Positions 1 through 64,000 of a DNA stretch of 64,000 nucleotides are shown here, piece after piece. Both the position numbers and the translations under genes were made by a program. Source of the DNA: Antedon bifida (taxonomy: Eukaryota; Echinodermata; Crinoidea; Comatulida; Antedonidae). Position 1 is the first letter of the stretch; every line of letters starts with the position of its first letter. The notes under the pieces were generated by a model. The model did no database searches. It was given only the letters and a program-made list of their open reading frames with translations, and had not been told where the DNA came from. The DNA is taken from NCBI GenBank assembly GCA_963402885.1, contig OY727103.1, forward strand, positions 4,440,501 to 4,504,500, read 5' to 3'.

Positions 1-315
1 GAATTATGGGATAGTAATTATTATAAATTACAAGTTTGGTGCACGGTATGTATTTCCTACTGAATGCTGATTCTAGGTGATTGATCTCTATATCCCGGAA
101 CCCTAACTACATTTCACACCTATCGCTGGTGACTTACATTAAATTACATATTTATTGTACTTAAATATGTAGGTCTCCTACATTTTATATAGGAATTAAA
201 TTGTTTATGCGAGATAAAATTGCCTGAATGCAGGATGCTTGATCGATACATTGACAAAAGAAAAGCATTATGATGAGGGGAAATGATGAAAGATGATTCG
301 GGAATTGAGTCTATT

Positions 316-440
316 TCGTGCCTAGATTACCTGGATAAACCACCATTGGCCTGTTCTCTCCAAAAAGAGAGCTATAACTTGAATATATAATTTTATTAAA
401 TACCCCTATCAGATAATGAACTCTGACCTCAGGTAGGAGC
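316..440 (+). repeat. Dispersed repeat, family A (copy 1)
   Basis: Contains a CCTGGATAAACC-like block followed about 70 bp later by ACCCCTATCAGATAATG. The same two blocks recur at about 14099-14200, and the second also at about 4025-4050. No coding potential is seen. It is probably an old non-autonomous transposon; the ends are not resolved. Confidence 0.5.
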
Positions 441-3096
441 TTCTGATTGGTAGACATCCTACCATTAAACTGGAGCTTTCTTGTTATGGTTCAAAATCTG
501 ATTATGGTTACTTTCCATTTAAGTTGTAGGTTACATGTAGCAATGTACTAGTGGGAACGAAGCTTATGCTACCAATAAAAACACCACTGAAACATTTTGT
601 TTACTACGAAACCACCCTAAATCAAATCCAGCTGTCAACATCTAGTATATGACTAATACTGTACTATTCAACCTTATTAAAATTTGATACATATTTTAAT
701 CATCATCACTATTACATCATTAACATACTTTCAATTCACATGAACATCCTTGTTGAAATATTAAAATTCTCAAATTATGTTCGCTTTGCTGGTTATGAAA
801 AACCGCCTGTGTGTGATTGCTCAAGTGTGTATAACAATCTTACTTCCACTTGCCGCTTGCTACTGGATATTGGCAAAATATGTTGTACTAGCTTCCATAC
901 AAGCCAATTGGAAAATTGCATCTTGTATATGCAGAAGTTAATGTCTCAATATAGCTGTGCAATATTTTGTAGAGGGAAGGGTCTTGCCAGTGGTGTAAAA
1001 GCTGTGAACATACACTGGCTAAATCCAAGAGCCTCGGAGGATAAGCGGCCCCCAGAGCATAAGCAACCCCAATGCAAATATCCAGTGTTTAGAGTAATAA
1101 ACCAGAGGTCTTTTGGAAAAAATGACAATGGAGGCAGCAAACATTAGCTAGTTTGAAAATGTTCATCTACTGAGGCATTAGAAAAATGGTAACTAGAAAA
1201 TTTCAAGTTTGATACGGTTTCAAGAAATGCGTATATCGTTTCTCCCTGTTATCAGTTTCTTGCCCGTATATAATATAGGAAATATTAATTGCAATTTACA
1301 TTTTCTTCTGTTACCTACGGTAATCCTCTTTTGAATGTTGTATAGTTTAATTATCATAAACAAACAATGAAACAAGCTCACAGTATGTTTGATTATGGTT
1401 TCTTTTGTAAACAGAAACGTGAAGTTTTTCTTTTTACTATTTGCGTAGTCTAGTAACAAGGTCATGTGAGAAAGTTGATCTGATAAACACATATCAGAAT
1501 TATGTGTATGTTCACATAGAGCTATTATATGCTTTCGTATTGTAAAGCACATTATAATGTACGTTGAAATAACGTGTGTTCAGACTCGGACTAACTTAAG
1601 GGTTGAAATTTGTGTATGCAGCCATTTAAGATTTGATTGGTTTGAGTTCAAAATTGTTGACGCATTTTTTTATGTATCATACTTAGCATACAAATCTTGT
1701 ACCTTGAGCTTTCGTAGCCAGCATGTCAGTGTTGTAAAAGGTACTAATCTATTCCTATGGAGTTGGAGTATGCCATAATAATGCCTATAGGCCTTGTGCT
1801 AAAATAAAAGTTTTTGTGATCAGTTCCAAAAATATACCATTCTTGCAGTGTTTCATTTTGCAAGTAAGAAATGCGGTCTTCAAACTCTAGGTCGTCATTG
1901 GCTTTGAAGGAAACCAAATCATTTTCTATGATTTTGTTTTGTGTTATGAATGAATGAATAATTTTTGTTTTAAATGTCCCTTTATGGATAAAGTTGGAAA
2001 TGGACTTATACTCAAGTGTAATGACTAGCTACCTTATTTTGCACAATATTTTGCGTGCTTGTAGTAAAACACTTGGAAACCGTCAGCTCATAGTATGCCT
2101 TGGTAGTACGTAGTGGTTTTTATGAGGAATGTCTACTGATAGCTCCTTCTGGCTTTTTTTAATAAAGCAAGATTTCATTGGTTGAGCAACTCTGAATAGA
2201 TTCTTCGAAGCAAGAGGAACTCGCTGGACTGAAAGCTTTGCTGGAGGTGTATTAGTATTTTCCATATGACTTGTTCTATTCATCCGCAATGCTACATATT
2301 GTACCGTTTTAGAAACGCTGCATTACTTTACACATCCTCTTTCAGTGAGGGCGTATCGGGCTAGCCAACTACAAGAAGCTTAACCTTACCAGCAAATTAC
2401 GTTGAGTAAATAAGCTTAAGCTATATACAGTTTATTGCGTACTATAACAACATTTGTTCATCTTTTGGAGACGTTTCAAGATTTTTAATTTGGTTTTCAT
2501 TTTGATTTGATATTTGCCAAGACATTCCTGGTAGGTTTTTTTTTTCAATAACATTTTTTCGAAAAATTTAATAATTTAATGAGTGCTAAAATATTACTCT
2601 AAAAATGTACATTATAGATATAACTAGGTATTAATTTGATAGAGATTATAAAAGACTTATAACCGGCAAGAAGATTGTCATGGTTTTATAGGTTTTGGTA
2701 AATTGTGTTAATGAATTGGAGATATACACAGGTTGTTGTTTGTCCTTCATGATATGCCGTATTATATGCCCAATTGTGTCGGCCATCTTGGTTGTATTGT
2801 GTTTGTGAAATGTATGTTTTTATTGGCGCAACAGGCTGTGTACAGATATTTGAAAAGAGTCGTTCAGGCGGAAAGATTGTAAAAAGAATGGTTAGAACCA
2901 CAACCTGGTGCTGTGAGAAAACTCACACAGGTTATGTGACAGGTTTTACTGACGTTTCCGAAAACATGGAATATTTTTTTATTTTTATTGCCATAAACAC
3001 TTATTAATTAGTATTCATTGGTAGAAATAATTAAATAATTACTGTAAAAATTATATTATATCAATACTCTACACTATGGGCGTAGTAACTACATAC

Positions 3097-3230
3097 TGTG
3101 GAATCTCTATTAAAGGACATCTTCGGCACCCAACAAAGTTCTCCTTTAATAGGCTTGTCCCATAATTATGTTTGATACCCAACAAAATTTCCCTTCAATA
3201 GCTGGTATGTCCCATGGTTAGGAGTTGTTC
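3097..3230 (+). repeat. Inverted-repeat element, family B (degenerate copy)
   Basis: Begins ACTGTGGAATCTCTATTAAA and contains the CCTTTAATAGG motif in opposite orientation, as in the intact copy at 17736-17896. The right end is eroded. Confidence 0.5.
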
Positions 3231-3461
3231 ATAATTATTAAAACCATGGTTTGAATAATAATATCAATGTTACAAAATAATGTTTTAATTCATTTTTCAA
3301 TTAACTACAGTAAGTACAAAATAAGGTGTACATTTTCTATATTTAGGTCAAGTAGATCATACTAAGCTTGTTGTCGAGTTTGATGATTGTAGATTAGCCT
3401 TTGAATTACTGTATTAAAAAATATATCCTGGATGAGAAAAATATCAGAATATTAAGAACAG

Positions 3462-3598
3462 GGGGCGGATCCAGTGGGCGATAGGGGCGGATCCAGTGGG
3501 CGATAGGGGCGGATCCAGTGGGTGATATGGGCGGATCCAGTGGGCGATATGGGCGGATCCAGTGGGCGATAGGGGCGGATCCAGTGGGTGATATGGGC
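3462..3598. repeat. 22-bp minisatellite, about 6 units
   Basis: Six head-to-tail units of GGGCGGATCCAGTGGGYGAT plus two bases. The GGATCC core recurs at an exact 22-bp spacing from 3469 to 3582. Units differ mainly by C/T in GGGCGAT versus GGGTGAT and by an AGG/TGG junction. The GC-rich array stands out in AT-rich surroundings. An open frame runs through it on the minus strand, but 22 is not a multiple of three, so the frame is a by-product of the repeat. Confidence 0.95.
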
Positions 3599-6500
3599 GT
3601 GCACTTGCTCTTCCCTTTTGGCAGCTAAAATGAAATTATAAAACTTAGGAAAGCGGCAAAATAATAGCACAGTTGAATCAAGCAGCCAGATTGCGAAGTG
3701 TTCAGAACATTGATTTTTTAAGAAAACAAGATTTCGAATGCCTTGCCACGTTATACTCTCGTAGTAGTAGTATGCTGGTGACCTGTTAATATAATTACTA
3801 TTGGAATTATTTAACGAATACCCGGAGTACGTAAGGTGAAAACGCAGCTGTTTTTGCACAGACTGCTTTGTATTCCTTTCTATTTCTTTACTATTAATGA
3901 CACAAAAATGCTAGCTTGTTTAAAAGTACACAGTTCTACCGAGAAAAGTCATGTTTTATGTGTATAATTAAAAAAAAAACAAATATATCGTGCCTAGCCC
4001 ACCTAACCGACAATAGATACATGTTGAGGACCCCTATCGGATAATGGTATCATCCGCAAACCGCTCCCTCAAGTGATATTTCCTATTCTGATAAAAAGTT
4101 GTCCCCAAAACAGAGTCAGTGTTTAAGAGTATACATTTTTTTTTTATTTGTTTCAAATTTATATTAGTAATATATTGACCTTCGGATTTGTGTTTTTTGT
4201 TTCATATATAATAACTGTTTAAATGATAGAGAGATAATTATACTAATAATTATGTAAAATCTATAATGAATAAATAATTATGATTGGTACCTTAATAGTC
4301 TAATTAAATATTTAATGTGTAATTTAAAATTAATTTTATTCGCAATTATTTTCTATTGAGATAATAAATAATCACACTCCACAAAAAATAGAGATTCAAT
4401 TAAATGTTATCGTCCTATATATTTACACAATACAATTTTGTTTGGATTTTTTTTTTCAATTGAGATCTTACTGAATAATTACACTAACAAATTACTTAAT
4501 ATTAGATAAGAATCAAATGCTAATTTATGGAAGATATATAATTTTCTTTTCGTAAAATTGTAAATTATTTTTAAAAGAAAGTCTTTTGTTGTAGGAAATA
4601 GAAATGCTGCGTTCTTGTTTATTGATTATCGTGTTCATAATTTTCTCATTATGCTAAACTAAGGATGTTGATTTTACTTAGCAATGCTATGAAATTAACC
4701 ATAAAATAAAGTCTATTCTTGAATTACAATGGGCGTGACTTTGAAAACACGTTTATTGATCCAGCCAACAAGCTTGTATCGTTCAATGGGGCTTCCTTTA
4801 TCACCAACTTGTATTCATAGTTTTAATGTATTTTATTTACTGACGACTCTCAGTTGCAAAGCTGTGGTAGCTTTGTATTGTGGAAGGCCTATAGATGTTT
4901 TGTGTACTGTAAACAATACTGTGTGATTCACACTGGGTTTTGAATTTAACACTTGTATTGTGGCCATTCAGGTCCGCTGAAGCATCTCTCTGGGAGTGGC
5001 TATAGGAAAAAATCAATTGAATTTTTACACCTTTTGGTCTTCAGTTGTATTTACTATGCTGTAGTGTTAACAACTAGGAATAGTAATTTTCAGTAAAGCT
5101 TATCAATTTGCTCATCAAAATGTAAGTACTGTATATAACTAGAGTGTAGTTAATATTGAGCAGATTAAAAAATGGGTACCGGTAGGGGAGGGACCCTGGC
5201 CTGTATTCACTATAGACTTACTGTAGGTGAGATATTTCCCCTTAATTTAAATGAAGTCAATAAATATTAAGGATTTCCAAAAGTGGTATTCACTTAGATA
5301 GGAGATTTCTTTTTAAATGTTATGCCGCCGTTATGTAATAAAACGGTTGGATAAAAAAAATATGTCTATATGAAACATTTAATTTCAGTTATTTTCTTTT
5401 TGTTGTATTAACTTATAGGAATCCTTAGTTGCTATGCAACGAATGCGTTAATAATTAGGTACATAGAAATCAATTTTGATGTCTTCTACATTTTAGTTGA
5501 TGTGAAGTGTACTGTAATTTATTTCAATTTATTCCAAAGAGTATTAGAATCATAATATATGACTTCTAAAAAAGTTTGTGACCAAATGCTTTGAAAGAGC
5601 AAAATAGATTGGAAATTTTACGCATGATACATCATGTAAAAAAACTTCTATTTTTAATATCTTTACTACATTTGGTAAAAAATGCAATGCAATTTTCTCA
5701 AAATTTTGGATGAATTGTCACCATAATCTTTATCTCAAGTAGAGAGCTTTCGGTTTGCGAAGGCCGACGACCAAACTATATCATGTTAGTTCATTGTGTG
5801 TGTACGAAATATTTGGACTTGTGTCCTCGCTCCTCAGACGATGAACGACGACACATCAATTGACCTAACCTAGGTTGGTTCTCTATCTTTGGCTCCCTAT
5901 TAATAATCGAAAAAAGCGTGATGACCTACTGTAGAATGTAATATGATGGACAATTTTACAACATGCATTTAGGGGTTGTATCGGAATATACGCCCTTGTC
6001 TTTGCTGTTTTCGTATCTTATTTAAAATATATATAACCTACTGTACAGCGAGGTTTCCAAGTGTTTATCGTATCCCACTAAGGTTTAGCCCGGTTAACAC
6101 TGGCAGAAATATGTTCCCGCACTGTTCCACATTGAATAGAGCTGATGGTATATTCTTTTTAGAAGAAATTTTCAGGCCAACCATTTAGTTAAATACCATC
6201 AAATAATATCATACATTAATACATGATTCATATGTTGAGATTTTAATAGCTATATTGAAATTCAAATAATTTTTATGGATATGGAAATATATTCATAAAA
6301 TAATACTATTCATTAGGTTTTTAGTAGATTGGTATTGATGTTTTGTGTAATACACAGTAATAATAATTGTGGATTATTAGTTGTAGAGTGTGTCTGTAAA
6401 GACTAGAAGAATTTGTTAATAAAACTGTATGTTTACAATCACAAGATGACAAAATATATATTCTATAAATATCTTATCTATACTTAGCTCTCATCATTGT

Positions 6501-9500
6501 CAATCAAATTTTTGATATATATTATATACCGTATGATGATGATTTTTACCAAAGACCCCATCCATATACTTACGCATTTACACCATTTTTCGGCTCCAAA
6601 CTACAGCTAGTTTTCCTAGTATGCTCTCATCATTGTCAAATTATAAATATATACATACATTACATACAGTAACTTTATGACTTACTGACAGTTTCATAGA
6701 CCTCATATACTATAATATTTTTCAAATTAAATTTTGGCGGCAAACATGTTTAATATCTTTATCTAATCTTTTCATAATATCTCCTACTAGTTCATTATCT
6801 GAGTCAATTTTCATGGTAAATGTAGTATTAGCAATATTTACATAAATCTTTACTGTATATGGAAGTTTTAACTTTTTTAAACATCATGAAGCCAAATTAA
6901 GTGTGACTAAATATCTACATTTGATTTACCGGTTCTTTTTGTAGTATAAAGATGAATTAACTTCATTGACCTTTTACAAAAAGTTCATTGATCACTGTGG
7001 TAGGCTATCTTTGCACTTTGGACTTGATAAAACATTAAAATCATAAACCCAGTCATAGGATAGTCTAGTCTGACTATAATCACAATATCTGAAGGCAAGC
7101 TTCAAATTTAATAGTACGATAAGCTTATAGTTCCACACTTAAAACTTTTTGAAAGTGAAAAATATGTAAACTTTGAAGTGTTCCACTCAGTGGTCGTTGA
7201 CAGAGACGGCAACAGAGGTTTTTAATATTGTTTTAAAATAATCAGTAGTTTCGTCAAAGGTTGGTATTAACTATTTACATTATGTTTCAATTTACTACTA
7301 GGTGGCACTGTATGCTAGACTTGTTAATGTAATTATGTTGACGAATGTAGATCTGAGGAATCATGGGAAGGTTAATTGCTTAATGTACAGACATTTTAAG
7401 TGAGCGTTGTACAGTATGACTCGTTTATCTCGTGTGTAGAAATAAAGACACAGGTCCACACACGAGCATATTTAGGATAAAATTATTAGATAAAATTATA
7501 TCTTCATTAGGGTTCCGTAGCTATATTTGTCACACACCTAGGAGAAAGAGAATTAGTTTGAATTGGATTTTAGACTTTACAGTAGGCTTGTATCTTGTAT
7601 ATCTTGTATAAACCTGGTATGAGGTTCAAAAGGTCCCAAACTCTTTTTTTAAATCATTAATTAAACACATTGACTGTTTTTGAATAGTTCTAGGGCAGTA
7701 GCCACCAGTTAGGCCCTACAATTGGTAAGGTTTGGACAGAGGCCTTGCCCTGCACAGGTGATTGCGACCATTGCACCACTCATTTTTTTTGGTATGGAAC
7801 TGAGTTAATTTTATTCTCCATGTTTAAGTGCATAATAGTTAATTTAAACTGATTATTTTATTATAAAAGATTTTTTAAAGTTACTGTAGTATAAAATTAC
7901 CAACATGTTTTATGATTGTTTAGTAGTTTTTATTCATTACGTAATTATGAAATACTTGTATGGCATCTTCTGTGTATTTAAAATCGAAATCTACATAATG
8001 ACGAAGTTCAAATTTGTTAAGCATAGAATTGCATGAATAGAGCTTTTGTACTGCATGCTTACTGAATAGTTATCCCATCTACTGTGCCATTGAATAAAAT
8101 AAAAAAATTGGTATTGATTGGAGCAAGGCCATTGTATAGGCTGCCGTGATCAATGCCCTAAAATTAAATATTAAAATCTCATATTTAAATTAGGCCAACA
8201 CAATCGGTAGTAGCTTGATAGAATACGATATTTATGGTTGATTTTGTATGCGCGTTAGATGCATGAGGGGTTGTATGCATATTCAGCTATTGTTTGTCGC
8301 AGCAGGTCAATATTTTGTAGCCTACTACGTTACAGATGTATTGATTGAATAGTGACGCCAAGCCAAACAACTACCACAAGCATCGCCGCGCTTATGAATT
8401 ACTATCAATTCTATATGCAGCTTCGTTTGGCAATTATCTTATATGAATGGTAAAATATGTTAGATTTAAGGGTGGAGTTTATATGTTGAATTTCTGTCTT
8501 TGTTTTAATACCGCGAGTCGATTTTTTACAGTAATAGAAAACAAATTTAATACCACTTTTATTTGTATACAACTTTTATCTTTTTTAATCACTTTATATT
8601 TTACATATATTTTAATATGTGTTGGCAAAATAAAGCCAGTACTGGACCCACAGCATCCAGCATTAGGCAGTTGCATTAACGGTTTATTTTCACCACAAGT
8701 CCTACCCCCTCCCCTTATCCACTGGCACAGTTTGTATACTTTGTATTAAAAATTATATTTAAAACATCATTGCCTTCTCTGTTTTGAACTTTTTGCTATG
8801 GTCATGAGAAACATTAAATACTTGAACCGAAGGTGATGGTTCAAATCTCCATACATTTAAGAATGCTATCCAATCACTTGTACTGTAATGCATTTAAATC
8901 GCTGATTTCGCATTTTTTTGTTATTATACTGTATAACAAAACCTGTTTCCATTTCTTTGCAGATATACTTATTATGTAGAGTGGTTTTAACCTATAATGA
9001 TCATAATGATTCGGTGAAATGTTCACGTATAATGCCATTATATATTTATAAACCTACTCTATTATTCATACATTTCTCAAGTTAAACGTGGAGAAAAGTT
9101 ATGAATGGTTGCGAATTGTGAACTGATCATAACCTTGATATCGCATCTTTCGCAACAAGAACAGCGCACTTAAATGAGAATAAATAACGGTTAATAGTGT
9201 ATTATCGCTATATTAAAATAGCTTGGACATAATGGCTATCCTCACAAATCATCTCACCGTTGTAAAATATATGTTCTGGCAAATTTATTGCTTAAAAAGA
9301 CAGGAAGTGAACGATTAAAAATGAGTGACTTCCCCCAAATTATTATTAAAATATGTCCACATTTTATTATATAATCTGTATTACTGAATTAATAAAAAGT
9401 ATCGTTGAAATTATAGATGCCATAAAGTATAATTTCTACTATATAACTATTATTCTGTACTCTAGTAAATTTATGAGAGTGGAAAGAATATTTGTATTTA

Positions 9501-10281
9501 AGGGAAATATTAGTACTCACAGTACTGTAAAGCCACTGGGATCTGTCACATAGGACTAAAGTATCGTGACTACCGCCAAAATATAATACTGTACATTGAC
9601 ATGTACCCACCAAATATATAATTTTCATAATGAAAATAAGTAACAAATTGGTGGGTGGGATTAAATTTTATAAATCTATAGCTTTTCACTGTTCAATTAT
9701 AATTACGGTGAATCAGTTTTGACGTCTGCAAATGAATCGTTAAATACCAAAGCCTACTATCACTGTAATTACATAATTACCTATCGTCTAAATACATAGA
9801 TTACAGAGCGTGCCATAGTATATATTTCTATCATAATTTATTGGGTCGTACCTTCATATCCAGCTAGCCGCGCTGCAGCGTTAATGATAAACACTAGTTT
9901 GCGATATTCAATATGTAGAAATGTGTACTGTATAATTAGTATTATTGAATTTCACTGCATCCATAAAAATTAGGTTATAGCAGGCTTGTGACAAATGTGA
10001 CTTCTATAAATAGTATTAATTGTATTGCAATATATTATATATAGCAATATAGGTTACTATGTATAGTTCTTTATTCAAATAAAACCTGATGTTTTCTTAT
10101 TTAATTCTTCCTAGGTGTATTGACTGCATTTCTATATCAATAGTATTCCATAGTTCTATATATAGAATGCATATTCATAAATAATTACTACTAATGATTA
10201 TTTTCAGTAAATGTATAGTTTGTATTGTAACTTTAAAATATTATTCTTTCTTTCCTATGTAATTAATTGATATTTTAACAG
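3599..10281. other. Non-coding, AT-rich; possible upstream intron of the 10282 gene
   Basis: I see no supported exon. Short AT-rich open frames at 4729, 5976, 8447 and 9353 lack domains and splice context. A family A repeat block lies near 4020-4080. Two near-identical CTCTCATCATTGTCAA words lie at about 6489 and 6624. Since the exon at 10282 starts within a codon, at least one upstream exon, coding or untranslated, must be in or before this stretch. Confidence 0.5.
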
Positions 10282-13200
10282 AAAGGAACAAATCCTGAAA
10301 CAACCTAGTAAAAGAAACAATAGTATGGAAAATAAAAATGAGGACATTTATCAACAAATGCTGAACAAAATTGTTCCAAACAAGAACTCTATTCTGCGTG
10401 ATATTCCAACATATACTGTAGCATTAGAACGCTTTTATGGTATGCTTAATTCCGATTGGATAACAATTATTTTCTTATTTCTTTTTACAGAAGCATGCAG
10501 AGAAATACAGACAATGGCAGGAATTCAAGAATCAGCAACGAAACCAGGAGCATCGGTTACTGCAGAAGAAAGTGTTACTGCAGCACGAGCTCATTGAAGC
10601 AAATGACCGGCTACACCAACAGCTACTGGATGAAGATGAACAGAGAAAGATACAGGTGGGTAGAGAGTGAAGCGATTGGTCGATCTGTGAAACATTCAGT
10701 CATGTGATCAAATCCATCATTATTAGGTTAAAAAGACTATTTATAAAAGCATCTTAGCAGTTATAACCTGACCTGGTCCTCAACCCTAGCCATGGTTAAA
10801 AGCAGAAGTATGTCTGTTTGCCCTAAACATAAATGATCGTCGTCGTACACTGCCTACAGCAGGCTTCAAACCCAGAAACACCATTTCACAAGATAGTGGA
10901 AACCTGAAGTATTTCGTTTTTTATCGTGGATGGCTGAACGCTCATTACTGTCTGTGTCTATTTGACATAGGATAGGTCATGTTCATGCAGTTCACTGGTT
11001 TCATGTGGTGGTTAGACTGTTTTCAGGTTTCTAGCACCATGTAAAATCAGTGCATTGTCTGGATATCAACAACTAGGCAGCAGTAGCAGAGATGGCACAA
11101 ATAAACTATTTTGTTTATCTTCGAAGAAGATCACGCATTCAGCTCTGGATACCAACAACTAATCAGAGAAATATGAACTGGAAATAAAAGATACAAAAGT
11201 GTTTTATCCTCAAAGTAGAGCATGTTCATTCAGCTCTGAGAAATAAAATAATTTATGAGTTTTGTGTACTTCAACTGTTTTCAATTGGTTCATAGATTAA
11301 AAGAAAGTCTCTAGCACCATATGAAATCAGTATAAGTATAGAGACTATACAACGGAATTGATGATAACTAGTCTAAAACCCATTCCATACATTGTCTGTT
11401 TTCCAAGATGGGGTGGGACTTTGAAAGAGACTATACAACGAAATTGATGAAAACTAATCTAACCCATTCCATACATTGTCTGTTTTCCAAGATGGGGTGG
11501 GACTTTGAAAGTTGAATGGGGAGAATATTTTCCTGAGTTGAAAGAATGACTCGGCCAGACAAATATAACACATTCATTCACTTTGTTACAAATAGCTCAT
11601 AGTACCTTCCCCCAATTGTGAGGATGGGAGAAAATAATGTATGGCATGTGATAAAAAGAATGAAATGACAAGAATGTGTTATAATTTAGAATAGTATACA
11701 ATTTGGAATTTTTATTAATGCTGTTGGTGCATAAAAACCATGAGAAATGGAAAACTTAGTATTGTGTACAACAATGAATTGAATTTTTCCAACAATTTCA
11801 AAATGGTTGCACTTTCGCTTTGTGAATACCTAAAATTGCATGAACAAATTAACCTTGCAACCACCTATGAGGGAGATTGTGGTTAGCATGGATTATTGGA
11901 TTAAGTGAATTTGAAAGCAAATTGTGAATTGAAAATGTGCAAGACGGTTTATAACCCCTAGGCCTATTGTTATATTCTCATAGCAGTATTTAATACATTG
12001 ATTATGAATATAGCTCTGTCTACACCATCAAACTTTATGTGACAAAAAATTGTGATGTCCATATATGGACATGATGATGTCTATATACTATATTTGGGCA
12101 TATTATTATTTATTTTATTATTATTTATTATACTGGCCGACCTCTTCAGTCAACGACTGGTCTCCCAGAGGGCCCAGTTATGATCAGTGACTGTGATGTA
12201 CTGGTACACCGGGGCAACCCCCTACTCGTCTCCAAAGATGTACTAGGTTCTTTAAAGTGCACATGAGCTAGATGTGTCACAAACTAGACCTACGGTTTAT
12301 AGTCCTTTATCACTACCATATTTGGGCACATCACACTTTGTTATCAGACTAGTTTGATAGTGCAGACAGAGCTTAAGTCTAGTTGGAATCAGATACACAT
12401 TTCATATTTTATAAAATATTTAAATTGAAAACCTGGATGTTATATTTTTGGCACGATCTTGGTTAATTATACCGTATAAACCTATAAAAAAAGCCAAAAG
12501 GCAGAATATATGATGATGTTAAATATAACCTTTAAACACTTTGAATACATGTGTGCTGATCTCTGGCGGGTTTTTGATATTTCCAAGTGTGGTCCTGATC
12601 TCTGGTGTTTTTTGAATACCATGACAGCTGGTGGTGATCTTTGGTGTTTTTTGACCACCAACTGTAGTAGTGATTTTTAGTGATGTTTTTTGAATACCGT
12701 ATAAGTAGGTGGTAAGCTTTTGACACCATCAACTGTGGTAGCTCTGGTGTTTTTTGAATACCATCACAGCTGGTGGTGATCTTCGGATACCACAAATTGT
12801 GGTAGGGATCTCTGGTGGAGATCATGATATTTTCTTGTGTTGGAATTGTGAATCACATGTAATGATACTATAATTATTTCTGAATATTTCTATGAAATGA
12901 ATAGAGTATAACCAGACAATGTAGAAATCAAACAAGTATACTGTACTGTATTGATCCAAGAAAACCACAATTGTTGTCATTTTTATGCATTTTACCATAG
13001 TTTTTCTTTCTTGTGGTTTTTGAGCATTCATTGTGAAAACAATACAAAACCACAGAAAAACCAACATCCTCATTAGTAGACCAATTATTAAATAATTTTT
13101 TCAAAAGTAAAATATCGATGTGTTTTAAAAACTGAATTCAAGGTTTCTCCCACCCCTTTACATTTAACTGTCCTTACATTTATAAGATAGAAAAAACCAT

Positions 13201-16200
13201 ACATATTTCACCATATAAAAAACCCATGTATTTTAATCTTGAGAGTATTAAATACACTGTAGGCGCTACTGAAAATCTATGTATGAAATTTGAGATCACA
13301 GATTTTTATTTTATATCCCAAATCTGCTCCCCCCTCCATGATCCTTAATAATACCTTATATTTTCGCGCCGTGCCCATATGCCGGTCCTTCAGAGTGGGA
13401 ACCCCCCTCCCCCAGAGGGTCAGCTCTGGACCCCCTACATTTCAACTCAACACTACAGTTTTAGGCCCTGTACTACCCTCACCCCTCCCCATATCAAAAT
13501 CCTGCATTCGCTGCTGTAATATTATTAAACAATCCATATCTTATATGTTGAAGATATTAAAAGTAATATCTCTGCTGCACAATATACATTCTACAATATG
13601 TAATTACTAGGAAGTAGTCTTCAGTATTGATCAATATTGAGAGAGTGTAAATATTAAGTCGGTAGTAGAATATATTATAATATATAATATCATTTTATGC
13701 AATTATACTATACTTTGTATTTGTTCTGTTAGACATTTTAATATAACATTGCATGATTGGAAAAAATATATATATGTAATATAAATTTATTTTAATATAC
13801 CCAATTGCATTCTCATAAATCATTTTAGTTTATTTATTATGCAATTAAATATCTTTTTAAAATTAATTCAGTAAACGTGAATACTCAGAACATGTCCATT
13901 TTCACAAAAAAAAAAAAATGTTAGCTTTATTTAAATTATTATATTACAATTTTTTTTTTCAGTTGAGAGAAGCTATAAAAAAAGAAAAAGCTATGAAACA
14001 ACAGAACCTTATGGATACGGGCAACCAGTCTTTAGGTAAGAATATGTGTACGTAAGACAATTTAGAACCAGGCCTACTAAAGCTGTTCCATTTTGTGGCT
14101 AGCTTACCTAGATAAACCGACATTTGAGAAGAGCATTACGTGAATACATATAAATTAATTTAACACCCCTATCAGACAATGGTGAATCCCATTATCATCC
14201 TTTGGGTCTGCCTATGACCTACACCTTGCCTTTAGTAATCAGCACTCATAGACCAAAAACACTTCAGGTTTGATGCAGGCAACTGCAGTAGTAGAGAGTC
14301 GCACGTGCATCAAACTAGACTTAAAGAATCTTATTAAAGAATAAACCAGTGTGTGTCTGTGTCCAGATCATTCCCACATTCATTATTACTGTACTAATAC
14401 AATACACATCTCCTCACAGCTAACGAAAAACAGAAACAGTCGGTTGAGCAGCCCAAGCAAGAAATACCCAATCAATCGTCTTCTGCAATAACTTATCCAA
14501 GGAGACGTTCTGGTCAATACCTTTCAAAATCTGAAAGTCAAGAACATATGAAAATGGACACAAAGCATCAAGATCACCATCACATGGATGTTGATGAAGG
14601 CGCCATTAAGGAGGAGGATGAAGATGACGATGAAGATTTTGAAGAGAAGGAAGATCATGAGTACGAGCTTCAGAAGATGTTTGGGAAGCGCCAAGCAAAT
14701 TATTTTCTACGTCCAAGAATTGAACCAGAGAAGAAAAAACAGACAAATATTCCACCAGCTGTAAGGAGAAAAGGAGGTATTATTACAATTTCTTTTTGAT
14801 GGTTTAATGTTAAAAAGGCGCCATGTGTGATACACATGTGACGTTGTATTATAACATTTTCCTATGGCGATACAGTACTGAGAATCAACTGGTTGAGAGT
14901 CCACTGAAGATAATAGGAAATAAAATAACTGATCATTAGTGGTTGATATAGAGAAGATATTTGTATGTATAAAACTTGTTTGGTTTTTATGTAGGACGTG
15001 CTGGTGCAACAATGTTGTGGAAGATATTGAGAGATAACACAAGCAGAAAGTTACAGAAAGCCGATTCACAGATACCAGATGAATTAAAAGATGCGTATGG
15101 CGCATTCGTCAGGGAATGCTTAACAAAACATGAAACAGTTGCTCAACGAAGCTTCTATAGTGGAAATGGGGTAAGAGATATTTAGTTAGGGACCGATATA
15201 ATGCTGTCTGCAGAATGATAAATTAGATTCAATTAAATATCCTTACAGTATTACGTAGAGAGATAAAATAAAATATATTAAGCTTTAGAGACAGGTATTG
15301 ATTAAACAAACGTTCCTAATCCATAGCAACGATTGAGTCCCATGTCCGTACGGTGTCTAATCTCTAAATAATTGTCTCTTTTTTAGGTTCCAGAAACCGA
15401 AAAGTTACAAGATGGCAGTTATCGAGATAAAGTTCGTGAACTACGACACAATGTAGAATTAATGTATCGGTCAGCTCACAACAACCAAGATAAAACCGCT
15501 ATTTTGACGTATAACAACCCTCTGCCTGATTTTTCTGATCGCAATGGGGAAGAAGGCCCAATGCGTTACTACCCGTCATGGATTGCCAATGAGGTACAAA
15601 CACACAAAATATATTATGGTGCACCATTTTATGTACAGTACCACAGTATTATCCCTATTAAGGAGACCCCTCTGAACTCGGTCCTTGACTAGTTGCTGGC
15701 CGTAGTGTTAAAACACACACGTTTCGTAGGGAAGTTTTCCTTTAATGTATGAGTGTCCCCTGAATAGGTATTGGCTGTAGTGTTTATTATTATTTAGTGT
15801 ATATTTTCCTTCATTCATTTCAGAAAAGTTTCCCATTAATAGGGATGTTCCCCGAATAGTGTTGTCCTAAAGGAGGGGTTTTATTTTAATGTAATTTACA
15901 ATGATGTGAATTGATAGCGCAACCGTTAAACAGAAGGGGACACCCTTCAAGACTCGGTCCTCTGAATAGGAATAGTTCCAATCACAATATAAATATATGG
16001 TATGTATTCTTTGTTCTAGGAAGATGCTGTTGATGTGCCCGCCTACCACAAGTGGTTAACAAATGGCAAGATCACTTCAGCAGAAGATGAACCGCATGAT
16101 AGCAGAGAAGCTACACCAGGAAGAACTAATAGTAAACACCTCACCACAAAGAAAAACGCAAAACTGTCTTTCTTAACAGAAGCTGACGCCACTTGTGATG

Positions 16201-16523
16201 GCCAATTCTGGGCTTCCAGAAAAAAAAAACCACCAGAAAATCCAGAAGAAAATGAGATAATACTGCTTAGTAAACGAAGATCTATGTTGCGTGAAAAATC
16301 CACTACAGAGAAAAAGTCACCAAAAGAGAAACAAAAAAGACGATCATTGACTGCGCCGTCATTAAGACTTGCTAAAGGGAGAGTCAGCGAGCCATGGGAG
16401 CCATTAAGTTTGGCAGCTCTTACAGAGTATAAGCCAACACTTGATACATTCGAGGGGCCTGAAGGATTCTCTCATGGGAGCACCAATATGTGGAAGCCAG
16501 TTCTGGCAAATGAATCCTTGTAA
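10282..16523 (+). CDS. Unrecognised acidic coiled-coil protein, 7 exons, 5' end unresolved
   Basis: Exons 10282-10439, 10501-10655, 13963-14035, 14420-14776, 14995-15170, 15387-15593 and 16020-16523 join in frame (543 codons, TAA at 16521). The first begins two bases into a codon; the first internal Met is at 10325, which would give 528 aa. The second exon uses the acceptor ending at 10500: the AG at 10490 shifts the frame to a stop. Exons 1-3 encode a Glu/Gln/Lys-rich probable coiled coil. Exon 4 carries a His-rich then Asp/Glu-rich tract followed by KMFGKRQANYFLRP. Exons 5-6 are the most protein-like, globular part (MLWKILRDNT; MRYYPSWIANE). The last exon is basic and ends in a hydrophilic tail. 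No signal peptide or membrane segment is seen, so it is probably intracellular. I do not recognise the family. Confidence 0.8.
11338..11513. repeat. Tandem duplication, two ~85-bp copies
   Basis: The block starting AGAGACTATACAACG and ending GGTGGGACTTTGAAAG occurs twice back to back, with a few substitutions and a short indel. It lies in the large intron between exons 2 and 3 of the coiled-coil gene. Confidence 0.9.
12012..12373. mobile_element. MITE family 1, copy with nested insertion
   Basis: Left end AGCTCTGTCTACACCATCAA and right end TTTGATAGTGCAGACAGAGCT are inverted repeats, with internal inverted blocks around TGTGATG...ACTACCATATTTGGGCACATCACA. The copy is split by about 185 bp of unrelated sequence (12128-12311, see separate entry). 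Four other full or partial copies lie at 21959, 22670, 40402 and 60582. There is no coding capacity, as expected for a non-autonomous DNA transposon. Confidence 0.85.
12128..12311. repeat. Sequence nested inside a MITE copy
   Basis: This block interrupts an otherwise normal family 1 MITE. It contains GGGCCCAGTTATGATCAG, GGTACACCGGGGCAACCCCC and AAAGTGCACATGAGCTAGAT. Its 3' part resembles about 21765-21835 (AAAAGCACATGAG...TTTATAGTCTTTATC), so it is itself a repeat. The class is unknown. Confidence 0.6.
12535..12830. repeat. Degenerate tandem array (GGTGTTTTTTGAATACC)
   Basis: A variable unit of roughly 45-60 bp, built from TCTCTGGTGTTTTTTGAATACC and ACAGCTGGTGGTGAT, repeats five to six times with drift. 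An open frame on the minus strand at 12532-12825 only reflects the repeat. Confidence 0.75.
14099..14340 (+). repeat. Dispersed repeat, family A (copy 3)
   Basis: Shares CCTAGATAAACCGACATT and ACACCCCTATCAGACAATGG with the copy at 316-440, and the second block with about 4025. It lies in the intron before the acidic exon of the coiled-coil gene. Confidence 0.5.
15638..15885 (+). repeat. Inverted-repeat element, family B (intronic copy)
   Basis: Several CCCTATTAAGGAGACCCCTC / TTCCTTTAATG / CCCATTAATAGGG motifs lie in the intron between exons 6 and 7 of the coiled-coil gene, related to the intact element at 17736-17896. Confidence 0.5.
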
Positions 16524-17735
16524 AGTTTAAAATTAATTTAACCTTTAACTTGAAAGAAACACATCAAATAAGCCCCCCTTTTACAATGTTTATTTCATCA
16601 ATGAACAGAGAGTATTCTATAGGGTTTTATTTCACCAGAGACTTAAGTATACTTAATTGCCAATTCAGAGAGGAAAGTCACTATGGTACTAAACATAGGG
16701 TGCTTTATTTAAAATTCCTGCAAGGACCAAATGAATCTGAATACTTTTCTCTTAATGTAGAGTACACTATTGGGCAAGTCCATTATTCACCACCATGAGG
16801 TGGGGGATGTTGTGTGGGTTTCTGGCTATCAGTACTATATTTTTACTTTGCCGGGAAGATGGGTAAATTTAAAAAAAATCTTTTTAAAGAGTTTAAGAAT
16901 ACATACTAGTAATTTTAATGCGATATAGATTTTAATTTTTCAACCTTCTTTGTACGTTTTTCAACCAACTGTTTTATTTGCATACAAGGTAAAAAAAACA
17001 CCAAAACCTCCAAGTAGAAGTTTGATTACCAAAAATATATATTTATATATAATAATCATGTTAAGTATATAATGCCATCTAAAATAAAAAATAATATGTA
17101 TAGGATCGATTATTATTTTGTAATATATTCTTCCGTCCAACAGAATATTATTTATATTTGCTGAAGAGTAATAAAATGTTTAAAAAAGCTGTTTACATAA
17201 AGTGTTTATATTTCTGTTTTACAAACTATGAAAATCTCATAAAAAGATCTTTCTATGGTGAACATACATTTAAAAAAGGCAAAAATAATTTGAATATTGA
17301 ATTAAAGAAAAAATATCATTTTAAACATAAATATAGACACCAATGACTTTGGGTCCCTTGAAGATGTTACTAGATTATGGGGCCTAGGCTAGAAATAACT
17401 TACCTATCATTCCCTATTTTTTTAATAGTGAAATATACACATTTTCCACAAATAATAATTCAAATTAATTATATCTTGTGCTTTGATCTCTATGGAAAAA
17501 AGCGCTTTATAAATTATTAGAATATTCAAATATATATATATTTTTGGATATAACTAATGATATTGAAAAAAACATTAACTAAAATGCTTGGATATCTTTG
17601 AACAAAGTATGAGTGGGAGTGTGTGTGTGAATATCAGCTATGCATAACAAAGGAAGTATAACAATGCATGGATCATCTGAATGGTTTATATAAATCAATG
17701 ATTATATTACTAAGCCAGCTTAACCACAGCAAAAA

Positions 17736-17896
17736 TACAGTAGAACCTCTATTAAGGGGACACTTTCAGGATCAAAGTATACCTTTAATAGTGGTGTTAT
17801 AGGGGTGTTACCTAAATAACTGAGGATTGGCCATAGTTTTAAACATAGCAACTCGTTTCACAGGAAAGTGCCCCTTTAATAGGGGGTTGTACTGTA
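17736..17896. mobile_element. Inverted-repeat element, family B (intact copy)
   Basis: About 161 bp with long imperfect terminal inverted repeats: TACAGTAGAACCTCTATTAA at the left, and TTTAATAGGGGGTTGTACTG followed by TA at the right. Ends at TA suggest a TA target site. Degenerate relatives lie at 3097, 15638, about 42670 and 45218. It looks like a MITE; no transposase is present. Confidence 0.8.
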
Positions 17897-18515
17897 TAGT
17901 CTAAATCTAACCAAACGTTATTGTTGCATTGGTTTGAACGACCCACTACATACATTAGTGGAATTTTCCACATATCTGGATTTTCCCACTTCCCTGGGTT
18001 TTCTCACTTCAGCAGTACCCTCTACTGATTCCTACGGTAACTATGATATCTTAATAATTCTTGTAAAGCAAGGATAATATTAGGAAAACCTTAATCTATC
18101 AATCAAAATCAAAATGTTACTTTTTATTAGGCAGTGGTTATATTTTAATTAAGTCTTTCCTTTTAAATTATTCCTGAATAATTTATTGCAATGCATAAGG
18201 TAAAACCTGCAGTCTTCAAATAAATATATTACATTTTTACAAAATTACACAAATTAATAGTAAAAAAAAAAAATTCTTTTAGATAGAAGTTTAGGGACTT
18301 TCCCTTAATTAAACCAAAAATATTTTCAAAGGGATTTCTCAAATATACCATTTAAAAAAAAGCAATTACTGAAAATGATGATTTTTTTCATGAAAACTGA
18401 AAGGTCCTTTGATTAGTTTCAACAGAAATTCTTATTTCTATGGTTTCAATTACCAAAGTAAAATACATATCTATATTGTATTTCTACACTTTATACAGTG
18501 ATGAAATATTACATT

Positions 18516-18865
18516 TTAAAGATGTATTGTCCCCCTGAATTTTTTTAACAATTTTCTGTTGAATATGGGATATTCCATTTTAATGTTACAAAGTTATTCA
18601 CTTTGAAATAAAAATTAGATCGAAAAAGAAATAATTTACCAGAAAACAGATTTAAAGCAAAAATAGTAATTTCCAACAGGTTTTTGATTGAATTTAACTA
18701 TTTATTTTGTCTTTTTCAAGTGAAAATATTATTTTTTTTCCATTTTCTTTCTTTCTATATAAGTTAATCACAGAAGTGATTAACTTGATTAAATCTGCAA
18801 AATAACCTATTCAAAGTCTGATTTTATTAATCTTTTCATGTTTTTGAGGGACAATACATCTTTAA
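18516..18865. mobile_element. MITE family C, 350 bp, perfect 18-bp ends
   Basis: Left end TTAAAGATGTATTGTCCC and right end GGGACAATACATCTTTAA are exact reverse complements. The interior is AT-rich and non-coding, with a small hairpin (AAGTTAATCAC...GTGATTAACTT) near 18760-18790. A half copy lies in opposite orientation at about 30289-30477 within a RYBP intron. Confidence 0.9.
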
Positions 18866-19789
18866 GCATGGGATGTAATATATTGTGGTGGATACAATAA
18901 TCTGACATTGTATTTACGATTCAATAATTTCTGATATTGTAGCATGACATCAACTGGCCCTCCGGCATCGATGCTAAAAAGTAGGAAACACGATACTCAC
19001 AGGATTGTAATATCATTAGTAGACATTTTCAAGAAAAACCAATAGTAGTCTACTGTATTCACATAGAAAACATACATGCTATGGAGGTTTGCAATTGCAA
19101 TAAAAAATCCATCCTAACCATTTTTTGGAATATGTACTATTGATTTCACCACCTCTTCACACCCCTCTAACTAAATTTTTAAATGCAAAAGATAAACTAT
19201 AATAAATGCAGCACTTCTCTTTATAATTTGTAGGCCTTGGGCTACGCTTTTCCATTTCCCCACCCCTCTTTAAAAATCCTGGATACACCACTGACTTCAA
19301 GATGTGATCCATGAAAATGAAGATTACATGATATTATGTTTTGAAAGTTTGTAAATATGATTTCTTTTGCGTACCATATGCATTATTTAAAATAAAAAAA
19401 CATTTGTAATTTTCTGTATATTAAATGAAGACACTGTTTTCATATATAAAGGTGGTTAAGTTTCATAGTATGTCAAATTATTCTACTGCAGTTACTTCAG
19501 TAATTATACAGTATTTTGCTCACTGTTGTTAATGAAATTATTTAGAAACCAATATGTTATTGCAGTAAAATATATAGTTACTGTAGTAATGTGTTTACTA
19601 TAGCTTTGTTATCACGATTTTCCAGAGTATTACTGTTGCTTATTAAATATTATAGAGAGAGAGTGAGAGAGAGGAAAGCACCTTCAGCCATTACTACTGT
19701 ATGTTCTACAAACAGTACATCATTATTCTGAATTTGGACTCCCTTGAGCTGCAACGCCTCTCAGAGTTTCCCCAGAGGATTTTCGCACT

Positions 19790-25451
<5,662 letters not shown>

Positions 25452-26576
25452 CTTGAACAATTTTTAGACTTCTTGAAAGTAGTAGTAGTCCTAATTAATC
25501 TAGAGTAGAGTAGGCACCTATAATTAATGGTATTGTACTTGTGTGTGGTCAAAGAATAAAAATATATGTATACAAATTAACAGTATATATAATATAATAA
25601 TATTATATATAAATATTAAATAATTCTTTTATTTAGCAGTTTTGCAGCCCCTGTGCCCTATACTATACTCTAGTACAGCCAGTGCAGCAGCAGTGTGTCA
25701 CAAAATATCATTTTCACAACAAATAATTATCCTCAATACTCACAATTTGTTGACTTACTGAATGGCAAATTTATGAACAAAAGTTCACTGTTCTTGATAA
25801 TTTTAGTACATTCAGAATTATGAAATACAAGATATTTTGTACTTATATAACAAACAGCACTGTAGGTACACTGGATTGCGCCACATGAATGAAATTCAGC
25901 GAGAGCGCCCTCTACATTTATTCGCTGGTCGAAGTTCGCGGGGAAAAAAGTATTGTAGAATTAAGCATGCACACTAAAAACTAGCGCACAAGATAGAAGC
26001 CTAGCTTATTAGTAGGCCTAGGCCAAAAATTAACTACTATTGTACAAATAAAAAGTCTGTTTTTAATACTATCTTAACATTTGCTGCCGTTCCTTAGGCT
26101 AGGCCTACCTAGTAAGTTAGGACAGATAGGCTACTGTCTATAAAAATAAATAGGCCTAGGGCCCATCTAGCTTTTCTATACTCTAGAGGGCCAGGTCTAT
26201 GCTAGTTTTACTAGGCTAGCCACTACATCCTAGAGCTATAGTTTCAAATTCAGGAGAGAGGCCTATTAAAGACTGAGATGATGCTCAGGGCAGTGTAGTT
26301 TAGGAGTAGAGATTATTAATAAATAAATAAATAATGCAACATTTATATCGCTAATTACGTGAAGATCAGCCTAGGTATTATAATTCATAATTATAATAAT
26401 GATAAATGATGATGATCGATGTTCTTTCCCGGTAAGAATACTACTACTAACTAGACAGTGGGGGGTGGAAGTAGGGCTTGTGGGCTGGTCTAACAATTAT
26501 ATTGCATTTTCTTAAACATTTTTTTCTGGCAGGTCAGTAAAAAAACAAGCTATATATACATACTATCTATGAATAT
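25452..26576. promoter_or_regulatory. Divergent promoter interval RTCB(-)/ZNF(+)
   Basis: 1.1 kb separates the two start codons. The RTCB side (25890-25940) is locally GC-rich and carries AGCGCCCTCTA at 25904-25914, the reverse complement of the 11-mer at 31737-31747. Dense AGGCCTA words lie at 26015-26210. No TATA box is obvious. The assignment as a shared promoter region is inferred from gene orientation only. Confidence 0.5.
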
Positions 26577-28886
26577 ATGATGGATACTGTTCATGAATGT
26601 GAGACTGAAAAAGGTTAGTTTAGTCTCAGTCGGCTCTCTTAAATTCTGCATGCCCTACTACAGTCACCTAGGTGATCTAAAAACAGGATGCTGAGCTCCA
26701 GAGATCAAAGGGTTTATCTGTGGCTGTGACACGATCAGTTCCACGTCCCTTAACACTGCGCGCCACATATAGTACAGTACTGTACAGTATTTGTCGCAGC
26801 CAGACATAAGATCAAAGGAATGTGTGTTATGAGTTCCTATATTGGCAAGGCGAGCTCAGTGTCCTGTTAGATTCCCTTGGTTCCACCAATCCACCTACCT
26901 TATAAGGTCTCACCATAATCAAACCAGTCCTTACCTTTCCTATTGTTAGGCATAGAACACGATTATACAAACATTTTAAAAGAAATTGTGCTATTATTTC
27001 TTATAGAGGTCAATGATATTCAAAATTCTGATGTCATGGTGAGTGCGGAAGAGTTGAGAAAAATTGCAAGTACTGAAAGCAGTGATGATCAGTCTGACAA
27101 GAGGTTAAAATTCAGTGGTGGTCAGTCTGACCAGAGGTCAAAATTCAGTGATGGTCAGTCTGATAAGAGGTCGAAGGAATATTCAGAAACTGTAAAATAT
27201 CCAGAAGGAAAACAGAAATGTGAGCATTGTGATGAACTGTTTGAGCTAAATGATTTACAAATACATTTGGAGATACATATAAAGAGAGAAATAGTTCAGT
27301 GTGAACAGTGTGGTCAGACGTTTGACAATAAAAATGATTTGAAAAATCATATTAGTAAACATACAGAAAATGCACCATATACATGCCAACATTGTGAAGA
27401 GCAATATGCTTTTGAAAATGATTTGGAAATTCATTTAAAAACACACACAGGAAAATCGTGTTACGAATGTGAATATTGTGGAAAAGAATTTAACCAACGT
27501 GGCAACTTGGAGAGGCATCGTAGGACACATACAGGAGAGAAGCCTTATAAGTGTGAACAGTGTGAAAGAACGTTTAGTCGAAGAAGTTCTTTAAAGGTAC
27601 ATCTGAGGTTACACACGGGAGAGAAACCTTACAAATGTGAGCATTGTGAAAGGGCGTTCATTCAGAACAGTTCTTTAAAGGTGCATCTAAGATCACACAC
27701 AGGTGAGAGACCGTTTGTATGTGACCATTGTGGGAAGAAATTTAACGAACATGGCACGTTGAAGTCTCATTTAAGGACACACACTGGAGAAAAGCCTTAC
27801 CAGTGTGAACAGTGTGAAAAAGTGTTTAGTAGAAGAAGTTCTTTAAAGGTTCATCTGCGTTTACACACCGGTGAGAAACCTTACAAATGTGGGCATTGTG
27901 ATAAGACGTTCAGTCAAAACAATGCTTTAAGAGTACACATGCGTTTACACATGGATAAGATCCAATTTACATGTGAACATTGTGGAAAGAAATGCATTAA
28001 ACGAGATAATGACTTGGAAAACCAGGAACAATCACGCACTGAAGTTTGTGAACAGTGTGGACAGAAATGTAGTGAAAGTTCACCAACTTTGAAAAAGCAG
28101 TTGAAGATACGTAAACGTGAGAAAAGAAATGAATGTACACATTGTGGCAAGAAATTTAGGAACAGCAGTCACCTAAACGTACATCTGAGGTTACACACAG
28201 GGGAGATGCCTTATGAATGTGAACATTGCGGAAGGAAATTCAATGAACGTGGTACTTTAAAATCGCATTTAAGAACACATACTGGAGAAAAACCTTACAA
28301 ATGTGAACATTGCGAAAAGTTGTTTAGTCGCAGTAATTCTTTAAAAGTACATATGCGGCTGCACACAGGAGAAAAGCCTTACAAATGCGAACTGTGTGAT
28401 AAATGTTTTATCCAAGGCATATCTTTAAAAATACATCTAAGGTCACACACAGGCGAGATGCCGTTTGTGTGTGAGCATTGTGGGAAGAAATTTAAGGAAC
28501 ATGGTACATTGAAATCACATTTGAGAACACACACAGGAGAAAAGCCTTACAAATGTGGACATTGCGATAAGTCATTTAGTCAAAGTAGTTCTTTAAACGT
28601 ACATCTAAGGCTACACACGAATGTGATGCCATTTGTGTGCGAGCATTGTGGGAAGAAGTTTAAGGAACAGGGTACTTTGAAATCTCACTTAAGAACACAC
28701 ACTGGGGAAAAGCCTTACAAATGTGAACATTGTGGTAAGGTGTTCAGTCAGAACAGTTCTTTGAAAGTACATCTGAGGCTACATACAGGTGAAAATACAT
28801 TTGTTATTGACAATTGTGGAAAGAAAGTTGAAGAATATGACACGGAAAGTCAGGCATTATCACCCACAGTAAAGGAGCCTTTTTAA
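26577..28886 (+). CDS. C2H2 zinc-finger protein, 20 finger units, two exons
   Basis: Coding exons 26577-26613 and 27007-28886 (TAA at 28884) give 638 aa. The donor AAAG|GTTAGT and acceptor TTATAG|AGGTC are both phase 1 and fuse [12 protein letters not shown] to EVNDIQNSD. An alternative is to start inside the open frame that runs back to 26943 without splicing; the splice version avoids a hydrophobic intron-like stretch. The N-terminus has three near-repeats of QSDKRxKFS. Then come 20 C2H2-type units: 17 keep CxxC and HxxxH, mostly joined by TGEKP linkers. Two in the middle ([10 protein letters not shown]... and [10 protein letters not shown]...) and the last (FVIDNCGKK...) have lost ligands. 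No KRAB, BTB, SCAN or ZAD domain is seen. It is probably a nuclear DNA-binding regulator; the target is unknown. Confidence 0.92.
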
Positions 28887-29902
28887 TGTGAAAAAAAAAT
28901 TCCAGAAATACTTCCAAACAATTCCACAGTAGCTTGTTTATAAACAAGATCATAATCATAGCTGGTCAGTGGAGGTTGCAATTTCGTTTGGGGAAAAAAG
29001 ATATCAAACTAAACCAGGTTCGAACTTGGGAAAATAAAATACCTGTTTAAATAAAACTTGCTAAACTATAGAGGGTGCTATTTTAAAAATAAAAACATCC
29101 TAACATAGAAGGTGCTATTTAAACAGAAAAACGCTTTTCAAGGTAAGATGTTTGTGAGCAAGGCCATATACATGGCTGCAGTCGCATGCTCATATTTGAG
29201 TTAGTGTTTACCGACTGACATAGTGAGCCTGTAGAGTCGCGTTGCACGCGACTAAAACTAAACGCACAATATATAATGAACACTATTTATTTCTCTGCTA
29301 TATTTATAACATAAAATACTAAATTTAAATACATAGTTTGAAATTCCAAGCAATAGATATTGATGAAAATATGTATAAACTGAATTATGTATGAATTGAT
29401 TTTTTGTATGGTCAAATTTCCATAATTATGTATAGCATATGTACAGGAACTAATTTTTTTATTATACTGTATAAACATTTTAAATACAATTTTAGCATTC
29501 AATGTATTTATTTGACATTAGCTTTGTAAAAGAAATTTATAAATTATAATATGTGTAAAGGTGACAGACATATCGGAATAAAAATGTGTTGCTTTGTAAC
29601 AATTTACTGAAATGATTAATTATGTACAAAATAAAAAATATCAATTAAATATTCTACTTACAGTCACTCAAAGATATATTTGCCATGCGAAAATAACACA
29701 AATGATTACATACATGATTTTGACTAGGTGTTGCCAATTATAGAGGTCCCACTCAGTACTGGGTTTCACCAAATATATTTTTATGTCTTTGCTGAAAATT
29801 TAAAAGGTTTAAACTTATCATAAAGTATAAACCTCTGCAACATTGATATGATAATGACCCCACTTATTTTACTTTAAACAAAAATTTGACCTAACATAAG
29901 AA
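28887..29902. other. Convergent 3' ends of the ZNF and RYBP-like genes; one repeat
   Basis: AATAAA words at about 29033 and 29052 are suitable poly(A) signals for the zinc-finger gene. Family D repeat lies at 29158-29240. A 71-codon minus frame at 29287-29502 is AT-rich with no domain and is not called. Confidence 0.6.
29158..29240. repeat. Dispersed repeat, family D (copy 1)
   Basis: AAGGCCATATACATGGCTGC followed by AGTCGCATGC and TTACCGACTGACATAGTGAG. Related copies are at 42040-42110 and 51973-52055. The segment GTCGCGTTGCACGCGAC just downstream is a short palindrome. Confidence 0.8.
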
Positions 29903-31582
29903 TCAGAGTTTATTCAAGTGATTATTTGTGTGATTTATATCAATGCTGCCTTGGCTACTGCTACTACACTCCGTGGTTGTGGACGACCTTGGATGAACCT
30001 TCTCTTTGTATTCTGTTATCACAATGGGAATATCGTTGACGGTTACTTCTGTCGTTATCGCTGAATTTCTGTCAACATTTTTTAACCTTGGTCTGAAATA
30101 CGAAAACGTATGTAATAGTAACATTTTATATGTACTGGTAATAAGAGAAAATATTTAGTAAAAGTATTGTTAGTAAAGTTAGGTTAGCTGTATGCCATGT
30201 GTTTTTTACGCTGAGTAGTCTTCTGAATTTTAGTTTTTATGCTACAACAGTCTTCTGGAGCTTAATCTTGTTTAAATTCAACCAAAAATCCATTGGCTGG
30301 CAGCCAATTTGACAATTTTTGCTTTAAATTACACTTTTTTCAGGTAAATACATTTTTTTTTCGATCAAATTTTTGGTCAAAGTGGATAACTATTATGTTA
30401 CATTAAAATGGAATATTCAACAAAAAATGTTGTAAGAATTTTTTTCAGGGGGACAATACATCTTTAAACAATTTTGTTAGAAATGCTATAATAGTATAAT
30501 TGCAGTACATATTCATCAGCCAGTTTCATTCTTGCAAAGTTTATACTAAAGCATAAATAGACTTACCTATATTTCCTTTTGTGTTCTTTTTTACTGTTTT
30601 GTTTAACAGGTGGTGGTGGCTGAGCTAGTGCTTGTTGAGCTTGCTGTTGAGCAACCAACTGTGGGTTTAATCGTGGCTTTCTGTAAAATAAAAACATGAA
30701 ATTTACTTTCTTAGACTACTTATGTGTATCACAACTGTGTGTAAGTAGTATAGGCTAAGCTTTATATTTAAATAGTTACCTTGTAGAAGTTCCTTTGCGT
30801 ACATCACACATCTCGCATTTGAAAGCCTCGGGTGTGTTTTTGTAAGTGCACACACTGCAATCCCATGTTCCTTCATCTAATGCACGTAGACTACGCTTAA
30901 TTCTTCTAAATGAAAAACAATAATTTCGTATGATCAGGCCTAGCTCTCTGCATGGCCTACTTAATTAACCCAGCAGGGCTAGTTAGCTAGGTACCAAAAC
31001 AAAAACTGTTATCAAACAACAAATTTCCAATTTTATTTAGGCCTAGGGCCTACTGTGTTTATGAATATTGGTATGGACAATAATAAAAGTTTTTTAATTT
31101 TTAAATAAAATTTAGATGTATTTATTGGTTGCAAAATTGTCTGTTTAATTCAAAATTAAAAGCTGCTGATCTTTCAAAAAGAACACTAGGTATGATTTAG
31201 TAGGTAAACAAGAAACAATAATAATTATAATAATTAATATTATTACAGTATACTGTATATACAGTATTATTATTTATTAATGATATTAATTAAAATAAAG
31301 GAAACATACAAAAGTAAATTAAATGCACATGATACATAGGCCTACCAATACAATGCATTTCGTCCTTTTTATGTACTGTAATAGGGACGAAACGACTGAA
31401 AAACAGCTACCTCGCACATCAACTTATCCAGAGCTTCAGCTAGCCTACACTAGCTAGTTAGGTAGGCCGGAACTAAAGGCTAGGCCTAGCCTAATAAGTA
31501 ATATATTTAGGCCTGGCCCCTTTAATACGATACGTTATAATGATATGATTTTTAATACCTACCCACTACTACTTCGCTGCAT
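29903..31582 (-). CDS. RYBP/YAF2-like: RING1 and YY1-binding protein (RYBP/YAF2) homologue, 4 exons, complete
   Basis: Adaptor of non-canonical Polycomb repressive complex 1: in the family it binds RING1B through a C-terminal beta-hairpin and ubiquitylated H2A through its zinc finger. Exons 31563-31582, 30780-30905, 30567-30680 and 29903-30092 give 149 aa with matching phases (all phase 2). A RanBP2-type zinc finger has W21, C23, C26, N30, C37 and C40 (TWDCSVC...[12 protein letters not shown]), followed by the family's [12 protein letters not shown] block, then a Pro/Lys-rich linker. The RING1B-binding segment is RPRLKNVDR (87-95) and [15 protein letters not shown]. The tail is Ser/Thr-rich. 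Compared with vertebrate RYBP (about 228 aa) the linker and tail are short. The start MQRSSSG is the only ATG in a position that splices in frame. Confidence 0.95.
30289..30477. mobile_element. MITE family C, half copy
   Basis: Ends GGGACAATACATCTTTAA and matches the reverse complement of the left half of the 18516-18865 element, including CATTAAAATGGAATATTC. The other half is absent. It lies in the last intron of the RYBP-like gene. Confidence 0.8.
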
Positions 31583-33306
31583 ACTGTGTACACGTGCCTA
31601 ACCAACTCAAAGCACAAGTATTGTAATAAATTACTAAAAAATTCAACTATTGGAAACGACCAACATTTAGGCTAGCCCCATTTCTCGCGCGTCGCTCGAC
31701 ATTATAGCGCCACCACCATGTCTACGCTGTAGGTAATAGAGGGCGCTTAACTGCTGATGTTTTATTGGCTCAACATGCGCGCTCAATTGAATGAAGGAAA
31801 AAATGAGGGAAACATGAAAGATTTTCACTTGATGTGTTACTTTTATCTGTCAGTAGTATCACCCAAAAAGGTAAAATAGCTGTCTAGGATCCATTAAAAT
31901 CTACTGATTTGAAGGAATATTTATTGGAGGCCTTTTTTTGACTGAAAATTGAAGTTGCAACTGACAGGTAGGCCCATGCCATATGGTAGGCCTGGGTAGG
32001 ATACTAACTAGGCCTAGGCCTAGTCGGATCGTCTAGTAATTAGGTGAGGTGAGGGTGAGGCCTAGCCTACACACACCGATTGCTTGGGATTTTTCATCTA
32101 ATAGTAAATGTATATATAACACAAAGACTAAGGTTCAGGTGGTATGCCTCCTATTTTTATACTTTTATAGTTTTTTTAACTGATCATAAAAAATAATCAA
32201 TTTAAGATTTGTTGAATTTTGTTTTTAAATTATGGTTTGTATAGAACTGTATTATACCACATAAATAAATAGCTGTAATATATATAATAAGTTTGTCAAA
32301 AATCAGGTCTAAGAATTAAGTAAGCTCTGACCACCAATCGGAAGCAATCCGTATTCATCCTTAACCACGACTGTGCGCCGCGGCTTTTTTGCCACCGAGA
32401 TATGACGAAGCCTACGTACTCTATAGGCCTACTATTATGTGTAGTGTATGAATTTCATTCTTCCCTGCATCTATCGGCAAGAGTTGAAAAATGTTAAGAT
32501 AGACATCTATCTAATATTATTAATAACGGTACGTATTCTGTTCTGATATTGCTTTTAATTTTATAGAGAAACTTATTTTCCAAAATTAAGTTAGCTATTC
32601 GCGTGTTTTGTTACACACACACAAAAAGAAAACAAGACATTATTATATAATTCTGTCAGTTTAATTTGACCTTCGTTTGTACATTTACATTCCACAATTA
32701 ATCAATTAATTGAACCAAGGAATGAATTAGCTAAATTCGTAACTATATTGTTGTTAGGCTCCCACTAGGTATGGCTTATGAAATGCTACGGCATTTGACC
32801 TACCTAACTATAACAGAGCTGCTACTTGGGAGCTTCAAATTGTGTGGCTAGGATTTGCCATATAGGCCTATTTTGAATGTTTCATATATATGTTAATAAA
32901 TATATGTAGAAGCATTTTGTAGGCATATTGTTCTCATAAACATTGCCCAAGCCTAAAAAAAAAGACATATTTAATGTTTTAATTTACTTTAAATGCATAG
33001 GCATATCTGTAATTACCAATTTTCAAATTAAACAAAATGACTAGGCCTAGGAGATTTGAATTATTTATTTTTTTAGGCTGTATCTGAAAAACAATTGCCA
33101 TGTCCTCTTTTTCGAAAATATTAATAAGCATATGAAATTGACAGATTTTATAGGTAGTATATTAGGCATATATTTACTATTAATGCAAAATCGTCTAGGT
33201 CTACAGTACTTTTAAAATTAAACATCACTTGATTTCATAGAAACATAATTTTTACATTTTCTACACAAAAATAAGAATAAACTTTAACTTTTTTGTTTAT
33301 TTACAG
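31583..33306. promoter_or_regulatory. Divergent promoter and first intron, RYBP(-)/small gene(+)
   Basis: 31680-31750 is GC-rich (CTCGCGCGTCGCTCG; ATAGCGCCACCACC) and carries TAGAGGGCGCT at 31737-31747. A probable untranslated first exon of the plus-strand gene ends at 31967 (CTGACAG|GTAGGC). The rest, to the acceptor at 33306, reads as intron. Confidence 0.5.
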
Positions 33307-33333
33307 GTAATTTTACACATATTTTAATAACTC

Positions 33334-33928
33334 ATGGTAAGTTAAAAAAAACTTTATTTACTGTATATTAAATTATAAATATTACTTGTTTGGTTGACCG
33401 CTGTTTTTACCATTCTACCATTAATTTATTTGAATTTGTTACTGAATTCTTCCAAAGTAATTGCTTTACACGTCTATTCGTTTATACTTTATCATCAAAT
33501 CATCTTTTTTTATCAGCAACTTTCTCATAAAAGAAGTCGAAAATTGATACCAGTTGTACGGGGAGGTTATCCAAGTCACAATCAAAGCAGTAAGTAATTG
33601 TAGACAATTTGTATTGAAAAATATAATAAATTGAACCAATACTGTAGGTTAATTAAAATGGTCTATAAATTTGTAACCGTAAATTTGGTCTTTGAGGGCT
33701 CAAACATGTACAATGATTAATGGAATCATTTGTGTACCTATTTTTTTACGATATTACGATACGATATTAATAGGTGGAACAATCCTTGCTATATCTTTCC
33801 TATTTGCTGCCAGTTTCCATCACTGTCGAAACTATGTACACCTCTGTCTGCGTCAACTGAAAGTGATAAAAATATACAGTTTTTTAGTAACCTGTAAAGG
33901 ATCGGTTGAAATAAGGGATAACCAATGA
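33334..33928 (+). CDS. Hypothetical 76-aa protein with one hydrophobic segment (tentative)
   Basis: Modelled exons: 33307-33336 (ATG at 33334, the last three bases before the donor), 33517-33589 and 33774-33928. Splice sites are ATG|GTAAGT, TTTATCAG|CAACTT, AGCA|GTAAGT and ATTAATAG|GTGGA; phases agree and the frame stops with TGA at 33926. The N-terminus is basic (HKRSRKLIPVVRGG), followed by SGTILAISFLFAASF, a short possible membrane segment, then a Cys/His-containing stretch. AATAAA at 34045-34050 is a plausible poly(A) signal. I do not recognise the family. The strongest evidence is the splice sites and the position opposite the RYBP promoter; the last exon is the least certain. Confidence 0.4.
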
Positions 33929-34333
33929 GTTGAGTTTGAAATGTGAATATTAAGGAATTAACTGGAAAGGTGATGGTGGATTATAACGCAAGTAATATTA
34001 TTGGGTAAAAAGAGGAGCTAAAGAAATTGTCGGTGACTAAAGGCAATAAAAACGTCATTTCAACGATCAATGGTCATGGCGCTGCCAGAAATAAATTCGG
34101 AGTGATAAAACTGTGTCTCGTGTCTATTGTGTGAAAGCAGATTGTAGCTTACTAGAGCCTATGTCTAATAGTACAATTGATGATCATAAAAATATTTAGT
34201 TAGACTTTTCCCAAGTCTGAAGTTTTTTTTTGTTCGTCCACCAGTTGGCGTTTCGAATTTTATTATACGTATGAAACGCCATATATGCCAAAATATTTAT
34301 TTTCTTGCTAATATTCGAATCACGGTCTAGAAC

Positions 34334-35633
34334 CTAGACTAGATATTTACCTTTAATAGACTGGTTTACCCCTGTTACACTTGTAAACGACAAGGTAACT
34401 TCTGTTGAAGGATTGTTTGGCACTTTCTTGGCTTTCACCATTTCCACATCGTTGTCGACGTATTCTAGATAGCTGTCGGGGCTCACTGAATACCATGTTG
34501 TTCCGTAATCATCACTTCTCATAAGAATATGACCGCTTTGATCCACTCCGTATATTTCTCGAGTTGAATTTATGATAGCTATAACATTTGCAATATTATC
34601 ATCGATAGCTAAGAAATAAAGAAAAAAAAGTCTTAACACGAGTTGTAAATATAAACCCACATCATGTCAGGGCGTGAAAAAAATGTTTTCGAAAATTATT
34701 TTTTATTGTCAGTTTTGGAAGAATACAAAAGTATTAAATTCCTTTTCCTGATGCTAAAACAAGTAATAACAATTTATTCTGTAGGCCTACAGAGATCAAT
34801 TAATTTTGGAAACCCCCTGCATCATTCTACTAAACCATTTTTGTTGGTGAGATTTTATTTTATCATTGAAATGAGCAGTGTTCTACTTTTTGTAATTTAA
34901 AAAAATGAGCAACCAATCGGAGCTAATAATTTCGGCGATTTGCTCCTGTTTTGGTAAAATGTTAAAAAATGTTTTCTTTTGGAAAATGAGAAATTGATTT
35001 ATGGTGGGAAAATAGACTCTTAAAGTTATACTGTAGTAATTTTGTTTAGTTTAGCAGTCCCTGACCAATTCATCTTTGTATATTTTACATTTTGGTTTGT
35101 TGGTCAAATGAATTGAAATTAAATATTACCATCCCATGCCATTCCATTGTCATCGGAATAACTACAGAGATGAGGTCCACTGAAAATAGAATATGTGATA
35201 TTTTATTAAGTGAATACTTTCAGCAGCTTAGTGTGTTCTAAATTGATTCATAACGACAATTGAAGCAAACAATTACAATTTATGCCAGTATGAGCTAGGT
35301 AAGACTTTTCACATACACTGATCTTATACATAGGCTTGTTTTTTTGTATAAAGTTTCGAAATGCCTAGATTGCTAGTTTTAACCTTTTATCCTACTGATA
35401 ATCAAAACCTGTTTTCTTTATGTACTACTATTGGTGCAGCAGGTTAGTTTGGTTATTAAGTCGCAAGATTTGAATTTGGGTTGCGGTCGTTAAAAATGAA
35501 TATAATATAAAACAATTCACAGTGAAAATATTAAATTAAATAGAATGTACGTACTCAATGTATGACAAAACACAGACAAATATTCTTCCAGATAGTGGAT
35601 CAACAATCACGCCTCTGTCGTATTCAGTAAAAA
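34334..35633 (-). other. C-terminal tail with two Asp-box (BNR) motifs
   Basis: Exons 35555-35633, 35130-35179 and 34334-34608 encode two S-x-D-x-G-x-x-W motifs, SDDNGMAW and SDDYGTTW, 38 residues apart. The surrounding sequence (GVIVDPLSGRIFVCV; REIYGVDQSGHILMRS) is typical of beta-propeller blades of the sortilin/sialidase type. Only about two blades are present, so a full propeller is not encoded. Confidence 0.7.
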
Positions 35634-38600
35634 CTAAAATATAAAATAGTCAGTAAAATCGGTAATATGTTATTCAGGAGTTTAAAAGCTGATACATAAT
35701 TATGTAGGTATATGTAACGAATATTAATGGTTTTAACTTACCAGTAGGTCCATCTGACAGACAAGCTGTAAAATGAAAAGATATGATATTACAACATTTT
35801 CATCATTACACATATAAACTAGAGGGTACTCTGAGAGTACAAACCTCCGCCTACTGTAAAATTCCCCTACATACAATGTCCCCGGAAAATATATATATAT
35901 TTTTTTACATTTTTTTTATTAGTTCTAAGTGTAAATAGGCTAAATGCACACTACAATGTTGTGGATGAGAGTTTGGTGTAATGGTTATGTATCCAGCCTC
36001 TCACAATCGCTGGTTCAAGTCTCGCTGAGTTTTGTTTTTTTTAATTATTTTTTTATTTCTTTTTTTTTGTGGACCTTGATCTTTGACCCTGACCCTTCAA
36101 AATGTAACCACAATTATATGATGAGTAATTGATCATTGTGGCTAAGTTTGGTGAGAATCGGATAAAAACTGTGGCCTCCAGGCTGTTCACAGACAGACAG
36201 ACACACAAACATACAGGGGTGAAAATATAACCTCCTTGGCGGAGGTAATTAATCATTATAATCTTAAATTCGTATGTATATATATATGGAACCGGACCAT
36301 GTTGAAACGTTGTATGGTCCGGCTGCGTTTGCATTAGCGAATTGCATTCAGGTTCTTACGTCACACCTTATGGATATAGTAGTAGTTACGGTAAACCTTA
36401 ACCGCTCGGCTTTACTTTATTTAAGATAATTTATTCCGTAGTGAATTAAATGTGAATGAATAATAAAACCATGGATTATAGTTACTGGTGATAGGTGATG
36501 CTGCCTGGCATCCGTACACATCAAATTGCAACTTCTTTCCCGATTCCTTTGGATGTACTCTGACGGCAATTGCATCAAATGGATTTGCCAGAATATGAAG
36601 ATGTTCTTGGACAGAATCGTTTAAAGCGTTTTCAAACACCTATCATAGAAAAATGATCATTGGCATAATATGTACTTTATACTATATATATATATATGCA
36701 CTGTGTCTATTGCAGTGAACAGTACACATCTACATAGAAATACTAAAATTATATAATTATTGCAGTAATAGTCATTGCAGGTGGATAGTGTTGAATACAT
36801 AATAATATATTTGAATAGGGCCTACATGTGTAACTCCTTTGCGTTGAAGGAACTAAGTTTCTACAAACCTTAATTTCAGATGATTCCTTATAGTCAACCC
36901 AGGTGACAAATTCTGGAGAGTAAGCCACCGTAAACTGTGAAACGGTGTTCTCAGTGTCCCCACATAGAAACATTTTGATTCCAGTTACATGCCGTTCAAT
37001 ATGAAATAAAACCTAGTAGAAGTAAAATAATAAAATAAAGAACGCTAAACAAAGTAGTTAAACATAGCACTAGTTCATCCGCACTCTTTGTATGCTGCTG
37101 TACACCGGTGTTAAACCCGTACTCGAAATGAACACGCGAGTACAAATCCTTTTTCCTATTTATGCCTGCTATGTTTACTCTTTCATTGTTAATTTACAAT
37201 GTGTATTTAGGGTATTGATGCAAGTTCATTCGAATTTTCTTAATCTTTTAAAAGTTTTTCGTCTTCCAACATTATGATTTCCACATTTTCTTTCCATCTG
37301 TTAGGGCCGAATGGTTGTGTTATTGTGTTAACGTCTTATTTGGTTCATCCTTTTCAGTTGGTCGTTTTACTTTAAGTTTTTATTGGAATATCATCTGGTT
37401 ATAATTTAAGGTCAACATGAGAACATTATAAATACAATGAATAAATGTGTTTGTTGCTATGTTTAGCCTTTCGCTTGTCCTTTCTAAACGCCTACTGCAT
37501 GTTCCGCTTACCGTTATACTGCTCGTATAAGAATAGAATATAGAAATTGAATTATTTATTTAAAATCAAATGGTTTAGACAGACAGAGAATAACTCTTGG
37601 TCTTTTGAGAAAAGTTTGTTCGGTGTCATACCTGTATGTACTCTTTCTCATAATCTCTAAGAGCAGGAATCCAACCACTCCCTGGAGTTAAACCCTGTTG
37701 AGCGTCGTTCGTACCATCAAATGATGAAGACGCAGTGACGTTACAGGCGTCGCCACCAATCGATGTAAGGCATTCTATAATAGAATTAAAATTACAAACT
37801 TATAAACCCTATTGTTTCGGTATATGATCGATTATAATCCCATGCTTGAGTATAATAATAATGATGTACGGTATTTATAATGTATGATGTATTACTTTGT
37901 GCATGTTTTAAGAGTAGGTCGTCGCAAAAGCTCTATATTATCTTACCTGGGACTGTGAATTGGATGACAAGAGGGACCGTTTTGGACTTATAAACCTGTC
38001 CCAATACAGGATTTGACCCAGACATACTATCAAGTTTGTAGTATATTACTTCCATAGGAATTGTGGTGTTTATGAGTCCATTTCTCCTTGGCAGTGTGCT
38101 TAGAGGATCGATAGAGAAATTAAAGTCAGCTGTAAATGTATCAGTAAAAAACATCTTTCCAAACTGAAAGTATGAATAATATAATAATAGGTTAGAAACT
38201 TTGTGGGGCCAAACCATAGTCACCTTGCTACACTACTAAAGCTTAGTTCCCGCTTAGATGCAGCGCAATTACGTAAACGCAGAGCAATTACGTAGGCGCA
38301 GCGCATGTGAGTTTACCAATCACAGGCGACAGTTCAAATAATCCATCACGTTATGATTGGTCAAAGTACTTACAATTATATTCAGTGGTTTCACAATAGC
38401 TCTGAATCACCTCTCATTATCAATAACCCCGCTTAGTTAAGTGAGGTTATTATCAAGTTATTGCCAAGGTTTATGTTTTATAATAAAAATTACAATTGTT
38501 ATTCCCGGAGATACCCTTTAAGTAAGCGTTACTTACAAGCATTTGGAAACCATCATTGTTTGTTTGGGTCGTAACTTGTGGTTCGCTATCAATATTTACG

Positions 38601-41600
38601 GTTTCAATCGTAATGTAGTTAGGAAGTTGAAGGTTTAAAAAAACTCCAAACGCATGCGCAGATGATGTGTCGCTATGCACGATGGCTGTGTTAACAGTCA
38701 GCAGATCTCTGAAAGAAACCAAAATAGGAAGCTATTTTGGTGACGTCATGAAAACAAACCATTGTGTACATTTGTCACCATCAAGAAAACATTTGAAATA
38801 TACTGAGCTTTACATCAAAAACTTTTCTAGACTAGTAAAATGTTAATGTAAACCAGTTACTGTATCAGGTCCGGAATGCTGTTTCAGAATCCAACCTGCT
38901 ATGCTTGTGGTTGTGAATTCCATGTATTTTTGTCTTTTTTTTAAATTTTCAAACATTTATTTCTGGGAAAAAATTTGTATCTAGCTGCCTTTATGTATTT
39001 ATTTCTGGTCTTATTGTATTTTTCGTGATTGTGTGAATGGAATTTGCTCACCACTGTATTATTATTTCACGATACTGACGAAAAATAACTTTATACCCGG
39101 AGCTACCCTTTAAACAAACAAAAATTGTTACCCTGGATTGATATCCTGTGGATCGTATTCTGGGACGTCAATATCAAGCACAAGTTCGGGTCTTTCGGAA
39201 CCAGTCTTGTTGACTTCGATAGTCTGTGACAACGGCTGACCATCACCGTTAAACTCGACGCTAACATCAAACATTTGCTCATTGCTTAATTCGTAATTAT
39301 CGGCCAATTGAATTTCAACATCAATTAGAATTGCATCGTCATCGGGCTTTCGCTCCTCAAATTGATATCTGTGTGACGAAACTGTCGAATAAAAATGGAA
39401 TACTAATCAATTTTGTATAAAACAATTAAACTTGTGATCACAAATTATATACAGTTGCCTACTATTTATCTATAGTTACGTCACCAACACATGAGCTTTC
39501 ATGCTAATTATAGTTTTTGTGGCAGAGTTATATATGAAAATTAGTGTAGTAATACACCCCCCACCCCCACCCCAACACCCAAGTGACCTATCTGATCTTT
39601 GGTGATCTATTATATTCCTATAGATATAAATCGTATATGTTACTGTAGCACACATTTTACCTCTTATTTACTTCATATTACAGTGACAATACAACTGTAG
39701 GGCTGTTATAAATTAGCATTAAAATACTAAATACAAATATTACACACTGCAGAGTATGGGTCCTACTAAACACCACACAACACTACAGAATAGCACCACA
39801 TGCGCCTAACCACAGACGCTAATGCGCGTTAGTAGGCCTACGCAACCCCTAAGTAATCAGCCTTAAATCAAACTGAACCTAACCCTCTAAATGTTCCCTA
39901 AGTACTAACTATTGTATAGCAATGTGTGATGTGTTGTAGGGTGTGGTGTTGACTCTTACTCTTGTATGCACAAGTAAAAACTTACAAGAATTGCTAATGA
40001 TTCCTAAATTAATCGTTACGGAATCTTTTTGACTTGTGCTGTGAGTTGACCCATATGTTAAATCCAACTCGTAAAAACGACCGCATGGGTAATTTTTGCC
40101 AACGTGCTGAATTGTGACGTTTGTAATTGTTAAGTATGCTTCACCACTGGTATCTCCCGACACTGATGAAAAAGTAACTTCTGCACTCATTCTTCTGGTG
40201 ACTTGAGATATACTGATGTTGACGGTAAAGTTCTGCTTTTGGCCTATGGTGTAGATATCTGGATTCGACTGCATGTGCGTGTCGTTTTCATGTGGTCCAA
40301 GAAATGCATATATTGGATCTAATGCATACGTCTGTAAGATAAACGATAACTCAGGCACTTTATCTAACGATAAAGTGTAGTAGGCTATAGACTTTGTCTT
40401 AAGCTATGTGTACACTATCAAACTTTAATGGCAAAATATGTGATGTGCCCATATATGGACATGATGATGTCATATCACTACCATAATAATTTAACCATAT
40501 CACTACTATATTTGGGCCCATCACACTGTTTTAGTCAAACTAATTTGATAGTGTATAGGCCTACAGAGCTTTACGTTTGTTTCCAACTATTCAAATTTAT
40601 TACTGAATTTTTATTATTATTTAATTGAAAGCTTATTCCTAGTTCAACCTTCCAAATCCGTTTCTGTGACAAATTCTAAATAGTTTTTCTCTTGTCAGTG
40701 CAATTAGTTAAAATAGTTTCTACTTTTTGTAATTTGTCAATCATCAGAGCTTTGGTCGAGTTCACATGGCTTTAGGCCTATAGACTACTACTTCATTTGC
40801 ATTATAGCAGGGTAGGAACTATAAGCTATGTATGAGGGAGTTGTAAAAATGTTGTACTGTAGCCTACCCCCAGAGGTTCTTGAACATTAAATGTCAATTG
40901 TTGAGTTGGTTTCTCAACACCGTCAATGGCGAGAGTTGCAGCAACGTTTACTGAAGTTGCGTCAGTGTCTGCCTCCACTCTGTAAATCACCTCAAATTGA
41001 ACCTAAAAAATAAGAAAGACGCATAAGATAAGCGCTCCATTCTAGATCTCGGTACGGCATCTAGGGTTATGTAAGAAAGTATAATTTGTTTGTTAGTTTT
41101 TATATAGAAATGCAAATGAAAGATAATATACATACCATATTGGCATCTTGGTTAAAGTCTTCATTGACCCATTCCATGTTTGTAATAACTCCAGCATCTA
41201 GAGTTGCAATATCATCATAAACACCAGGAACTGTCGTGTTATACACAGTTGTCAACATACTGCCGTTCACACACGGTATGTTGAAGCCAGCGTAACGAAG
41301 ATTTACTTGACATACGGTTGCAACTCCGCTAACCCCACTCACGTCCAAACGATAACTTTTAAGCGATTTAAATGGAATATGGACATCAAAAGAGTATTCA
41401 GCAATGCCTCCTTTACTGACTGTAACTATTGGGTAAACTTCAGAAAAACTTAGCAAAGGTTCCAGGCCCTAAAATAAAAATAACATTAATATTTTTTAAA
41501 TATGAACAAAATTACTATGAAATAATTTATTATTATACTTTGATAGTTTCGCCTACTGCCATTATTGATATATGTTTGATCATAACTAACTCCACAAAGA

Positions 41601-44600
41601 CCGGCTGGATTACCAAACACTTTGGGAATAGGAATAGAGTAATGAATAACTCTAAAAATGATAAAGACACGTTTTTCATAATGTTTTAAACTCACATCAT
41701 AAGTTGTTGGAGGCCCACTATTAAAGGTAATATTTCTTGATGTTGACCATAGATGGGTTTGACCAGTCCTCACAGTGACATCAAACGACTGTGCGTCTAC
41801 CTGCTCGTCAAGTCTAACTACAATCTGAGACACCAGGTAGTTGTCCTCTCCATTGGTTATAGGAGATACTCCTGAAGATAATGAAGCGATATTACAGATT
41901 AATAAGTATTTAGAAATAACCAAATAAGATAGATACGATTAAATAGATTAAGGTTAGATGGATTATATTGAAGAAGTTTAGATAAGGGATAAGGTAGAAA
42001 TATATTAGATCAGGGATTATTAGATAGATTGAGATTTGAAACAAGGCCATATACATGGCTGCAATCGCGTGCGCAAATTTGAGTTTACCGACCGACATAG
42101 TGAGTTATAGAGTTATAATAATAATAGTTTCTGTTGAAAAAAAACTAAACCATATTTATTATCACTGTCCTGTTCTCAAGTAAACATGTTTAAAAATACT
42201 ATTTATCGCTTTATGCTGATGAACAACACTAAAATGTATATAAGAAAAAAAAAGATTTTAGTATGTTTTCACTAACCTGAATTCCTCACAATTCCAAGAT
42301 CTAAAAAGGCACGATCCACCAACCGGTCATTCTCGTATGAATAGTAGTTTGCCTTGTAATCCTTAAAACACGGAAGATTCCTGCCGGATCTTGAACTTAA
42401 AATATCCGCTCTACAGACAGATAATGTATTGTTTTCGGCAATAACGTCAATGAGATACTTTGAAACAGAATTTGTTGGGGTGTAGATAACCATAGTGTAA
42501 ACTGCTGTTTCGCCTACCACCAAGGCGGAGACACGACCGTCGTCTAAATTCAACTCAAATTGTGGCTCTTCGTTGTCCTGAAAAAATTAAATGTACTATA
42601 TAAGCTCTTTAGTAATTGCAAAAACAATGGAAATAAATGATGTTATGAATAGAGTATAACGACTATACCAAATTCGGTTGTAAGGAACACCCCTACTAAG
42701 AGGACATTTTGTTTGTTCTGAATAGTATATTGTTGTATTCTCAAGAAGATGTATTTTCTATTCTTCTCCTTGGTATTTTATCGATCATCATGTTTATTTC
42801 TTAAAGCTAGCTTGGTTCTCAAAGAAAACCTACCTCTGTAAATTCTGGATCAGTTAAGTTGACCTCGTATGACATCTGTTTGGTAACCACCTCTTGTCCA
42901 TACGTAAAATTAACAGATACGTTGTAAATATCACCGTCGTTAATATCTGGATGATCTTTCAGTTTCATGTGCACTTCAAACACGATTTTATTATCGTTGG
43001 GATCTGTTGGTTCGGGTTCGTATACCGGATTTGTAAAAGGACCCGAAGAGACAACCATGAAACTGGTTGTTTCATTAGGATATTCCACTAGTATAGAATT
43101 ATGTCCATCGAAACACGGAAATGACCCTCCCACGCTATTAACACGGAATTCACACCTTTCAAACAGAGATTCTTCGCTAGATTCCGGAACGCCAATTTCA
43201 AATGTAAACGGGTAAAACGAGGTAGCAGAAGGCACAGTCAAATCCATGTTGAAAGACAGGCCAGAATTCTTGTAAATGTAATTATCACTAGCTCGGTTAA
43301 TAAGTTCTAAGGTTGGTATCTGAAAAATGAAAAGTTATGAATATAATATTATTATTAATATTATAATATTCTTAAGCGTGATTTCCACTATGACGCAACG
43401 AATGGACTTACGCGTAATGTAATTAATTTAATAATAAGCAACTGATGTAATTTTCATGCGATGAAAGGAGAAACGGTCATACAAACAAATAAAACTGTCA
43501 TTGAATGAATCGAAAACCTTGTTGCATAGAACCCACTGTCCCCGCAAGCCTCTTCTTGAAATTAAACTTTGATATACTTTAATAAAAAACTACTACTAAA
43601 AACACTGCTCTCAGCTTTGAATTAATTTAGTAATTTTGATAACTTCTAGGCTTATTGTAAAAAGAAAATGTTGATGTTGATGCGTGCGACTTTTCGATTC
43701 AACATCTGTGTTTTAAATGATTGGCCACCATGCTCATTGGCTAATAGTTGTGATGTCATCATTTTTCTTGATGTGTTTTGACACTCGTATGATCTTGGAA
43801 AACCCACTTAAACAGGCATTTTGTGTGATTGAATCTTTCTGCTTAGGTAATATATATTTCGTATATATTTGCGTGTTATTATTAATATTATTATCTTCTT
43901 TTTCCTATATGTCCACAATTGGCCTACATTTCTGTAGAATGTATTTGAAAACTCTGAAGCTAATGATAATTTAATTAATGCTACCTTGGTGTCATCATTG
44001 GCATAATTTTGAGGCATAGACTGTGAACCTGTGAGATCAACCGTGGCAGTCCATAGAACTTCAGCTGTTGCTGCAGTTGAATACGTTACACCTGACGTCA
44101 CTGTGTATTGATTTCCGTCGACCGCAGATTCGGACATTTTTGCAACAACTCTGATCTTGACCGTGCTGTCGGACACCTCTGATCTTCGGCCAATGTTTGT
44201 AATTCGTCCAAAATCAAATGTTACTGTATCTCCCTATAATGAAAGAAAAACTAATATATCTTGGCTCAACGCAAAGACAACGCAAGTGAGTTGACCAATG
44301 GCAAACGACAGTTTAAATAGTCCATCGCTTGTGATTGGTCATCATTTACGTTCGTTACGTCATTGTGTTGCCGCTCTAGTAGGAACCAAGTGTTTAATAG
44401 GCTGGAGATAGAAAAGGGTAGAGTTGGCAGGTGCATACCCTTCTCCTGCTCACAGGTTTCTTTTTATTATAGTGTCAAATACCAGCCTTTCTTTTTTTAC
44501 CTCTTCATTATATGTTGGAGAAACCACTCCCTCGCATGGATAATTATGACCGATAAAGTATACTTCAGCACTGCATATGGTCATGATTGAGTCCGAGTCC

Positions 44601-47600
44601 ATGGCAACCTCAACACTAAGTTCAGTTGTTGCTGTTTCTGGCAGGGCAAAGGTCAATATGAGACCAACGTGTCCTCCAATTATGATATCATTGCCATCGG
44701 CTGCGAAGAAACTGAAGCTTGGGTCATCCGCCTAAAAAAAAAGTTTTTGAATTTTCAGATTTTTGGAACAAACAATCTAAAATTAGAAATTTTAAAGATT
44801 AGAAAAACTTTATTTTACTCCAATTCAGATTTGAACTTTTCTCTTTTGCTTCATATGCAGACAGCCTGTAATTTAGATTCCAGAACACTAGGCTTTCATG
44901 TTATTATACTCTCTCATTGTGTTCAGGTGGGGCACTGCAGCACTAAATAAAATACTGTACAGTATTTATATATTATAAACTTACAAGCGTAATTGGCTTT
45001 TGTGTTAAAGCCGTCACAGAGTATTTGTTGGAATGAATGTATTCTTTGTCCACGGTCAATGATACACCGATCCAGTACGATTTAGTGTCGACTATTTCAC
45101 TACTGTCTGTTAGGTGTATGGCAATCTGCACTCTGATTGTGTCCTGTGTATCGTTGTTACTCCCGCCTCTTGAACGTTTTCCTAAAATACATATCGCAAA
45201 TATGAATTATATGCAAAGAACCCCTATTAAGCAGATACATACATACATACTCTCCATAAAATAGGTGTATAGGGATTTGGCTGAGGTTTTAGATATATAC
45301 TGCACAACTGTATTTCCGGTGATTTTACAGGAAATTGTCTGCTTAATAGGGTTGTCGTCTGAATAAGACTTTTGGTACTAATCCCTGGAATGTATGAAAG
45401 GCAAGATAAAACTATACAAGTTCAGTAGAACATTACAATAGCCTTTGGATCATGTCAAAACTATTCTTCAACAATCTGTATAATTTAAGGATGTATATTG
45501 CAAACCTTTTAGGCAGTCACTGCAATGAGCAGTGTGTATGATTATCCCAAGCAAATCTTGCTAAATAATTCCTTTATCGGGTTAAAGAGTAAACAAAATG
45601 TAGTTACTGCAGTAACTGCTGTAGAATAATGTTGGCATGGTCCTTAAGCAGACGTGCATACCTACCTGCATTTGTTATACTGCCAAACACATATGATGCA
45701 GATGCATTGAACTCTGATGACGTATTGGAGTTACTTTCAAAACGTGCCAAATCCTTTGCCATGCAGTCATAGCTTTCACCTGTAGCAAAGTAAAATGTAT
45801 TTGTCAATTGCTTCCTTGCTTTGTCAGAACCGAAAGTCCATTGTTTGACTACAACATATTGACCTAAGACGACCTAGGCCAATATACGACTTTCGCTCTC
45901 TGCGTGGGAAATCATTTATTGCAGGCGATGATTGTACAGTACATTCTATAGTCCGTATGAGGTATGTTGTTATCCAATGAGAAGCGTTCTAATATAGACA
46001 TTCGGTTTCTATCTTTATTGAGACCGCAGCACAGAAAGTACATTTACCATGATGATGTTCAACCTACCGTATGATCCAACACTCATAGAGGCAAAGCTCA
46101 TGACTGGTTCAGTTTCTGATTCTGCCATGACATCTAAACGGATATCGGAACCATACTCTGGGAGTACCATGTCGGTGTAAAATAAAGCACATGTATCTTT
46201 GTATATTTCGTTTGGTCCAGAGATGGAAATAACCGACTCTGATGAAGAGGTCTAAAAATAAAAGAATAATAATTAAATAAATGTATTGTTTCAAGATTCT
46301 TAATATCAAGTCTCCTGAATTATATTTTACTATTGTACTGTATATAGTAGGTCATGTGTATATGGCAAACATTTTCGATAAAATAAATTAAGTCAATCTC
46401 CAAAGCCTATTTCCACTACGCAAATTGAAAACATCAGCATAAGTATACGCATGCGTATTCGTATTGCTATCTTCCAATTACATTTCTGCTATAAATTCTA
46501 ATTCCTCGAGTTTTTTCATTCGGCGAAATTATAGTTTTTGCTTTTGCAAAGTGACGCAACCAATCTGAACTCAGGAAATAAGTTGTCATGTACGATCAAA
46601 ATGAAAATCGCAGTTATTTGGATTCGCTTGACTAAATTCACCTAGTGGAAAACCGACTTAGTTATTAAACTTAGGCCTATTAGTATTTGGTAGATACATT
46701 ACCCATGTATCGCGATCTATAGAAGCAGTGAATGCGATTTGCGCAATCCAGATGTCATCGTTGTAAGTAGCGCCAGCCACCACGTCATAGGTTTGACCAT
46801 CCTGTGTTGCATTATTGTTTGCAAGTATTACCGCGTAGTCGATGACGATTTTACTTGCGTCACTCGCAGAAGTGACCCCGCTGTGTGATATGCTCCCAAA
46901 GTCAATAACAGCCCGGTCCCACTGTAAAAAAAACCCAGTTTATTTTGTTTAACATAGCATGTATATGATTAACTAGAAAAGATGGTTAAAATGACGTAAA
47001 TAGGGTAGAGACTAAGCAAAATGTAGTTAGGCTTACTGCAGTAACTGCAGTAAGATTAACATTTACTTTAACAATTAAGCTCATGCATCACTGATATTAA
47101 CACAAATTACTGTTTTGCCAACATTCGAATTATATTATAATCATTATTTTCTTTCACTAAAAACTAAATTTTCTAAATTATCAATGCTATAGTATTTACG
47201 TTGAGTATACTCGTCGCATTTTATGTGTTCATGCATAGTTTTTGATATAAGGACATGATCCGACGTCACAAGTTATCATTCTCACAACCGAAAGTTCATT
47301 GTTTGACTACAAAACATTGGCCTAAGACGACGTAGACCAGTGTACGACTTTCGCTCTCTGCGGGGGAAATCATTAATTGCAGGCGATGATTCATCAATGC
47401 TATAGTATTTACGTTGAGTACTGTATACTCATTGCATTTTATCTGTTCATACTCGTTTTTGTACTTTTTGAAATAAGAACATGGTTCGACGTCACATTTT
47501 ATCATTCTATATATCGCCTTTTGATAAGTAGTATTTCATCAGGCTTGATACTTTACCTATTTAGATAGTATTTCAAATTTGGTATATGTTTGAATAATAA

Positions 47601-50600
47601 TACAATCTTACTCTCTTGTCTCCGTTTTTAGCGTCTAAAGTGACAACAGTCTCAGCAACAGATCCATCATAGTTACTACCAACGTGTGTAATGGTTGGAT
47701 CACAAATAGTAAAAATGGCTGACGATTCGTATGGAGTGAGAAGCTCAACGACCAAGTCAAATGTCTCTGCTGGTAACCAAATCGAAAGTTTCATTGGAAC
47801 TTTTTGTCCAATTTTCAAAGTGGTGACGCCTGTAAACGAATCAAGCTTTTCTACCAAAAATACTGGTGAGGAAGGCGTCGCTGTTGGCTATAAGAAGAAA
47901 AAGATGTTTTATTGAAAGTCAGAATTAATCGATAAAGTAAGTATAGTAAATCCAAACAATGATAACAGTGAGTGTGTAAGCGATTGTGTGAAATAAATAA
48001 ATAGAAAAATGATTGTTATTGCAAAACACAATATTAAATATCCATTGCTATATACCGCAATAATAGTAATACGGTGATAATGCAATACAATGGCACACAC
48101 GCAACGCAAGCGAATTGACCAATGACAAGCGACTGTTCGAATAATCCATCACTTGTGATTGGTCAAAACGTTGCTCTTACGGCTAATGTGAATATTATAT
48201 TAACATTAACCACACAGTCGCCTAATTTGCGTATATTTTATCTTTGTGTGAAAAACTCAAACAAAATTGTACGTACAACTGCTGAACGTCTCTGTCTAGA
48301 GTGAACTTCTGGACTGCTAATCACTACATCTACTGTTGATGATAGCTGTGTGTCCGCACTTCTAACGTGTCTCGTAGTGTGAATCGGATTTCTTGCCGAG
48401 ATCTTTAAAGTTCGCTCGATATCATAGACATCGTCTGGGAGATCCTGTGTGTATCTGACCACACCCGTGGTTTGGTCTATGTCAAACATGTTATCGTCAT
48501 TTCCCTCTTCGATTGCGTACAGCACGGTTGAACAATGGCACGAATTCTTGTCCAGACATTTATCTGCGTCGAGGTCCAATGCATTCAGAGTGGTCACATG
48601 GTTGCCGGTCTTTTCACTCAAAGCAACTTCAATCTTGTTGCGTGTGAACACGGGTGTATGTAAGTTCTCTATTCAGTAAATGAGAAATAAAATATACTTG
48701 TTTTTTTTCAATAGCTGAATCAGACTAAAGATTAGCTATTAAAGCTAGAGTGGCCAGTCCTCGTAGCATTGAGTGGGTTTTACAAATGAGATATTATTAT
48801 AGACATAGGTTTTACTAGAGATATTATCGAGCAGGTATTAAATTATTGATTATTTTGGCCATTGATTAAAAGTCAGCATGTAGGCTAGATATTACGGTAA
48901 AATCCTACCGGGAATGTTGCAGGTTTCTCCGGTCCAACAATGGGAACAATCACATTCTCCTGTCGCATTGTTACAAGTTCCGTGAAAGCATTCAACTTCA
49001 TTAATTCTGTTGATAACAGAAAGAAAAAAACAACTTTACACAAGGGGATCTTTATCACAGATGCTATTCCTATTATTGAGGTTTTGTTCTGCCAATACTA
49101 CATGATAAACAAAATTAAAAAGAAATGTTATGCAAGTGGCATCGTTGTTTTTTATAGTATGACACGCCCACAAATAACTTTACACAGGGGATCTTTATCA
49201 CAGATGCTATTCCTCTAATTGAGGTTTTGCTCTGCCAATACTACACGATAAACAAATTAAAAAGAAATGTTATGCAAGTGGCATCGTTGTTTTTTTTAGT
49301 ATGACACGCCCACAGATACTTTTTCTGGTGACAGCATACGATAAAAGAAAATCAAAACGAAACGAAACATAAGTGGCATCTTGCTTTTATTCATCATATT
49401 GTAGCTAAAACATGTCTTCTTTGGTTTAAATTCTTTTGTTGATAAAGTATAAAGAAAACATACTGTTTTAAAGAATTTTCGATTCTAAGTGTTTCTGTTT
49501 TCAGATGAATTGACTACATCTTAACATATATCATTTTAGGCAGAAAGAATAAAATATTATAAGATTATAAGATTGAAAAAGACTTTTCTTTTGTTTATTA
49601 TTCAACAACCTACCCCAAAATGTACAGGATATCAAAATACAACTTATATTAAATATATGTTGATCAATATTCTAATTATCTTATTCTGTTGTTATAATAT
49701 TGTATTACATTTATTTGATAATATTTTGATCTTGATTTTTTTAGATATCCCATCGTTATTACTGATTAAATTCATGTTTTAAACTTACTCTGAACACATT
49801 GACAGTCCGCATCGTTTAAAAACTTTATGAGTACACGTCGTCGGTATCACAGAAAGATTTTCCTCTGAAATATAAAATATAAAATAAATTGTTAAACCAT
49901 AGACAGAAATGGTTGAAGAATGTAAAGATCTCCCTTCTATTATATTTGTAAACTTATGTTTTAGAAGTATTTGCAACAGCATTTTGTAGTATAGGTTGTA
50001 TAAGGTGATTTGGCTTAATATAGTAGAAAAAAATATAGAAAAAGGAAATACTTTAAAATCAATCATAAACGTTAAATAACTCTCACTGCTTTTCCTAGTT
50101 CCAATTATTAGACAATTTCTTTATTTTTAGAAAGTGACATTTTAGGTAAAGTTAAGTTCAGTTTAAAATACTATTTCTAATTTAGATTACAATCATTAGA
50201 AAATGAACTTACTGATTTCATCAACTACAAATACTACTTTATGATTTAGATTACAATGATTAGAAAACGATCTTACCGATTTCATCAACTACAAATACTA
50301 CTTTTTGATTTAGATTACAATCATTAGAAAATGAACTTACTAATTTCATCAACTACAAATACTACTTTATGATTTAGATTACAATGATTAGAAAACGATC
50401 TTACCGATTTCATCAACTACAAATACTACTTTCTGATTTAGATTACAATGATTAGAAAATGAACTTAATGATTTCATCAACTGTAAATACTATTTCTGAT
50501 TTAGATTACAATGATTAGAAAATAAACATACCGATTTCATCAACTGAACTACAAATACTTTATGATTTTAGATTACAGTGTTTAGAAAATGAACTTACTG

Positions 50601-50844
50601 ATTTCATCAAAATACTGTATCTGGTTTAGAATACAGTGATTAGAAAATGAACTTAATGATTTCATCAACTATAAATACTACTTTCTGATTCAGATTACAA
50701 TGGTTAGAAAATGATCTTACCACTTCAGACAACAAATAATTCCTTTCTGGTTTTCTTAACTTACATTTATTAAAACATAAACTTACCAATTTCCTGAGTT
50801 TGTGCAAAAACGACACTGAAAAGTATCAAGTAAAGTCGCAGCAT
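34334..50844 (-). CDS. Large secreted mosaic protein: EGF, cadherin-like, seven ~160-aa modules, DUF11-like, F5/8C, Asp-boxes
   Basis: Exons (high to low): 50787-50844, optional 21-nt microexons, 49789-49864, 48909-49006, 48277-48668, 47612-47887, 46703-46921, 46068-46251, 45666-45779, 44985-45181, 44501-44731, 43985-44233, 42834-43319, 42277-42577, 41696-41871, 41136-41468, 40868-41002, 39986-40331, 39132-39381, 38537-38708, 37947-38163, 37632-37774, 36869-37012, 36486-36639, 35742-35765, 35555-35633, 35130-35179, 34334-34608. All junctions keep phase, giving about 1792 aa. Residues 1-14 are a signal peptide (MLRLYLILFSVVFA). Then follow a Cys-rich/EGF unit, a cadherin-like segment, RQRR at 202-205, repeat modules 209-1503, discoidin 1504-1644 and a tail with two Asp-boxes. 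No membrane segment is seen, so it is probably extracellular matrix or an adhesive secreted protein. The stop at 34334 has AATAAA at 34296-34301 (minus) just beyond it. I know no named protein with this order. Confidence 0.85.
35742..36639 (-). other. End of the discoidin domain and a 24-nt microexon of the secreted protein
   Basis: Exon 36486-36639 ends the F5/8C fold with VYGC (Cys1644). The next exon is only 24 nt (35742-35765; codes CLSDGPT) with strong CATTTTACAG and GTAAGTT sites, phase 1 on both sides. It sits beyond a 720-bp intron filled by a SINE. Confidence 0.75.
35823..36250 (+). mobile_element. tRNA-derived SINE-like element with inverted outer ends
   Basis: 35955-36035 resembles a tRNA promoter: TTTGGTGTAATGGTTATG as A-box and GCTGGTTCAAGTCTC as B-box, but no cloverleaf could be drawn. 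Downstream is a body ending ACAGACAGACAGACACACAA, then CCTCCTTGGCGGAGGTAATT. The outer ends ACCTCCGCC (about 35845) and GGCGGAGGT (about 36238) are inverted. The CTTGGCGGAGGTAAT end is, to my knowledge, a common marine-invertebrate repeat. A 93-codon minus frame across it is repeat-derived. Confidence 0.7.
36486..37774 (-). other. F5/8 type C (discoidin) domain exons
   Basis: Exons 37632-37774, 36869-37012 and 36486-36639 encode about 140 residues. They open with C1505 and VTASSSFDGTNDAQQGL, continue with GWIPALRDYEKEYIQV, VTGIKMFLCGD and FTVAYSPEFVTWVDYKE, and end DAIAVRVHPK...FDVYGC. This is the canonical discoidin pattern with Cys at both ends. In the family it binds phospholipid, glycan or collagen. 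Confidence 0.85.
37947..38708 (-). other. DUF11-like repeat of the secreted protein
   Basis: Exons 38537-38708 and 37947-38163. GDLLTVNTAIVHSDTSSAHA followed by FGVFLNLQLPNYI matches the DUF11-type pattern (GD-hydrophobic-T.....H...S.A.A....L...LP). The family attribution is by eye. It forms the bridge between the repeat modules and the discoidin domain. Confidence 0.55.
38262..38370. repeat. Inverted-repeat element, family F (copy 1)
   Basis: Contains ACCAATCACAGGCGACAGTT and CCATCACGTTATGATTGGTC, forming inverted CCAAT/ATTGG ends. Copies at 44268-44350 and 48090-48180 share CGACAGTT/CGACTGTT and AATAATCCATCAC or AATAGTCCATCGC. All three are in introns of the secreted-protein gene. Confidence 0.7.
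40402..40570. mobile_element. MITE family 1, complete intronic copy
   Basis: Left end AGCTATGTGTACACTATCAA; right end TTTGATAGTGTATAGGCCTA then CAGAGCT, so the right end carries an extra AGGCCT-containing stretch. Interior GTGATGTGCCCATATATGG and GGGCCCATCACAC. It lies in the intron between exons 41002 and 40331. Confidence 0.85.
42040..42110. repeat. Dispersed repeat, family D (copy 2)
   Basis: ACAAGGCCATATACATGGCT followed by GCAATCGCGTGCGC and TTTACCGACCGACATAGTGA. Intronic. Matches 29158-29240 and 51973-52055. Confidence 0.8.
44268..44350. repeat. Inverted-repeat element, family F (copy 2)
   Basis: GTTGACCAATGGCAAACGAC and CATCGCTTGTGATTGGTCAT. Intronic, between exons 44501 and 44233. 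Confidence 0.7.
45218..45372. repeat. Inverted-repeat element, family B (copy), with ACAT microsatellite
   Basis: AACCCCTATTAAGCAGATAC at the left and GTCTGCTTAATAGGGTTGTC at the right are inverted; a short ACATACATACATAC run follows the left end. It lies in the intron between exons 45666 and 45181. Confidence 0.65.
45827..45929. repeat. Dispersed repeat, family E (copy 1)
   Basis: AACCGAAAGTCCATTGTTTG, then CGACTTTCGCTCTCTGCGTG and TTGCAGGCGATGATT. The partner copy is at 47285-47392. CGAAAGT and ACTTTCG inside are mutually inverted. Confidence 0.8.
47285..47392. repeat. Dispersed repeat, family E (copy 2)
   Basis: AACCGAAAGTTCATTGTTTG ... CGACTTTCGCTCTCTGCGGG ... TTGCAGGCGATGATT. Flanked on both sides by ATCAATGCTATAGTATTTAC (about 47180 and 47394), a direct repeat that suggests a local duplication of the flank together with the insertion. 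Confidence 0.8.
48090..48180. repeat. Inverted-repeat element, family F (copy 3)
   Basis: CGCAACGCAAGCGAATTGAC, CAATGACAAGCGACTGTTCG and CATCACTTGTGATTGGTCAA. Intronic, between exons 48277 and 47887. Confidence 0.75.
48277..49006 (-). other. EGF-like and cadherin-like exons with furin-type site
   Basis: Exon 48909-49006 encodes an EGF-like unit (CFHGTCNN...CDCSHCWTGETC). Exon 48277-48668 encodes a cadherin-like segment: TPVFTRNKIEVALSE, LDLDADK, MFDIDQTTGVVRYTQDL, YDIERTLKISARN. Calcium-site residues are only partly conserved (the DLDAD stretch is clear). The exon ends HSRQRRSAV, an R-x-R-R proprotein convertase consensus at residues 202-205. Confidence 0.8.
49030..49375. repeat. Tandem duplication, ~143-bp unit, two copies plus part of a third
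   Basis: The block starting ACTTTACACAAGGGGATCTT and ending TATGACACGCCCAC recurs about 143 bp later, with a partial third copy. It is intronic, directly upstream (in transcript order) of the EGF exon. Confidence 0.9.
50170..50740 (-). repeat. 64-bp tandem array with candidate 21-nt microexons
   Basis: Nine units in the first intron of the secreted-protein gene. Units at 50213-50233, 50277-50297, 50341-50361 and 50405-50425 are exactly 64 bp apart. On the minus strand each has AG, 21 nt (TATTTGTAGTTGATGAAATC plus G or A), then GTAAG. The 21 nt is phase 1 on both sides and would add V-F-V-V-D-E-I (or a variant) after QTQEI. Units at 50469 and about 50657 lost the donor (GT to TT). The one at 50532-50557 has a 5-nt insertion, the one at 50599-50614 is shortened, and the one nearest exon 1 (50721-50738) lost its acceptor. 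Donor contexts alternate (GTAAGTTC, GTAAGATC). Confidence 0.85.
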
Positions 50845-52534
50845 TTTCTTGCTAAGCGTTTTCAAATGTAAGTAAAGTTCGAAGATATTAACTGTCTTCT
50901 GTTACAACTGAAATTTCATCTTCAAAAGTGAAGCCATGAGAAAGTCGACATCTGTTGCAAGACTTTATAAATATATCAATAATTGGTATTGATCGCAATA
51001 AATTAGTTTTTTAAATTCATAAAGACTAACACAGTTAATATGCTGCTGCATGACAACTAATATTGATAAAACTTGTATGCTATTGGTGTAATTGATTTTT
51101 CTTAACGAATTAAGTATTCATAGCCATAGAATAACCAATATATAGATGTTTGACGTAAACAATGAATGGTCGATCACCATTCACTTGTTATTATTTAATA
51201 AGATGTTAAACTTGCATAATAAGTATTGCCTACCTGTGGGTCTATTGTTAGGAATCTTCCACTTTCTGAAAGGGTAAATTAATTTTGTTGTTAAAATATT
51301 GATTTTTTTTATATAACAATATTAAATGAGAATATTATTAAGAAGGAACAATAGAAATTATATTGTGCAAACATTTATATTTTCTACTTTATTTTAAAAT
51401 ACAGTATACATTATAATACAGTATTTATTTTAAAAATATTGATTTTGTATCCAAGTACAAATATCATTAAGTTGCTAAAGTATAAATAGTATTGAACACT
51501 ATACAATTGTTAATTAATAAGTATGTTAATTAGAATGTTGCATTGTTATCGAATTTTTTAATGTTTTGTTATGGCTTAATAAATAGAAGAACAGACATCC
51601 ATCTAAACAAAATGTATTTAAAATACGTTTCAATATTTATTCGCCCACTTCATGCTACTTGTATATTGAATTGCCTCAGAGGCAAGATAACAACAAAATG
51701 TTGTCCTTTTTACAATTTTTTTTTTTTTTTGGAACTTGGATAAGTGAAAAAATATCGGGAGAATTTATGAAAGAATTATCGCCAAACATCAAGAGAGGGT
51801 GTTATGAAGATTAGGAATCAAACTACAAGGGGAGCGTTCACAAAATAATATTAGACATAATATTAGGAGGCCTGTCTTGACGACCGTATCGTGCAGTTCC
51901 GATGGAAAATTAAATAATTCTTTTAATTTTTTTTACTGATTACCGCCAATAGGAGAACAAAATGTTAATATTTAAACAAGGCCATATACCTGGCTGCAGT
52001 CGCGTGCTAAAATAGTGTTTACAAACCAACCGACCAACATAGTCAGCTGTAGAGAGACTAAAAATAGGGAGGGGTATGTGTAATTTTTTTTTCTTTGAAA
52101 ATACTTCTTTATGCTATCAAATAGGCCTGGAGAATAAATAAGTGACCATTCTGAATATGCGTAGTAATTATTTTCCACCAATCACCATTTTCGCAACCTT
52201 ACCTCCCAATATTTGACAGTTATATAATTATTTTTATTGAGTATTGTAAGATGTTTTACACTAAATGCACGGTATGTGTTCCATAGTTGCCAGTAAATAT
52301 TGAAGGCACTCTTGGCGCGCCATGCTGCATTTTTTCTATATAGCGCCGCCTATCGATAATTGAGACATAATTGTTTTTAACCATACGCCGCATGCAACGC
52401 GAGACGGGCAGCACCATCCTGGTCGTCGGCGACAGATGTAATTTTTCTCCGGAGGATCCTAACCCATATGCCTAGCTAGGCCTAGGTATTAGGCCTAACG
52501 AATAGTAGTTCTGTTTGAAAAAAACAACTAAATA
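50845..52534. promoter_or_regulatory. Divergent promoter interval, secreted gene(-)/Myb-SANT gene(+)
   Basis: 1.7 kb between start codons. It contains family D repeat at 51973-52055. A GC-rich stretch at about 52310-52470 (TTGGCGCGCCATG; TATAGCGCCGCCTATCG; CGACAGATG) is the likely core promoter of the plus-strand gene. Nothing coding is seen. Confidence 0.5.
51973..52055. repeat. Dispersed repeat, family D (copy 3)
   Basis: ACAAGGCCATATACCTGGCT, GCAGTCGCGTGC and GTTTACAAACCAACCGACCA. Same family as 29158 and 42040. Confidence 0.75.
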
Positions 52535-54953
52535 ATGTTGAAAGCAATACGAGGAAACAACTGGACTGACAGAGAAGTAAAAGAATTGATAGAACTATGG
52601 AAAGATCCAGATCTGAGAAAGGAAATAGATTCAAATAAGAGATGTAAATTGGACACTTGGTATGAAATTGCAACACGGCTTGCCAACTTGGGATACCCAA
52701 CACGAAGTGGACCACAAATCCACAATAAAATCAATGATCTCAGAAGATCATATCAGAGAGCTAAAGTTGAATTAAATGATGGCTCAGATCGTATAGTGGT
52801 AATGAGACAATATCCTTTTTATGAGATGCTAAAGAAGGTGATTGTTGACAAGAAACAAGCTCAATCAGAAGGAGGAGGAGAGAACAGTTTCATGAGTGGA
52901 ATTGAATGCGATGGTCAAGATGATGGTAAGCGTGTAAACTCCCCAGCCCAGTCCATATTGAGTGTCATAAGAACCTATCTTGAACTAAGTCTAGACCTAT
53001 TCAGTAATAATTAAGGCATACTAGGCCTAGGTTTTGTTTAGTCCCAAAAATATATACAGTACAGTAGTTTTTCAATAGGCCTAGCTAGGCCTACCGCGGC
53101 CTACCGCGGCCTACCTAGGTTACCCAGTATAAATAAATAACAAATTATAAACTTAAATGAAACGTAGTTTGTACTGCAAAGTATATTTATTATAATATTC
53201 TGATTTTTTAATATGGATAGGAATTTATGTTGGAAAGTTAAGTACCATAATTTTTTGTCATATATATAGGCTAAGGCCTGAGCTTTAGCTGTAGTTATTG
53301 TGATTGTCGCAAATTATAATATAAATTGTTTTATGTTTTTGTATTTATTTTTCAGATTCAAGTATTGACGAAACTCTGCTGGATGATACAAACAGTTCAA
53401 ATTCAATAAGTAAGGACATAGAGTTATATTGATTTGTGTTACTGAAATAGTACTGATATTGATTGGTGATCATATGCCATTTTTAAAGTGTGATCTAACT
53501 GGGTGGAGACATACATGACATGACATGCCTTACAACCTAGCTGCTGTGTGTGTATTTGCATGGGATTAAAATCTGGGGATGGGAGATGAAAGTTTACCAT
53601 ATTTCCTGTCCAAAAAGAATTCCCTGTATCTTAAACTGGTTCGAGACATACACGGCATACCATGCCTTACAACCGAACCTAGCCGCTGAATGTGTATGTG
53701 CATGGGATTATAATCTGGGGGGATGAGAGATGAAAGTTTACCAAATTTCCTGCCCAAAAAAAATTCCCTGTAGCTTAAACAGGCCTCAACATCTTTGCGT
53801 TTCCAACCACTGGAGGATTGAATGATTGATGTTGATGATACTGATGCTAATGTGAGAAATTGTTGATGATGTGACAACTTTTCGATGATGTGACAATAAA
53901 TGGTCGTGGTGATTATGTTGGTGACAAAATGAGGTGGTTATGTAATGTGCATATGACACTTGTCATAAAATGATTTATGCTATTACCAATGTTGAATTTT
54001 GTCACCCCTTTCTCTGTTAGACTTTGCACTTAGCGATGATGACTATACTCCAAATAAAGATGGAGAAACAAGTGGTGTAGGAAATACAGAAAGTAAACAG
54101 TTTCAAGAAAACACTTATGAAGGTATTTTTATATCTACTTTTGAATTGTTTTAAATTTGGCATGTAATCAACTGGTCCAATTTGAAAAGATTTTATTTAT
54201 TTTAAATAAAATAGTGTCAGTTTCACAAATCCTTATGTTGTACATAAAGTACATTCCAACCAATTTATTAATAGAGGGCTCACTTCACAATTTCCCATCT
54301 GTCACAATTTGTTTTTCCTTTGGAGGCATCTTGTTAGATTTTTGTATAAATTGTTACAAATTATGATTTAATATTGAGTAATTATTTTTTTTAATTTAGC
54401 TGTGGTTAAAAACAAATGTTTATTTGCTTGTAGATGTGATAAACCAAGGGAATGATGAAGAACCACATCAAGCAAAATGTTCAGAATCTAGTCAACAGTC
54501 TAGATCAGGTATAATTAATTCTACTTTGAGAGGCCACTCTCTAACTTCTATCAATGTTGTGTTCATTGGATGTGGTAACAAAATTATCAAAGTATCTAGA
54601 GATGTGGTACTGTACCGAAGCTCTTCTGACTTGTCGAATTATTAATTCATTCTTAATTTACAGGTAAAAAGCGACAGCGTGTGAGCCTGAAAGACCGAAC
54701 AGTAGAAGCGCTTGCAAAGAAAATGAAAGATATAACGGCCGAATCTGATAAGAAATTCTTAATGATTGAAGAGAAGCGAAGGAGAGAGGATTTGGAACAA
54801 CGAAGAGAGGATAGAAAGTGTATGATGAAAATGATGGAATTAATAAAAGATTCAATGGAAGAGAGGAAACAAGCTGACGAGAGGAGACGAAAAGATTTTG
54901 AAGCATTGATGGAGGTTTTAGGTCAAAGTTCATCATCGTCATCCAAGAGCTAG
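52535..54953 (+). CDS. Myb/SANT-like DNA-binding domain protein, 5 exons, complete
   Basis: Exons 52535-52925, 53356-53409, 54021-54122, 54434-54508 and 54664-54953 (TAG) give 303 aa; all four introns are phase 1 GT-AG. Residues about 7-95 form a Myb/SANT-like trihelix domain (NNWTDREVKELIELW; CKLDTWYEIATRLANLGYP; SGPQIHNKINDLRRSYQRAK), placed by eye in the MSANTD group. The middle exons encode acidic, Ser/Asn-rich linker. The last exon starts GKKRQRVSLKDR (basic, nuclear-signal-like) and continues as a Glu/Arg/Lys-rich probable coiled coil, ending in a Ser run. This layout, trihelix plus C-terminal coiled coil, is usual for MSANTD proteins and for Harbinger-type transposon Myb proteins. No transposase neighbour is seen, so it is probably a host gene. 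Likely a nuclear DNA-binding protein. Confidence 0.93.
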
Positions 54954-57885
54954 CATTTGTATATATTTATTTCAATTGTAGAAACATAAATAGACATACA
55001 CTATGGGGTTCGTTTTAGGATGAGGGCTTATTGATTTCAACCAGTTGTTGTTCAGTCATGCCAAATTGAGGTTAAAACATGATTTCAAAAGACTACCACG
55101 AATGGTCAGCGGTTGCTTTCATTTCAAGGAGAAGGTGTATATATACCCCAAGTGGGCTAGTGAGGATTAAATCAGTTCTTTTAGCTATTGGTATGCATGT
55201 ACAATACTTTGTAAAAAAATTAAATTCAAGTACATTTTTATTATTTGTGTATGCTTAATTATTATATCAGATATTTAAGATAAAATATATAATATGCTTT
55301 ACAATGTACGCATTTTTGTGGTGGTTTGTTTGCTCAATATAGTAATATATATAGTAATCAGGGAGTTGCAACTCGCTGATGTAACCAGGGAAGAGTGCTC
55401 TTCCCTGATGTAACTAACAATAACATTCCAGGAGCGCTAATTGGTCAATTACCCTCTTCCAATATTTGAGCTACTAATAAAACGTGTCTCATCAAATTAA
55501 CTAATTGATAGTATTAGTAAATTCTTTTTTGTTATCAAATTTCATTTTGGAATTTGTATATAGTAGGCCCAAGTTTGTTTCTTAGACGAAGAGAAGCGGT
55601 AGACCTACGCCAATTTCTGTATGACGGTATATCTTTGAAGTACGCCCTCAATATTTGTCATAGGCATTTATTTCATAACATAGCAGTGTATTTTTGCTTT
55701 GTTTCTTTCAATGACATTTTTTTACACAATTTGCAGCTTTATATAATGTCATCTTAGTCATTTATTTATTGTCGTTTTTCCTAGTGTTTTCAATATGTTT
55801 TAAACAGTACATAATCCCATGTTTATAACATACAATGATACATTCTATTTAAAGAGCCGAGGGGATTATGAATTAAAATCGTTCACTGTATGCGACACAG
55901 TTTTTAAGTAGATCGACCATTGATACGGGGCGCCGTTCGGGACATTGCAGCATCAGATGGCTGGTAATGAGTAATTCATGCGATGATGAAATATGTTGGC
56001 TTGTTAAAAATAATTGAGTGAGTTGTTTTATAAACTATGGCTTAGTGAGTCATGTTGTCCATCACCAATGATATAACCGATTCTTTTGGGCTATATACTG
56101 TTCGTCTCATTTGTCCAGTTGTTTTTACCTCAGCCCCCCCCCCCCCCGTTTTGACTATAACAAGTACACTTTTAGTGTTATTTTATATTTATTTTGTTTC
56201 TATTGTTATTTGTTGGTTTTTTCGATGTTGTTGTTGTATTTTCTATTAAGTTTCACATTATTTAACCTTTCTTCTACATAACAAATGAAATAGGGTTATA
56301 AAAGTACAAAATACTGTAGTAAAAAATAATTTACCCAAACATTTTACCACAGAAATGAGTCATTTCTATTATTGTATATAAAACACCATTCACTGGTAGT
56401 AACAGAACAGTAGTAATGACTCGGATACAAATTTGCGTAATTCAACGAAGAGTGGATTAATCAGAGAAAAGTGAAAAAAAAAGTTTTTATATTTATACTA
56501 AATGATGAAATATTTTTAGATAATCGTTAATAACCTTCACAGACGATATTTTGTTCGTATTTTTTTACGCATATAGATAAATTTAATAGTAAATTGGCAC
56601 TGCACTTTTTTTTTATCAGTGGCACACTTGTGAAGGTGCGTCCAAAGAAACAAAATTGAAAACAAAGAAGAAAAATACAAAAATGGAAATGTACATTAAC
56701 TACTTAAACGAACATCACAACAAGTTACAACTAACAAACAAAGGAATATAGTGCGGAAAAAAAGTAAATAAATATACAAAAAATATATAAAAATGCATAT
56801 AAAAAATAGTAATAATAAACAAAATAATAATAAGATATCAATTAATAAATATAAATTACAAAATGAAATATACACAATATATAGCAATGTGGAATCCACA
56901 GCAATGGAGAATACTGTACTCAGATATTTTTAAGGAGAAATTTTGTATATTATTTTCTTTCAATTAAACGAATTAGATCTGAAATCTACATAACACAGAT
57001 CACGAACAATAGACTCTTCGAGGCCCTTGGTATGAACCACTGACAATGCTATAGTTACCAATAAGCTATTACAAGTGGCATCTGTTGTGATAGTCTTTTG
57101 TTATTCGAATTTATTTCAGAACGGCCTTGGTAAAGTCAGTTTATCTGCTCTAATAATGGTAGCGATCTAGAATATTAGCATAGAGTAAAGTAACAGTTAA
57201 AAGGCATGTATTGTGATATTTTAACAAAAGGCAATCCTCCTTGCTGTGTGACCCCTGTTTAGTGTTCTAGTCCTGGTGTGTTGTTTTACTGATTATAAAT
57301 ATGGTTGTGTGCTCTGTAATAATGCTACCGGTGAAATGATGGTAAAAGCAATTCTGTTTCCAAACAATCTCAACATTTAATGAAAAATACACATTTTTGA
57401 TAATCCATTCAACATTGCTAATTTGTAGTCATTTCAAACTAAAGTGTTTCTTTATATTATAAACTTGTATTAATAATTGTAATTACTTAAATTACTTACT
57501 GAATTATTTACTTAAATTATTTACTTAAAAGTAATGATCATTTAGTATATGTATTATATGAATTTGGGAAATTTAAAGTTAAAGTTTGACATTGAAAAAA
57601 TGACCAAAACATTTTAAAAATAAAATGTAAACTTATATCCAGTATTGGATCCTATAGTCCTAACAGCGTTAAATTGTATTAGGATTTCCCATGTTATTAT
57701 TTTTTTTCATTGTTGCTCATTTGATGAATAGGAACAAATGTCGAGTGCAATCCAACTTAACTTACGCACTTTATTTTTGTGTCTCAATAAATGTTTGGGT
57801 GTGGTTAAATTACATTTCTTTAGTATTAATATCATTTTTATATGATTATTGATTTGAATCTGTTGTTAATATGATATATCTTAAA
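54954..57885. other. Intergenic, AT-rich; no supported gene
   Basis: Possible poly(A) signal for the Myb/SANT gene at about 55470 (AATAAA). CCAGGGAAGAG and CTCTTCCCTG at about 55387-55410 form a near-perfect palindrome. A run of 14 C lies at about 56137-56150. Short open frames at 55554, 56052 and 56696 are low-complexity. Confidence 0.6.
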
Positions 57886-57889
57886 CAAA

Positions 57890-58560
57890 TATCATTTGGT
57901 TATTATAATCATCATTATTATTATCAATCGCATATTATTTATTATCAATATCAGTGTTTAGGAATAACGTTATACCAGGGAAGTTTGAAGTTACATTTTT
58001 ACAGTAATGTTATTATTTTATATCTTTAAAAATATTATTTGGTTATTATAATCATTATTATTATCAATCGCATTTTGTTTTATTATCAGTGTTTAGGAAT
58101 AACGTTATACCAGGGAAGTTTGAAGTTACATTTTTACAGTAATGTTATTATTTTATATCTTTAAAAATATTATTTGGTTATTATAATCATTATTATTATC
58201 AATCGCATTTTGTTTTATTATCAGTGTTTAGGAATAACGTTATACCAGGGAAGTTTGAAGTTACATTTTTACAGTAATGTTATTATTTTATATCTTTAAA
58301 AATATTATTTGGTTATTATAATCATTATTATTATCAATCGCATATTGTTTTATTATCAGTGTTTAGGAATAACGTTATACCAGGGTAGAGGTAAGTTACA
58401 TTTTTACAGTAATGTTATTATTTTATATCTTTAAAAATATTATTTGGTTATTATAATCATTATTATTATCAATCGCATATTGTTTTATTATCAGTGTTTA
58501 GGAATAACGTTATACCAGGGTAGAGGTAAGTTACATTTTTAGAGTAATTTTACTCTTCCC
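57890..58560. repeat. 135-bp tandem array, five units
   Basis: GGAATAACGTTATACCAGGG recurs at 57961, 58096, 58231, 58366 and 58501, exactly 135 bp apart. Each unit also has TTATTATTATCAATCGCAT and TTACAGTAATGTTATTATTT. The last two units share CCAGGGTAGAGGTAAG where the first three have CCAGGGAAGTTTGAAG, so they were homogenised separately. The array ends TTTTACTCTTCCCTGG, the inverse of CCAGGGAAGAG. Confidence 0.95.
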
Positions 58561-61190
58561 TGGTTCTATATCTACGTAATACTAATACAGTAGTAACATT
58601 TATGATTGGTTATTCCCACTGTCTCTTCCCTATGGCACGTCTCATCGATGCCATTGTCCTTCCAAACAACAAAGGAAAATTACTTTGGCGTCATGATAAT
58701 ATTTATGCTGTAACACTTTTAAAAGATTAAAAAAGTATTCCAAGCGAACATAATAAATCATTAATAATGTAAATTATGAAAACAGGCTGTTATTAAAATT
58801 CAATATACAAAAAGTGAAATTAATTTGTGATATAATTAAAAAAAAACATTGATATTTTATCTTAATTTAAATTTAGCAATTAATATATGTTAAAGTCTCT
58901 TTAAAACATAACAAGAAATATTTGAAAGCTATTATAATTCCTTAAAACAGCCACATATTTTGTATCAACATTTGTTGTATTTCAGAAGGGACCCTCTTAA
59001 AATATAAATATATGACAGAAAAAACTAACTGTAAAAATTACATAATATATAGCCTACAAATGTACACAAAATATATCTTGCATTCTTTTTAATTGATGAT
59101 TTATGTTATGTTTGTCAACTTGTCTACCCCTATTACGGAATGGTTTAACCCATGTTGAGTAGCGGCTGTTGATACAGTATGATATTATTTTCATCTTTAG
59201 GGAGTTCATCATATAACAGTAGGCCACATACAATTAATATTAATTTTATTTGTATAACACATAATGATAACAGATCTCACATTGATTACATTTTGATTTT
59301 CCTTTGTTATAATATATGTTCGTGTTCGTGAATATAATTATGTCTACTATTAGAAAACAGGACAATACATAATATAATATTGAGCTGAATTGATAATTAC
59401 ATTCAATCCCTAACTACTCTAGATTCAATCTTCAGTTACTAGAATTCAGTACCGTATACGATTACAACGAGTCTTTGATTACTAGATTCAGTCTTTCAAT
59501 ACTAGATTCAATATATGATTACTAGATTCAATCTTTGAATTTATAATTGTTTGAGACAGCTGAATGAAATTATTTTAGAAACAAGTGTCCTGATGGAAAT
59601 AATTTAGTCTCCTTCTATTCAATCCCAAGTTTAAACTAATGATGATCTTGAAATTGAATGTTTGTGTTTTTATTTTGATGGAATAAAATGTTTGAATTGA
59701 TGCGCGCAATATGAATAGTATTGCCAACCAACCAAATAATTCGAGAAAAAAGAAAGAAGATACAGTAATGTATTGGAGTGTGCTTTTATTCCTAAAATAA
59801 TAAAACAATAAACACGAAATTAAAAAATATCCAATCCGACAAAGCAGTTGTGTACAATAAATTTCATTTCTTTTTATTATCTGTTGTAAATCTTTGTTCG
59901 AACATTTTGAAAAACTCATTTAGTTTTTATTATATGTGACCTTTTAACCTTAATGATTATCATCGAACATAAATCCCTAATCATCTTTGTATTAAATCTA
60001 TGTTTTGTTCAATATTATCACGTGACTGTTGGTATTATAACACGCCCAATATTTTCTTTGTTAGACGATGCGTCATTGCTTATTTTCCATCAACAATTCA
60101 TATTTACGCAACATATTTAATTAAATGATTTGAGTTATTGCTTTAAAAAGCTATAGCACATTGGTCACATTCTTCGCATTACCAACAAAAATTATGGGGC
60201 TTTTTTTCATTAAAAAGAAACCCCACTGTTTATTCAATTTATTTTTATTTTCAATTGTAAATATTGTCAATATTAATACAGAGTTTATACTGTATTTGTT
60301 CAACTTTATTTATAGAGGGTGACCCTCATGAGTTATGATAACTGTCTGTGTGTATCATATAATATGTACTTATAGAGGAGCCTTACGTTAAATACAATGA
60401 ATTTGTTTGGTTCTTTTTAAAAATATCATTTATTGCAATATTTAAACTTCTGATAGGTATTCTGACTATGGTAGTGTACTAAATGTTTCTTTATTTTTAA
60501 ATTTAAATTAATTAGAATTAAATTTCCACGAACCCATAAACAAAATAAAAAAGACCACTGAAATTGGTTAAAAAGGACTGTGCTCTGTCTACACCATCAA
60601 ACAAAAAAGTGTGATGTTCCCAAATGTGGTAGTGATATGCCCGAATATGGTAGTGATATGCCGTAATTGGATAGTAATATGCTCAAATATGGTAGTGATA
60701 TGCCCAAATAAGAGAGTTGTATGCCCAAATATAGTAGTGATATGGCCAAATATGGTAGCGCAAGTATTAACATTTGAACAACATGTGTAAATAATGACCG
60801 ATGATTAATTACTTAAAACATAATAATAGTAAAAAGAAATTGAATGTTTCAATATAATAGATTCTATTATGATAATAATAACATTATAAAAATGAAACGT
60901 AATGATTAATTAGTACTGTACAATTCGGTTTCAATAGATAGTGCAATTTTATCTTAATTTTTATTTTTGTTTTCCATGAATTTATAGTTTGCGTCGAACT
61001 AACAACAAAAACAAGACTGAAAAACAGGTAGGCCTAAGCAGTATTATTTCTTAATGTGTTATACTTTTGTGTTTCACTTTCAATTGTTGTATTTTATAAT
61101 AACAACATGTACACTACTTTACAAATGATTGCTGTTTTCAACATTATTCCATCCATGCCTGTTACGTCATCGAGTGACATTTTTACACGC
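58561..61190. other. Intergenic, AT-rich; one degraded MITE
   Basis: A 114-codon minus frame at 59575-59919 is hydrophobic and AT-driven, with no splice or domain support, and is not called. Short ACTAGATTCA repeats lie at 59417-59535. A family 1 MITE relic lies at 60582-60770. Confidence 0.6.
60582..60770. mobile_element. MITE family 1 relic with expanded internal repeat
   Basis: Left end GCTCTGTCTACACCATCAAA. The interior then expands into about seven degenerate units of GGTAGTGATATGCCCAAATA (21-22 bp). The right terminal repeat is missing. Confidence 0.8.
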
Positions 61191-61260
61191 GGCGTTTAAA
61201 GAGACGAATAAAAAGGGATGCGCGCGCGTCGACATTGTGTCTCTTCTCATTGAAATATAT
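61190..61260. other. Isolated GC-rich patch in the desert
   Basis: ACGCGGCGTTT, then GACGAATAAAAAGGGATG and CGCGCGCGTCGACATTGTGT. This patch contrasts with the AT-rich surroundings and has an ATAAAAAG box about 20 bp before the GC run. It could be an isolated promoter, but no convincing transcript unit follows. Confidence 0.3.
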
Positions 61261-61834
61261 TGTTACTGGTGGCTAAGCCATGCCTCTCTTAAAACACACT
61301 GTTAACAAGTATATAAAACATACAATTTTTGTTTTTTCTCTTCAAAGTATCTTTTATTGTTTCATCATGACGTATAAAATCTATAACAACATCTTATCAT
61401 AGGCTACACATTTAAACCGTATTTCAATTCAATTTTTCTTCCCAATGTATTTTTTGAAAAGATGGGATTTAGATTTTATGACTTGTGACAAATAATACCT
61501 TCATTCAACTGACCCTTCAGAGCAATAACCACCCCCCACCCACCACCCTCACTGTCAATGGTTTCAATTTGGAGCTTACGGATAGACTTTTTGATCTAGT
61601 CGTAATACATTGAAATGGTTTAAACAAATTGAAACCAGTTAAAATTATTGTGACGTAAGTATAATTATTATTAATATAATTTATCGCTGATCAATACGGT
61701 ATGTTTATTGTTTTTTATTACTCATATCTATTTCGAATATTTATATTATATTCATTTATAGTATCAAAACCAAAACAAAGCTTAAGCAATTTAAATGAAA
61801 TTGATTTAATTGCAGTTAATAGAGGACCTTTTCT

Positions 61835-62300
61835 CCATGGATATAACAATAGATACAAATGGAAGAATTTTCCTCTATTTTAGAATTCTTCCATGTTATA
61901 ACATGGAAGAATTTTCCTTCTTGGTTGGTTTTAAATAGAGGAATATTTTTCCGTTATTACATGGAAGAATTTTCCTCCTTGTTTAAAAAATAGAGGAATG
62001 TTATAACATGGAAGAATTTTTCTCAATGGTTATAACATGGCGGAATTTCCTTCCTTGTTTAAAATGGAAGGATTCCCTCTATAAATAGATGGCGAAAGAA
62101 GTTTCCTCCTTGGTTCTAAAATGGGAATGTTCTTCCATGTTATAAAATGTAGAAATTTCCCACCATGGTTTTAACATTATGGAATTTTCCACCATGGTTT
62201 TAACATGACGAGATTTCCACTATGGTTATTACCATATGGAATTTTCCTGTAGTGTTCTAAAATGGAGACATTTTACACCATGTTTATAAATCTATGGTTA
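61835..62300. repeat. Palindrome-rich array of GGAAGAATTTTCC units
   Basis: About a dozen degenerate units built on ATGGAAGAATTTTCCTCC, joined by CATGTTATAACATG or TTGTTTTAAA. Both GGAAGAATTTTCC and CCATGTTATAACATGG are near-perfect or perfect palindromes, so the array can fold on itself repeatedly. There is no fixed unit length (about 30-40 bp). Confidence 0.85.
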
Positions 62301-63510
62301 GCCTATTGGAGAAATTTTTAAACATAGTTCGAAAAAAAAATTAGCGTCTGTAAAAGTCTATAAATAACAACAAGCTTACGTATGCAAAATTTACAATGCA
62401 ATTAAAATACGTACATGCAAAATGAGTATACAGTAATATTAAAAAAACAATCATGACATATTTAAAATTGGCAATAATCACACAAACGTTTTACATAGAT
62501 TATATAATACAAATAAATACATTTTATATAAAGGTCATCGCACTTTGTTACGATTTATAAACGAAAATGTTGTGCTTTCAAAGAAATATAATTCTGATTT
62601 TAATAGCATACTTAGAAATACAAAACATTGTATTATAGACTTGTGATTTGAACGATTTCCGGATACAGGAATATGTCATTATAATAATAATACATAATAT
62701 ACACAGTGTGAAATGTAGGATACAGTATATAATATGTATGCTATAATACAATATATACTGCAGCCTATATTGTACACATGCTGTGTCATAGTAGTACAGT
62801 ACATAAAACATGATTTGACATTGTGATATTATACAGTACAATGTGTATGTATTCAAGCTGCACTGGTTGTGCCGTACATAATAAAATAGGTTAATTAACA
62901 TAATGCATTTTAACCGATACTCGCTATATTGTAGTCTCATCCCATTTACCGTGTATATACAACTACCGAAATATTAACTATACCGTAGAAAATATATGCC
63001 TTTAGTCATTAGGCCCAAGTTTATGTATGATTTATATTGTAAAAATATATTTACTAGTATTTGAAATATAACGGCACTTTCCATTGAAACAAACATTCGT
63101 ATTATTATAAATTATGGAAATATATTATAAATGTCTGTTACAAGCTGGTTATTCTATTTCATTACTAGAATTTGAATAGCACAGTTAAATAACCAAGATT
63201 ACAGTCAAAAAATGACTACAACACGTGAGATACACTCGAGGACTGACGTTCTCGAGTACATATTTTGTTTTTAAAAATAGCTGGTCCTCTCGTGTCTTCA
63301 CACTATTATTACGCTCGTCTCTGGCGTGAGGTTACGTTAACGGTTTACAATATTGTAGTGTTTCGGTTTCAATTTCCTATATTGTGTTGTTTCATAATAA
63401 TCCTTTGTTATTTGTGGTTTAATTTGTAAAAATAGTGTAGGCCTATATAACAGATTCTAGTATATTATAGTACGCCTAATATTAGTAATGTCTATTCTAT
63501 CTATCAGATG
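62301..63510. other. 3' flank or 3' UTR of the gene at 63511; no other gene
   Basis: AT-rich. A 120-codon minus frame at 62578-62940 is Tyr/Ile/Cys-rich low complexity and is not called. Part of this stretch is probably the 3' UTR of the minus-strand gene whose stop is at 63511. Confidence 0.5.
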
Positions 63511-63965
63511 TTAGCAAAGTGTATCTTTAAGTATTGTGAGTTCCAAGCCAGCATCTTGTTCAGAGGTTGGCTGCATACTTCTATCCAGTGGTTTTGTATT
63601 CACTGGCGAATCAAAATCAAAATCAAATTTAGTTTCACCAGACCCTGAGCAAATGCCTTCATCTGTACCATCCAGTGTATCTGCAGACGTCCCATAATCC
63701 TTAGCACCAGTGTTTAAATTGCAGAAGTCTTTAGCAGACGACAGGCACGAGTCGTCTGGATTACAATGTTCTAACGTGTCACTAAATTGCATGTCACTAT
63801 TTTCTGGAAATTTACCCTGTACTATGATTTCAAGAAGATTGCTTCCTTCCATGTCATCCTCACCAAATAAAGAGCTGGCTCCACTAGCCCGACCAAAGCC
63901 TGATCGCTTGTGCATAGCATTGTAATGCAGCGGGTAGTTCGTGTTTTTGTGAACGTTGGCTAGGC
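63511..63965 (-). CDS. Last coding exon of an unrecognised protein (5' part outside window)
   Basis: The acceptor TTATTCAG|GCCTAGCC at 63966-63965 opens a 455-nt exon in phase 1, ending TAA at 63511 (150 residues). It reads NTNYPLHYNAMHKRSGFGR, then GASSLFGEDDMEGSNLL, then an acidic, Ser/Thr/Asp-rich tail ending LTILKDTLC. The ATG at 63913 is internal and need not be a start, since the frame is open back to the acceptor. It looks like a disordered cytoplasmic or nuclear tail; no domain, membrane segment or family was recognised. Confidence 0.6.
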
Positions 63966-64000
63966 CTGAATAAAAAGAATCGCTGATAGCTAATCGAGCG

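Follow-up and report, generated by a model that had tools for sequence, protein, structure and literature searches.

The array and the gene that contains it

The 64,000-nt window of the Antedon bifida genome analysed here carries a large gene on the minus strand, in which an F5/8C domain is clear and the EGF-like and cadherin matches are weak. A tandem array of nine units of 58-67 bp each, at ~50166-50754 on the same strand, lies inside what appears to be intron 1 of this gene, a short intron of 922 nt between a putative exon 1 and exon 2 (Table 1). Beyond this intron the gene is predicted to contain 27 exons of 24 to 486 nt, and 24 of them are at least 76 nt long.

Exon 1 (50844-50787) has the highest hydrophobicity (2.78) among the 19 right-phase ATG-to-donor candidates on the minus strand between 49.9 and 63.95 kb. 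Since the runner-up (candidate 62454-62415, hydrophobicity 2.73) is close, and since our home-made gene finder passed over exon 1 and put the start of the gene at ATG 50349, within the array, we treat exon 1, and hence "intron 1", as putative. The finder's own choice of the array ATG as an alternative first exon was rejected because a hydrophobic leader is absent there (0.97 vs 2.78). Read-through past exon 1 meets an in-frame stop after 72 nt, that is, after codon 24.

Table 1. Features in and around the putative intron 1 (positions in the window)
Feature	Position	Strand	Remarks
Exon 2	49789..49864	-	Phase 1 in, phase 2 out; acceptor 12.0 bits
Two 128-bp pairs	50174..50429	-	98% alike; most similar part of the array
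Nine-unit minisatellite	50181..50754	-	Unit lengths from the exon-2 end: 64, 64, 64, 64, 63, 67, 58, 64, 66
Claimed microexon	50213..50233	-	Acceptor -1.5 bits, donor 5.8
Claimed microexon	50277..50297	-	Acceptor -4.0 bits, donor 8.0
Claimed microexon	50341..50361	-	Acceptor -1.5 bits, donor 5.6
Claimed microexon	50405..50425	-	Acceptor -7.1 bits, donor 8.0
12-nt symmetric cassette	50532..50543	-	Donor 7.2 bits; acceptor 3.5, the highest in the array, with a second AG a short way upstream; not among the four units originally predicted
Exon 1/intron 1 junction, probable diverged tenth array member	50755..50798	-	In register; 70% over 44 nt
Exon 1, coding part (putative)	50787..50844	-	Signal peptide MLRLYLILFSVVFA + QTQEI + one base
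Exon 1 donor, TTG|GTAAGT		-	8.9 bits; 8.4 with itself omitted from the training set

Structure and variation of the repeat units

TRF describes the array as 8.8 copies of period 64 with a match of 83% (50166-50720). The original prediction had proposed duplication as 128-bp pairs, and this is confirmed in the four units on the exon 2 side, where alternate units are 98% identical and the remaining pairings 91-92%. It had also described decay in the other five units, greatest near exon 1, and both observations are borne out: two units (donor places 50469 and 50657) have lost GT, three (donors 50532, 50599 and 50721) have lost the AG that stands 21 nt before the donor, two of these three (50532 and 50599) have changed in length within the 21 nt, and the unit adjoining exon 1 is the most diverged of all, with 59-65% identity to the other eight. 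The GT donor is retained in seven of the nine units at 5.6-9.9 bits, the highest value (9.9) being that of the unit nearest exon 1. Alignment gaps between units are confined to the filler and the front half of the 21 nt, and none occurs in columns 23-64. Among six similar units, the core without its final three bases has 2 variable columns out of 18 and the remaining spacer 4 out of 26, which does not clearly mark the core as the more variable; within the donor itself, four of the nine columns vary.

Counting this array, 12 tandem arrays (period 20-200, at least three copies) are found in 174 kb. A second one, at 57864-58552, likewise carries roughly one donor-like site for each copy on the minus strand. 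A search of the array against its own genome gave at least one match, a lower bound because the search skips very common words, and on this result a dispersed repeat was rejected. The RNA-family search found no known family within the array at the gathering threshold; two mir-29 matches fall outside it. A recursive splice site, in which AG is joined directly to GT, was likewise rejected, since AGGT does not occur on the minus strand of 50166-50754.

Homology of the units to the exon 1/intron 1 junction

The array continues in register to the exon 1 donor, with which all nine unit donors, the lost ones counted by their place, are aligned at spacings of 66, 64, 58, 67, 63, 64, 64, 64 and 64. Outside the donor core, the unit and the exon 1/intron 1 junction are identical at 28 of 45 positions, whereas neither of two overlapping control sets (39 predicted donors and 101 GTAAG sites; maximum 21 in both) came near this; among 20,000 single-base shuffles, 28/45 was reached at a frequency of 5e-5. 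The exon 1 copy is 46-63% identical to the individual units. Judged from these comparisons the unit and the junction are homologous, and the suggestion of a relationship by descent between the array and the exon 1 splice junction is strengthened. If exon 1 is correctly placed, this is an intronic tandem array both homologous to and in register with the donor of the exon upstream. Homology of this kind implies that the donor copies were inherited; taken alone, it gives no direction of copying.

We consider it very probable that the array is a minisatellite within the intron, begun when the boundary of exon 1 and intron 1 was duplicated in tandem. The founding unit, of ~64-66 bp, would have comprised ~10 nt from the end of exon 1, the 5' splice site, ~30 nt of the intron and ~20 nt of filler, and would then have been duplicated repeatedly, the latest rounds copying pairs of 128 bp on the side of exon 2. 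The GTAAG motifs would have been inherited from the exon 1 donor, and the apparent microexons would be the interval from a chance AG in the filler to such a donor copy. Exon 1 would most likely be spliced straight to exon 2, and any leakage to an array donor would be unproductive, since it would bring in the stop that follows codon 24.

The candidate microexons and their splice sites

The original prediction saw in the four intact units a tandem series of symmetric 21-nt microexons, one or alternate ones of which would be included, making the protein variable just behind its signal peptide. Its coordinates for the exact AG-21 nt-GTAAG arrangement are correct, as is its arithmetic of phase and frame; the donors are good, and each claimed acceptor is preceded, at a distance of 21-40 nt, by a T-rich stretch, a feature that regulated microexons can have (PMC4317164). 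Pyrimidines at -40 to -21 make up 0.60-0.65 at the claimed sites against a mean of 0.50 at the predicted acceptors, of which 5 to 8 of 39 reach that level. The 43-nt gaps between the claimed units, which the same prediction considered probably too short to splice, are indeed smaller than every predicted intron (minimum 90 nt).

Within 20 nt, the claimed 3' splice sites are poor. The claimed acceptors score from -1.5 to -7.1 bits, at the 23rd to 63rd percentile among all 6506 AGs, as compared with a median of 8.5 and a minimum of -3.4 for the predicted acceptors (n=39). Two of the latter are themselves weak (-3.4 and -0.5), so two of the claimed sites, at -1.5, are within the predicted range. 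Pyrimidines at -20 to -5 amount to 0.38-0.44, below the predicted minimum of 0.56, and a further AG stands within 15 nt upstream at all four claimed acceptors and at none of the 39 predicted ones. The splice models were built from 40 donors and 39 acceptors hand-picked from the output of the home-made finder, whose starting acceptor weights were T-rich, and are therefore biased against weak alternative acceptors; the acceptor model spans -20 to +1 only.

The cassettes themselves are not distinctive. In four of the nine units GT is preceded by a 21-nt insert, a multiple of three that stays open in frame; the same four each offer open symmetric cassettes of 12 and 24 nt as well, and symmetric open cassettes adjoin 98 of the 293 noncoding donor-like sites. 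A further array AG, at 50620 (3.0 bits, pyrimidine 0.56, without a competing AG), lies 22 nt from the next donor (50599), which is not a multiple of three. Variation spares neither donor nor frame, given the two length changes inside the supposed exon and the two lost GTs. Five points led us to reject microexons as the main reading: the acceptor scores, the scarcity of pyrimidines at -20 to -5, the competing AGs, the frequency with which such cassettes arise by chance, and the location of the alignment gaps. The T-rich stretch at -40 to -21 argues in their favour. As far as the sequence can tell, their inclusion is made unlikely, not disproved, and we would regard it as a very improbable account of the array.

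Schistosome micro-exon genes (MEGs) are described as having a coding region made mostly of very small exons (PMC4350168); the claimed exons are likewise small and symmetric and belong to a signal-peptide protein, whereas the sizes of the 27 predicted exons beyond intron 1 do not fit such an organization and the acceptors of the claimed microexons are poor. With the regulated microexons of human brain, the claimed ones share size range, phase symmetry and the T-rich stretch more than 20 nt upstream. Raised T at that distance is described for the alternative ones and weaker splice sites for those repressed by PTBP1, but the human examples have flanks conserved across species as well as RNA evidence (all as presented in PMC4317164), whereas those claimed here are known from a single sequence.

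Possible use of the donor copies

The closest known system to the intron 1 array appears to be the VNTR in intron 18 of human ABCA7 (PMC5954066), a tandem repeat that has its start at the donor of the exon before it and takes that donor in. When the donor of the next unit is used there, the transcript falls out of frame. Both arrays include the donor of the exon upstream, and each unit may carry a usable copy. The ABCA7 VNTR has a 25-bp unit in a C-rich region, is polymorphic at ~12 to 427 copies and is accompanied by RNA evidence, whereas the present array has an AT-rich unit of 64 bp in nine copies, is known from one assembly by its sequence alone, and has a far more diverged exon copy (46-63% to the units).

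By this analogy the units might act as a series of alternative 5' splice sites, diverting some transcripts to the early stop, with copy number tuning the output of the gene. The seven donors compare well with the 8.9 bits of exon 1, the unit nearest to it even exceeding that value, the extension of exon 1 does reach a stop, and use of the next unit's donor is on record for ABCA7 (PMC5954066). The variable donor columns and the loss of GT from two units speak against such a role, as does the statement in the same source that the ABCA7 unit-retention event is independent of VNTR length, and we think it improbable. A splice-donor VNTR in which copies of near-native strength in seven units compete with the original, send a copy-number-dependent share of transcripts to the early stop and so set the dose of a large extracellular protein, likewise seems to us unlikely. 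That the copies serve as U1 snRNP binding sites shielding intron 1 from premature polyadenylation is hardly credible: several donor-like sites do occur early in the transcript, and suppression of intronic poly(A) sites by U1 has been described (PMC3826338), but nothing in this proposal is particular to the intron 1 array, and the intron is short.

Implications

The seeding of a minisatellite by the exon 1/intron 1 boundary, which we favour, would mean that a splice boundary can join a minisatellite and thereby scatter through an intron good copies of a donor that mimic an array of microexons. Such arrays can mislead gene finders, as when our own placed the start of the gene inside the intron 1 array. 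Should the donors in fact be used, the Antedon bifida array would parallel that of ABCA7 and offer a simple system in which to test competition between splice donors.

Kinship of the array with a putative splice junction

The nine tandem units in the putative intron 1 of the large host gene (Table) have their donor positions in register with the exon 1 donor, at successive spacings of 66, 64, 58, 67, 63, 64, 64, 64 and 64. When the 52 nt surrounding this donor of exon 1 were compared with the nine-unit consensus, excluding the donor core (-1 to +6), 28 of 45 positions were identical (7/11 on the exon side, 21/34 on the intron side), whereas two overlapping control sets, 39 other inferred donors and the window's 101 other GTAAG sites, gave means of 13.2 and 13.3 and a maximum of 21 in each; single-base shuffles reached 28 matches at a frequency of 5e-5 (n = 20,000). 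Because of this excess over the control maxima and the shuffles, we conclude from the sequence that the array units and the putative exon 1/intron 1 junction share descent, as the original prediction had proposed, and the junction presumably came first. The suggested duplication as 128-bp pairs likewise holds for two such pairs among the four units nearest exon 2, where alternate units are 98% identical. Searched against its own genome (315.6 Mb, 27 contigs) with a tool that passes over very common words and so gives lower bounds, the array had no match besides its own place.

Minisatellites are ordinary in the Antedon bifida genome, since 12 arrays with a period of 20-200 bp and at least 3 copies, the present one counted, occur in 174 kb (the window and a single 10-kb segment of each of 11 large contigs); it is the kinship to a splice junction, not being a minisatellite, that is special here. 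Donor-like sites number about one per copy (minus strand) in array 57864-58552 and at most 0.33 per copy in the remaining ten. By eye, the TRF consensus units of two other arrays, ~38 kb apart, are one 21-bp sequence, rotated and on opposite strands, which may be a dispersed tandem repeat that travels with a mobile element. The Myb/SANT-like ORF adjoining the host gene we take to come, perhaps, from a Harbinger-type transposon.

Features in and around the array (window positions)
Feature	Position	Strand	Remarks
Array, nine units of 58-67 bp	~50166-50754	minus	repeat analysis
Claimed 21-nt microexons	50213-50233, 50277-50297, 50341-50361, 50405-50425	minus	each with AG, 21 nt, GTAAG
12-nt symmetric cassette, not a claimed microexon	50543-50532	minus	splice scoring; best acceptor of symmetric set, 3.5 bits; donor 7.2
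Exon 1 (inferred)	50844-50787	minus	ends phase 1
Exon 2	49864-49789	minus	starts phase 1
Extra donor-like site, AAT/GTAAGT	50765	minus	8.4 bits; 22 nt past exon 1 donor
135-bp minisatellite	57864-58552		5 copies, 95% match
Arrays sharing a 21-bp unit	22741-22789, 60611-60758
mir-29 precursor family matches	10989-11056, 11269-11336	plus	51.9 and 52.3 bits; starts 280 bp apart
ORF with Myb/SANT-like DNA-binding domain	52532-53014	plus	PF13837, 5.2e-16

The host gene

A home-made finder traced the host gene down to 33789 (minus strand), predicting 27 exons past intron 1. The predicted protein has a clear Pfam match to an F5/8 type C domain (1.8e-09) and EGF-like and cadherin matches that both fall under curated cut-offs; between the cadherin and F5/8C matches, several look-alike domains are visible by eye (33789-49864), with no Pfam match at E 0.01. 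Exon 1 is a putative assignment from sequence: its hydrophobicity (2.78) is the highest of 19 in-phase ATG-to-donor candidates, the runner-up, 12 kb further upstream, reaching 2.73. The finder picked neither, and its gene start falls inside the array.

Are the units microexons?

The original prediction read four units as phase-symmetric microexons, and its motifs are present in all four; since exon 1 ends and exon 2 starts in phase 1, a 21-nt insert would indeed preserve the frame. Among 293 noncoding donor-like sites outside the array (at least 5.5 bits), however, 98 can form, via at least one upstream AG, a symmetric phase-1 cassette of 9-51 nt that stays open, and 75 can do so within 9-30 nt. 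Each of the four units holds three such cassettes (12, 21 and 24 nt), and because the units are copies, these count as one event, not four.

Splice sites were scored with position weights trained on 40 donors and 39 acceptors, hand-picked from finder output (25/28 exons of the host-gene run, 3/24 of a plus-strand run, 11/30 of a minus-strand run over 12-33 kb, namely RtcB and two exons of an apparently distinct gene fused with it, and in addition the donor of exon 1). Rows that seemed to be spurious, empty or terminal were excluded. The claimed donors score well (5.8, 8.0, 5.6 and 8.0; percentiles 94.7 to 98.7 among all 7226 GTs of the window). The claimed acceptors score -1.5, -4.0, -1.5 and -7.1 (percentiles 62.8, 43.5, 62.8 and 23.0 among all 6506 AGs), against -3.4 to 14.7, median 8.5, for the inferred acceptors left out one at a time (n = 39), under a model that is small, biased to T-rich sites and blind past -20. 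Their pyrimidine fraction at -20 to -5 is 0.38-0.44 (inferred minimum 0.56), and every one has a second AG within 15 nt, as against 0/39 inferred acceptors. Speaking for microexons, the pyrimidine fraction of the claimed sites is 0.60-0.65 further upstream, at -40 to -21, a level that no more than 5 to 8 of the 39 inferred acceptors attain, and a study of human brain micro-exons reports T enrichment beyond 20 nt upstream of the alternative ones (PMC4317164). With low scores, few pyrimidines close by and neighbouring AGs against it, we regard the microexon reading as very improbable.

Variation among the units points to no protection of donor or reading frame, weak evidence from few, related units. 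Inter-unit gaps, whose placement depends on the alignment, are confined to the filler and, within the 21 nt, to its first half, with none in columns 23-64. Over all nine units, the filler has 2.27 non-modal letters per column, the 21 nt has 1.24, the donor (-3 to +6) has 1.44 and columns 39-64 have 0.42. When three units that differ in length or are strongly diverged are set aside, the six similar ones vary at 2/11 columns of the filler, 2/18 of the core (its last three bases excluded), 4/9 of the donor and 4/26 of the rest. GT is lost in 2/9 units.

Likely effect of the array

Exon 1 would be joined to exon 2 and the array removed along with intron 1, and most likely the array does nothing selected. 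In the closest known system, the human ABCA7 VNTR, the report describes use of the next unit's donor, an event with no reported dependence on VNTR length, and skipping of the following exon that did increase with length (PMC5954066). Extension from exon 1 to an array donor would bring in intronic nucleotides that carry a stop after codon 24. Since seven donors are good and ABCA7 uses the donor of the next unit, leakage to array donors in place of the exon 1 donor is plausible, and might occur in this gene.
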